Below, piece after piece: positions 1-64,000 of a DNA stretch of 64,000 nucleotides; within the stretch, counting starts at the first letter, position 1, and each line of letters begins with the position of its first letter. A model generated the notes under the pieces. The model ran no database searches, was not told the origin of the DNA, and saw only the letters and a list, made by a program, of their open reading frames with translations. The translations under genes and the position numbers were made by a program. This DNA comes from Ischnura elegans (lineage: Eukaryota > Arthropoda > Insecta > Odonata > Coenagrionidae). Where the stretch lies: contig NC_060251.1 in NCBI RefSeq assembly GCF_921293095.1, forward strand, positions 92,924,566 through 92,988,565, written 5' to 3'.

Positions 1-229
1 AATTATTATCATTTTCAGTTCTTTCTCGATACTTAAAATGCAATAAACGACATTATTAAAACGAGAAGAAGTGGAAAAATATAGGAAAGGCTCATAGAAG
101 AGTGACTTGAGGCAGTAGAAATGTTGCCTGAACTGTGGAGTCATAATTACAAATGTCTGCAATTAATGCATTATTAGTTGCCCCGAGCCTAGACTTAAAA
201 ATATAGTCTAGTTGCAGTGAGTGTGGAGT

Positions 230-540
230 TATGGGCGGAAAGGATATAGGAAATTCGGGTTAACTTCGAGAGGTTGAGCAACATACGGAGGGATTTGCTT
301 TGGAATATTTCTAGCTTTTTTCTGGATTAGTTTCTAGCGGGGACAAATCTCACAGCCGTAGAGGAGTGTTGGTCTGATTAGGAGAAATTTGAGAGCTTGG
401 TATTCGTTGCTTGTTGATGTGTGGAGTCATTAATTGTGGTGCGAATCGTCGCCTTCGTGAAAAGTGTATAAGCGTACTTTTAGGAAAATTGATTCGTATT
501 TTCATTGCGCGTGTCCAAGCGTGAATGAGTTGCAAGTGAG
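230..540 (-). pseudogene. Possible LINE reverse-transcriptase fragment
   Basis: The minus strand encodes a short stretch (KSTLIHFSRRRRFAPQL then INKQRIPSS) that resembles the Jockey/R1-type RT segment just before the 'LGV' motif. No catalytic motif is present. The similarity is weak and the frame is short. Confidence 0.3.
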
Positions 541-579
541 TGTTGAGTTAGGTTTTCACGAGCCTTCTCCTCTGCGCTG

Positions 580-1299
580 CTCAAGACTTCCTGATTGCCT
601 ACTCGGACAATCCAGTTGATTTACATCATCCTTCTGCAGCACCACATTTCGAATGCCTCCTTCCGTGATTTCTACGCTGATGTATTTTCCACGTCTCACT
701 TCCGCAGGGAAGTATGCTCCATATCTAAGTTATGATAGGTTATTTCCTCACTTTAATGTTAAAATTTCCCGCTATAAGTAAATACTGTTAGTGGAATGCT
801 CCCTTTGCAGGGGCAATTTTACCAATAACAGCTTTCTTGCTTCTTCCACCGCTAGTTATTTTGCTTCCCAAACAACAGCAATTATTCACCCCCCCCTCCT
901 TTCGATTCCATATTTTACTGGCCTTCTTATCCTCTACTGCACACTGATATCTTAGTTTTCTTAGAGTTTATTTGAAGCTGATATCAACCCATTTTCCTGC
1001 TCATTCTCACCAGAATCTTCCTCAAATCCGTCCATGACTACTATGTCAACCGCAAATAGAAGCATGATATTTCTTTTCCATGGATGTTCACTCCTGACGC
1101 CTTTTCTTTGATTCCATTAGCGGCTTTTTCGACGTATACGTTGAAAATTACAGATGACAAAGCACATCCTAGCCTCATTCCTTGCTTCTTCATAATTAGG
1201 TCCTGATTTTTTAACCGCCACTAGGTTTTTATATAAACTATGGATGTTTCTCCTGTCATCGCAAATTGCATACAGCATCTTCCATCTCGACCTCTTCAT
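580..1299 (-). pseudogene. Decayed LINE reverse transcriptase (same family as 27.5-28.3 kb)
   Basis: Reading minus, the upstream part (1,299-1,110) gives LYKNLVAVKKSG and NEARMCFVICNF, a degenerate 'RQGCxLSPxLFN' region. The downstream part matches in reverse the K-I-L-V-C and Y-G-S-x-A-W segments seen intact at 27.8-28.3 kb (phrases such as atatcttagttttctt and catttcgaatgcctcc recur). Stops and gaps break all frames. Confidence 0.55.
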
Positions 1300-1654
1300 T
1301 TATTATCCACTTGCAGGCCATCCGGCGTTGTTCGGGAAGGGTAGTTGGCCCAGAGAAGTGGGAAACTTTGAACTTTTTTACTCTTTGAGCTTTTCAAGAG
1401 TTGTGCCTACCCGTAGAGATGTCCAACCGTAAAAGTTCTTTGGCGTGACGTAACAAATGGTAATGAGAAAACTACGCAAAGGACGCGTCGTACGCAACCG
1501 AAAGTAGCACTACAAGGTTCAATAGCATGAGATGCACATAGGTACTAACTTTGGCCGAAATCCGTGCAGCCGTGTGGAAACGCATACTGGACAGGCAAAC
1601 AGACATCCTCTTTCATATGGCGGTAGATCGTCATTTTAAGTGATTAAATAAATA

Positions 1655-2031
1655 ATAGTTAGCCAACGTTTCGGAATTCGATGAATTCCATCCGCAGGGA
1701 TTCATTGCAAGAGTCATATGAGGGTACAACACCTACATCTCATTGCTGACTTACCAAAAGCGACATAATTTTATGAGGGATAATTACCTTAGAAATTGTT
1801 ATATGGTTGCATAGCATTTCTTGTCTACAATTGGGTGAATCCTTTAACACTGGAAGTGGTTATATAGTCACTAGTACAATAGTAAGTGGAACAAATATAA
1901 AATAGAATAAGCCATGAAAAGTAGGTCTTGTACCCTGAAATGATTCTTTCTTTGTAGACCTGAAGATGGAATTCATTACATTTCGCAACGCCGGCAAAAA
2001 ATGATTTTTTAATCACAAAAACAGACGACAT
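1655..2031. repeat. Fold-back repeat with 'gccaacgtttcgg' ends
   Basis: The left arm (1,661-1,699) reads gccaacgtttcggaattcg then atgaattccatccgcaggg. The right arm (1,960-2,002) is an imperfect reverse complement, with tgaagatggaattcatt and gcaacgccggc. The motif class 'tgaagatgg...cgaaacgttggc' recurs at 11.15-11.32 kb. It is probably a non-autonomous element; the superfamily is not assignable. Confidence 0.5.
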
Positions 2032-2499
2032 AAAATCGATATTTTTCACGAATATATTATAAAGAACTCCAATTATGATTATACTTGTTGAGTGCTCTCC
2101 TCTCCCGGGCCTTGCTGATAAGTTGCATCATTCTATTCACTAGTGGATGGATATGGAGAGACGGTAATGTTCCTTTGTTCAATATCACGCTAGCGGGAAT
2201 TAGAGGAGGCACAAAATAAGCTAAGTGTAGGGGCATCCTGTTGACAAACCAACTTCCCAGCAGAGTTTCCTCATACTCTATTCACGCCTACGAACCACGG
2301 TATTCCCAGCTCCACTCCTCCTCTCGGCTTCCGTCGGTCTCCAATTTTAGGGAGAAACAAAAAATGTCTGCATCAATTACATGCACAATACAGACACGGA
2401 GATTACTTCCCTGAGATAAATCCCAACTACTCTCATTATTATTAACGGGAACTTCCATGTCATGAGGTTTTTGGGTGGGGTTTAACATTTCGAATGGAA

Positions 2500-3185
2500 A
2501 AGAGGAGAGAGGAATGATGAGGATCAAATGGATATATCGTGTGAGCAATGAATACATTCATTAGAATTTACATTAGGAGCATTCATTATGCTAGTAAGGA
2601 ATGGACGATAGCAACAGTGGAGAAACAAAGATGGAAGCTTTCTAAATGTGGTGCAAAAAAGTTTCTCGGGTTTTCCACCGGTTGATGTTCTCCATGTCTC
2701 CCCTTGTTTTGAGCAGCGACTTGCTGTTCATCCTCAGGGGATCTTCTGAAGAGAGATGAAAAATTCAATTCAATCCAAGATACGGAGAACATCAACCGGT
2801 GGAAAAACCGAGAAACCTTTTTGCACCTGATACGCCGGTAAAACCATTTCTAAATGTGGTGTTACAGAAGAATGATGAAGATCAAATGGATATATAAAAT
2901 CGTTTCTGGCTTTACTTGGTGGAAGTTCGATATATCCATGACGAAAGAACACAAATGGGAATTTCCACAGTTTTTACTTACACAATGTGTTGAAACCATG
3001 GTCGGTTGTTGAGTTTTGGAATTAAAAAATGTGGAAATCACAATTTATGTTCTTTCGTCATGGATCAAATGGGTAGATCGTGTGAGATGTACGGAAGTCC
3101 AAAGAAGAGTAGGAGAGAAAGAAGTATTTGGATAACCCTGGGCAGAAGACGAGACCATTTAACCTGGTAACGCCTGAATTAAAAA
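2500..3185 (+). repeat. Mosaic of LINE 3' fragments with an internal fold-back
   Basis: Three pieces coding for the same LINE segment ('RMMKIKWIxRV') occur near 2,513, 2,871 and 3,060. An inverted repeat has arms at about 2,637-2,697 and 2,776-2,863, sharing ccaccggttgatgttctcc and its complement. The pieces look like repeated 5'-truncated insertions or rearranged copies, not a gene. Confidence 0.5.
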
Positions 3186-3282
3186 GTTTCTGCGATTTTT
3201 GTGGTACTCATTTAGCTAAGTGTCAATGAAATTCTGAGTCATTAGGTGCAAAATTTATTCTTTTACCACTAATAGTTACACT

Positions 3283-3681
3283 TAGCGGTACCATATGGTA
3301 CCACCAAAATGTTTTCCATCATAACATCCCAAATATTAGGCTCACACCAAATAACCATGCTTTATATGAGATATGCATGTAATAATAATAATCACAGTCA
3401 CATAATAATACCTTTTTATTAACAGTACCTTAGGTGTAAGTAAAGAAAATCGAAGTGTTTGCATTAAAATTCCGTTTTTTTTTTACTTGTTGATAATTCT
3501 CAATTTTCTAAGGGCTCTAAATGCGTTAATTACAGCTTTAAAATAGCAAACTTTTAGGAAAAATGTTATCAAAAACATTCTTATCGATTTAAAACTCTCA
3601 AAAACTCTAAGAAATTATGATAATTGACAACAAAATTACGTGTAGAACTGCACTACCAGCTAGTACCATTTGGTACTGCTA
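3283..3681. mobile_element. Small terminal-inverted-repeat element (MITE-like, 399 bp)
   Basis: The left terminus TAGCGGTACCATATGGTACC and the right terminus TAGTACCATTTGGTACTGCTA form about 21-bp inverted repeats. Each is itself nearly palindromic around GGTACC(A/T)...GGTACY. The interior is AT-rich and non-coding. Superfamily and target duplication are not resolved. Confidence 0.5.
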
Positions 3682-4214
3682 TACAGTGGGCTGAAATCGA
3701 AAAAAGCTGGCCAAAAAAGTTTTTTATCACTTTTTAATTTGGAAAAAAATTACATTTTCAATTTATAAAATGATCAGTGACCACATTACTGAAATAATTT
3801 TAGTTATAACTCATTTTTTTAAAGCAGGAGACTTCTGTCAATGATCTCAAAAAAATTTCCCATTAAAAAAAATACTTAAGTTTTTTTGATACCGCTGCGT
3901 TATGTTTTAAAATGCTTAAATTTAAAGCATTCTATAATAAAAATGAACAATTTTAGAATCCCTTGAAGTGAAAGTTTTTATTCTAGCGATAATTTTTATT
4001 ACTTTTATTTAAACAATTAAAATGTACTATTTTTCACTTAGTTTTAACATAATGTAGAGAAAAACTCTATGTTTTTCACTTTGCTTCACGAAGAGTTTTG
4101 CACCACATTATAAAATAAAGTGTCAAATTTAATTATCAATTGAAAAATCTTGCCCCAACTTGCCACCCCGCCTCTCCTATCAAGTTATGCGCGTAAGTAA
4201 GCGCGCTAGGCGGG

Positions 4215-4430
4215 TCACATCATGCGACACGATGATCTGATGAAAATTAACGTTGAAGGATGGATGGAAGGTAAGAACAAAAGAGGGAGAACTCGGATTA
4301 AACACGTGGAGCAGGTGATGAAGGATGTGAAGAAAAAGAATTATGCAGGTGTAAAAAGATTGTCTTAGAGGAGAAATGAGTGGAGAGCTGCGTCAAACCA
4401 TTATTAGGATGGGTGATACTTGATGACGAT
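4215..4430 (+). pseudogene. LINE ORF2 C-terminal fragment, copy 1
   Basis: It translates to GHIMRHDDLMKINVEGWMEG and then HVEQVMKDVKKKNYAG, with one stop before RRNEWRAASNHY. It matches the C-terminus of the LINE at 27.5-28.3 kb. The 3' flank has a 'gatgacgat' tail, typical of this family's GAT-rich 3' end. Confidence 0.65.
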
Positions 4431-4534
4431 ATTGAAGTTTCTCATTCTTTTATTTCACAGAAACACAAACGCAGATTGGCACCGAAAGGAGGGACTTCGT
4501 GTTCCAGGTTCGTTCTGCGGCGGATAATTCGAGG

Positions 4535-4590
4535 TTGGAAGCAATCCAAATGAAGTGTTACAGAAGACTGATGAAGGTGAAAAGTTTTCT
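4535..4590 (+). pseudogene. Short LINE fragment
   Basis: It encodes RLEAIQMKCYRRLMKVK, the segment directly before the 'IKW-DRV' motif of the same LINE. It abuts a different AT-rich repeat. Confidence 0.45.
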
Positions 4591-4699
4591 TGTATATTAC
4601 ACTATTACTTATACCACTTCTTTTACGCAATAGTGTAATATCCAAGAAAACTTATAATGGAATACCACAAAGTTAATAATGAGTTAGTGAATTTTGAAG

Positions 4700-4775
4700 G
4701 CGAAAAAGACTGTGGGAAAAATTCACAGTGAAAAAAAAACTTCGCCTTGACAAGGACCGAACTTTGACCACATAG
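4700..4775 (-). repeat. tRNA-derived SINE fragment (family 1), minus strand
   Basis: The reverse complement reads gttcggtccttgtcaaggcg followed by an A/T-rich tail with tttcactgtgaa. This matches the box B and tail of the plus-strand copy at 4,922. The two form an inverted pair. Confidence 0.5.
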
Positions 4776-4921
4776 AGGCGGTCGCTCTTTACTCTTTGCT
4801 CTGGCTTTCTCTCCGGCCGTGGCGCTGTGCGCACGATTTGGACTGCTTGTGGCATAATATGCTCAGCAGCCCATACCACCTTGTCAGGTATAGTCTTGAA
4901 ATTTCCACATGGAATAATGAT

Positions 4922-5055
4922 GCCTCGGTGGCTTAACTGGCTAAAGCACTGGACCGGAAATCGGGGGATCTGGGTTCAAATCCTGGTCAAGGCGAATGAT
5001 TATTTTCTCTGTGGATTTTTCGCACAATTTGCGCATTGCGGGTGACTCTATAAAG
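4922..5055 (+). repeat. tRNA-derived SINE (family 1), best-preserved copy
   Basis: It has an A-box-like start (gcctcggtggcttaactgg) and a B-box ggttcaaatcc, then tcaaggcgaatgattatttt and the tail cgcattgcgggtgactc. The acceptor and anticodon stems do not pair well and U33 is absent, so this is a SINE head rather than a functional tRNA gene. Related copies lie at 8.6, 8.94/9.25, 30.7 and 45.0 kb. Confidence 0.65.
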
Positions 5056-5104
5056 ATATCACCGTTGCTAGTCCCGGCATACTTAAAATAGTGAAAAGGA
5101 TTGT

Positions 5105-5410
5105 TCGTCAGAGTTATGCGGAAGTTCTAAGATGATTAATAAAGAAAAAAAGTATTTGAAAGCCTTGGTTAGAAGACAAGACAATTTAATCGACTACATA
5201 AAAAGACGCGATGGTCCGATGAAAATTACCATTGAAGGATAAGTGAAAGGAAAAAACGGAAGAGTATGCCTCGGGTTAGATACATAGAGCAAGTGATGAA
5301 GGATGTAAAGCAGAAGAAATACGTTGGTGAGAAAAGATTATAAGATAGGAGAATTGAGTGGAGAGCTGGGTCAAAGCAATCTTAGGATTGATGACTATTG
5401 ATGATAATGA
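5105..5410 (+). pseudogene. LINE ORF2 C-terminal fragment, copy 2
   Basis: It translates in broken frames to LVRRQDNLIDYIKRRDG, YIEQVMKDVKQKKYVG and RRIEWRAGSKQS, followed by ttgatgactattgatgat. Several stops are present. Same family and orientation as copy 1. Confidence 0.65.
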
Positions 5411-5699
5411 GATACCTACAATACAGAATATGTCTCACGAGGAATAATTTAAGCATAGGAATTTCTACAGTTTAATCATTACTTATGAATTGTTATATTT
5501 TTTCATTAATTTTTATAATTAATTTGCAATTATCAATTAAAATTTATTAAGGAATTTTGTTTAATTATTAAATCATTCCTCGGACCATCGTGTCTAATGA
5601 TGTGGCCGATTAATTAGTCCCGTTAAATAGACTACGAGGTGATGCATCGATGCGATCGCTATTCCATAAATTCTAAGTATTTCCAGGAGGTATCTGTGC

Positions 5700-5925
5700 T
5701 AAAAAAAAACGTCGTCTCGAATTAGAGGTTCAACTGAGTGATATAAAAATTATCGTAGAAGGATGGGTGGAATGGAAGAAGCAGAGGTAGGCTAAGGGTG
5801 AGATACATAGAGCAAATGATGAAGCAAAAGAATAATTTAAGTGTTAAAAGATAAGCCGACAGGAGAATTGAGTGGTGAGTTGCGTCAAAGCAATCTTAGG
5901 ATCGATGGCAGTCGAGGGCTCTAAA
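5700..5925 (+). pseudogene. LINE ORF2 C-terminal fragment, copy 3
   Basis: The nucleotide phrases gaaggatgggtgga, agatacatagagcaaatgatg and gcgtcaaagcaatcttagga match copies 1 and 2. It is disrupted by frameshifts and stops. Confidence 0.6.
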
Positions 5926-5929
5926 CCAC

Positions 5930-7540
5930 TTCTCCGTCGTATTTCGCAATTTACCCATTCACACCCCTTAGTGATTAATATTTCTTGACCTATGCATTAA
6001 CGATACATACAGTATTTACCTGTAAAAGCCGTGCACTTTTTTTTCTGGAAATGCCGGTGAAAAAAATAGGGGTGCGCAGCTTACACGAATCCTCCAAATT
6101 TTAACGTAAGCCGCGTTCCATTTTACCTCAAATTTTTATCGTTTATTTCTCCAAAGTTTAGCATTGAAACAAGGAAAACTTCGTAGAAAATATATTTCTA
6201 ACATTATTTAACCTTAATAATCATGGAAACGTAAATTTATCGATTCAGGAACGAATAACGAGTTCTTATATTAGATCGCACCCAAAAAGCGTTAGGAATT
6301 TCCCCCCCCTCTCGCGCCGGCCTAAAAATAGGGGTGCGCACCTTACACGAGCATATATTGTTGATAATTCACTATTCGAGATTAGTTATTCGAGTGGCGG
6401 GGATTGATAACTAGCCAGACGTTTAAAAGAAAAATAAGATGCACCTTGGAGATATACGACTCGATATTTATCCCATCCAGAATTTGTTCATGTGAAGTAA
6501 AAATACAAGAGCGTAAATTGCAAATTTCTTGAATATTACATTTATTTCGTTTTTACCTATCGCATTACTTCTATTCTAAGCAAATTACTCAACGGCAACA
6601 ACCGTGGTTGCTATAATTTTTTTCTACATTTCTTACCCCTTCTATAATGTGAAATATAAAAAAGGTACATTTCTTTATCTGAATTGTTTTCATTTATCGC
6701 CGCTGTGAAAATTCGAATTTCTCGTTAGTTTTAAATATAAATGACATCATGGTGTGGTCTCATTTACTAAACCTAATGGGTCCTGAACCGCACTACAACG
6801 GTATTACCTTTATTCACCTCTGTTTACGCTCTCGGAGGTTGGTGAGCGGCGAATTCTGCCGTTTTTAAATAAAATTTTCAACTGAATGGTACAATTTCAG
6901 TGTTTTATTCCCTAAGAAAAATATACACTCAATTAGGTACGAAAATAAGATTCAGTATGATTTTGGGAGAGCGCTTATTTTGGCCTAGTGTATTAACATT
7001 ACGAATTATTAAATTTACCACGACAATTTTACAACAAAAAACGTTAAAAAGACACCATTAGAGGAAAACAACGATGTTTCCATCAGAAAATGAGGGAAGA
7101 GGAAGAAAATCTGGCTTTTTTCTTTTCGCTGACTTCTTGGAAAACTGATTAGGCGGCTAGGCAAACCTCAGTCACGAACCGAACATCGCTAGTGTACGGC
7201 TGAGTCAACCCGGTTAAACCCGGCAGAATGTGATGATGCGAAGCTTAATGAGGGCTCATAAGATGGAAGAAACCGATGAGAGGTCCATAATGCGGTCGTT
7301 CACTCAGACCCGAAATCGAAATTTATATATTTTTAAAATTCGAATGATTGTGGGGGGAGAGAAGTGTCAGCGGAAAATAAGTCTTCCTTATTCATCATTT
7401 CTCATTACCAGAAAACGAACAAAAGAAGGCGGAAGTTGTCGCCCTCTATGATTGGCAATTAAAGGCCGGAATGTCAATTAGCCGTTGCCTAGATACAGGC
7501 ATGAACCACAGTCATGAACTCTAGACCAAAGAGGGGAGAG
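5930..7540. other. Non-coding AT-rich stretch with a short direct repeat
   Basis: I see no gene. The phrase aaaataggggtgcgca, followed by a cttacacga phrase, occurs twice, near 6,067 and 6,326. It resembles subterminal sequence of pogo/Tigger-like elements, but I found no complete termini. Confidence 0.4.
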
Positions 7541-7547
7541 CTCTTCT

Positions 7548-8015
7548 TGGAAAATCTTTAAGATTTAGCAGTGATTTATAAGCACCTGTTGACGCTATTG
7601 GAATATTTCAATTAGATGAAAATGGTATGGTGCAAATTATGTTATAGGAATTCGATGCAGATAACGCATTTTTCTTGGACGCTTAATTTTCTGGGTTGAA
7701 AGCGGATTTTTTATTTTCCATCTTATGTGTAACAAATCAATATATGCATGCATATTTCGACACGTATCTTCTTTAACGCTAGTTTTGTTCGATTTTTTTT
7801 CTAAAAAAAACGCATAAAATTAGTATCCGTTATTTTTTATAGTACGGGCATCTAAACTCAGAATAGAATTTCTCAAATTAAGTTATCATACTGGTAATAT
7901 ATAATATCATAATAATAAAGAAAAGATACCATAATTAATAGTCGATACTTTTTTATGCCTGCGAAATATTCCGAAAACATCAACAGGTGCTTAATCTTTA
8001 AGATTCTACAAGAAA
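7548..8015. mobile_element. MITE-like element with about 55-bp imperfect inverted ends
   Basis: The left end (cttggaaaatctttaagatt ... aagcacctgttgacg ... ggaatatttc) is complementary to the right end (gaaatattcc ... catcaacaggtgctt aatctttaagatt ctacaag). The interior is AT-rich and non-coding. No target duplication was resolved. Confidence 0.5.
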
Positions 8016-8604
8016 ACTGAAATACACAGTTTCTTTAAGGTTTTGTCGTGTTTGGATACCTGTAAATAGACAACGACGCATTGACGTAGCAATAAACATT
8101 CCGATCTCTGGCAGCCAATTTTTTTATATTGCTGAAGAGTTTCAGGCTCCTAGATAGAAAAACGTTAATTTATATAATGCTATCCATTTTTTTCGATTCT
8201 AAGCTCAGAGTGCGACGTCTTTTCACAATTTTTGTGTTACATTTACGAGGTCGCGTCCATAGTTTTTTTCTGGAACTCATTGCTTACATTGAAATCACAC
8301 ATTGTATAAAAGATAATTTATTTTCCCATTGAAGAAAGAAGTGACATAACAGCAAAGGAAAAGTGGAGCTTCAATTCACACAAACTCGAATGATGATGTG
8401 AATAAAAAGCAGAGTGAAACTCCGATAAACAACAAAAAATGGTCTCATTTTGATATTTACCTCCGACATTTTATTTTTGCCGCATATCCAGTGGGTTTCC
8501 AGAGGCTTAAAAGATCTCCGAAAAAGTCTGGGCTCTTTGTCCAACTGAACCCTTCCATATCCACTTAAATATAGGTATTAATTCTGCCACTGGATTGGAT
8601 GGTA

Positions 8605-8770
8605 TATTCACAACGGATGAAATTCGCCACGAAAAAATCGTGCTTACTATGCCGCTTATCGGTAAATCCGGATTCGAATTCCGGTAAAGCCAAGAGATTT
8701 TGCCACGGCGAATCATCCTTGGTGAATTTAAATTTACACCGTGCGTGTGACTGCGTACAAAATTACTTAT
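8605..8770 (+). repeat. tRNA-derived SINE copy (family 1-like)
   Basis: B-box-like ggattcgaattccgg is followed by taaagccaagagattttgcc and the body phrases ccttggtgaattta and gcgtgtgactgcgtac. These also occur in the copy ending near 9,360. Confidence 0.5.
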
Positions 8771-8939
8771 GCCAAGCGGTTCTTTGCAAAACGTCCGTCG
8801 CAGAATAGCGACAAAGGAGGTTTTATTTCTTCGACAGTGGATTAGTCCTCTACGACCTCCGTCTCCTGTGCCACATTTTGAACTTGAGACGTCAACACCT
8901 TGTTCGGTAAAACCCAGCCTGAGATTCGTCTTGGAAGAA

Positions 8940-9365
8940 GATTCCTCGGTGATGTAACTTATAGCATACCTGACCGGCTATTGGGAGCAGTAGAGTAACT
9001 AGGGATAGGCTCTGGGGGGTGGGATGGCCGGGGGTGGCGACCCCCCACCACTAGGCAACGGGGTCCGGGAAAATTTTTGAAAAATGACATGCCTGGAAAT
9101 ACATTTTACATCATTTTGGCACTTACGACTTTAAGCAGATGAAGTTATTGCATGACAAAACTAGATAACATTTTAAAATAATTTTTAAATTTCTATGAGG
9201 CCTTGGAGGGGATCAATCCCCTTATTCCCCCCATAGTTAAGCCACTGATTGGGAGAACCAGGTTCGGATCCCGGCTAAGCCAAATGATATTTTCACGTCG
9301 AATTCCAACCTTGGTGTACTTAACTTACATTCACCATGCGGGTGACTGAGTACGAAGTTGCTTGT
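8940..9365 (+). repeat. tRNA-derived SINE (family 1) interrupted by a hAT element
   Basis: Segments 8,940-8,987 and 9,256-9,365 read continuously as one SINE when the hAT insertion and one target copy are left out. The left part has cctcggtgatgtaacttat; the right part has the B-box ggttcggatcc, then cggctaagccaaatgatatt and accatgcgggtgactgagt. It aligns with the copy at 4,922. Confidence 0.65.
8988..9247. mobile_element. Non-autonomous hAT element (260 bp) with perfect 8-bp TSD
   Basis: It starts CAGTAGAGTAACTAGGG and ends CCATAGTTAAGCCACTG, which are imperfect inverted termini. It is flanked on both sides by attgggag (8,980-8,987 and 9,248-9,255). The 8-bp duplication and CAG...CTG ends are typical of hAT elements. 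It has no coding capacity. Confidence 0.82.
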
Positions 9366-9409
9366 TTCACGCAGTGCTTTGGTTCGGATGTTGTTGTGTG
9401 CAAGCTAAG

Positions 9410-9516
9410 AAAGAAGACTATTAGCTCAGCGGTCGGCGGATTTAGATTAGTTCGGTGGACGGAAACTAGTCGTGTGGTGTAGAGAGTCGGGGTTCGATTC
9501 TCGGTCACACCTATCA
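9410..9516 (+). repeat. tRNA-derived SINE head (family 3), copy 1
   Basis: Box-A-like ttagctcagcggtcggcgga and box B gggttcgattctcgg, followed by tcacacctatcatttt. A sister copy lies about 320 bp downstream. Confidence 0.5.
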
Positions 9517-9527
9517 TTTTCAGGCGG

Positions 9528-9720
9528 CCTAGGTGGTGTCGTAAGTACACGCCTGGCAAACGCAAGTTCGGGGGTAAGAGTCCGCCGGGGTAGGTTCCCC
9601 CTATCCAGGCACGACTCGTAGCCGTCTGAATAGGGCCAAAAAATGCGGCTGTTTGTGATGGTTCATCATTGTTATTAGTCGTATTCCTCCGAGGTAAAGG
9701 CCTTTCGTTCGCTGTTTTCG
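9528..9720 (+). repeat. tRNA-derived SINE (family 2), plus copy
   Basis: A tRNA-like head (ggcggcctaggtggtgtcg ... gtaagagtccgccgggg) is followed by ccctatccaggcacgactcg and a 3' part with gtaaaggcctttcg and gctgttttcg. A reverse-oriented copy at 10,770-10,925 shares this body. Confidence 0.5.
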
Positions 9721-9737
9721 TGAAGGTGAAGAAGACT

Positions 9738-9826
9738 TCATCGGTTTAATTAGGTCAGTGGATAGTAACAAGGAATACGGTGCAGAGAATCAGGGTTCGA
9801 TTCTCGGCCCCACATATTATTTTTAA
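9738..9826 (+). repeat. tRNA-derived SINE head (family 3), copy 2
   Basis: It contains ttaattaggtcagtggatag and the box B gggttcgattctcggccc, followed by cacatattattttt. It is close to the copy at 9,410. Confidence 0.5.
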
Positions 9827-10028
9827 TACCAAAGATGAAGATAAATAAAAAATAAATGAATAAGAATGAGGTATTATCTGCGAAAGGGTTAAGGCTGTAG
9901 ATTTTTCGCCGCGTATAACTTGAAAAGTAGGCGACGGATAAGAAAAATGGAACAATATGCGACCATTTAAGTCTCAATCTTATTCGACGATCATAAAAAT
10001 TTGGCGAACAAACCCGTTGGAGAATGAA

Positions 10029-10490
10029 TTAAAGGTTGCCGAGGGAAAAGTATCCCTTAAAGGCGGGACAGGACCGCGACGAAGGTAGGCGCTTGCCCAG
10101 ATAGCAATTACGAAAGTGGCGGTGAAGTGTTGATAAGGTTGGGAGAGAGGAAGCGTGGTTTTGGCTTACCAGAGTGCGAGGCGCTCGATGTCCGGCTGGA
10201 AGCAGAGCCTCGGTTCGCGGGATGTTAACGCCGCCTCCTTGCCTCCAAGGCAACGCGTCCTCCTCGACACGAACAGAAGGCCACAACTTAACCACGCAGC
10301 ACACGACACGACCAACTCTCGAAGGCGACTGGAAGGAACCGGCTGCATCATCATCGTCATCGGCCCCTCCGCAATTCCCCTCCAACCCCCTTCCCTTCCG
10401 CCCCCCCTCATCCTCCTCCTCTTCCATCTTCCGCCGCCGACGCACGGTGTGCTGGATCGCGAAAAACCTGGCAGGGTGAAAAAAAACTAA
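10029..10490. other. GC/CpG-rich island of unknown role
   Basis: This block is much richer in G+C and CpG than its surroundings. It gives overlapping open frames on both strands (up to 138 codons, minus), which a GC-rich block does by chance. The predicted peptides are low-complexity (poly-Glu, poly-Asp, Pro-rich) with no domain. It could be an unmethylated promoter or UTR exon of an unseen gene, or a repeat. Confidence 0.35.
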
Positions 10491-10644
10491 AAAATTTTTT
10501 TGGAATTACGCGATGGGTAGAGAGAGGGCGGGAAAATTTTCAATCGCTAAATACAAACCTCCATTAACCGGTAGAATACTTGAATAATATTCAGGAATTC
10601 TTCTCGGGCTCTACAGCAGGTTAATTCAGTCGTATTGGCCGATT

Positions 10645-10740
10645 TTGCGGAAAAGGACTTGTCTTCCATTCTTGTGGTGTGTTACTGTCTGTATGTCAAT
10701 TCCACACAGTAACAAGCCTTGAGAATGGAAGACAAGTCGT
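10645..10740. repeat. Fold-back hairpin repeat
   Basis: gacttgtcttccattct, then tgtgttactgt, is followed after a short loop by acagtaaca and agaatggaagacaagtc, forming a long imperfect hairpin. No coding content. Confidence 0.55.
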
Positions 10741-10769
10741 TTTTTTATTTATTTATTATTTTTTTTATT

Positions 10770-10925
10770 TCCATTACCCCCGAAAACAGCACAATGAGGC
10801 CTTTACATCGGTAGTTTTTAAACAATCAACAGCAGACGATAACACACATCCATGTCCTGGAAGGGTCAACCTATCCAGGCGAGACTCGAACCCGCGACCT
10901 TCGGTGTGGTAGGCGAGGAGTTATC
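10770..10925 (-). repeat. tRNA-derived SINE (family 2), minus copy
   Basis: The reverse complement reads ctcggtggcggcggggataa, then a clear B-box gcgggttcgagtctcgcc, cctggataggttgaccc, and gtaaaggcctcattgtgctg with ttttcg. The body is shared with the plus copy at 9,528. Confidence 0.55.
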
Positions 10926-11147
10926 CCCGCCGCCACCGAGTTTTTCTAAAACGTCGGCCAATACAACTGAAATAACCTGGTTTAGAGCCCAGAAAGAATT
11001 CCTAAATATTGCTCACCCGGAAAAATTAAAATCGTTTATCACTTAAATAATGATTACGTTTGTGCCCCCAATTTCCGTAAAACCGAGCTAATGGGAAGAA
11101 TTGAATGGAGTAATACTCCAGGAGTATTGATGCTATCCCGGCGAATT

Positions 11148-11318
11148 ATTTGGGTATACTTTTCTCGGGAATTCCACCGGGTTAAAAACTCCATTTTTAC
11201 GGACGATTCGTTTTACATTTGTATGCCCTGAGGATGGTTCCCGAGTCGGAGCTAGAAACGTCGGCAAAAATGGAGTTTTTAACTCGGTGAGAATCCCGAG
11301 AAAAGTTTAAGCACATAC
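11148..11318. repeat. Fold-back element with 'gaggatggttcccgagtcgg' loop
   Basis: The left arm (acttttctcgggaattc ... gggttaaaaactccattttt) and right arm (aaaaatggagtttttaactc ... gaatcccgagaaaagt) are nearly complementary. The loop has ctgaggatggttcccgagtc and gaaacgtcggc, the same motif class as at 1.66-2.0 kb. Confidence 0.6.
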
Positions 11319-12000
11319 TGGGAAGAATGTTGGGTGCGTGGGGTAGGGAAAGGAAGAGAAGAGAATTTGTAGACAAAATGAAAGGGAGTAGGCCTTATCG
11401 TGAAATGAAGAGTGTCATCCAATTGGCAAGGATGAGCGTAAAGTACATTCTTTTACATGCTTACGAATTGTTCCACTATTTTTTAAAAATTTTCAATTTA
11501 ATTAACAGAAGGCAACATTAGGCATAAGAGAATAGGCCCAAGCAAAACGGAGAAACTATCACTTACGTGGAACATAAATTATAGTGTTTTATAGTTTTGA
11601 TGATATTCTAATAAACGTCAGTCATTTTATTATTACAAAAAATTACGATTTCATTTTCATAATTACAGAACCAAAAAACCTTTAATACCGAATGTGACCG
11701 AAATTGGACCATTATTTCTTACTTTAGCCAACTTTTTTCCATTCCAGACCACTGTGTGGCGGAGTGTTCAGCAACAGACTCGAGATGCATAGGCCGGATA
11801 AGTATCAGCCCCTATTATTACCAACCATTAGGCTGTTCTCGCTAATCACGGAAAATGCGCTTCAAATGGCAGTCTTTTCATGGCATTATGCATACGGTAA
11901 ATGGCATTGTTCAATAAAGTTCAGTTCATCGCACAAAATCTGGCACACACTAATTATATGCGAAAATTCAATTTCATTTAAAAGTATTTATGCACTAGGG

Positions 12001-12221
12001 CAGGTGTTGGTAACTTGTGGATCGCGAGCCGCATGTGGCTCTTTGACGTTAAATTGCGGCCTTCCAGGTCCACGCGCAAAAAATAATAATATTATTATTA
12101 TTTTCAGACACACAAAAAATATAGTAAACAGGATAGAAAAATGATTGTAGGAAGGAGAGAGGATAAAGCGTCCCTATAACAAATTTTGGTCCCTCCGTCT
12201 CAAAAGGTTGCCGACCCCCTG
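12001..12221. mobile_element. Non-autonomous hAT element (221 bp)
   Basis: It starts CAGGTGTTGGTAACTTGTGG and ends AAAAGGTTGCCGACCCCCTG, with ends related to the widespread 'CAGGGGTCGGCAACC' hAT type. It is flanked by cactaggg and cattaggg, an 8-bp duplication with one mismatch. It also contains gcgagccgcatgtggctc, as in related elements. Confidence 0.75.
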
Positions 12222-12339
12222 CATTAGGGGAAGCATTACTACTGTTTAAGACGCGATTTATGGCCATCATTACTAGAGAACAATAAAAAGTATCGTGGCT
12301 ACGAACAGCATTCTTGCGGCAGAGCTCGAGAAACCCATA

Positions 12340-12930
12340 CATTAATGTACGTTCGTACGGCTTATTTTTTGGACTCCTTATATTCCATTTAAAAACATCA
12401 ACGCCTTATACTATTCTGGAGAAGAATAACCAGATAAATGATAAAGAAAAACATTACGATCGACGTGTTTTTAGAACGACGCACAGAAATATTATTTAAA
12501 ATGGCATAAAGCGTTCCATGAGCCATCAGCAGCAATTACTTGATAAATATGATAATTATCATATACAAATTTACGGTAATGACCAAATATTATTATTATC
12601 CCATATAGCATAATATACGAAATAGCTCATAGTATTCCCAATAACAATTCAATAATCAATGATTTATATTCGCACGGATTAATTTATGGGCAAATTATCT
12701 TCCATTAAAACATCAATGCCTTATTGTATACTAGGGAAATATGGAAAATATCCAAACAAAGGCAAATAAAATTCATTCCGATCAACTAGTTCTTTGAACA
12801 AGGTGTTAATATATAGAAGATAAAAAAATACACATAATGCTTCATGAGCAATCGGAAGCGATTAGATAACAGCTAAGATAATTATTACGTAGACATCTAC
12901 GGCACTAACTAAATATTAGCAGCCCAAATA
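12340..12930. repeat. Two diverged tandem copies of a ~318-bp unit
   Basis: Copy 1 (about 12,340-12,610) and copy 2 (about 12,660-12,930) share ordered phrases: cg(t/c)acgg, aaaacatcaa(c/t)gcctta, tcatgagc(c/a)atc and taaatattagca / caaatattatta. Both are non-coding and AT-rich. This looks like an old tandem duplication or satellite remnant. Confidence 0.5.
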
Positions 12931-13474
12931 AAGTCATTAATAAATGTTTGTAGTACCAGTAGAGGTACATACGCAAAAATATACCGTCATTACAAACAGA
13001 TGACAATCGACTTTAGGATGTTCCGGCCTGTGCGTATCGGAGGCTACGGTCCGCGTAACACATTCTCCATGGGAAGAGTCGTTCGTTCAACTCTCGTCAC
13101 CTGTTGGATGCTGGGAAATCCGCGAGGAAGAAAACGAGAGAAAGAAAAACATCAAGAGAGGTGGATGGGAGACTACGGGATTACGTCATCTTCGAGAGAA
13201 CATTTTTCCTCCTGGCGTCCACACAAAGGTGGACGGATACAGAAGGAAACACACTTGCGGTTCCCACAGCGATCTGTAAACGCTGGTGAGCGCTGACCCG
13301 GGTTACATTTCGTCATGGGAACGGAAGTCGGCGCCAGCTTTGTTTAACATTTTTCGAAAATGTAGGTGTTCTACTGGGTGACCACCTGAATACGAAAACC
13401 ATAGCGTCGTATCACCTACACCACTTCCACAAATTGCACGCATTTGCAATTACTGACGATGCTATTCATCGGAG

Positions 13475-13763
13475 CAGGGGCGCAGCCAGGAATTAAGGCT
13501 GGGGGGGTTTAGGTGCAACTAATACCGGGATGTTTGGGGGTGTGGAATACCCACCAGGATAAGCGGTAGGTGCGAGATTAATAAATTGCGGAATGTTAAG
13601 ATAAATGGTGAGTTTTACGGCTTTCTGAGGGATATTTTATTAATCCTTACACTATTCTATTAGTACTATCAATCCAATTAAGTTAAATGGATTAAACTTA
13701 AGCATTTTTCTGAGCTCTGAGGGGGTTTTAACCCCCAAACACCCTCCTCTCGCTGCGCCACTG
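13475..13763. mobile_element. Non-autonomous hAT element (289 bp), sister of 23,487-23,800
   Basis: It starts CAGGGGCGCAGCCAGGAATT and ends CTCGCTGCGCCACTG. The interior (gggtttaggtgcaacta, gggatattttattaatcctt) matches the copy at 23.5 kb. The flanks catcggag and aatcggaa are an eroded 8-bp duplication. Confidence 0.75.
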
Positions 13764-14244
13764 AATCGGAAAGGGTTACGGGATATGCACCGCGCGTGTC
13801 CGTCTTTGCAGACAACAGTTTCGCCGGCATTGCAGTTGACTTCTTCAGTTCGATGAAGGGCAGAGAGAGAGGTGATATGGACCGTCTTTTGCAGCGCAAC
13901 CATGATTATGGTTTCGAGAGAGTGCAAAATGACCCGAAGGATACCAACACTTGAAATGATTATCCCAGGTCCTTTCCTATATCCAATTCCATAAATAAGA
14001 AAGCAGGTAAAAACATAATTTTTGGAAGAACTGTACGTAGAGTCTCGCACAGAAAAGTCTTACCTCCCAGGTGAGGAAATTATTTTGATTCCCAGCTTGT
14101 CGCTGATCCACGCACCCATAGCGGGAAATAGAAAACGCTGACAATAAACTTAGAGTGGAGACCTTGAAAGGATCGACGCTGGTCGACAAAGTGTTTTTAT
14201 TTTTAGGGTCCCGTCGGGGGAGGCGTTGCACATCCTCCACAAAG

Positions 14245-14679
14245 TAGTGCCCCGTTCAGATTACGACTGTGCGAGCGATCGTCCTAACGATAGTTGGCCG
14301 AACTAGCAATGTGAATACATCTCCTGACAATAGTTCACGTAGTTCCGAACGTTGCCACTTTACGATGGTCAGGCGCTGGGAAACCGGAAAAGGAAGCGAC
14401 AATAGAAAAACGAAAAGTTCGTGAAGCTCCCTTCGCTCTATTTTTTCATGAATTTGCCCAAGTAAGGAAGAATATGGGCGGAAGAAAAATTATTCGTTAA
14501 ATACACGTTGAACAAAGTAATATCTTGACCCTGCATACCTTAACAGCCTTGCTAACAGTCAATTTCTCATTTACTTTAAATGTCAGCACTAGAGGGCAGC
14601 ACAGATTTTAACCATCGTTGTGTGAATGCACGATAGTACCAACGATTGCTGGAACAATCATAATCTGAACGAGGCAGTG
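14245..14679. mobile_element. MITE-like element with ~45-bp imperfect inverted ends
   Basis: The left end tagtgccccgttcagatta + cgactgt and the right end aatcataatctgaacgaggca are inverted and continue with the 'acgatag' segments. The interior has no ORF of note. Superfamily unknown. Confidence 0.5.
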
Positions 14680-14689
14680 GAACAAAGAT

Positions 14690-15560
14690 CATTCCTGCCC
14701 AAGAGAAGATAGGTACAAAAAAAGGAAGTTGCCTACTCTATTTCCAAAGGAGTGGGGTGCATCATCTTTTTTACCATTGAGTTAGCAATCTAAACGCTTT
14801 ATTTTCCCTGATTTTGCTCCGCAAAGGTTCGATTCAATTTTGTAATTTATAAAATAAGTCCTACGATGACGATTGCTCTAAATAAATTTCATGGGAAATT
14901 TGGCCACTTGCCAATTTAGTCACCTCATAGGATTAAATATTGTTGTTGAACTATCGAAGGAGGAAAATTCACGGATCGTCACATTATGGGTTACCTTCAG
15001 TGGTGTGTTGCTTGACCGATGAATATTAGGTAATATTGTAGCAATAATGGTGGGTCCACATAATAGAACAGCTCGTTTCGCCGAAATGTGCTCACCGATA
15101 AATATATAGATTTTGCCATTAAATGGGACCCTGAACCCAAAAAAATTGCATTGTAATCATATTTTGAACTTCAATGATTGCACAATATACAAAATCCCAT
15201 GCAATCTCACAGGATAACGATATTTACATTGATTGAATATCCCATATGGAATGTGCCAAGTGACCCACCCTAGAGAGTTGCTATGGGTGGTTCTGCGTTG
15301 TCTCAAAGCAAGTGCTGAATATTTGTGCCATCAATGGAGACAATGTGCTTTCAAAATTGTATTGTGTGGTATGAATATTTGGAGGTGGTGGGAGTTCAAC
15401 ATATGGACGCCGCGCGCTCGTTTCATGCCATCATTCAAGCGAAATTAGAATGTTCTAAAGGCCGTTTTACCCAGTCTGGGGTGTATACGAAGGCGCAGTC
15501 AAAATTGAGTCGTGTAAAGCGGTGTTTATTAGAGAAAGCGAGGACATGCATTGCAAACCT
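14690..15560. other. No recognisable feature
   Basis: It contains one open frame of 108 codons (15,325-15,651, plus) that runs into the downstream repeat and matches no family I recognise. Splice, domain and codon signals are absent. Confidence 0.3.
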
Positions 15561-15564
15561 CCCT

Positions 15565-16160
15565 ATTAGGTTGGTTTCCTATTATTTTGTATTGCCTAAA
15601 TCGAAAGATTATTACTCCTGGAGTACGTATTTCACGCTATTAGATTTTTAAATGACGACATCTATTTTTCGCGATTAAATGAAAAGTGAAAATTTTCAGG
15701 CGCGCGAAAACGCGACGGCTAAGTATGAATGCCGGGAAAACTCCGCGTGACGTCGTTCTGGTTCCCGCTGCCGCAAGTGAGGTGACCTTGGGGCGAGGCT
15801 CTGAGCGCTGATACGACCCAGGCTGCTAGCAGGTAGCAGAGTACCCTGACAGCAGGTAGCGCTTGGCTTGAATAAGGATTATTAATATCTTATCAAACGA
15901 AGGAAACTTTCCGACCATAGGCAGTTTTAATAGGTGATTATTGAGGAATGTTTCCCTGAGCTCTGTGCCTCATGCATGCATTGGTAACCTCAGACGATGT
16001 AAAACTCCTATCTACTGGTATTGAATCTAGGTCCCTGTGACGTCACGTGGAGTGGCATGGGCGCCAATCTGGCCTTTTTCAAATGAGGATAAAATTGACC
16101 ATTGCCATTCGTCTAAACCGGTATTTCTAAAACCAAATAATTTGTATATTATGAATATAA
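15565..16160 (+). mobile_element. 668-bp TIR family, copy A (3' truncated)
   Basis: It begins with ggttggtttcctattatttt and runs collinear with copies B and C through tgacgtcacgtggagtggca to aaataatttgtatattatga, then diverges. It lacks the right terminal repeat. The shared short frame starting MTSRGV is sequence conservation within the family, not evidence of a gene. Confidence 0.75.
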
Positions 16161-17090
16161 TGAGGCAATCCAACCGGAGACGGAACATTATATGTAATTG
16201 GATCACAATCGACACATTGCTATTGGAATGTGCGAATAAATATCGAAGAAAAACTGGTCCTTCCGATGGTTGCGGTGGCTGATATTGTCAGTAGATGGTG
16301 TTGTGAACATCCACATGAACAGATGAGTATCGACAAGGTTAAATGTATAACGAGAGGAGAAAGGTGAGTATGTTGACTAGTAACTAAAAAAAATATAACA
16401 GGCACTCGTCGCACTTTCTTTTTCGGAATTCCTATTCAATAGAATTCACACAGGCACCCGTGTGACTGAAATGGTATAATTTCGAGAATACATGCTTGAT
16501 ATTAAACTGCGCCCACAAGGGAAGATAACCAAAGGTCACCTCCAGATCGCGTTTCAAATCCGCAGTATGATAGAAAATGTAATTTTAAGTGATACGTGTT
16601 TTTGCTCAAGCGTCCAATGGACCTTAGTTTCCGAGGTTTTCGATCGAAAGAACAAGACAAGCGCCCACATATATGCAATAAGTAATACATAAGCACCGCA
16701 AAACAGTGGCAATGTAGGCTTCCTCGGGTCTAGCAAAGGAAGACGAGTACTTATATGTACTTATAAATGGATTTTAAAGAAATCTTGGCTCTCCTTCTCC
16801 ATCGGGAGCTTTACCTTCTATGGAGGCGGAGGTGAGGGGGGTAATTTTCCAGAGTAAATGAACATGTACGCAAACGCTATCCTCGGAATCGGCCGATTAT
16901 TACGTGATGTGAGTTTAAGCCATTTCAGTCTCGCCAAATCCGTAGAACCCGATCATCACTCATGAATGAATTTACTCTGAGGTAGCCTAGATACCTAGAG
17001 TATTCTAAGGGGAATCCGTGACCTGCGCCAGGTCTTATCAAAACTAACCGCTTTGATCACCTGACTACGTATCTCATTCCGTCTAACATA

Positions 17091-17615
17091 CGAGCTGTGT
17101 TCAGAAAATAACGGCAACTAAATTTTTAAATTTCTCGCGAGTTTGGAGAGTCCGACTGTCTAAAACGTTTAAATTGAGTTGGTATAAATGCCCCAGAAAT
17201 AGGATAAATTTTTCAGCTGTTTTCATTGCTTACTTTGTCTGCGGCAGCCGCTAAGTTAGACGTGTTTTTATGCGCTCGGTATTTTCAGCTCACACTTCAT
17301 TGCATGTTCGTGAATTTTTGGCCAAAAACAACACTACACACGGATCCGTGTGATTTTTCCTATTTTCAAATGCAAAGAGAACCTGAAGGGCCATCGTTTT
17401 ACTCGCATGGATGGAATTAAAATGAATTGCTTGCAGAGATAATGGCTATCCTAAAAATCGAGTTTGAGAAGAGTTTCGAGGATTGGAAGAAGTTCTGATA
17501 TAAATGCTTTACATCTAATGGGGGTTATATTGAAGGCGACAACATTAATGTAGACGAACAAATGAATATATTTTACAAAAAACTAAAATTTCCGTTATTT
17601 TCTGAACACTCCTCT
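17091..17615 (+). mobile_element. Internally deleted Tc1/mariner element
   Basis: The ends CGAGCTGTGTTCAGAAAATA and TATTTTCTGAACACTCCTC, with acgg inside, are roughly 25-bp inverted repeats, each flanked by TA. The interior keeps two pieces of a mariner-type transposase in different frames: VREFLAKNN and a C-terminal FEDWKKF then GGYIEGDNINV. The D,D34D catalytic region is largely missing, so it cannot move itself. Confidence 0.78.
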
Positions 17616-18038
17616 TACCTAATGGCTGCATTCCACTACCTCTCCCTTAAAATTCTGGTAAAAAAACCCGTACACCTCATAAACCTCTTCTAAGTCACAC
17701 CGTTTTCATAAAAAACAGTCACCTAAATCCCAATCCGATTATCTTAACTACCCACGGCACCGTAGTAATACCTTCCAAAAGTCATTCAAAGTTACTGCAG
17801 CTAAACTGCGGAAATTTTTACCGATTAATGTAAAGAATGAGCAATATTTGTGCGTTTATTCAAGAAATATTTTCACACAACGTTGACGTGCCAATGAGCT
17901 TTCCTTTCGTACAATCTATTAGTATAGTAGTGTCATTAATTATTATGGGGCCAAAAATATGGTTTAATCGCGGTTGGATTTACCGCATACTTCGCGTTCG
18001 TATCTATTGTTTACTCCACGAGAGATCCTGAGTAATCG

Positions 18039-18530
18039 GTGATCCCAAAGTATTTCACGAACTCGGCATTCTCGGATCCTGTCGCCCTGGAGAACTCGCG
18101 TAACATTTTGGAAACGCTCCACTTTTTATCGCTACTTTTCATCACGCAGCTGGCCGCCCTCAGGATGAGATTAGTGAATGTAAGGGACACAAAAGCGAGG
18201 AAGAGGCCAAGAAAGAGAGGGCGTAAGTGGGGGCGAGGTGACGGCAAGAGGGAATTCCCCAGCGGCCTTCCTCGTCCGCTTCAAGTTCTCTGTCGAGACC
18301 TCCTTCCGGGCGCGGCTGAGTCATCCCGCGAGGCACGCCCAACACGAGAGCATTCAACCTTACGGACGCTCGCTGCCGTCGGCAAACCGCGGAAAGAAAT
18401 TCTCGTGTCATCCTTTGTACGAACATGCACAACGCTGGTGAGGCATACCGGATACATAATCCCACGAGTATTACAAAAGAGGATCCTCATGTGGGCCTCA
18501 AAAATTAATTGTCAACCGCCGTGCATTTAA
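18039..18530. other. GC-rich block with overlapping open frames
   Basis: It is locally CpG-rich in AT-rich surroundings. The longest frame is 163 codons (plus) with overlapping frames on the minus strand. One minus frame (18,247-18,011) starts with a hydrophobic LFLGLFLAFVSLTF segment that could be a signal peptide, but no family is recognised. It may be an exon, a promoter island or chance. Confidence 0.25.
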
Positions 18531-19101
18531 ATGTATTTCAAAAGTTGCCACTCGCGTCGTTGACAGACAAAATGATCCGAGTTTCACGGGGAAATAAGGT
18601 GTAATTAAGGGTTTTAACCGAAATTTTTATACATGAAGATGTGAGATATGAAATTCATAAAAGCCCAATCCTATTCCTCGTAATTGCAAACATAATACAG
18701 CAAAATATTGGAAAAAAAAGTGGATCGAATTGCATTCATCACCGCGCCGCGGAAATTTTTGAAAACCGATTAAAATGCGACCGAAGTGGCAACAGCGATC
18801 AGCGTTTTATGGGATGGAATCCCATATCATCAATGCAGTCATCTTGCAAATTCCATCCGCCGCGGAAGTCGAGGGCAAGGAGTCTACATAGAGGGAGCAC
18901 CATTCTGTCCCTGTTTTCTGGTAGTCTTCCGTGGCGTTCAGAATCTCCCCATTTCCCACCGTAACCTCTGACAACAAAACGCGGCAAAAAACCGGGAAAT
19001 GGAGAGATCCACGAACTATTCCGTCCCGTTGAAGATTGGTTTTTGTTACCACTTGGGGCGCTTTCTAATCAATTTCCACAAAGGTCCGTATCCCGGCGAT
19101 G

Positions 19102-19769
19102 AATAGAGTGGTTTCCTATTATTTTTTATTGCCTAAATCGAAAGATTATTACTCCTGGAGTACGTATTTCACGGTTTTAGATTTTTATATGACGATATCT
19201 ATTTTTCACGGTTAAATGAAAAGTGAAAATTTTCAAGCGCGCGAAAACGCGATGCGTAAGTATGAATGCCGGGAAATCTCTCCGTGTGACGTATTTCTGG
19301 TTCCCGCTGCCGCCCTGTGAGGTGACCTTGAGGCGAGACTTAGCGCTGATACGACGCAGGCTGCTAGCGGGTAGCTCAGTTCCTTGCTGGCTGGTAGCGC
19401 TAGGCTTAAATAAGGATTATTAATGCCTTATCAAATGAAGAAAACTTTCCGACCTTAGCCAGTTTTAATAAGTGATTATTAAGACATGTTTCCCTGAGCT
19501 CTGCGCCTCATGCATGCATTGGTAACCTCAGACGATGTATAACTCCTATCTTCTCGTATAGAAACTAGGTCCCTGTGACGTCACGTGGAGTGGCATCGAA
19601 TGGGCGCCAATCTGGCCCTTTTCAAATGAGGATAAAAATGGACCATTGCCATTCGTCTAAACCGGTATTTCTAAAACGAAATAATTTGTATATTATGAAT
19701 ACAGTAATGGTGGGTAACGAATCGCAATCAATGCCTTTCGTTTTCTTCGAAGAAGGAAACTACCCTATT
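19102..19769 (+). mobile_element. 668-bp TIR family, copy B (complete)
   Basis: It starts AATAGAGTGGTTTCCTATT and ends GAAGGAAACTACCCTATT, about 16-bp inverted termini. It has the same length as copy C, a clearly collinear sequence and the same TGACGTCACGTGG site at 19,576. There is no transposase, so it is a non-autonomous DNA transposon. The superfamily is not assigned because the target duplication is ambiguous. Confidence 0.78.
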
Positions 19770-19774
19770 AGAAG

Positions 19775-21490
19775 TGATCCATTTATTCTCACTATTAAAA
19801 TTATTCAAGAAGTCATTTTCTGAAGGAAAAAAACCAATATACTGGACGATTGCAAATGTTACACCGATATTCAAAAAGTAAAACAGACATGACCGAGGGA
19901 ACTATCGACCAATTTCATAAACATCGATCGTAGAGGATACTCTCGCACGTATCATTGTTAGTAATATCATGACTTTCCTGGGCAGTCGATTCTTCCAGCG
20001 TGGCTGTCAGCAGCGGCGTAGCGAGGGGGGAGGGGGGCGCAGGGATTCCTGACCCCCCTCCCCGAAATATAAAAACACAGGTACTATGCTTCATAAAAGA
20101 AAACAAAATATTGAAAAATAATGAATTTACGAAATATTTCTTTGATAAATGAAGTTTTTTCGATTTTGAAAAGTGTTTAAATTAGTTTAAACCCCTCTAC
20201 TTAGCACTCCGTTTTTCTAAAATTTTCCCCTTTGGTTTTGGACCCCCTCACCCCCCGAACGAAATTCCTGGCTACGGCACTGGCTGTCAGCACGGCTTCC
20301 GAAAAGGTAGATCATGCGTAACACAGCTCGCACTCTTTATTCATGGAGTTCTTAAATCTGGTGAATAGAAAATACAAGTTGATGCATTTCTTCTAAATTC
20401 TACGTAAGCTTTTGACAAGGTAAATCACAAAAAAGTTTTATGCAAATGATAGTCGTGAGGGTTAAAGGAAACAGAGGTAAACTGGGTACGCGACTTTCTA
20501 ATTGATATTAGCAAAGGGTATTTAATGGCGGCACTAGCTCTTTTGTAGTTAAAGAGACATCAGATGTCCCTCAAGAAGACGTGATCGGCCCCCTTTTGTT
20601 CATTACATACATAAATGACCACTTCTATCGAATTAACAATAAAATTCGTTCATTTGCCAACAAGGCTGTAATTTTGACGAAATTGGTGACCACTCTGACT
20701 TTTAAATTCCATCATCGGATGTAAACAATGTTGATGCGTGAAGCCAAGAGTGAGAATTATTACTTAATCTGAGCAAACTACACCAACTGCACCCCTGCAG
20801 TGCTTTAATCTGAGCAAATGTGCGGCGGATCATTTCTTGCGTACTTCGTCCAACTATTCTCAGGTGGATGGTGTCAAAATAAAGGCTACAGGTGAAGAAT
20901 CTCGAAGTTACGATAACTTCGATCCTATCGTGGCGAACACATAAAAGAAATATTTGTGACGGAGCCCTGAAGAAGCTAGGATTCGTCATGCGTGCTGTGA
21001 GAAGATTTTCGGATGAAGAAGTAAATGAGGGGTGATATTTCGCACTCGTCCGACCACACCTTGAATTTACAGCGGGTATATGGTATACGGCTCAGAAAGA
21101 CTTAATCCGTGAACTTATAAAAATACAAAAGACAGCTGCGCGAGTCGTCAAAAAGTGATTCGGACGTACAGAAAGCGTTACACAGATGTTGAGCACCGGG
21201 CTTAGATCTTTTGAGTGAGTGAAAAGAAATATCTTTCGCAGCGACACGGAGAACATCATATATGAACACAACTATATTTCCAGATCCGGCAGAAACGAGA
21301 GATATTTTGCCGAACGGATAGTTATGGATTACATTTTTTCCCGGAGAATAAAGGACTGAAATAAATTTCTGAGCGGAACTTCCTTGAAGCATTTCATTTT
21401 TATTTGCCAACGGCTGGTCTCGTCACCCCCCCCCACACGCCTATTGAGGCGGCTTGCGAGGTAGGTAGTATGAAGATTTAGATGAGTATT
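19775..21490 (+). pseudogene. Decayed CR1/Jockey-like LINE (RT to C-terminus), interrupted by hAT
   Basis: Pieces in changing frames follow LINE RT order: ANVTPIFKK and NYRPIS (19.85-19.91 kb), HGFRKGRSCVTQL then FDKVNHKK (20.29-20.43 kb), a 'VPQGDVIGPLLF'-like stretch (20.57-20.61 kb), LVRPHLEFTAGIWYTAQKD (21.04-21.1 kb) and IKIQKTAARVV. Many stops and frameshifts are present. A 272-bp hAT element splits the RT at 20,011. Confidence 0.75.
20011..20282. mobile_element. Non-autonomous hAT element (272 bp) inside the LINE, perfect 8-bp TSD
   Basis: It starts CAGCGGCGTAGCGAGGGG and ends AATTCCTGGCTACGGCACTG, the common 'CAGNGGCGTAGCCAGGAATT' terminus. It is flanked on both sides by gctgtcag (20,003-20,010; 20,283-20,290). 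The interior is AT-rich between G/C-rich subterminal runs. Confidence 0.85.
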
Positions 21491-21749
21491 TTCCCGTCAG
21501 TCAATATATTAACAAACGAGAAGAATAACATAAAATAGTTATGATGTTGATAGATCGTGTTCATGAATGTATTTGAAAGTAATTTTTACCCATAATGTAC
21601 TCCAAAGCTATTTTTAGATTTACCTTACATTTAGTGATCAAACATGAAAATCTGAATTCCACGCGCGCAGATCGAAAGCCAGCAGCATTAAATTCAAGCA
21701 TAGTAGGAAAGCTTTTGGTAGAACATGTTTCTTTACGCCCTAAGTGCCT

Positions 21750-21826
21750 AAACTAAACATTTTAATCATTATTTAATGCAATGGCTTTAAATAATGATTA
21801 AAATGCTGGTTTATATGTTAGTACTC
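21750..21826. repeat. Inverted repeat
   Basis: acattttaatcattatttaa and taaataatgattaaaatgct face each other across a loop of about 15 bases. This is a plain fold-back with no other feature. Confidence 0.45.
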
Positions 21827-21899
21827 CCAATTTGAGAAAATGTTCACAGCGATACCATCATTACAGGAGCGAAATTAAAAGTAATTGTAATCCTACAGA

Positions 21900-22560
21900 T
21901 TACTTTTTCAAAGAGTATTTTTTAAATTTAAATTAATTACAAATTTGACGTTATAACGCTAATTGATCCCGATAAGATTTTTTCAGTACTATTCCTATCT
22001 CTGGTTGTATTTCGGTAACTAATCGATCAGTTGTGGTAAAATAAACTAGAGATGAAAGAAATTTGTTTTTGGATTTCCTCAATGTCGCCAGGATCCAAGC
22101 CTTGCCTTCAAATTTTTTATCCGGCTTTATACGAAAAAGATACGGTTTTAGACGATATTTTGGACGCAGGCAAAACGGTAGTTTCACTTTGAAAGCTATT
22201 TTTTCTATAAATTCTCTACGAATTAACATAAGCTAGGGGACGACATGAATGAGGTCCCATTCCACCCCATAGGTAGTTCATTTTTGTTGCCACTTCGCTC
22301 GATTTTTAATCGGTTTAAAAAAAAGATCGCAGCGAGGCCATGAGGGTAGGGCGATCCAATTTTTTCTAATATTTATAGTATATTTTACGAGGGATAGCAT
22401 TAATAAGTCATGGATTTGACTACATACATCATGACGAACATTAATTTAGATTGACAGATCCAGTTAGTTTATTTTTACTGGATGAGTGTTTAAAAATTTA
22501 AAGTTAATTTATACTGGATGAGTGTTTAAAATGGCGTCAACATGTTGAAAATGTTGTAAA
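21900..22560. other. No gene recognised
   Basis: An open frame of 92 codons on the minus strand (22,229-21,951) is Lys/Leu-rich with no family match. The segment near 22,250-22,340 (gttgccacttcgctcgattt) loosely resembles 19,030-19,080 and may be a shared old repeat. Confidence 0.3.
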
Positions 22561-22564
22561 TAAT

Positions 22565-23400
22565 ATGAGGCAAACTATATCAAATTTTTATTTCATCCGT
22601 AACAAATGCCCAACATATTTTTTGAAACTCATTTATAACACCCTAGTAAATACCAGGCTAAACTACGGTGTGTTTAGTTGGGGTGCAGCTTATAAAAATT
22701 CTATAAGATCCATTGTTGTATTGCAAAAAAGGCTTATTAGAGTAATTTAAAAAAAGAGCCGTATTGAAAGTTTCTTTCCTTTATTTTATAGTATAGGCTT
22801 GCTTCCCTTGAGACATCTTTTCATTTACAAGGTTTTACGTCGATTTTTCATGAGAAGTGGAAATACGGGGTTATTATTATACAACCATCCTTCCTCCACC
22901 CTACGAAAATCACGTATTACTTTACCTAGGACTAACCTTACGCTGTATAAACGTTGTGTCTTGTTTATAGGGCCAAAAGTGTACAACTTATTACCCATAT
23001 CATGTCTGAAAGCAAAACATAATAACGTAATTATGAAAAATATTCAGTCTTGGCTGTTTTGAATGCAAAGTGTGGAGGATTTTTTTTCTATAATGTAATA
23101 CCATGTAATATATGTACGTACTTGTTTCAATTCAAATGTTGTGCTTGCTTCAATTCAAATGTTGTGCTTGCTTCAATTCAAATGTTGTGCTTGCTTCAAT
23201 TCAAATGTTGTGCTTGCTTCAATTCAAACGTTGTGCTTGCTTTAATTCAATGTTTATATGTCAGCATGACCCTATGCAAATGATGGTAGCCAAAAAACAG
23301 GTTGTCCTTAATGGCTACCTAAAGTTACTCCGTTTTATGTTATTAATTCTATTCTGTAAATTTTTAATTTTTTGGAGTAATAAACAATTATTATTATTAT
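22565..23400 (+). pseudogene. LINE 3' end: RT C-terminal domain plus 3' UTR
   Basis: The frame encodes YNTLVNTRLNYGVFSWGAAY and VLQKRLIRVI, then after one stop LPLRHLFIYKVLRRFF and YKRCVLFIGPKVYNLLP. This order is typical of the C-terminus of CR1/L2/Jockey-type LINEs (the 'YG-x-x-W-G...QKR-x-I-R' block). It is followed by the 23-bp tandem array and a terminal attattatt run. It is 5' truncated and carries at least one stop. Confidence 0.7.
23126..23253 (+). repeat. 23-bp tandem repeat, 5 copies plus a partial
   Basis: The unit ttcaattcaaatgttgtgct + tgc repeats at 23,126, 23,149, 23,172, 23,195 and 23,218; the fifth has one change (aaacg). It sits in the 3' UTR of the LINE. The near-perfect identity points to recent expansion. 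Confidence 0.9.
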
Positions 23401-23486
23401 TTCTTCTTGGAATTCGGATCGCTCTATTAGCAACTTTTGGAAACTCATTAAAATGAGCGGTGGGTGACAACACATACATCTCGATT

Positions 23487-23800
23487 CAGGGGCGCTGCTA
23501 GGAAGTAAGGATTGGGGGCGGGGGGGTTTAGGTGCAACTAACTAATATAATACCGGGGTGTATGGGGGTATGGAATACCCTCCAGGATACACGGTAGGTA
23601 CGATATTAATAAATTGCGGAATTTTAAGATAAGCGGTTCAAAATTGTGAGTTTTACGGCTTTCCGAGGGATATTTTATTAATCCTTAAACTATGATATTA
23701 GTAATATCAATCCAATTAAGCAAAATGGATTAAACTTAAAAATTTCTCTCAGCTCTGGGAGGGGGGTTTAACCCCCAAAACCCCCCTCGTTGCGCCACTG
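23487..23800. mobile_element. Non-autonomous hAT element (314 bp), perfect 8-bp TSD
   Basis: It starts CAGGGGCGCTGCTAGGAAGT and ends CTCGTTGCGCCACTG, flanked by tctcgatt on both sides (23,479-23,486; 23,801-23,808). It belongs to the same family as 13,475-13,763. Confidence 0.85.
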
Positions 23801-24796
23801 TCTCGATTGATTAATATAAAATATATTTTAGGCTACTGGTAGGATCAGCTAATTAAAATTTATTTCTCCGTTGGTTAGGATGTTGGCTGCCGTGGTTCAA
23901 ATACCGGGGATGGCGGAGATATTTCGCAAATGGCTTAAGCTGTCGGACGCCTAATTCAAACAACATAACATAGTTTATTTCCAAGTGAAATTCGGATCGA
24001 TACACTGTCAGCGTTGCGGATGGTGACCTGAGAAAACCCGTGTGAATGCACGGCGCGCACAGTGGTTCAAAATCGAAAAAAGGTGGTCGAAATTGTTACC
24101 GCTTTTATTATCAGTCGCTGTTGTACTATGAAGAAGCATTTATAAGATTTTTGTCCGCTGAATCCGAATTTGAAGTTACTTTTGTTGTATCTTTGTTAGT
24201 ATTGTTTTTATATGGCCAATTATTTACGCAATTATATGCTAAAAATAGATATTGTATTCAATTTTTCATTCAAGGCGTAGATTGATGCATATCGAATATA
24301 TCAAGGTATTTTTTCAGATCTGTGACTGTTATTTGTCAACTTTTTTGTATAACTGATAAATTATGTAAACAATTAAAGTTGACCGTTTTTAAAACAACGG
24401 TAATTTGTGTTCGTATATCATTTTTATTTGTTGAGCCTAAAGTTAAAGTTTTTAAGCATAATCTATGATGCTTAACTTTAATCAATTTGCTTAACAAATC
24501 AAAATTATAATACAATATGGTCAATGCCCTCAAGGCGTTAATGAAATTCACATCAGTGACCTTCAAGTTGTTTGGTGAGGTAACTACAAGGATTGGAAGC
24601 AATCATTTAGGCATTCTAACTTTTTCTCTAAATATTTTTTTTCATTTTGATTAAATTAATGAATATTGTGATTGTGACTATGAGATATCAAATAAATAAG
24701 GATATTTATGGTTGTATCATCTATTATTAAATATACAGTTACAGGCTCTCAAAATCATTGTCTGAGAGTTCATCAGTACCTGTATCACTCGGCAAA

Positions 24797-25188
24797 TCAT
24801 CCACATTGAGGATAATTCGTACCTCTGCTGACAAGGGCGTAATTTTTTTTCTGTATCCCTAAAATATTTGTAAGAAAGGGATCGGACGTTAGCAGCTGCC
24901 TTCTGAAAAGGTCCTCATTAGTTGCCTTTCTCGACGATTTTCTTGTTTGCTGCTCCCAAAAAGTCGAATATCTTTGTTCTTGGCTTCCATCGTCTCTTCC
25001 GACAGGATACCAATAGGAAGGTTGGCTTCCTTGGCAATGGCTGCCCCGTGAATCAATAGTTTGTGAACCACGGGTGGCATGTAATACCATGCGTAAAGTT
25101 CCATGTACAAACTTGCTGTGGATAAGCAGCATTCTGTGAATGGAGTCTCATTGATTTGGAAACCACTGGCCAATGCCTTCAAAATCAC
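24797..25188 (-). pseudogene. C-terminal remnant of an arthropod transposon-type protein, frameshifted
   Basis: Frame 1 encodes YMPPVVHKLLIHGAAIAK, then LPIGILSEETMEAKNKDIR. Frame 2 takes over with RKSSRKATNEDLFRRQLLTS and then DPFLTNI, so a frameshift near 24,930 splits one protein. From memory, this C-terminal layout recurs in many multicopy, uncharacterised arthropod proteins. The element may end near 24,057, where cacagtggttcaaaatcg resembles cagtgggctgaaatcg at 3,685. No superfamily is assigned. Confidence 0.45.
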
Positions 25189-25316
25189 AGAAAACCGATG
25201 AATAGGATTCTAATTGATTCCTTAAATAGAAATAGAAAGTTGTAGCCAACTTCTGAACTTTTGCCGGAAAAAATCATCCCATCGCGAACACTTCCCATTT
25301 CATCAAATATTTAGAA

Positions 25317-25344
25317 ATGTGAAGGCTAAAAATAGCCTTCACAT
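25317..25344. repeat. Perfect hairpin, 12-bp stem, 4-base loop
   Basis: atgtgaaggcta, then aaaa, then tagccttcacat. It is isolated, with no T-run that would suggest a terminator. Confidence 0.6.
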
Positions 25345-25399
25345 CTCCGCTCAAATTACACATGTCGATTTATTATTCCGTGACATATTAGTTCTCGAA

Positions 25400-27180
25400 G
25401 GATATGGAGTCTTCTTGACGCTCAATAAAATTTTCGTATAGATTAAGGTTCGTCACTTTTATCCCTTCCATCGATCACGTAGTTCAACTAATTTCCGACT
25501 GAACTCAATGTCACTCAAAGTGAAAAATCCACGAACGATATCTCACAATAACTCGCATACACGCAAAAGTTGTCCACACTCTGGAATCTGTGACTATAGC
25601 AAATGCGACTGTTAACCCCTCTAGCGTGACTTTAAATGCCCGTGGTCCTTCTCTCAGCGAGTGCGATGCATCGTCTGAGACCTCTGAATGCCATGCCTCA
25701 AGCGTGCGCGTGCAGACATAGCTGCCTGCTTTCTTTCTGTGCCTCTTAATTGGCTTTGTTTGTGTGCTCGTATTTTTCGAATGTATTTCCAGCTGATGAC
25801 AGGATGCTTCCTTTAAGAGCAGCGTCTGGCGGATGCTCATGGAAGATATTCTTACACTCGCCCTCCGATTTATGTACTTTCTTAGCGATTGTGTGTTCTG
25901 TGTGGGGACACTGAATGCTTTTCTCTGTGTATCATTATCATCTGCTTTTCTGCCTCATCGTTTCCTTTCTCTTTCATTGTGGCAATAATAGTGAAGACAT
26001 GGACCGTCCAGGCATTGTCACTCATTGGTTCTCGGAACCTCGAAGACCTTCCAGGATATGGTATCTTCTTTGCGACGTTTGACTCTTAGGGTTAGGGTTT
26101 TTTTTTCACGCCTACGCCCCTTTGGTGGTTCTATTTTTTCGGCCTTGGGTCACTTCCGCATCGGAATCCCTCCTAAGTTGACCATGCCATATGGGTATAT
26201 GGTATGCGGCGAATATTGAGGGTAGTCGGAGAGCAATTCATTCCTAGCACACAATAAACTTAAAGAGCAAAGATGACATCGGGTAAACCTCGTTGAAGAG
26301 CAATAAAACTGCGGCCGGGCGCTACCTTTTTTGGCTGCAATAATCCTTATCGAACGTGCGGCGGCTTCTAGTGAATTAGCGTGCTACATTGGGATAGCCC
26401 GCTTTCCCAACGGGTGACGACGAAAGGGTATTCTGGATATTGTGAAAGTTAAAAATACAGGAATTCTTGGAACATATGTTGCACAGGCCATAAGTTCGAA
26501 TATATTCGCCACTGTTGCTGTTCTAAAGATTATTTCTGATGAATATCGAGCCTCACTGAATATCATACGCTGGGGCCACTGGAAAGCCCTAAATGCTCTT
26601 AAGGAAAGAGAAATCTTTTATAAATAGATCCCGTATTGAAAAACAAGTAGCACTATAACATCAAAGAAACCTGGCATTGTAACCTCTCCTCGGAATACAC
26701 ATTCCGAGCTCGCGCTCACAATACCGCCACCGAGCGGCGCGCCGCCCGATCGGACTGATGAGTCTCACGGAGAGTTCTCTCGAACGGCTGTTGCCACGGC
26801 TAAAACATTGACTGGAGCATTTAAACGCGCTCATTACGAGGATTCGCCATGAATAAAAAATCGCTATTTATATCACAGTGTTATTTCCTCTGCCCGAAGA
26901 GGAATGATTATTTAATTACTTCCACAAAATGATTTCCTCAAGCAATGGAGCATTCAACCACTTACCACGAACATTTTAGCGGTTAAAAGGGATAACGATT
27001 AAGCTGGACGGTGATGAAAAAATAATTCAATTGAGACTCATTCAGCCCGCCATAAATAAAAAAATAAAGTACCCTATTGCTTAAATCTTCAATTGTATGC
27101 GAGCTGACTGTGGAATTTGCTCATGGTTAATTATATCAGGTGATCATTTTGTCTATTCCATTCACTATATTTGTCACATA
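25400..27180. other. Intergenic stretch with a short CpG-rich patch
   Basis: No convincing gene. A 109-codon minus frame (25,840-25,511) has no recognised domain. The segment 26,690-26,830 is CpG-rich (accgagcggcgcgccgcc) and could be a promoter-like island. Two telomere-like hexamers at 26,086 are isolated. Confidence 0.3.
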
Positions 27181-27185
27181 TCGAC

Positions 27186-27308
27186 AGGTTTCAAACAATC
27201 CCGCGTCATTTTCTAGAAGAAATATTACCTGTAGTACTTCCCCAAAGAAATGACAGGGGAAAACAGATAATATTTCTTCTAGAAAATTACAAGGGAATGC
27301 TGAAACAG
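27186..27308. repeat. Fold-back element
   Basis: gtcattttctagaagaaata on the left and tatttcttctagaaaattac on the right form a long imperfect hairpin of about 35 bp per arm. Confidence 0.55.
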
Positions 27309-27477
27309 GCTAAGGTATGTACCAAATAAAGTGCGTGGAATAGAAAAATTGATGGAACTACTTAAGTAACCACTAAACAATATTGATTGTAATTACTGCG
27401 GGAACTCAGCCTGTAAAACAGCTTACAAAATCAGATCCGAAACAGCTCACAGTTTACCAAACACGAGTATTCTCAAT

Positions 27478-28260
27478 CATCATCATCATTAGTCAACAAT
27501 CCTAAGATTGGTTTGACGCAGCTCTCCATTTCTCTCTCCTATCCGCTAATCTCTTCATAGCTACATATTTATTCTCTTTTACATCCTTTATAACCTGTTC
27601 TATATAATTCATTCGGGGCAGTCCCTTGCCCTTTTTCCCTTCCACTTGTCCTTCAACGATTGTCTTCATCAGGCCGTCGTGCCTCAAAATATGGCCAACT
27701 AAGTTGTCCCTTCTTCTGCTTAATGTTTTTAGGAGGCTTCTCTTTTCTCCCACTCACCTTAGCACTTCCTGGTTACTCACACGGTCAATCCATTTTATCT
27801 TCATCATTCTTCGGTAGCATCACATTTTGAATGCTTCCACTCTTGACTTCTCTGCTGCTGTCAACGTCCAAGCCTCGCTTCCATGGAGAAACATACTCCA
27901 TACGTAGCATCTGATGAATTGTTTCCTTACTTCTATGCTGGTATTTTCAGCTGTAAGAAGATTCTTCTTTTTGTAGAAAGCCCTCTTCGCCTGCGCTATT
28001 CTACTGTGTATTTCTTTCTTCCTCCGTCCATCGCTGGTAATTCGGCTTCCCAGGTAAGAGAACTCGTTCACCTCTTCAAGCTTATGCTTTCCTAGGTTGA
28101 TGTTTGTTTTAGCCTCCTCTCTTTTGCTGCAAACTAATATCTTAGTCTTCTTTTTGTTGATTTTCAACTGATATCTGGCCATTGTCCTTTCCATGTTTGT
28201 CAACGTCTTACGTGAACAAATCGATGATGAGGATGTAGTAATTGCATTATAAAAACAATG
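27478..28260 (-). pseudogene. 5'-truncated LINE, best copy of the (GAT)n-tailed family
   Basis: Reading minus, frame 1 (28,323-27,820) encodes MARYQLKINKKKTKILVCSK, then EFSYLGSRITSDGRRKKEI, KRAFYKKKNLLTAENTSIEV and LHGSEAWTLTAAE. A frame change follows (RRMMKIKWIDRV), and frame 2 (27,753-27,502) gives VGEKRSLLKTLSRRR, GHILRHDGLMKTIVEGQVEG and [11 protein letters not shown] plus a stop. This is the RT thumb and C-terminal region; the YxDD motif is not included. The 3' end is a short (GAT)n run. The older copies at 4.2, 5.1, 5.7 and 50.6 kb are the same family. Confidence 0.8.
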
Positions 28261-28460
28261 AGTGGTAGATATAAAATAGAGTGTTGAATAAAAACTATGG
28301 ACAATATAACTGGCCGATCTCACCTTGAGGCCAATTTAGGTAGACGGAAGGGAAAGATAAGCTTTGACAAGAAAACAATGTACCCTTATCATCCATTCTC
28401 TCGATTCAAAAATAAGAAAACACGAAATTAGCTACCCGCTTTTCGTGAGTTGCTGACCTG

Positions 28461-28870
28461 GACGGATCGAAAAAATCAATATTTTGTCAAATCCATCTGC
28501 CCCAAGGAAAAAAGTTGTGGAACTGATCAAACATAAGGCCTAAAAATTTTGAGACCTTTAGGTGTACCCCTGACCCCTGACCCTCGCTCATCGGCCATTA
28601 ATGGGGGAGGACCACAAAAGAACATTTAATATTTTAAGGGCATTCCCCTTCATTTTGCCGAGTTACTGGCCAATAAAATCATTATGTCATTTATTTTCAC
28701 GTGTCTACCACCGTTGAGACACAAAATGCAAAATTTGAGTACGCGTCCGAGGAGAAAATGTTCATCGCCCACGCAGCGTGATGGGGAGAGCATCGGTAGG
28801 CCGCTCGCGTCCCCTCTCCACTCGACCTCGCCCCGAACGCACCAAAATTCATCCTGCGTGTGCTCCTTGG
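28461..28870 (+). repeat. Left arm of a diverged inverted repeat (partner 31,433-31,836)
   Basis: Phrases such as aatccatctgcccc, gcctaaaaattttgagacct, gccgagttactggcc and tcatcgccca(c/t)gcag occur here and, reverse-complemented, in the partner. The arms are about 400 bp and differ at roughly one base in four by eye. Confidence 0.6.
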
Positions 28871-28899
28871 AGGGCGCTCATGTTTGATAATATGTATCG

Positions 28900-31400
28900 G
28901 AATCAATGGTAGAAGTCAGTAGCAGGCAAAAAAGAATGCGTAGTGCTAGTCCCTTTTTTATCGTCCCGTCGACGTTACCAACTTTTAGAGAAGTAATGAA
29001 ATATTTTTCTTAGTTTTCGCGGTATTTTGAGATCCAAGAACGCAAGTAAGGAGTCAACGGTCTATGAATGCCACTCGAGTGGCTAGAAAGGTGTGCGAAC
29101 TTTGGATACGCGCTTCTCTTCCGTTAATGCCGGAGAGAGCTGCAATTAATGGATTTTGCGGAACCATAGGAAGTAATATATCATGGAAGAAGGAGCTTCC
29201 ATAGTAATATCACTTACGGAAAAATGCGAATATGCCCAATGAAGGGTTACATTAACAAAAAATATTGATAAATTTTTAAAGGAAATTTTGAAATTATTTT
29301 GAACGACATTTGAGCGTGCTGGTTCAAGAACGAGCATAAAGTTCCTCCTGATGAAGAATAATTTTTGAAAGACCAGGCGACGAAACTAAAGTCGATGGCT
29401 GCTGGATTGGATCCTACGAAAGCACGAATATTGAGGAAAAAACTGAAAACCTTCGGAGAGCGTTGAGTCAATTCTTGTCAAGAAAAAAAGTATCAAGAAT
29501 TTTATTCATCAGCATGTGAAAAAAATTCAACAGATGAGGAATCTGCAGATTTGAATCTATGAGTTCCTCGTCAAATGAATACTAGGAATTAAGATCAGCC
29601 TGCACTTTCTGCCATTGTCAAATTTGGCAGAAGTATGTGCAAAAACTAAGCAGCAGCAATGATCGTCAACACAAAACTAGCTGATGCAAAAATCACAACC
29701 CCGGAAGACACTTTCAAGGTAAATTATTTACGCAGGCAGAAAAAGATGTTAGATACTGAGAAAACAAAAAAAAAGAGGAATCAAAGAATGCCCTCAAAGG
29801 GCTCCATTTTGATGGAAGGGAGTACAATACACCTATACTGATTAAAACGGGCAAGAGGACTTACCAATCAAAGGTTAGAGAGGAACATGTGGTGTTAGTG
29901 GAAGAACAATTTTTAGGGTTCGTCTCCCGTGCAGGAGGATCAGCAAAAGTCCTAAAATCAGAGATTCTTGATTTCTTTGCGAAGTAACAAATAGATACAC
30001 CAAATTAAAAGGTAATCGAATGTGATGGTACCAAAGTTAATAACAGCCAGAGAGGAGGCATCATCCATCTGCTACAAGCACAACTCCAACGTAAGTCTAT
30101 TTGCTAATGGGACTAAGTTGACTTAACATTGTGACATAAAAACTGGAAGGGTGAACTAGGGGCCAAAATTTGTACAGAGGACCTATTTGCTTTAAGACTA
30201 CCACAGCCATGATGTCATACGGTTTGAGCCTACACCATCAACAGTATCACCCGAAATTGACTTAAATGCGCTGAGCACTGTTCTAGAAGTATTCAATGCT
30301 GCATTTATAGGAATTTGCAATGAAAAGTTTTCAGAAAAAACTCTGGGAAAAGTGGTCCATTCCTGCTGGCTTACAACGGGAGGCTGCTGCTAAGCTGCTG
30401 AGGCTCCACATCAACCAAAAATCCAAGCGCCAATTAAATAGATCTAATAACTTTCATTAAAAAAGTTTTTTAGTAAAACAGGATGATTGGATACTGCGGT
30501 GTTGTAAATTCGTGGAGGCTCGTCAATAGTTCTCAAACTCTGCCGGAAGAGCTGAAAGCAGTTATTGATTTGGTTATTCCAAGAAATGGAGTATTCATAG
30601 GCAGATTTTGTTTTCGATGCAAAGGACTACTCACTGCTGATAAATCGGAAAGAGTTCAAAGTATACCAGGACTAGCCGCGGTGATAACTTGTACGGGAGT
30701 CACCCGCAATGCACAATCCCGGTCAAGGCGAATGATTTTTTCTCTGTAAATCGGAAGGAGACCATGGTACCTTATATCATAAGTAGCAGAAATTCAAAAA
30801 TCGTTTGAGCAATGTTGAACTTTGAAGTTAAATATTCCTCGTGTTCCCCAAGCAGTGGAAAGATTCGCAAAGGACGTTCGTTGACGTGAGCAAAAGACAA
30901 AGAACGAAAGTTAGAAATACACAAAAGACTGTAAAGCGGAACAAAAATGCTGACCTTCGAAACCAAGTCTCAGTTCATGCTGTGAAAAGGTGACAGAGCA
31001 AAATAAGTTTTAAATCAATCTGCATGACTTAAATAATAAATGAAAGGAAATTATTTTCGTATTTCAATAGAAATCGTTCATTAAACAAGCTAATTTTATT
31101 TCCAACCGAAGTATTTGATTATTTTTCACAAAATATTTTAAATTTATAAAGACAATATTTTTATCAATTTTATTTACCAATGGATGTGTGGGTAGATGGG
31201 GCAGCTGAAAGTATTGGTATCTCTAAGCGGATAGTTCTGTTAACAATTTATGGATATTTTCGCTTATTAGACAGAAAATTGTAAAAATAGGCTAAGGACT
31301 GCACAATCAGGGACTGTTTTTCCTTTATTTCGGAGTTGATTTTGGTATTTCACATTCATCTCAAATAAGTAATTCTTTCGTGACCGTTTCTCCACAGATG
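28900..31400 (+). pseudogene. Heavily decayed transposon-like coding remnant between the inverted arms
   Basis: Short open pieces appear between many stops: CDGTKVNNSQRGGIIHLLQA (about 30,020), AKICTEDLFALRLPQP (about 30,165), NAAFIGICNEKFSEKTLGK (30,297) and PAGLQREAAAKLLRLHIN (about 30,365). They read like one eroded plus-strand protein of a mobile element, but I do not recognise the family with confidence. Confidence 0.35.
30694..30750 (+). repeat. Rearranged SINE family 1 fragments
   Basis: gagtcacccgcaatgcac is the reverse complement of the family 1 tail. It is joined directly to the plus-strand cccggtcaaggcgaatgatt of the same family. The join looks like two head-to-head pieces or an inversion junction. 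Confidence 0.5.
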
Positions 31401-31432
31401 ATGCTTAATATTAGTAAGTCTCAGGATGTAAG

Positions 31433-31836
31433 ACGCACACATTTTGAATTTTGCTGCACACGGGGCATAGGAGGGGGATGGATCCATTCCCTCCCAGCTG
31501 GCGCCTTTATCCACCACTCTGCATGGGCGATGAATATTTTCTTTGTGGTTACACACTCAAATTTGGCATTTTGTGGCTCAACGGTGACATATGTGAACAA
31601 AATGCACGAAATTTTGGTTTTAAAGGGCAGTAACTCGGCAAAATCTTTAGGGAATGACCATAAAATATTAAATTCGTTGATTTGTGGTCTTAGCCCCATT
31701 AATGCCTAACGAGCAAGGGTCAGGGGTTCACCTAGAGATCTCATATTTTTTAGGCCTAATATTTAATAATTTCCACAACTTTTCACTGGGCAAGATGGAT
31801 TTGAGAAAAATCGATTTTTTGGATCTGCCGTACTGG
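31433..31836 (-). repeat. Right arm of the diverged inverted repeat
   Basis: It is complementary to 28,461-28,870. The minus strand carries a 92-codon frame (31,699-31,421), including ECVTTKKIFIAHAEWW, which has no recognised family. Confidence 0.55.
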
Positions 31837-32615
31837 AGACGTCATAATAATTTTGGTGTATTTTCTCAAATAGGGAGAGCTTCACCAAAGTAAAACAAAA
31901 GCGAACCACGCGAGGAACAAATAACGAGACCGAGGAGTAGCTGAGACACGTGGAAACGCTATAGGGCTATAGGTACCAGTTCAAGATGTCAACATGTCTG
32001 CAAAATGGTTAATGCTGCCGAATGTCGATTTTTCGTGGCAAATACATAGCTGGAGAAGGTCTCCTCTTGATTAATCAAAATCTACCACAACGAAAAATAG
32101 AAAATTTGGTGAACAATCCCATAAACTGTTTGTGCATAGTATAAATAGAAATGTGTAAAGGAGGATTTAAGGAAAAGGGAGTGTTTCCCAAAGAGCATTC
32201 TAATGCTGAATTCTCCAATTTTTTGACCAAAGAACTAGGACAGTTTAATGAGTACCTATTATATAACTATGCTGATACAGAGTGATTTGCACGTAACCAA
32301 GGCTACCCAAGTCAGAGGGATGCTTTAGAGAAGTGTGTTGAAGAAAATGAAGGTAGAGGAGTGGTGGAGCGGGTCCAGGGACGGTCAACTTGGGTTAGTA
32401 TGAGAGTAGGTAACCCGCATATCACCCAAAATGTCAGACTGTGTGGCATCACTTCACATATTGCCTTTTGGTTGATGAATTAGCAGTATTTCAAATAGTG
32501 TCCCTTTTTCAAAAGTCTTAATGATCCTTCAAGGGGAAATAAGTCTCATCATGAAGCCTTAAAAATAGACATTAATGCTAGGACTAGTTGCATTAATGCG
32601 TTGGGTTGGCATTTA

Positions 32616-33839
32616 CCCACACAGAAAATAAACATCTATTAGATATCTAGTAGATATCTATAGATAGATAAATAGTTATCAAATACCCATTATGGCATTG
32701 AACTTGTGTTCCCCGCTCCGTAGCCAAACGCGCTCACCACTACACCAACTGATTCTATTGAATAAGTTGAGCTTTTTTGAAATTAAATAACAATTGTTAA
32801 AAATACCAAACGGAAATTAATTAATTACAGCCAAACTAAGGTCCATTCAATGGAATCATACATCTCTATTCATAGATGAAAATAGACAATATATAGATAC
32901 AGTTGGCATAGTCGCCACGCATCGTTCTACGCGTCGCAAAATTTTTCAAGTCCGCCATCACTCCAGTAAGGAACCAAAAATAATAGGGTGGTTTCCTATT
33001 ATTTTTTTATTGCCTAAATCGAAAGATTATTACTCCTGGAGTACGTATTTCACGTTTTTAGATTTTTAAATGACGATATCTATTTTTCGCGATCAAATGA
33101 AAAGTGAAAAATTTCAAGCGCGCGAAAACGCGACGCGTAAGTAGGAATGAAGGGAAAAAGTCCGTGCGACGCATTTCTGGTTCCCCCTCCCGCCTGGTAG
33201 GTGACCTTGATCGAGGCTCTGAGCGCTGATAGGACGCAGGATGCTAACGGGTAGCTGAGTACCTTCCTGTCTGGTAGCGCATGGCTTAAAAAAGGTTTAT
33301 TAATACCTTATCAAGCGAAGAAAACTTTCCGACCTTAGCCAGTTTTAATAGGTGATTATTAAGACATGTTTCCCTGAGCTCTGTGCCTCATGCATGCATT
33401 GGTAGCCTCTGACGATGCATAACTCCTATCCTCTCGTGTAGAAACTAGGTCCCTGTGACGTCACGTGGAGTGGAATCGCATGGGCGCCAATCTGGCCTTT
33501 TTCAAATGAGGATAGAATTTGACCCTTGCCATTCGTCTAAACCGGTATTTCAAAAACCAAATAATTTGTGTATTATGAATACACTAATGGTGGGTAACGA
33601 ATCGCCATCAATGCCTTTTGTTTTCTTTGATGAAGGAAACTACCCTATTGTCCCTAAATCAAATGTTATATCGCTTCCATAGCTCATGAATCGCGTTTTA
33701 AAACACACTTTCGGAGATGTATCCAAAATCGCCCCTTGTCACCTGCACATCTAATAGATGTCTAATAGACATCCATTAGATATACATCTATTCATAGATG
33801 AAAATAGACAACATATAGATATCTATTTTCCGTGTGGGT
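32616..33839. mobile_element. Inverted-repeat element split by 668-bp copy C
   Basis: The outer ends acccacacagaaaata (32,616) and tattttccgtgtgggt (to 33,839) are inverted and sit next to 'atctattagatatct'-type palindromes on both sides. A phrase tctattcatagatgaaaata occurs on each side of copy C (about 32,870 and 33,788). Confidence 0.5.
32982..33649 (+). mobile_element. 668-bp TIR family, copy C (complete)
   Basis: It starts AATAGGGTGGTTTCCTATT and ends GAAGGAAACTACCCTATT. It has the same length as copy B, with scattered substitutions, and includes TGACGTCACGTGG at 33,456. It appears to be nested in the element at 32,616-33,839. Confidence 0.8.
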
Positions 33840-33992
33840 ATTTACCATATAATCCCTCATCTGTCAATCCATTTCCGCTTAGAATAGATTTTTTGACACC
33901 ATCCGCATTTCACAAATAGTTTTATTTACTCATATCATTATCATATAATCATTATTTATTAATAAGTTAGCTGGGTTGCAAAGGGCTATAGT

Positions 33993-34043
33993 CCCACAGC
34001 TGTGTTTTTATAGTCTGTAGTCCTTTATAAACACAGCTGTGGG
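33993..34043. repeat. Hairpin with palindromic stem
   Basis: cccacagctgtgttt and aaacacagctgtggg form a perfect 15-bp stem. The stem itself contains the palindrome cacagctgtg. Confidence 0.6.
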
Positions 34044-34599
34044 ATGTAGATCTCCATTATAAGTTTGGATGGCTGTTGGGAAACATTAGGGTTAGCACAA
34101 GAACAGTTTGATCTCAGCCATTCCTTTAGGTAACAGGACATTTATAAAAATCGTATCTGATAGTACTAACATGATGCTGCGGGAAAATTCAATTGACCTC
34201 CTAAAACTTGGATTCACTACATTCGAAACTGCGGCATGATGGCAACTAAAGAAGCACAGTATCCTAAAAAAGGAAAGGACGACTTCTTTATAGAAAATCA
34301 CCAGTTACAGAAATACTTTATAGCATTTCATGCATTAAAACAGCCATTTTACCATGTTGACAGGCAAAGATAACATACATTATCTCAGAACCAAAATTTT
34401 TCAATTTTTCCGCCCGCCGACCATATTGAAATGGTTTCAAACGAGTCGTGATAACAAAACACTATCAATAATTTTACCTACTGCAAGTCGCAAGACCAAT
34501 CCTGTTGTGGTACGTCGTAACAGGCACGATCTCTCAAGTTTACGGAGTTTTAACCGTGTCTTCATATCATTTTTGTGAGTGCAATGTTTGTGGGTTTAA

Positions 34600-34942
34600 A
34601 TATAGAAAATTTGCATCTTATTAATGTAAGAAGAAGACCCCTGCTGCCCTGTGTTTTAATGAAATGCGTGGAGTTTACTGTGCTGCTTTGAAAAACTTAC
34701 GCATCTTGTCTTCTATTTCATCATTGATGTCAGTGTTCTTATCAAACACCCTTCACAGTCTTCTCTTACAATGACTGTTGAAATGTTCATATTTTTAGGC
34801 GCAAGTGTTGCCTTTGTTGGCTCTCATCTAGTGACGATACATGACGCTATGATGGCGCCATAATTAATAACGTCGTTGATTACGGAGTTATGTAGTTTCA
34901 TCATCCCTGATATATTTTGCTATTGTTATTATCCCAACAACC
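34600..34942 (+). promoter_or_regulatory. Presumed promoter/5' UTR region of the MBD-R2-like gene
   Basis: This is the non-repetitive sequence immediately upstream of the first in-frame ATG. I see no TATA box at a convincing position and no clear CpG island, so the transcription start cannot be placed. The call rests only on position next to the start exon. Confidence 0.3.
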
Positions 34943-35132
34943 ATGAATCAAGAAAAAGAAAACAGTAAAAACTTAGTGAAAAGTGAAGATAAAAGTGGGG
35001 AACAGAATCCCGACTTCGGCAGGGGCATGAGAAATTCCATTGAAAAAAGTAACAGCGAAATTCTCGACGAGGGAGACAGGAGCAAACAATCGAAGCAGGA
35101 AAAGACTTCAGCGAAACCCCAAGCTACGCGAG
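34943..35132 (+). CDS. MBD-R2: MBD-R2-like exon 1 (start codon, residues 1-63)
   Basis: It opens with [17 protein letters not shown] and encodes a hydrophilic, probably disordered segment. The donor AG|GTAGGT leaves one base (G), which joins with AT of exon 2 to make Asp. A second possible donor four bases downstream would break the frame with exon 2. No C2CH THAP signature is visible, although Drosophila MBD-R2 is reported to start with a THAP domain. An upstream exon with another start could still exist. The link to exon 2 across a 10.1-kb intron rests on phase and composition rather than on a conserved domain. Confidence 0.68.
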
Positions 35133-38100
35133 GTAGGTGAATAATAACTTAGGTTGGTTTCAGTCGTTTACTTTGCTTATTTTATTCTCACGTGAGCTTT
35201 CTAAGTCGATTATATCGTTTTGACGCATGTATTTCTTATTTATTACCCCGGGATAGCTACACTTTACCGAATGTGGGCAATTTTATGATTTTGTTTGGGC
35301 TTGGTAGAGTACCCATCAACCACAAATTGTATTATTGAGAGAGTATCTTCTTTTTCGTTAATGTTTTTATGTAGGTAAGTGGAGACACTCGAAAGTCCTT
35401 TTATGTACACGCATGAGACAGTTTTATGCAATTTTAAAAAGGGTTTTGACATCGTGGTATTACATTCTTTTGAGCGGAAAGTGGGATATATAGTCATCGA
35501 AATTTCTCCTAGCTGTGCAAAATCTTCCTACTGGTTCAAAGTAGCTCAATGTTAGCAGTTTTGCGCGGGGAATTAAGGCAAAAATAGTTTTTTCTTAATT
35601 CATCTTTGCTGTATCTGGTCAAGTACTTATTATTATTATTTAGCCTGCATAGTGATGAAAATAGGTGCCTACGTACTAATATTTAGTTATAAATGTAGAT
35701 TTATATTATTTTTTAAGGTCGCAAGTAATTTTTCGTATTTTGAGTTTCTCAAGATTTCGGACACGTTTCGAATAAAGACATGAAGTGATCTTATCCCCGT
35801 TATGTTGAAATTAGTTTACTTGGTGATGTATTACAGAGTCTTATGTGTCCCTTTTGCTTCATAACTTGGGAGGCAGGTCTGTAAATATTGGAATGATGGT
35901 GGTGGGAAAATGGGACCCTTAGATAGTAAGTATATTTGTTGAGTTAATAATACTCTACCAAATATTATTATCCTATTAACATATTGTGTAATTCTAGCAA
36001 TTGCATGAAGTAATACTAGTGGTGTAGATTATTTATAAGGTCATTGTGGTCATATTATCAGAAAGTCAACTCTGTAATTATCACCTTCATTCTGATGGCG
36101 TCGATATAAATTCGAAATAAATATATTCATATTGTTGAAGTTAAATCTGTACCAATCTTTGTGATTTATATCAGCCTACTATTATTTACTATGTATTTGA
36201 AATTTAAGATATTCATATTGCAAAAAGTCCAGATGCTAAGGTTAACGGCTACTTACCCATAAGAATAGAAATTTAATGTTCATATTTTTATCAAGGGACT
36301 TTATTGGTTTTGTGCTGAGGTTGTGCATTAATATATTGTGCCTCTTCAGGGGCCCTTCTGCTGGATTAAGGTTATGAAAGTAAGGTATTGAGGACGGATT
36401 CATCGTTAGATTTTTAAGTTCAATGAGAACAGCTCTCATTTTAGTGTATGCTACATTTATATTTCATGGTTGTTTGTATTAGCCACCCATTTATTTTCTT
36501 TGGCAAATGAATCATTACCTCAATGGCTTGGAGTTTCATCTCCAAAGATTGGTATTATGTAAGCTGTGATGAAACCCTTCATATCTATGTGTGGGAAAAG
36601 GGGCACATTTCTCAGTTTTACTCTCCAGAATACCAACTTAGGTTTTGGCGCTATATAACATCATTAGAGCTAAAATATTATAAGAATGGAAGCATTCCAA
36701 AATTGATGGTTTCATCAATTTTGGAATGCCTCAACCTTGTCATGATAACCGAATACCTGAATCTTTCTTCAAATAGTCTCCTCTTTTATCTTAACACGCT
36801 CACTGCCGCTTCGGTCATAATGACAGGAACACGTACTTTGTCTTCATTCCATTTCAGTCATAATGACTGAAGAATGAGTCACTTTTTTGGCCTCTCATAG
36901 CATGCTGTTGGTCACTGCTACATCAGTGCCGTGTATATGACGTGAACGACATGGCACATGTAGCAGAATGCATAATAATAATGATAAACATCTTTATTGG
37001 GCGAGATTGGGACTAGGAAGTCCCACCTTCCATCTAACCCGTCGTCAAGCATGAAATATATGCAGTTAAATACATTCTCAAGTTGCTCATGAAATTACAA
37101 GAAAACTCTAATGGAAAGGATCCAAGTATTAAAGGGAAAGGAAAAAGAAAAACACTTTGGCACAATGGGTGAATTAATCTCAAATCCACCACAGGCAAAA
37201 CCCTTTTGCTGGTCCTTATACCCTCTGCCACCCCCTCCGGTGCCGGATTTACCGTTAGGCAAAATAGGCACGTGCCTGAGGATGTCCCAGTCCAGGGGGC
37301 GCCTTCTGTCACCTCATGCGAGTGGCTATGCCTTATCATAAAAATAAGGGAGGGGAAGGGGCTGGGGCGCTAAATGGAGAGGTGCCTATAGCTTAACTTC
37401 GGGTAAATCCGGCCCTGACCCCCTCACTTCTTATTTAAGGGGTTGTTTTAGGCAGAGGGGCCATGGTCAGCCACCTCCTTATTCTGGTTGCCAAATGAAG
37501 ACGGCCAAGGGGCCTGGAATGGAGAGTTAGGGTTTTGCATTCACTTGCAGGTCTCTTGTCACCGCTGCGCAACTACTCCTTAGTATATGCATAGTCCTCA
37601 CTTGGTTTATTGTTATTTTTAGTCTATTTGAGTGATTCCTTGCCTTTGTGAAGGTTCTCCCTGAAAAAATGAACTGGTCAGTACTGTAATGATATCCCCA
37701 ATATATGAAAAATGAACGGTATATTTTGCATCTTCTTGTTCAACTTATGAGAGTATGGCAGAATAAGAAGATTTTTTGGAATAATTCATATTACCCTTTT
37801 ATATTCCAAATTGTTTTAATGAATTTCAATATTGAGTGAATGGCCCTATTGCCCCTGGCTTGACAGTATCAGTAAGCCAGCCATTTCCCTAGGTCTTTGT
37901 GTGTATTCAACCTCCACCTGTGGCTTTCTTGGTGTGTACCTTCATCTTTTGGTGGAATCAATAATTTTTTTGCACTGAATTCAGTGCTAATCATCCACAC
38001 TTCCCTCGTATCCTTCCACCTTTGGATACATATTTCATCCTCAGAAAAGGCCTCCACCACCTCACCTTCCTTAAATTCCTGGGAGAGCACGACAGGAGCA

Positions 38101-41100
38101 ATACCTTTCTTGGCTTGCCGCCCTGTCCCCGTCACATAAGTTTTCCCATTTGGATGGAATCTAGAACTGGCTACAATTTCATAACAGTTATCCATTTAAA
38201 AGGATTGGCCACAGCCAAAATGATTCTCCGTCAATTTTTTACCATCTTTTCCGATTGCCCTTTTCATCCAGGCACTTCTGAGTTGGAAGATTCTTAGTAT
38301 TCAAGGACCTACAGCACCATACCCTTAGGTTCTGTCCACATATACAACTTGATTGCGTACCTGTGGTGCTTTCCCCTCATATATTCACTGTAGAGATAGG
38401 TCAAAAAGAACCAAACTGCCAAAACGAACTGTTCACTGTTATGAATCGGCTATAAAATGAACAGTTCACTATTCATGACTGCACTGCACACGTGCGGAAT
38501 ATTCGGTCCAACAGTTATGCTCACCAAGAGGTATTTCGAACTGCAGCTTACTCCATCAAGTGCGTGGTGGCTACAACAGATGGCGTGTAAGATGCAGACC
38601 ATCCAAGGCCACCGAATTATAGACGATGAAGAATAAACGACCAAGCCCTTCCCCTTCTTTCTCTACCATTCCCCTCTGTCCTCGAAAACGAACAGAATAG
38701 CTTCTGAATGGTTTGAACGGGTGTTCAAAATATTAGGTTCGTTTTAGCCATTCTTTTTCACAGTGTATTCATTTCTAGGAGACTGTTCTTTTCCCCACGG
38801 CATTCTTTTTGTGGAGGATATTCATTCCTTGGAGGGCGTTCGTTTCCTCTAGCTGTTCATTTGGAATCTCCCGTTCATTTTGATTTCGTGTTCATTTGAA
38901 CATTTGCGTTGGATGAACAGGATGAGATGGTTCAGGTTCGAGGTCAATTTACGGGTCGGTTATCTGTTTGTAATTTGTGCTATGGTTCAAAGTTAATTTA
39001 AACATTAGGTTAAAACTTTATTTTGATCAGTTATATTAATGCAAAAATCTATTTCAGTAAATGGAAGAGTTAAACATGGATTGTATAACTATGTCATATC
39101 CACTATATATTTTGCTATTAAATTATTTGTAATGGAACTGATGATTTTGGGAAACAAATATTTGGCTTCAACTTTCCTCAAATTACTTGTTTGTAGTGTG
39201 ATTAGACATCGAAGGGTAGGACTTGGCCCTCTTTCAGAGAAAGTCTACGGAAGCATATATCCATCATTTGCGAAGGGATGAAAACAATATGTTACCTTGG
39301 GCGATTTTATTTGATGAAATTTCACGTCGCGACATTTAATGTATTTTATTGTCACCACTTAGCTTATTGCACATAAATACACCTCAAAGCATTAACTCTT
39401 TATTTGCTTTCTATGTTTAATATTTAAATATGTTACAGAATTCCATGAGCGTAACATAATTAACTATTTTTTTACATTTTACCTAAAGTACTGATTTAGC
39501 AACAAAACTGATTAATTCTTACCGTCTTATGCATGCTATTATTGACAGTTAATTGCATTGTTAGAGTGGATAGATACCTGACACAGGCTCTAACGAGGAG
39601 AAAAAATTGATAACTTATCGAGGAGTCTAAGAGAGAGATTCACAAATGACGTTTATACTAAATATATTTATTAAGAACAACTGTGTATGAAAGTCTAAAT
39701 TGCTCATAAGAGAAGCATTTAAAAAACTTTTCTGGTGCTTAATATGCGAATAACATCAGACGCTGGGTTGATAAATATTAATTCTGGCTTATTCTACATG
39801 TGGACATCTGATATTGTCCCGCACATGGATAACCAAGTAAAGGCCCGAGACAGAATTTGCTTTAAATTACTATGACAAGCTGCACAAACCAAATGATAAC
39901 TCACTAAGCTTTCATTTACTCAAAACGTCCGATAAACAGTATTTTCTGCCTGAATGACCCTGACTGTTAGCCATGAACAGATATTTTGAACTGTTCTTTT
40001 TACTGAACAGGTTCATAGTGAAAGGTTCATCAAAATGAACAGTTAAACCCACCTCTAATTCACTGTTTCCCCACCTAGTTCTCCAATCAACTTCCAAATT
40101 CAAGTCATGTGAGGGGTCACTACTTTTTCCATTGCTTAATTGATTGCATCTATAAGGGACCTAATTTTAAATTATCAGTCCATCAGAGGGGTGTTAGAGT
40201 CAGAGAGAACTTAGATGGGTTCGCATTTGCAATGAAGGGCTTGGAGAGTTGACATAAATTGATCAAGATCGCGACTTCCATCTCCTGAAGCAATGTAATT
40301 CATATAAAGGATGGGTTTTTTCAATAGTCAGCGATAGGGGCAATTTTGATAATTCCTGTATGTAAAAACAGGCCAAAAAGTGGTGAAATTCTTCTATGGT
40401 TAAATATTTTTATGTAGTAATTCGTGCTTCAGGACACGCATTGCTCAGTATATATTCTTGGGCCAGGTCAGTTTCTCTGAGCTCAGTGGCATGGGACTGT
40501 GTAAGTGGAGGTTGCTCTCTAAGGCATTTTTTTGCTGCGGAGAATGCCAAATAAAATGCTTGTAGGGGTTTAGAATATTATGGAAAAAATAAAGTAATTA
40601 GTCTCAAATACAAATGTAAGTGAGCATAAGGATGGGGAATTCTAGCTATTGGGCATAAAATATAAATGGTAAAAAATAAATTGCAATGTGGAACAAGAAC
40701 TTCTCTTAAGTTATTGTAAAATTTATATATTTATAATAAATATGCTAATATAGTTATTGGTTTAAGTGTAGCAGCAAATAAACATAGTGATAAAAACAAA
40801 TTTTTCCATGATGAAATCATAGCAAATGAAATTCACTCAGAAATTTTAAAGGTATGAGAAAGGAAGCATTTCTTATTTGTTGTAAAAATTGAATTACACT
40901 TACATGGAATACGTCCAAAAGGAGGCAACCAGGCAAGTAATTTACCACGTTAGTATCAATTAACGCTACAAATAAAAAAGAACAAAGGAAACATATCCAT
41001 TTCTCGTAAAACCAATTACATATATAAATATGTACATGTTAAACATTGTGTGAAAAGTCATAAAGAAAGTTAAAATACCTGGTATTAAAGCATCTTATCT

Positions 41101-44100
41101 TTCATCGTCAACTGCAAAAGGATCTTTATTTCATTTTGCTTTGAATATTTGTGAAAGTTTTTTTTTAAAGGTGTATGTGCAATTGAGAGAAGTCATTACT
41201 GTTTACCGCTTTATAAAATGAAAGTAATAATGAAATAGAATGTTAAACCCTCCTCCAAAGATATTATTTGTTGTACAGCAATTAGTAAATGGAAAAATCT
41301 TTTTCGTATGCTTGTCAATTTCTGATTTATAAAACATTATCATTCTTTAAAATAATTCTTCGTTTATCCAAATTTTCCTTTTTATTTATAAACTTATGTA
41401 TTGTAACCTCCCTCCAACCGCCCTCCCTTCTTGACTCCCTAGTCCGATAATTGAGCCGAGGGGTGGGGTGGGTGATGTGGGGTCGCACATTCAAGGGGAG
41501 AAGTGGGAGGGTTTGGGGTACTCGGGCAATTTTGGGTCAAGTGTGGGACGCACGGGAGATCCCGAAGCACTCGGATGGGATTTAAAAAATAAGAAACAGG
41601 AAGAAAATAGGTAAGGGAATTTCGGGACCCTTCGATGACTGGTGCGCTTGAAAGAAAGAGAACTTCCGACCTAAGATTTTCATTCGACACAGATTTAATT
41701 AGATTTTGAATTACGAAAAAATACACTGAAAAATACATATGATTAACATTTCTGACGTCAGCGAAAGTAAGTAAACAAAGCTAAACCCAAAAGATATTAT
41801 AAAAAAAAAGACACAAACAAGAAATAAGAGAACATTTTTCTTCTTTTAGTCCGCAATCAAATTTTATACCATCTTTTAATGCACTTTTAATCTTCATTGA
41901 ATGGATGATAGTTAATTAAGCACTGCATGGATTTTGACAATTTGAGTAACAATAAAATACAGGAAAAAATGAAATACACTCCCTATCCTTATAACACTAC
42001 GAAACAACGAATTATGCAAGCTTGACGCAAGGGGAACAACGGCTTTCTGTTCCTTTTGGGGGGGCGGGAAACCTCTTGAACATGGGGGTTATATTTTGGA
42101 ATAAGAAAGGAACACTGATGGGGACCTCTCATTAACGTGTCTCTTCTTTTTAGGGACGTATAAATTGGGATTTGGGGCATAAACAGTACTTATCAGGCCT
42201 TTGGTCAGTAGTCGTTGGTAAACAGATTCCTTTGGTTGGTTTGCACTACGTGGTTGATTCGCCTTCTGCTGCCGGCATGGTGGACAGCTGCTGGTGAAAT
42301 GCGTGAGGTTGACCTTTTCCGGGCGCTGGAAATTCTCCCGTACCGTGTCGTATTTTCAAAGAAAGCTGCCTCCTTCTCAGTCCAACCTCCAACGTCGTTT
42401 CAGAATTTTTCTCTTCTCCACCCACATCCTCGTCTCCTTATGTTGAGAAAGATGTTCTCTACAATCGTGATCGGCAATATGACCACAAAAAATAGTAGAT
42501 AGTAATAGACAAGAAAAAATAGAGCTGAATGATGAAGAGCCATGAAAGCTGATTGCTAGTGGCAATGACTACTGATGCTGACCCATGAATATGAGCCATC
42601 TAGATCCTCTGCACACAAACAATTTATACCCCAATGGAGGGGTAGAATCCTGGATTAGGTGGGGGGGGGGGGGGAAAGGAGGGAAAACGGCAATAAAAAC
42701 CACTAGTCACTCTTCTGCCATCAATTTGGGAGGGGAATTTCTTCATCCGAATTCGAATTTCTCCATTGTTCATAGGGGGTAGGAAAACCTTGGGGGTTGA
42801 AAGCCACAGAGCTGAGTCACAAGGCAAGGTGGTAGAGGGGTGGGGAATGCACTTCTTTCTTCTGCTTCTTACTCAGACGCACGATAAGGATATGCTAAGT
42901 TGTGATTAGAAAAGGGGGGGAAGACAACTCACTGACACTCAAACTCCACACGCACCCACACACATGCACTTATATAACAATGAAAAAAAAATCACAGGTG
43001 AAATCATAAACGGAAGCTCTCCTTTTTGCAAAGCACCCATTTGAAAGGTCCTTAAGGAACCGGCCAAGCAGCGACGGTTACAGTATGTCATTATAAACTC
43101 TTTTCCAGAGGATATCATTGCACTTAGCCGCATTTTCCATAATAGGAAACAACACTTTTGCTGGAAATATTGGTAATACTTGCAATATTTACTTTAGTGC
43201 AGTAAAAAATTTTATTTAAATGTATCATTTCCAGATTGAAAAATTAATATTAGCTGCATTACCATTTTCATTGGAGTTTTTCCAGAAAATGATTAGGTCT
43301 GAACAGGTTTCCGCCGCAGTACTGACGAAGAGCAAAGAAATGTAGGAAACATATGTGTGTGTTGTGGGGAGGTACATACCACAAGTTTGACAAACTACTT
43401 TGTACATTTTAATTTCAAATATTTAAGGAATTAAGGTTTACTTTAAAAAAAAGAGTGAAAAAATGGCTCCAGCATCACAACTCATAACATCACTTTGTTA
43501 AAATAACAATAATAAAATACTAATTTTTGCCAAAATGTCAGTCAACGAGCATTTTCTCTAATAAACGGTGATCACAGAATGTGTTAAGGAAAGTTTTTGA
43601 TAATTAATACTCATTTTCTATTGTCTTCTAGTTATTTTATTATGGTCTAGCCTCGATTAGGTACTCTTAGATGTTTAATCTACATATATGTATAACAGAG
43701 GATGTTTGTTCGTCTGTCCGTTGTGTGTTTCTATACGGCTGCATGGATTGAGGCCAAGGTTAATACAGAGGTCTCATGCTCATAAAAGCCTGTACTGCTA
43801 CTTTAGGTTTCCTCCGGTGCGTCCTTTGCATCGTTTTCTTATTACCGAACTATGCAAGTGCACTCAGCCTCCTAGCACCTATTTCCCACCCTCTGCTTAC
43901 CCTCCCACCATATGGTAAAATCCCCATTCACTCAACCATGTTTGTATATATCTTTTTGCACACTGTATGCGAGTTGAAGCCCGATTTGGCGACCTCCAGT
44001 TCCGATACTGCCTTTTCTTGCTTCTTCACCGTTCACAGGCAAATAGCCCGCAAATAACCTTGCTGTCCTATCCCGACAAATTATATTTCTTCTTGCGTTC

Positions 44101-47100
44101 TTTCAAATTTTCCCTCCTATAGGTCCTTATGACCATGAATTCCAAGTTCTAAGTTTCCCCATCTCTAGGTACTATACTCCCCAAGCAACGCCGGGTGGCT
44201 GGCTAGTTTCTATTATTCATTGTTCAATTTCTCCCTCTAAAGTTATGGGTGGATTATGGAATTTTTTTGCTCCTTTCACGCTTCTGTGATTTTTCTCAAA
44301 CATTTTCTCCTCATTTAAGGAAATATGTCCTTAAAACTGTATCCTGAAACTTCACGAGGATGCTTTAGGTGAAGCATTTATAGGGATTGCTTAATTAATG
44401 AGGGTAATGGGTTCCTTATTTTGTTCCTGAAAGGAGTACTCCTTTGTTGTACTCATGTGCACAAATAAACTGACGTAACATACGAAGAAACTAGCTGCAG
44501 GGGTCCAGGGTCAAACAAGTTACGTTACAATGGCTTTGGCCAATAATGATACATTTTCACTCCAAAGAGAAATTCAAAATATCCTTCTGACTTTGGTGTC
44601 TGATAGTTAATGAATGAAAAAATAATGAGTCTTGGAAAATTTCCATTTATGTTATGATAATATTTTAGTAAAAGATAGATGGTTAAAATTAAAATCTCAA
44701 CTTGAGGAACATCCCCTATTCAAATGAAACGTTGGCTATTCGAGGAAAGGCAACAGCCAAAAATGATTTGACCACTGCCTGTTGACGATGGCTGGTCATT
44801 GTTTAATGGTGGCCAATTAGGTAGGTGTGACTGATCACTTTTTATCAAAGGCATTTTGGGCAACCTAAATTTTACCTTTACTTGTTTTGCAACATTCACC
44901 ATGATTCATTATGGGTGATTCAAATGCACTAAAGAGTATCCATAGTGAGGAGTTTTGCATCGTAATGGCATTTGACTGAATTTCCATTACCAATAATCTT
45001 AATCAGGCTATTTATTTGCAAAAATTTCACGGAGGAAACATCACCTTGACCGGGGTACGAACCTGGATCACTTGAATTTGTGCCAGATAATCTTCCTCTT
45101 GAAATACCTAGGCATCTTTTTCCTCTGAAGGGTTTCGCTATCGCAGGGTGTTGTTATTTTTGGTTTTAATGCATGCATGGGAATATATTTTTTCCTTATG
45201 TAGTGAGTTCTTAACTTCATGTTATTTGCTGCAGATACAGCAACCACAGCTCCAACATTGGAAGGAAAACCTCAGTCGGACACATCTCAAGAGGGGAGTG
45301 CGACATGTTCTACAGAGAATGAAAAGAAGAGAGATAGTTTGGGAAAATTTGATGATCATCTCATCCCAGGAAGAGTGAGTAAAAGAAGCCGAAAGCTGGA
45401 TAGAACATCTAGTGGATCTAAGGTATTTATGTTATTATTATATGTTGCAAAGGTGGTTTTTCATGGTTATTGGAAAGTTTGCCACATTATAGGAGTCCCT
45501 TCAAAATGTACTTTTGCTTTTAACTTGATTTTGCTTGGGTCTTGACTTTGCTCTGCAACATTATTTTAGACTCTCCAACTTTGTACTCTTGTCTCTTTCA
45601 GATATGCATATGCCTTTTGGCGTACGAATATCTGAAAGTTTGGTGTAAGGGAAACGCAGAAAAACTGCTTACTTTGGTATTGAATTTTCAACGTAATATT
45701 TCCTGCAATGCAAAAGCCAGGGAAGGCCATCTGGAGTCATATCATCTATCATTTATGTAGTGATTTTTGTTCATAAGCATGCAAATTTGTATTTCTGAAA
45801 GTTTTGTCGTCAGCTAAATTGGTTCTCTTTTAGAAAGCGAGCTGTGTAATGTTAATGTTGGATATTTGTACAAAATAAACTTTAAATAATATGTTATTGA
45901 TATGTTTTTGGTTATCGCCCTTAAATTGGACTGTTGATGAGGGGATTCTACTGTGAGTTTCACTTCGATTGGCAGAAAATTTGATTGATGGTCATTCGAC
46001 TTTGGAAGGAGTTTTTGCTATACTATTCATCCAAGTGAGAATGATGGTAATGATCTAAATGTGATTATTTTCAATTCCAGTGAGATGTGTCATGATCTAG
46101 ATTTTCTCAATGAAATATTAGAGTTAAACTTAGTTTTTTTGTTGTCTCAATGGGAAGGGGAATGGATGATAACACACCAATGATTAGGATTGGTGCAGCA
46201 ACACCAGTCTCCCCGCTGATCATTGCCTAAGTCAATAGGAAAACATATATTGGAAATATTTACAACTTAAACATCCGTTGAATCCCCACTCTTTGGATAT
46301 ATTCTCATATGCAAATCATGAGCAAATCTTAATTGCTATTTTGGAACACCAATGAAAACTTTAGTAACTGTAATTTCTTTCCAATTTCAGGAGGGCAGAG
46401 ACTCGTCATCGAATGGTTTAGCTGCTAGAAGTCCCTCAGCAAAATCCCAACTACCTTCAACTGCTTATGGAGTGGATTTAGCCCGCCATTTGAGAAACAA
46501 AGTTGATTTCACCCCCGGAGCTAGGTTGGAAGCCCGTGACTTCACAGAGAGATGGTATAAATGCTAAACAGTCATCCAATTATTAATGTCATTTAATTCT
46601 GAGTCATGATTTATGAATTAAAGATGGAAAAAGTAATTTATGTTGAATTTGTGAACAATGACTCTAGTTATGTATGTTAAAGCAGTTATCTCTTAGCTTA
46701 CATACAGTGAAACCTCTATTTTACACTTTTGAATGGACCACTTACATAAAGTGCAAAATTGAGGAAATTGTAAAATAGAGTATCATTTATTAAAGGTGGT
46801 ATTGTTTGGGACCTGATAAAAAGTGTGCAAAATCAGGGAAAACGTAAAATGGGTGAATGTAAAATCGAGGTTTCACTGTATTTAGCATATTGCTGGATAA
46901 TATTTTTCAAATTTCTAGTAAAATTCTTTTAATTTATTTATCTCGAGCAATACATTAATACTGAACAACTTATGAAGTTCTCATGAATCAGTAGTTATCT
47001 TTGCATCATGAATCTCATACCTGTGGCTATCTAAAGTTATCTGTCAATAATTCTTGTCTTGTAATTGTGAAATTTATGTGTCAATTAACATGTTTTTGTT

Positions 47101-50100
47101 TTGGTAGCTTTTCTGTTGTCACTAAGAAAGAGTTAAATTTGTTCAGAACTACAAGAATTTGAATGAGACTCATCGCTATTGCTTGATTGGTCTTTTTCCT
47201 GATGCTTGAAAAAATTTATGCTGTCTTCTTGAACTTTTCGCTGGCTAATGAGTTGACACAAATTTTGACATTTTCCTTTATGTCAAATTGGAATGTTTAC
47301 CTTAGTATTTTCTCAGACATAAACTTTTTTATTGGTTCTGAGGTGTTTCAGAATGTGTCCGACTTTGGATCTGAAGATTCCAGGAAAGGATGCTGGTAGG
47401 GTCGAAACTTTTAGGGGAGCATTTTGGGTTTAGTGACTGCTGAATGGGGGGTCCCAGGTTCAAATCCTGTGTAAAGCCTTAAAAAAAAAACCTCAAACTA
47501 AATCCTCAAAGTGCAAGGTAGCCTAGGGAAAAGAACTGTCCCCCCTCCCATGGATGTGTGTAAATCATATGCCTGTAGCATATTTTGGGGCGAGCTCTAT
47601 TCTCTCCAATCTGAACCAACCTTCGGGTTGAATCACTGAGTAAGTGAAGCTTTTTATGTTCATGGGTAAATATTGACAAAGGTCTACTCTCCATACCACG
47701 GAAATTTGAAAATGATAGCGTAAAGTATAAACAAATAATGCATCTGGAAAAGAAAACAAAGTTCTACCAGTTGAGCAGTAGTGATGTGTCCTCTTCATTG
47801 GCAGACTCGTTAGTGATTCACCCATTTTATGATACCAGTGTAGAAAACAATATCAGCTAACATTGTCGTTCATTGATTTTGGTGGGATGTCCATTGTCTG
47901 TTATCCATTGATGATTGTGATGTAGCAGCTTTATTATTTGAACCTAGTCTTTGGTTTGCTTATGTAGTTAGAATTTGAAAGTCTTAAGTGTTTATAAATC
48001 TTTATTTGGAATTTAAAATGCATGTAATGACTTGTGTTAAACATCAAGTATTCCTATAATGCATCATCATGATGTACCTTCAATGTTGGAAAGTAACTGA
48101 TGTCTTAATCCAATGATTCTGTGCAGAATTGACGTTTGACATCTTTGATGGAAAAGAGGGTGGACTGAAATGATGCATCATGACCCCATGTTTTGGAACC
48201 AGTTATTAGTTTTTTTCTATATGTACGTAATAATTTTGAAAATATTATCCCAGGAAAACTTACTGTCTCATGCCTTTGCCATTTCTAAAACAAGTATCTG
48301 GTCTTTGAGTTAATATAGTAGAAATTCTGTCCTTTTTTCTTAATTACAAGCCGGTACACAGACTGTGGTAATCAGAAACGAGACTGATTATCTATAGACT
48401 TTAAAAGTGAGCAAATATCTTCATATATTAACACCTTTGTTTCAGTTTAAGAATTTCACTGTCGAGGTCTGCCCTGCCACGGACTTTTAGAGGAATTCAC
48501 CCATTGTGCCGATGTGTTATTCTATTTTCTTTTGTTTTAATACTTGGATTCTTTTGGTCACATCATATAAGCGGCACCGAAGTAGCTGGGACCGACGGCG
48601 AGCTATGAGCGGCCAAAAGAAAGGCTCATTCCTCGGTCATAGTGGCTGAAACGGCGCGTAGATGAAGTACATGTTTCGTTCATTATAACCGACGTGGTGC
48701 TGAACGTGTTTATCATATATTTCATTTTCTAATTTCCATTGAATTATGACACCTTCGCAGTAACTTCAGTTGCTGGTAAATTCCTGATAAAATATATTAT
48801 TTCGTATTGTGCATTATGAAAGGCTCTTAATATTTCTATTAGTGCCATAAATTTCAAGAAATGTCAAGAATGTGCATGGGATTATATCATCAAGCAGTCA
48901 TTCAAGGAAGTATGTTCTTTTCGGTCTAGAAAATATTGTTTCTGAATTAGAGGTGGAATAGGGATAGGAGAGGGTATATGTTATAGTGGGTTTCGTCATC
49001 ACTCAATATTGGCAAATTGTACTCATAACTCTATAAAGACGCCACTTTTAAAATTGTATTAAACTGTTCAAAAAATTTATTTAAGGTATGCTGCCAAAGT
49101 TGTCGAAGTTGACTGGGAAGAAGAAGAAGTTTTAGTTCATTTTGAAAAGTGGTCATCAAGATTTGATGAGTGGATTTCAATGGATAGCCCCAGGTTACGA
49201 CCCCCTACATTACCTACTAACAGGTAGGAAATGCATTTTTCTTTTCTTCATTCCCTAAAGCCCATTCTCCTTCGGCCATTTCATCTTCATCTCTCATATT
49301 TAGGTATTTGATCTTTGATACTTTTCATCTTTATAGTGGAATCGATTGTGGTTCATGAAATAATGCTCTGTGTAACGTTGATTGAAGTGATGTTCCTACA
49401 AACCATTCATGTAAAATTTGTGTCCTTTTCAGTGAAAGGATTAGATAATGTTTGTGTGCTTGGTCAAAAAATTAATGTATTTCTTTTATTTTGTTGTTTA
49501 GCTGGTAAAGGAATTTAATTTGTATTGTGAAGCGTCTCTTATAGTATTCAGTAGCATTGAATCCTAAAATTTGGACCAACCTAGGAATTGCGTTGCTATT
49601 TCTGACAACTAATTCATTTATCTTTTGTTGCTAGGTGATGATATTTTACTGATTTTTTTGTCTGGTTGTAGTCACTAATAACTTCTTTGACATTGAAAAC
49701 TTCTTTGGGGTTGGTTTCATGTATCTGCATACTCAGAGTTTTTTATTTGTCTTTTTTTTGTGCATTATTAAGGTGTAATACTGACAATCAACAATATGCT
49801 CTCATAAAAATTATGAAATTTATTAGCATAATCCCTAGGATTTTCCCCAATTCTTGGTGCCTTTGGTTAATGTCTCTCAATGCTTATGCAAAGCCGTGTT
49901 AATAACTGAATTAATCTCTTTAAAATCATTGCATCTTTAGGTCAAAAGTACAATACAGGGAGGGAGAGAAGGTGATGGCGTATTGGCTTGACCGTCAGAA
50001 ATATCCAGCCAAAGTTCTGAAAGTACTTCCAAATGGTAGGTTGCCGTTTGTCTTTTGAATATGCCAGAACTCATTGTTGATCTTAACAGTTTTCCAACTG

Positions 50101-53100
50101 TTTCAGCTATTTGTCTTGAATATCTACTTTTTTTCAGATAACTATGAAATAATGTTTTATGACGGATACACAAAGACCGTTTCGGGGAAGAGGATGGCAA
50201 AAGCAACAGAAAAAGAAATTGAGAAAGCTAAAAAGGTATGATACTTTCAGTCATATGCTATGAGTTTCAAGTGTTGTAATTGCATTTAAAATTCTTGTTA
50301 CACATCATTTTGTCTTCCTTTTTGGAGGGGGGATTAATTTGTTTAGAGCCTTCATGGAGGCATTGGTTGTAGCAGGTTCAGTAACGATTTTAGAAATACC
50401 ATACCAATTCATGCTAATTGTCGTGTGAAACATTAATTTGTCAATGCATGAAGGGGGTTGGAATGGGCCTGTTCAGTAATTTTTAATCATTATCTATTGT
50501 GGTAGTGCTTGAAAAATTTAGAGATCCCTATCGTTTTATTTCTCCATCTGTTGGATTCTTCTCTAGTTATTCATCATCACAGGTCACCAATCCTTAGATT
50601 GGTTTGATGCAGCTCTCCACTCAATTCTCCTATCAACTAATCTTTACTCACTTATTTACATATTTCTTCTCTTTATCTATGCCATTTATTTTATTCGAGT
50701 CTTCCCTTTCTTTTCTTGCCGTCTACTTGTCCCTAGATGATTGTCTTCGTCGGGCCATCGTGTCTCAGGATATGGATGATAATGTTGTTCTGTCTACTCA
50801 TCAAAGTTTTCATTAGGCTTCTCATATATCCTACTATTCTTAAGACTTCTCATTATTTACTTGGTCAATTCGTTTGATCCTCTTGATTTCTCAGATGTAC
50901 TTATTGTCCATGCCTCACTTCCATAGAGAAGCATGGTCCAAATGTTCTAACTTAGGTAAACTTAAAGGTCTAACTTACTAGGTATTCTTGGTGAAAAATC
51001 ATTGACTGATTCAAAGGATAAGTTTGTGTCACAAGCCCATGGTGAGCTCACTACCACTTCTCAACTACTCCTTGGGCTTGTGCAGGCATCCAACATAGTT
51101 TGTTGTTGTTTACATTCTTGTGTGTTAGTCCCTCCCTTATTAATGGGTTCTCCGCTAAGGAATAAGTAAATCAGAACTTTACTGAGATCACTGACTCATA
51201 AAAATTGGGCAGTAACTTTCCTATTTTTCTCTTGGTAGCTAACAAGAGAATGACTGGTAGGGAAGAATATTTTCTCGTAACTTAAACTACTGCTACAAGT
51301 CTTTAAATGGAGCCTTGAGATAATATGTGTGAAGTTGAATTGGGAGTGAAACCACACTCTGTGAAAACGTGCAATAAGTCTCAGAGACTTCAATTGTTTT
51401 CAGTCGACATGCATACTTCCTAACTCTCAAGACAAAGTCTCAGAATTGGAAACAATTTTGTTCAACTGAGATTGGTCTCAAAATACTATTAGTGGCATTA
51501 TTTTCAGTAATTTTCCTTCAGTGGATACATAGGTTGGATAATTCTTTTAGACTTGTGTCTCAGAGGCTGAGACTTGGCTTCGGTAGACACAATTGTGAGA
51601 GAAATCTCATGATTGAGTCTTGAGATTTGGTCACCAGTGGGCTCCATGGTATACCCTCTTATTCCCTTAAAATTCCATGGAAATCTACCTAAATGGTTAA
51701 AACACTTAAATAATAATCATAATTAGATAATAAAAGAAAATTGTTGAACAAGCCTCTATGCTTTACTTGTCACCCAATTCTTGTACATAGCTGCTGGTTA
51801 ATTTTATCCAGGAGGTAGCTTTATTTTTGAGTAATTTGTTATAGGAAATAATCATAATAGTTCTCAATTAAAGATGGTTGGATTGGATTCCTCGGATATT
51901 GTCCTTCACTGGATACTTTGGATCCAAATTTTCTGAAGATATCGGATCTGGATCCAAAATTTTGAAATAATGGTGAATGCAGGGTCCCATGAGAGAGAGT
52001 GTTCCAATCCTCTCTTTGTATGTGCCGTCAAACTATGATGCTTGTCCTACTCATGAATCATTTTGTTTAAAATCTCTCGTTGGGGTTATGCAGCAGAGTT
52101 TCAGCCGTGGAAAGGCAATTTGATAGGCACATAGGGTGACTCTTCCCAAGAGATAGAACAATCATCGGGGTCATAGCTTAGCGCCATAGGATAAAAACCA
52201 TGTCAAAAGTAACTACGTCGCAGATTTCAGAAAACCACCCTCGGGCCCTCATCAGCCCATGCCTCTCCACTCCATGTTTCTTTTTCATTTCCAAAACCAC
52301 TCAGACCATAAAACATTGTCTTCAAAGGAAAATATGTATTTAGTTACAAAAGAGAAATTGAAGTGTGTTTCATCCCTAAACCGTCTCACCAACTTGCCTT
52401 TCTGGAGGGCAAGTGCTAGTAACTTTCTGAAGGGTAATGGTGAGTAACTTTCTGGGCCTGAAGATGACTTGATAGCTTCGGTAATTGGATGAAATGCACG
52501 AGATTTAAAAAAGACCAAATGAGACCAAACGCAATCATTTCTGACGATAGTTTAGGTTTTTCATCCCTAATTTATTGCCACCAAGTTTTTTAGTTACAAC
52601 TAGACTATACAGCACACTCCCTATTATCCGGGCTAATGATAAGGAGAGACGGTGCGAATTATCTGAAAACACGAATAACCCAAACTTTCACTTAAATGTC
52701 CTGTAATGTTCATAATTTACGTACAAGAAACAATATATTATAATTCATGCAGTTATTCTGTTATTTTAGAGTACTTCCCAGACTCATTGAGAGCTTACTT
52801 CGCTAGTTCGTGATCTTTTTAGCGGCGATCATGTGGTCGTACTTGTTTTATTAATGCTCCATGTAAGGCCTGGTTTCGACCACACATCTGTGACTTACAA
52901 GGGGAATACACGACCTTCGCATCGCCGATCGAGCTCAAATTTTGCGAATCGGTAGTTTATGGGTACAAATGTAATATGCCGAAGCGAGACGACGCACTTC
53001 TCGTGAAATTCCGAGAAAAAAGCAATTAAAAATCGTTAAAAATGAATGTACGCTATATAAGCTGTTTTGAACGCCCATGTTAAACAATAGGGTGACAGCC

Positions 53101-56100
53101 CAGTGGATACGGTGTCCGACTGTGGAGGTGAAGGTAGCGAGGTCGATGCTCGCTCAGGGAACTTTTTTTTTGTGTTAATTTTTAAGAATTTTATTGTTTA
53201 AATTTTTAAAGTTCGTTTTCTTATCTTCGTTACTACTATGGAATATATTTTTAAAAGAGTTTTTTTAAATATTTAAATCAGGAATGGATCAGCTTGGGAT
53301 TAGGAACTGAGGATGAAGGGTGGATAGAAACCCGGCGTCGGCATTAGCCTGCTCTTAACGAAAGGCGCCAAGGGGACCACGGCTTAACGTCCCATCCGAC
53401 GGACGGTGTACTGCACAACTAGTGTAATCCACATTACACGCAGGGATTGAATTTAGGAATGCCCCTTAATTCTTTACCGAGATTTGGATGTGGAAGGCCA
53501 GTATACTGCCTCACCACTCCAGTTAATCCTTTATTTGCAATTTTCAGGATGGAACTCATCATAAGGACATGCAAAGCAAAGTGATTTGCGGCACCACGAA
53601 CAAGCAGAAAAGGCTGATCTATCGGAATGTTGAACGCGTGGTTCGCAGCTAATATAATTTTTATCGATGAGCAGCTCCCAGCAATAGTGCCACGCACACG
53701 TTAACTCATCTGTAGGAATATCCAAGGATAGAGTCTCTATGTTCAAAAGAAGTGTGTACCCCTAACGTATCAAAGCGATTAAACCAAAGGAAAATATCAC
53801 TTGACACACTGTATCTTATGTACATTCACTCCAAGATGGCTCTCTGCCTAACAAGCTACTATTTATCTCTCCTCACCATAGTATCAAATCAGCAAAAAAA
53901 AATCAAAACAAAAACAAACATCCTCACAGACAAATAAAACACAACAAATGAACTCAAAAACAGAAAACAAACCAAACACATACAAAAGTGATTCCGGTCA
54001 TAAATACACATACATCACCCCTTTCCGCTCATGCCCGTCGGCCGCGAAAAAGGGAAAAAATTTGCAAAACTTTCCCCTATTATTCGATTCTTCTATTACA
54101 GGTTAATCAAGTACCCACATAACATTATATGTTTCCGGGAAAATTATTGAACATACATGTTTGCTTCGAAGCTCGCTGGCACGAGACAATTTTTCGTAAA
54201 TGTAAATGACGTGTGTTTTCCTTCAAAAATTATGCACAGTCGTTGCAGTTGTGGAAAAAACGCCTTTTCTACTTATTCGTGGTGCCGCAAATCACTTTGC
54301 TTTACATGTCTTTATGATGAGTTCCATCCTGAAAATATCAAATAAAGGATTAACTGGAGTGGTGAGGCAGTGTACTGGCCTTCCACATCCAAATCTCGGT
54401 AAAGAATTAAGGGGCATTCCTAAATTCAATCCCTGCGTGTAATGTGGATTACACTAGTTGTGCAGTACACCGTCCGTCGGATGGGACGTTAAGCCGTGGT
54501 CCCCTTGGCGCCTTTCGTTAAGAGCAGGCTAATGCCGACGCCGGGTTTCTATCCACCCTTCATCCTCAGTTCCTAATCCCAAGCTGATCCATTCCTGATT
54601 TAAATATTTTAAAAAACTCTTTTAAAAATATATTCCATAGTAGTAACGAAGATAAGAAAACGAACTTTAAAAATTTAAACAATAAAATTCTTAAAAATTA
54701 ACACAAAAAAAAGTTCCCTGAGCGAGCATCGACCTCGCTACCTTCACCTCCACAGTCGGACACCGTATCCACTGGGCTGTCACCCTATTGTTTAACATGG
54801 GCGTTCAAAACAGCTTATATAGCGTACATTCATTTTTAACGATTTTTAATTGCTTTTTTCTCGGAATTTCACGAGAAGTGCGTCGTCTCGCTTCGGCATA
54901 TTACATTTGTACCCATAAACTACCGATTCGCAAAATTTGAGCTCGATCGGCGATGCGAAGGTCGTGTATTCCCCTTGTTAGTGATCACAGATACAGAAAA
55001 GTGGTTAGCACAAATGCTTCAAAATCGCTGCTCGACGTCGGAAACTACACTGTCAGGCACCACACCACGTAGTCGCCTCTCGCACAAGTTGCTCAGGTGG
55101 CAGCTGCTGCGGGACGGGTATCCGTGATCATGGAGCGTGGTTGCTTGCTGCGAGGCTTGGAAAACAGGAACACAGTGCTCCCGTGAATGCAGCCAGTGCG
55201 CGATCACTTCCGTTTTAAGAAGGGAATTCTAACGGAAATATAAGCCTGGGGTATCCTATCATTAATGCAGTAATTCAGATGATTTTGCATCCGATTTTAT
55301 TTTTTTATTAAGATCACGGAAAACCTTGAGTGAGCGAGGGTGAAAATCATGCTCGGATAATCTGCAGCACGAATATACCACTCCAGGTTAATTGGGAGTC
55401 TGCTGTACTAATATTCAACACAATTTGCAAAGAAACAAGCATAGACCATCACCCCCCTCAAACAAAAAGGACTGACTGGAAGCGCCAACTGCTTATATCA
55501 CATAGCTCACCTGGCTTCACTTTGAAGGTGTCGACGTCACAAAATAGCAAGATCTGACATGTTCGTACTTGACTCCCTCATTCATAGTCTCATTGCTTGA
55601 AAAACCGAGGGATCGCTTTCCTTCCCCTCCATTTGTCCTGTAGGCCCTTCTGCTGCCCTCTCCTTCCTCTTGAGATCGATGAGCGATCAGGCAAAATCCA
55701 CATCGCCGCTACTAAAGCATTTGCGGGTGAAACACAAGTCAGCATGCGATGAGAAAGTGACAAAATTCAGGGCAAACGTGCATGGGGAAAATTTGAATAC
55801 ACTCAAATAACTTGAAAGCTTATAGAAATAATTTTTATTCAGTTAAAATATTGAAATGTGTATGAAAATCTAAATAGCATTCCTTTGATCGCATGTACCC
55901 AGAAGAAGCTTTAATAATTGCTTCATTTAATTAAATATGGACTTGGATCTGAAAGTATCTGAAGAACGGACACCATAAATCAAGTGCAGTGAGTCCTCGT
56001 ATAACGTCACTTACCGTTACTGAAAAATGTGACGATAAACGAAATGACGTTAATCGAAACATAATATCCCATTAGAAACAATGTAAAAAGTTAATATCGG

Positions 56101-59100
56101 CTCCTAGACCTCACAATTCCTACGCGAAAAAATTTTAGCGTATCATATCTGGGGCATCTTTTACGATGGGAATGCCAAGCTATGGCATAAGTACGAGTTC
56201 CTGTCTTCATCGACGACAATAGCAGCACTGACGTAAATCCTTCTCTATCTTTGTATCTTCCCGCATTTGCTTTTCGGCTTCGCTATGGTGGTCCCCCGCG
56301 CGAGCGTCGCCTGGGCATCATCATCGCTGAAACATCGTTGCAGTTCAGGAACCAAAATTATCGTGAGCACGGCAAAAAAAGTGATGACAAAAACTCCGAG
56401 TTCTACACGGAAAAATTCCGTGAAATCACTTTTTAGGTTCCTGAAAACCATTATGTCAAGTAAAACCTTGCGCGCCTAGCTAAGAATTCATTTTGCAGAA
56501 AATTTGCTAAAACCGTAATCGCAATTAACAATAAACACACCATTTTACACTTCGTTTAGACTGACTGTATTACCGCCCACAAAACGAACAACCTGCAACG
56601 CCCGCTGCTTTGTGTTTTTTTCTCGCGCGAAATTTAAAAGCCTTGACGTTATCGCGAAGCGAAGGTGCGATAAACGAATGATGGTCTCAAAATTTTCGTG
56701 ACGTTATCGCGAAATGACATTAAACGGGGTGACGTAGAACGAAGACTCACTGTATCCGATCCGGATCTGAAAAAAATCCTGGATCCATCCATACCAATTC
56801 TCAATCATAATACTACTTTTCTACTCCATAGGAAATGCCACTGCCCACAATGCCTGGTCAAGCTGGTGTCATTCCTCCTCCTCCGCCCACCAGTATTTTC
56901 ACGGATACAGATATTGGGACCAAGGAAGACAGAAGGAGACGTAAGAAGAAGCTTGATGTTGCAGGCCTGTTTGCTAAAGGCTTTCGCCAGAGCGCAAGCA
57001 AGAAAGAAGCGGAGGAAGTGAAGAAAGCTGAAGAGGAGAGTTTGAAGGAGAAAGAGGAGCCAGTTGAGTCTCAAGCTGTGGATAAGAGCGACAGCAAAGC
57101 AACTGACTCTCAGAATGATGATGAGAGCCCAGAGGAAGGCCGATTAGTGTACGACAGTGAGGATGAAGTGGAGGTAAGTGTTGCTTTAGTCCTAAATACA
57201 TTGACCACCATAATGTTTTAGTACATATTTCCTGTGATGCCATTGGTGTTTTACTATCACTTATATATGATTTTATCAAACTTGGATCATAACTTTGGCC
57301 ATGATTGGCTGAGGTAAGAAAAAATTTTATCTACTGATCAATAGATTTTAAGTTCTGTTTATAACCATGGTGAGGCCAAGAAGTTCTGACTGCAACGTAT
57401 GCTTGATATTGTGAGGCCTCCTAAGAACCTTTCTATTTAACCTGAAAGTAACTAGGGTTCCCCATTTTTCGAGTAATGATGTGAGTGAAGTGGAAGTAGT
57501 AATATTAAACAGAAGGGAAGCATGTTTATTTTGCACATCAAAGCAGCCACATTGATTGAATTACTAGGTATAGCTCCAATGAATGCTATCTGACCAGCAA
57601 GTATGGAGTGTTTAGGAAAGATCTACTGATGCTAATCATAAGTGGCTGTTGAAAATCAGTATTATGAGGGAAGGATTGGTCATACCCTTATTGTTGAGGT
57701 GGAGGACCGTTGTTTGTTTTCATTCATGACGATATTTGTCAAATTCGTGGCATAAAAAGGCGTAGGATTATATCTGATAGTAAAAACGGCATATTCCTAC
57801 AAGACAGCAAAATTGGGTAATGTGGGTAGCATAACTGCCTATAGATGCTGAATTTGGCCAAAGTTGCAAAACTTAATTTTATACGCAACATTAATGCTTA
57901 AACGCAAAAACTTAATTTTTACCCAACATTAATTTTATACCATAAGCAAATTTTTTGGAAGGCCTATATTTTCAATTTACCTTATTTAGCATGTGATTAG
58001 GTAAAATGACGAGAAAGAATTATATATTTTCAAGTATTTCTTTACTTGGCTGTAAATGGGTCAAAGTTGATGAATTTTGATGGTGAGTGAATGAATGTAA
58101 TGTTTGGTTTGAGGGGAATTTTTTTCCTGAGTGGCATGCTCATTTTTGTCTGTAAAATCAGGGGAAATGGAATATTAAAACAGGTACATCAAGTTCTCCA
58201 ATTCTTGTTTAAACCTTAACTTCATGACAATGACAATTTTGTAGAAATTATGATTTGTTAATGAATATTTGAAGAGGAATATAAAAAACAATCCCTTAAA
58301 TGTTTGTTCATGCTGATATATTATGATGCTAATGGGTATTTATCATGTCAAGTGTGTTGATATATCATGGATATTTTTTCATTTTTGTTCTTATTTTCCC
58401 AGGAACGTGTGTATAGTCCTCCACCAGTTGAACCATCTGCAGAGTCTTCAAGTCCACCTCGTGGCAAAGGAATGAGAACTAAATTCAAGCCTCCATCTAA
58501 AGACATTCCTGAGACAGAATCTACGAGGAAAAGAAAAATACAAGTGTTGGATGACTCCAGTACTGATTTTCTTCGTTTACGATTCAAAAGCCGGAAGAGC
58601 ACCCCTGTGGCTAAGAAGCGTCCTGAACTTCCTCCAGAAAAGGAGGCTGAGGTCAATGTGTCACCCCAAGAGCCCCCAATGCAATATAATAGTATGTACC
58701 TCATCAATATATAACAGGGTGTTACAATGTAAGATGTATGTGTGGTTTCCATAGATTGATGACAACTTGAAGTATAATTTCTTAGCAATTATTCTATTAC
58801 TTTGAATATGAGTTGACATTATCTTGTCATTACTTTTTCTCAGCTAAGAAAAACTTCAGAGAAAAATGCATCATCGTCTTCTCATGGTGTTCTTGATACT
58901 ATACACTCACAGAAAAAGTGTGATGTTTTATATTGATTTGAAATTATCATCAATAGAGTAGTTGCTCACTTTTGAGAAACTCAATCCAAACTGTCTGTAC
59001 CACCCAATCACCCTAAATTTCAGATCTTATGTTCATAGGAGATATCGATGATTCATAATTATTTATTAAAATCTAAGAAATTGCAATTGCTCTGAAACAT

Positions 59101-62100
59101 CCAAGCTTGATTTTTCAATGAGTGACATTAGCTTGCATGCACAACATGGAGAAGATTTGTAGCTATATGCATTTCCTAAGCATGATTGATATATGAAACC
59201 ATATATGGGATCATTTACGCTTATCATTTTTCATCTCGTCAATAGTAAGTTGCCTCAAAGGGTGATTCAAAATGGTATATTTTTTGTACTAATCCTGTGT
59301 TGGTCTGAAACTGCTACCTGCTAACAGCCTGCATTGCAGTGGCGCACATATTCTCGCCCCAAGGTCTTCTCACTCGACGTCAGTGGGAACCAGAATGACG
59401 TCATACAGGCTTTTCCCATCATTCATACTTGGCCGTCGCGTCGCATTTTCGCACGCTTGAAAATTTTCACTTTTCATTTAATCATGAAAAATAGTTATCG
59501 TCATTTAAAAATTTAAAAGCATGAAATGCATACTCCAGGAGTAATAATCTTTCAATTTAGGCAATAAAAATATAATGGGAAACCACCCTATTGAGTTGCG
59601 AGGATTTTTTTTTACCCATACTCCAGGAACTTTTGATCATTAATTAAAAGAGGTCAAGAAAAGAGAAAAAAGAAAAGTATTTTTTAGGTCTTCATCCAAT
59701 TTATATATAATGTTTATGCATTTCAGGAAAGCAAATTAAAGAGCCAATCCATGTACCTGATAAGAAATTGCCGGCAGGGTGGCGCAAGTTTGCCATTAAG
59801 AGGAAAATTGGTGCTTCTGCTGGAAAGTGGGACATATATATGCAAAGGTAAAATGTCTGACTGAATCCATGGGTCAGTGAAAGAAGCAAATAATAATTGT
59901 TATTATTTTATTATTACTCCTTGGCACAAATTTCTCTGCATTTCTTATTCAGATACAGGAAGACTATTTTTAGGCTAGTTTCATTAGAATGTTGAGTCAG
60001 GAAAGAACTGCAAATTGTATATGACTGAATTAAAAAGGCCAAATGTACATCTTCATTTCTGGCTCTTATTTTTTCAAATAATGGATATTAGTAAACTGCA
60101 GCTATATGAGAAATGAGGTTCAGAAAATCTGCCTTGTATGTGACAGTAAGGGAGTAAATTGCCTGCCCCTTCTGCTTCTCGACTTAGGCTCCAAAAGCTC
60201 TGTGAGGTTATCATAATTTTATTTCCATTTGTGTTAGTAAATTTTCCTGGCAGTTAAGAAATTTATAAGTTTAACATATTATATTAGTCTTTTGATCCAA
60301 ACATAATGGTGAAGAGTTTTTATGACACATTTTAATTTAAACTCTGGTAATTTAAAAAATAAATTAATCATTTCTTCTAACTTTTCTGCAGTTTAATTTC
60401 TTATATTGTATTCAGTTGTTGTAACAGAAATGTTTCTTAGCAACCATATTCAATAATGTGATGTTGCTGAATTGATTGCACCTTCATCTTTTGAGAAGTA
60501 TCTTTCCCTGTGCAGGTACTATATTTACTTATGAGTTGATTTTATTATCAATTGATGTAGTTGATACTGTTTACGTATTGTGCATCTTATTTTAATTGGA
60601 AATTATTTGTGAAGCCTTAATGTGTGATCTTGAGTAGTTCAGATTTGCTAAACAGTTTCATTCATGATTTAAATATTTGTATTGTGTCAAATTTCATTTC
60701 TTTTTTTGTTAAATATTTTTCTGACATTTTCAATGAAATAATTTTAAATTTAGTGCAGAGTTTTTGTGTAATTTTTTTGTGGAAATACTATTCAAGTGTA
60801 AAGTATTTCTGGATTTTTTCTCCTTCTTTGTTACCTGTTTAAACTTTTAATTTTCATCTTTAACATGTTTATTTTCATATTTTTAATAAATATATTTTTT
60901 TAAATGATTATGCTGAGCAATTGTTTAATCAGCTATGTTATTACCTTTATATTATATATATCTTATTACCTCATATCATTTTCTTTAAATTTAAGTGAAG
61001 CATCTGACTGATTCTTTCACCCTCTGGGTCCCATGTTAGGCAAAACCCCTCCATACTTGGTACATCTTTGTTTTGTAAAGCCTGTACCATGATAAAACTA
61101 AAATACTTAAACTGGGGACGCAGTAGTTAGTTTTTTATTTAAATTTAACGGTAAGGAAATGCACCTGCCAAAAAACCATATGAAGTTAAGAAAGAATCTA
61201 ATTAATCAACACTAATCTTTGAAGACAGTATGATTATACAACAATAGATACCACTCTGAGCACTCACACTGCTTACATTGTGGTTGCCATCCTGAAAAAA
61301 TAAAAAGTCCCCTTTTGAAATACGATCTCTTTCTTTCCTGGTGTATGATCTTGGTCAAGTCTTATTTTGTCCCAAGTTAGATCCCTGTCACAAGTGTGGG
61401 CTACTGACTGTACCATATTTATCATATTTTCATTATTGTTGCACCTCATTCATCCATATATATTGAATAATATATGATGTGCCTCATATGTATTGATTTT
61501 CTGACAAAAAAGTAGTGGTGCAATAAAACCCTACTATCACCTGTGCTTGAGGATATAATATTTAGTTTCATTGCATCTGTTTCTCCTTGGATGGAAAACC
61601 TAAAATTTTCAATGAAAGTTTGCATCAAATGGAGACTTCAATTAATTATGATAGGTTGATGGGTTGATTACTTTGTACGTTTCACTTATCAAGTTACGCT
61701 GGGTCATAAAAGTAGTTTCCATATCTAATTTTTCTTCTCTTTTTCCAGTCCGGATGGTCACAAAATTCGATCTCCCCATGCTCTCCGTTCCTTCTTTGCC
61801 AAACGAGGTGTGGACAACATCAACTTAGATCGGTTTGACTTTGCACCCAGTAAGGCAGTCTTTCCTCGTGATGGTGGTCGACCAGCCCTAGCTCTTTCAC
61901 CAGAGGAAATAAACGCTGCCCTTGAAGAAGAGAAGACACCCTCTAAACCCTCTAGTCCGGGACCCCCTATGAGACTTTCAGCTGGAGGTCCCAAAGTTTT
62001 GCTCCCTAAGGGTCACTCGCCTGTTAGTCCAGTAGCCAAAAGACTGAAAACTTTGATGCCTCGTGCCAGGACTTCTACTGGAGAAAGTTCCGGAGAACCC

Positions 62101-62149
62101 CTACCTCAGCTGGATGCTATTTCTCCTGCTGAGACACCAGAAAGTGGTG
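34943..62149 (+). CDS. MBD-R2: MBD-R2/PHF20-like chromatin protein, 5' part of gene (10 coding exons, 3' end outside window)
   Basis: Spliced model: 34943-35132, 45235-45422, 46391-46554, 49086-49223, 49941-50035, 50138-50235, 56832-57173, 58403-58691, 59727-59847, 61749-62149. All junctions are GT-AG and phases agree, giving 2,026 nt or about 675 codons with no internal stop. Seen in order: polar Lys/Glu/Ser-rich N-terminus (1-163); Tudor-like domain 1 (about 164-225, with GARLEARD, then W-x-x-x-x-DEW); Tudor-like domain 2 (about 230-285, with [11 protein letters not shown] and the FYDGYTKTV strand); Pro-rich and Lys/Glu-rich linker with basic clusters RRRRKKK and RKRKIQ; MBD (about 508-576, with [19 protein letters not shown] and SPDGHKIRS); basic tail with PVAKRLK. 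Family knowledge: PHF20/MBD-R2 proteins are NSL-complex subunits that read methylated histones and help MOF acetylate H4 at promoters. Tudor plus MBD in one protein favours the insect MBD-R2 form, since vertebrate PHF20 has no canonical MBD. The expected C2H2 and PHD fingers lie beyond the window. The start ATG has a good context (CAACCATGA) and opens the phase-compatible exon 1. Unseen alternative or extra exons cannot be excluded. Confidence 0.87.
36692..36729. repeat. Perfect hairpin, 17-bp stem, 4-base loop (intron 1)
   Basis: gcattccaaaattgatg, then gttt, then catcaattttggaatgc. The stem is perfect but short and does not extend, so it is shorter than usual for a miRNA precursor. Confidence 0.75.
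37238..37417. mobile_element. Non-autonomous hAT element (180 bp), perfect 8-bp TSD (intron 1)
   Basis: The left end cggtgccggatttaccgtta and the right end gggtaaatccggccctg are inverted (type 'CAGNGCCGGATTTACC'). It is flanked by accccctc on both sides (37,230-37,237; 37,418-37,425). Confidence 0.82.
38415..40050. repeat. Cluster of gaactgttc / tgaacagttc inverted motifs
   Basis: gaactgttca and tgaacagttc occur as an inverted pair at 38,426 and 38,459. Variants (gttcattt, gaacagg, tgaacagtta) recur at 38.68-38.93 and 39.97-40.04 kb. These may be the ends of one or more unassigned elements. Confidence 0.35.
42661..42674 (+). repeat. Mononucleotide G14 run
   Basis: Fourteen consecutive G in intron 1, on the coding strand. 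Prone to sequencing error and slippage. Confidence 0.9.
43679..44206 (+). mobile_element. Helitron-like non-autonomous element (intron 1)
   Basis: It starts TC followed by tacatatatgtataacagag and gatgtttgttcgtctgtccg, then tatacggctgcatggattga, the conserved 5' region of a widespread insect repeat class. It ends caagcaacgccgggtggctg then gCTAG|T, matching the Helitron 3' hairpin plus CTRR rule. It has no target duplication and a host A|T insertion context. Non-coding. Confidence 0.65.
45015..45110 (-). repeat. tRNA-derived SINE (family 1), minus copy, near exon 2
   Basis: The reverse complement contains gatccaggttcgtaccccgg, tcaaggtgatg, then tttcctccgtgaaatttttg, matching the B-box and tail of the copy at 4,922. 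It lies about 125 bp upstream of exon 2. Confidence 0.55.
45235..45422 (+). CDS. MBD-R2: MBD-R2-like exon 2 (residues 64-126)
   Basis: Acceptor TTTGCTGCAG|AT and donor AAG|GTATTT. It encodes a Ser/Thr/Glu-rich stretch followed by basic KRSRKLDR, with no recognised domain, and ends in phase 0. A reading frame continues past the donor into sequence that looks non-coding (hydrophobic, AT-rich), which supports the donor. Confidence 0.72.
46391..46554 (+). CDS. MBD-R2: MBD-R2-like exon 3 (start of Tudor 1, residues 127-181)
   Basis: Acceptor CAATTTCAG|GAGG and donor GATG|GTATAA. The last third encodes [18 protein letters not shown], the opening of the first PHF20/MBD-R2 Tudor-like domain. The Trp codon is split TG|G by the intron and completed exactly by exon 4. 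Confidence 0.88.
46705..46878. mobile_element. Pogo/Tigger-type MITE (174 bp), TA target duplication (intron 3)
   Basis: The termini CAGTGAAACCTCTATTTTAC and GTAAAATCGAGGTTTCACTG are inverted and directly flanked by TA on both sides (46,703-46,704; 46,879-46,880). These are typical pogo/Tigger ends. Non-coding. Confidence 0.85.
47433..47492 (+). repeat. SINE-like tRNA head with A-run (intron 3)
   Basis: ggtttagtgactgctgaatg is followed by the B-box ggttcaaatcc, then tgtgtaaagccttaaaaaaa. It ends in an A10 run, as in a retroposed copy. Confidence 0.45.
49086..49223 (+). CDS. MBD-R2: MBD-R2-like exon 4 (core of Tudor 1)
   Basis: It encodes [19 protein letters not shown] and then [19 protein letters not shown], the diagnostic core of the MBT/Tudor-like fold: aromatic, acidic strand, then W-S-x-R-[FY]-D-E-W. 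Acceptor TTTAAG|G and donor CAG|GTAGGA. This is the strongest family signature in the gene. Confidence 0.92.
49941..50035 (+). CDS. MBD-R2: MBD-R2-like exon 5 (Tudor 2, first half)
   Basis: It encodes [19 protein letters not shown] and then [12 protein letters not shown], the first strands of the second Tudor domain (EGE-V-x-A-x-W-x-D motif). Acceptor CATCTTTAG|G, donor AATG|GTAGGT. The split Asp codon is completed by exon 6. Confidence 0.9.
50138..50235 (+). CDS. MBD-R2: MBD-R2-like exon 6 (Tudor 2, second half)
   Basis: It encodes [15 protein letters not shown], the last strands of Tudor 2, followed by the basic helix [17 protein letters not shown]. Acceptor TTTTTTTCAG, donor AAG|GTATGA. 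Only 102 bp of intron separate it from exon 5. It ends in phase 0 before a 6.6-kb intron. Confidence 0.9.
50570..50950 (-). pseudogene. LINE 3' fragment, minus strand (intron 6)
   Basis: caatccttagattggtttga and tgcagctctccactcaattc correspond in reverse to the NQS/WRAASNQ C-terminus of the (GAT)n-tailed LINE. atcgtgtctcaggatatg and cacttccatagagaagcatg match upstream coding pieces. catcatcac marks the 3' tail. Heavily mutated. Confidence 0.6.
51335..51555 (+). repeat. Dispersed repeat also present at 62,430-62,580
   Basis: Shared ordered phrases: gagtgaaaccacactc / gagtgaggccactctc, cagagacttcaattgtt, catacttcc, caaagtctca / caaaatctca and ggcattattttcagt / ggcatagttttcagt. Both copies are in introns of the same gene. 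Confidence 0.5.
52614..52700 (+). repeat. Pogo/Tigger-like terminus (solo end)
   Basis: cagcacactccctattatcc then gggctaatgataagg and cgaattatctgaaaacacg resemble the terminal 'tattatccgg' sequence of Tigger-type elements. It is preceded by TA. I found no matching right end. Confidence 0.4.
53093..53160 (+). repeat. tRNA-like segment in the left arm
   Basis: gacagcccagtggatacggt resembles an A-box and gcgaggtcgatgctcgctca a degenerate B-box. A T-run (pol III terminator-like) follows at 53,163. The mirror copy is at about 54,715-54,783 on the minus strand. It is not a canonical tRNA. Confidence 0.4.
53531..53746 (-). pseudogene. Cys-rich C-terminal remnant, possibly piggyBac-like transposase (left copy)
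   Basis: It reads outward into the left arm and ends ...[20 protein letters not shown], then a stop. The spacing C-x2-C-x4-LC-x2-C-x4-FH resembles the C-terminal cysteine-rich domain of piggyBac transposases. No catalytic DDD region is visible. The assignment is tentative. Confidence 0.35.
54157..54345 (+). pseudogene. Cys-rich C-terminal remnant, possibly piggyBac-like transposase (right copy)
   Basis: It mirrors the left copy and ends [20 protein letters not shown], then [11 protein letters not shown] and a stop. It keeps two more upstream Cys than the left copy. It reads outward into the right arm. Confidence 0.35.
55987..56752. mobile_element. Pogo/Tigger-like non-autonomous element (766 bp)
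   Basis: The left end CAGTGAGTCCTCGTATAACG and the right end CGAAGACTCACTG are inverted, with subterminal 'gtgacgttatcgcgaa' variants repeated at both ends. The right flank is TA; the left flank is TG, probably a mutated TA. The interior has short frames only. It ends about 80 bp before exon 7. Confidence 0.72.
56832..57173 (+). CDS. MBD-R2: MBD-R2-like exon 7 (Pro-rich then Lys/Glu-rich linker, residues 292-405)
   Basis: Acceptor CTACTCCATAG and donor GAG|GTAAGT (perfect consensus); both flanking introns are phase 0. It encodes [10 protein letters not shown], a basic cluster EDRRRRKKK (possible NLS), a charged helix with [20 protein letters not shown] (coiled-coil-like), and an acidic SEDEVE end. 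Codon use and the clean 342-nt frame differ sharply from the surrounding repeats. A pogo-like element ends only about 80 bp upstream of this exon. Confidence 0.85.
57174..58402 (+). other. Intron 7 of the MBD-R2-like gene
   Basis: GTAAGT...TTCCCAG. AT-rich. No repeat or gene recognised within it. Confidence 0.7.
58403..58691 (+). CDS. MBD-R2: MBD-R2-like exon 8 (linker with NLS-like clusters, residues 406-502)
   Basis: Acceptor TTATTTTCCCAG, donor ATA|GTATGT. It encodes a Ser/Pro-rich stretch, [36 protein letters not shown] and an acidic end. It has no globular domain, and the basic clusters suggest nuclear localisation. One base carries over to exon 9. Confidence 0.84.
59300..59592 (-). mobile_element. 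668-bp TIR family, copy D (5' part only, minus strand, intron 8)
   Basis: Reverse-complemented, it starts AATAGGGTGGTTTCCCATT and follows the family through gaaagattattactcctgga, gtatgaatg and gcaggctg-tagcaggtag, then stops matching. It lies about 135 bp upstream of exon 9. It is the only family copy inside the gene. Confidence 0.7.
59727..59847 (+). CDS. MBD-R2: MBD-R2-like exon 9 (first half of MBD)
   Basis: It encodes [19 protein letters not shown] and then [14 protein letters not shown]. This is the start of a TAM/MBD fold: L-P-x-G-W, basic strand, small loop, G-K-W-D-[IV]-Y. Acceptor GCATTTCAG, donor AAAG|GTAAAA. The AG|T Ser codon spans to exon 10, a split inside the MBD. Confidence 0.9.
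59848..61748 (+). other. Intron 9 of the MBD-R2-like gene (interrupts the MBD)
   Basis: GTAAAA...TTTTTCCAG, 1.9 kb, very AT-rich. No repeat or gene recognised. Confidence 0.75.
61749..62149 (+). CDS. MBD-R2: MBD-R2-like exon 10 (second half of MBD, Pro-rich tail)
   Basis: It continues [20 protein letters not shown], the canonical second half of an MBD (S-P-x-G-x-K-[IL]-R-S), then [11 protein letters not shown], a Ser/Pro-rich stretch, [14 protein letters not shown] (basic) and an acidic end. The donor GGTG|GTAAGT is perfect consensus. No later exon is recognisable from 62,150 to 64,000, so the PHD and C2H2 part lies further downstream. Confidence 0.9.
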
Positions 62150-62429
62150 GTAAGTGTCTAAAAAGCAATTTTCAAATGTTCCCTCTTAGTTGAAATGTTG
62201 TAATAGAAGCCCCTGAAAACAAGTGTGGTAGTTCTGTTGCAAGTGAATCTGTTGTCATGGCTAGTTCATGCAAAATAAAGGGCAGGAAATTTAGTCACCG
62301 ATAATGAGTGCTCACCATTCTCCTACTTCTTTGACTACTAGTACCCCTTGCATTACACAACTTTTCTTAATCTACATCTCCACTGGAGATTAAAAGTCTC
62401 GTAATTGAGTGTCTACAGTGGAGTTACAG

Positions 62430-62580
62430 GTGAAAATGGGAGTGAGGCCACTCTCAGAGACTTCAATTGTTGCCCGTGGGCAGTCATACTTCCCATCTAT
62501 CGAAACAAAATCTCAAGAATGGGAAAAAATTTTATTCTTCTGAGACTTATAGGTGGCATAGTTTTCAGTTACAGTAGACT
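62430..62580 (+). repeat. Dispersed repeat, second copy (intron 10)
   Basis: It matches 51,335-51,555 in the same orientation and ends at ttttcagttaca, directly before the possible pogo-like element at 62,575. Confidence 0.45.
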
Positions 62581-62833
62581 TGTTAATATGAACAACGTTA
62601 TTGCGAAGTTGGTCCCGGCAAAACGACTAATCCAATCTATAGTGAAAGAAATGTAATTACAAAATTACAAACTTCAGTTCTGGATATAAAGTGGACTTGA
62701 TTGCAAAGTTCCATAGATAAGCAAAGTGTTTATATGCTAACTAACTCTCTTACAAAGTTAGTTTAATTCGTACATAATATAACCTCTGGTTTTCCCACCT
62801 CGTCAACTTCGTTACAGCGAGAGTTCTCTGTAT
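62575..62833. mobile_element. Possible pogo/Tigger-like element
   Basis: TA-CAGTAGACTTGTTAATATG on the left and GTTACAGCGAGAGTTCTCTG-TA on the right are weakly inverted and TA-flanked. Internal 'gcaaagtt' phrases repeat. The ends match poorly, so the call is tentative. Confidence 0.4.
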
Positions 62834-64000
62834 TTTCCATCAGTGGTCCATTGTTGAGATAAATCCTCAAAACAGTAGTCTTGGAGACCTCTCAAAGGCT
62901 GTGAAATTGGTAAATAAAAGGGAAATTTTGCCTTTTTTGCGAATTTTAAGTGAATCAGTGGAAAAATCACGTCTATCACATGAATCAAAATCTATTAAAG
63001 CCTAAGCCATCATTATTTAACACTGCTGACGTTCATTTGATCTCTCTCATTATGATTCCAAGGTCAACTGGCTTGTTTTGTCTTGCGCACATTGCATTCG
63101 CATGATATCGTGCACTGTAGTGATGTCTCCACCAGAATTTGCCATTAAATTTACCACAGCCTCTCTCTTCGATTCACATTTATCAATCCTGAAATTCTCC
63201 TAAATATCTATAAAGATGCGCTTTCTCTGCTGAAGAATTAGATGTTCTGAATCAATAAAGTGCTGAAAGAAATTTAATGTAGCCGCGAAAGAGCGGAGAT
63301 ATAAGCTCACGTGCCCAGCACGCATCAAAGTCGAGCAGTAATTCTGGTGACTCACCGCGATGCATTCGACAGCATTATTGGATAACTTGTTGCAGGAAAA
63401 CCTTAAGTGGGGGCCTAACTTAACAATTATGTTGACTTTAACATGGCCGCTTGCTGGGGACTAAAACGACTTGCCACTGTTCACTGTGTGGCAGAGCGAG
63501 TCTTCTCGTTTGAAAGCAGCCTGAATTTCACGCCATCATGCTGGGCGGCCGGCAAAAAGTCGTTTCATCTGAAAGCGACCTCAATGTACCTTGTGCCTGC
63601 ATTTCAAGCCATAGACGGCGCACTGTCAGGCCAGATTGAAATGGGTGCCTTAGTGACCACGGCGGCTGTCAAATGTGCCGAGCCATCAATGGCGCAATTC
63701 GTCTCATTTGAAGACATCCATCGAGACCTATGGTTATTTCAAAGCACAAAGCGTTGGGGGAAGTTGGGGAAGGGAAGGAAGAAACCAAAAGGATTGGAGA
63801 AGAGGGGGTTCTAATTATTAGCGGACGGATTGTCGGATATTCGGCACTCCACTGACTTTCGTTGCTAAAAAAATCATTTCGACTCACCCCCAGTTCAAGT
63901 TTCTTTGTATCCGATTGTGTTTAGTTATACGTGCTTCTTTCACTGCCCTTCTTGACCGATTGGCAACAGCTGTAATTAATACTAAGTGGTTTTGTTGAAT
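62834..64000. other. Intron 10 continuation, no exon recognised
   Basis: A 123-codon plus frame (63,443-63,814) lies in a somewhat GC-richer patch. It has no domain I recognise, no acceptor in frame with exon 10, and no Cys/His spacing of a PHD or C2H2 finger. Confidence 0.45.

Follow-up and report, generated by a model that had tools for sequence, protein, structure and literature searches.

The host gene and its intron

The window, that is, the whole 64,000-nt stretch of the Ischnura elegans genome that was analysed, contains on its plus strand a gene that, judging by its sequence, encodes a pair of Tudor domains together with an MBD-like domain, and whose nearest counterparts are PHF20 and PHF20L1. 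An exon at 49086-49223 encodes the latter part of the first Tudor domain, and the second Tudor domain is divided between exons at 49941-50035 and 50138-50235. The latter exon is located directly upstream of a 6596-bp intron at 50236-56831, and the exon directly downstream (56832 to at least 57161) is acidic and of low complexity. Further exons are indicated by splice signals and frame at about 46391-46554, from about 58403, at 59727-59847, and from 61749, all on the plus strand. The exon edges were read from splice signals and frame, some of them counted by hand, and the exons on either side of the intron at 50236-56831 join in phase 0.

The naming of the gene is based on the comparison of its joined Tudor exons with solved structures, the best match being to PHF20L1 (E = 6.9e-19). 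The second Tudor domain matches PHF20-type chains, for example 3qii (1.7e-5), and the Tudor matches to solved structures comprise 39 distinct sequences at E-values up to 0.01. Pfam searches of single exons gave a match to MBT of 19.8 bits, and two of the later exons matched MBD with 13.6 and 17.5 bits, all under the curated cut-offs. Two of the six X-coded frames covering 44000-63999 gave Pfam matches. The Tudor-Tudor-MBD order resembles that of MBD-R2/PHF20 of the NSL complex.

Structure of the inverted repeat

The intron contains a long inverted repeat, with a left arm of 718 nt at 52897-53614 on the plus strand and a right arm of 717 nt at 54262-54978 on the minus strand, separated by a spacer, or loop, of 647 nt at 53615-54261. 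In a pairwise alignment of the left arm with the reverse complement of the right arm, 709 of the 718 columns are identical, corresponding to 98.7% complementarity. The nine differences are eight substitutions, five of which are transitions, and one indel of a single nucleotide in a run of T. The longest identical runs cover 266, 237, and 102 columns. The pairing of the arms lies far beyond chance. A 20-nt piece from the arm end, searched for with up to three mismatches, occurs nowhere but at the two arms, and 100 shuffles gave a mean of 0.00 occurrences. The six other inverted pairs in the window (at least 40 nt, with arms within 6000 nt of each other) are 78-85% complementary.

A repeat search over 50000-58000 gave inverted arms at 53164-53614 and 54262-54712 (98%, 647 nt apart) and a second inverted pair at 52893-53209 and 54666-54982 (94%). 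With blastn, the match is carried outward to 52886 and 54992, at 98.2% identity and with four gap positions, but this gapped extension (52886-52896, with its partner at 54979-54992) is not significant alone (p = 0.225). The sequence-only reading had described a near-perfect inverted repeat at 52897-54978, with arms of about 0.7 kb and a 647-bp spacer, and had placed it in a chromatin gene, within an intron; the alignment bears out the structure, and the splice signals and matching phase bear out its placement.

The spacer has no match elsewhere in the window. The arms show nothing there beyond two weak matches (65% and 77% identity; E = 0.001 and 0.003), and no second copy of the inverted repeat was found in the window. 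A six-frame translation of 52600-55412, with stops written as X, gave no Pfam match up to an E-value of 1. None of the four tandem arrays in the window falls in the arms. The observed/expected CpG ratio is 1.19 and 1.22 in the two arms, as compared to 0.84 for the window, and this raised ratio is compatible with a young sequence but gives no date.

The window also contains repeats of other kinds. Copies of a family of about 600-670 bp, which are 81-90% identical, are located at 15564-16157, 19102-19769, 32981-33649, and 59311-59592, the last of which is reversed. A reverse-transcriptase remnant on the minus strand at 27502-28335 matches Pfam RVT_1 under the cut-off (E = 0.0022), and DNA similar to this remnant is found at 4226-5410 and 50571-50888. 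A tRNA-Ser (GGA) gene or tRNA-derived repeat is located at 4921-4995, and a tandem array at 23121-23254 consists of 5.9 copies of a 23-bp unit with 95% matches. A small inverted-repeat element at 2934-3065 has 52-nt arms that are 85% identical, with 28 nt between them and near-perfect outer ends. Another long-TIR structure, at 28465-31825, measures about 3.4 kb end to end and has arms of about 320 nt that are 76% identical; structures with long TIRs thus occur in this genome.

An older element around the repeat

The inverted repeat is enclosed by the two ends of another element. The left TIR of this element is located at 52610-52629 on the plus strand, with a TA in front of it at 52608-52609, and the right TIR at 55386-55405 on the minus strand, with a TA behind it at 55406-55407. 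The 20-nt TIR pattern, which was written from these two ends themselves, matches exactly at 52610 on the plus strand and at 55405 on the minus strand; with up to three mismatches allowed, the window contains no other copy, and none of 100 shuffles contained one. The flanks between the TIRs and the arms show a faint inverted similarity to each other: 0 of 400 shuffles were as good for the whole flanks, and 1 of 400 after exclusion of the TIR ends and of the edges of the arms.

We take the outer element, at 52610-55405, to be pogo/Tigger-like, following the consensus of that family. The class name is provisional, because no transposase remnant, including one of the pogo type, was found with Pfam in the six frames of 52600-55412. 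A non-autonomous copy of a pogo/Tigger-like element is not expected to carry a transposase. Under this provisional name, the inverted repeat appears to have been inserted into an older pogo/Tigger-like element, and this nesting is new compared with the sequence-only reading.

The explanation that we prefer, and to which we give about an even chance, is that the inverted repeat is derived from a transposon, most probably a DNA element that is non-autonomous and has long TIRs (foldback-like), located in the older pogo/Tigger-like element. Such an origin is favored by arms that are equal in length and end flush around a spacer lacking any Pfam match, by the halves of another element, with window-unique TIRs and a TA, that bound the repeat on both sides, by the faint further inverted similarity of the flanks, and by the presence of the other long-TIR structure, at 28465-31825. 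The whole repeat would then be one mobile element.

According to this scenario, a short pogo/Tigger-like element would already have been present in the intron, and a foldback-like element with long TIRs would then have landed in it. The outer 600 bp or so of the arms would since have been kept or made near-identical via gene conversion between the arms. On transcription of the host gene, pairing of the arms would yield a duplex some 700 bp long. The entire structure would leave with the spliced intron, and any ADAR editing or dicing would be a passive consequence.

Ends and relatives of the repeat

No target-site duplication beyond chance was found at the edges of the whole repeat, where the highest score was 4, a value reached or exceeded by 285 of 300 placements made at random in the window. 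The two edges have only TTA in common, which is too short to count. Nor was a target-site duplication found round either arm, with best matches of 5 nt, or round inner pieces of the repeat; the random control has the size of the whole-repeat search only, and the searches at the arms and inner pieces stand without a control of their own. The lack of a target-site duplication, of a second copy in the window, and of a transposase remnant speaks against an origin as a single element with long TIRs.

A local inverted duplication, in which template switching or break repair produced a reversed copy of one stretch of the intron, would fit with the lack of a clear target-site duplication and of a second copy in the window. 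However, the arms end flush within the two halves of another element, round a unique spacer, and we consider such a duplication improbable.

A somewhat stronger contender, though still an unlikely one, is that two full-length copies of a repeat of about 720 bp were inserted separately, in opposite orientation and with 647 bp between them, as in an inverted Alu pair. On visual inspection, the arms contain possible tRNA-derived SINE pieces, at about 53088-53160 on the plus strand and about 53220-53530 on the minus strand, which would be in line with two insertions. We do not claim these pieces, because Rfam, ARAGORN, and folding gave no support. There was no Rfam tRNA match in 52400-55500 up to an E-value of 5, the sole Rfam match in this segment being to the lncRNA model bxd_4 at chance level (19.8 bits versus a cut-off of 40), and ARAGORN identified no tRNA in the same segment. 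Folding of the two SINE-like stretches gave z-scores of -0.09 and -2.18. Intronic inverted repeat pairs are reported to be very common (PMC7006430), which also favors two insertions, whereas the lack of a target-site duplication round either arm, with 5 nt at best, does not.

In a search for relatives, exact patterns had no match in viral_contigs (three patterns) or genome_contigs (two patterns), and blastn gave no match in plasmids and phages. The collections searched consist of viruses, prokaryotes, plasmids, and phages, with no animal genomes, and since an animal element is not expected in them, these negatives say little. Sequence words gave no match in the papers searched.

Uneven divergence along the arms

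The differences between the arms are not evenly distributed. A change-point in the alignment separates the outer 607 columns, with two differences, from the inner 111 columns, with seven. The clustering is significant by permutation (p = 0.0005; at most 1 of 2000 permutations was as good). In the left arm, the inner part with seven of the nine differences corresponds to 53504-53614 on the plus strand, the last 111 columns of the alignment. The split favors partial conversion or a composite history rather than one uniform recent origin, and it is not easily obtained if the arm is of one age throughout. The high arm identity had previously been read as a sign of recent origin or ongoing gene conversion; in the light of the split, conversion is retained in a narrower form, as partial conversion or a composite history, while a uniform recent origin is disfavored. 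We infer that gene conversion between the arms over their outer part accounts for the clustering, the alternative being that the inner arm end is of composite origin. Arms that are near-identical in their outer part and diverged in their inner part would represent a dated record, if a small one, of arm-to-arm conversion.

The position of the differences also bears on the origin of the repeat. Their clustering at the inner end argues for an element with long TIRs. Independent copies from two insertions should instead differ evenly, and not mostly in one end of 111 columns. A single copying event in a local duplication would likewise be expected to give even divergence, unless conversion followed. 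Assembly can generate long inverted repeats, and the repeat could in principle be a false palindrome of this sort. A simple read-through palindrome would, however, be identical and without a unique spacer, whereas this repeat has a unique spacer of 647 bp, different outer flanks, and nine differences between the arms, seven of which are at the inner end. An assembly artefact is thus less likely, and we give it very little weight.

Predicted RNA fold

Everything at the RNA level of the repeat is deduced here from structure prediction. The plus-strand RNA of the repeat has a predicted fold of -1465.4 kcal/mol, as compared to -460.8 to -547.7 kcal/mol for eight first-order shuffles, a difference that also counts in favor of an origin as an element with long TIRs. 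In the predicted fold, the right arm is the pairing partner of 711 of the 718 bases in the left arm, and the longest perfect helix is 274. A transcript would therefore fold into a near-continuous duplex, in agreement with the suggestion of the sequence-only reading that transcription could yield a very long dsRNA hairpin. The A-to-I editing and endo-siRNA production that this reading also proposed would be candidate fates of such a duplex. In the fly, work with RNAi transgenes shows that hairpin RNAs recruit the helicase MLE where they are transcribed (PMC4710571).

Circular RNA formation, which had been suggested as well, is unsupported. It would call for arms in introns flanking an exon, whereas both arms are located in the same intron (50236-56831), across which the splice phase matches, and no exon was found between them. 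Arms placed in this way would not draw the two splice sites of an exon close to each other.

The intron might alternatively have been kept by selection as a hairpin-RNA locus that supplies endo-siRNAs or acts as a platform for editing. Near-perfect pairing over about 700 bp would be consistent with a selected locus, but there is no sign of selection, the divergence piles up towards the loop, and the structure resembles nested transposon debris, which makes this explanation very improbable. More doubtful still is the idea that the intron of the PHF20-like gene acts as a source of siRNAs against the mobile elements whose pieces form the arms, with conversion between the arms keeping their outer parts identical.

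Comparison with known systems

Endogenous hairpin RNA (hpRNA/endo-siRNA) loci in the fly offer one system for comparison. Similar to these loci, a single transcript of the repeat could form a long hairpin, but its arms resemble transposon sequence within an intron. The non-autonomous elements of the pogo/Tigger type resemble the outer element in the CAG-starting TIRs and the flanking TA, a likeness that concerns the older host element and not the inverted repeat itself.

The inverted repeat looks like, and would behave like, a foldback element. Tetris, a foldback transposon of Drosophila virilis, has TIRs of up to 1,735 bp, and gene conversion is among the homogenising processes that its authors consider possible (PMC4079207). 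Its copies show target-site duplications of 8-10 bp, and the TIRs can carry internal tandem repeats of about 220 bp (PMC4079207). Like Tetris, the repeat has TIRs of hundreds of bp (718 and 717 nt) and a middle domain without coding capacity, as indicated by the lack of a Pfam match. It differs from Tetris in that it has no target-site duplication beyond chance and no tandem repeats in the arms, the latter being a feature that is not common to all elements with long TIRs. Because a target-site duplication was looked for and not found, we do not claim that the repeat is a member of the foldback elements.

A further counterpart is a class of long (>300 bp), near-perfect (>96%) inverted duplications, of which 54,479 are reported in the pre-mRNAs of 49 organisms (PMC7006430). 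With 144,989 same-strand controls, the inverted ones are depleted yet numerous in pre-mRNAs, and they are reported to be almost absent from mRNAs (PMC7006430). With 718 columns at 98.7% within one gene, in an intron as judged by splice signals, the repeat shows no structural difference from this class and represents one further example, at the kind of site where such duplications are tolerated. Nested within an older mobile element, it resembles the commonplace remains of mobile elements, of which many are already known from animal introns. As long near-perfect duplexes are reported to be depleted even within pre-mRNAs (PMC7006430), every one that survives offers a natural test of the way in which introns with such hairpins are tolerated.
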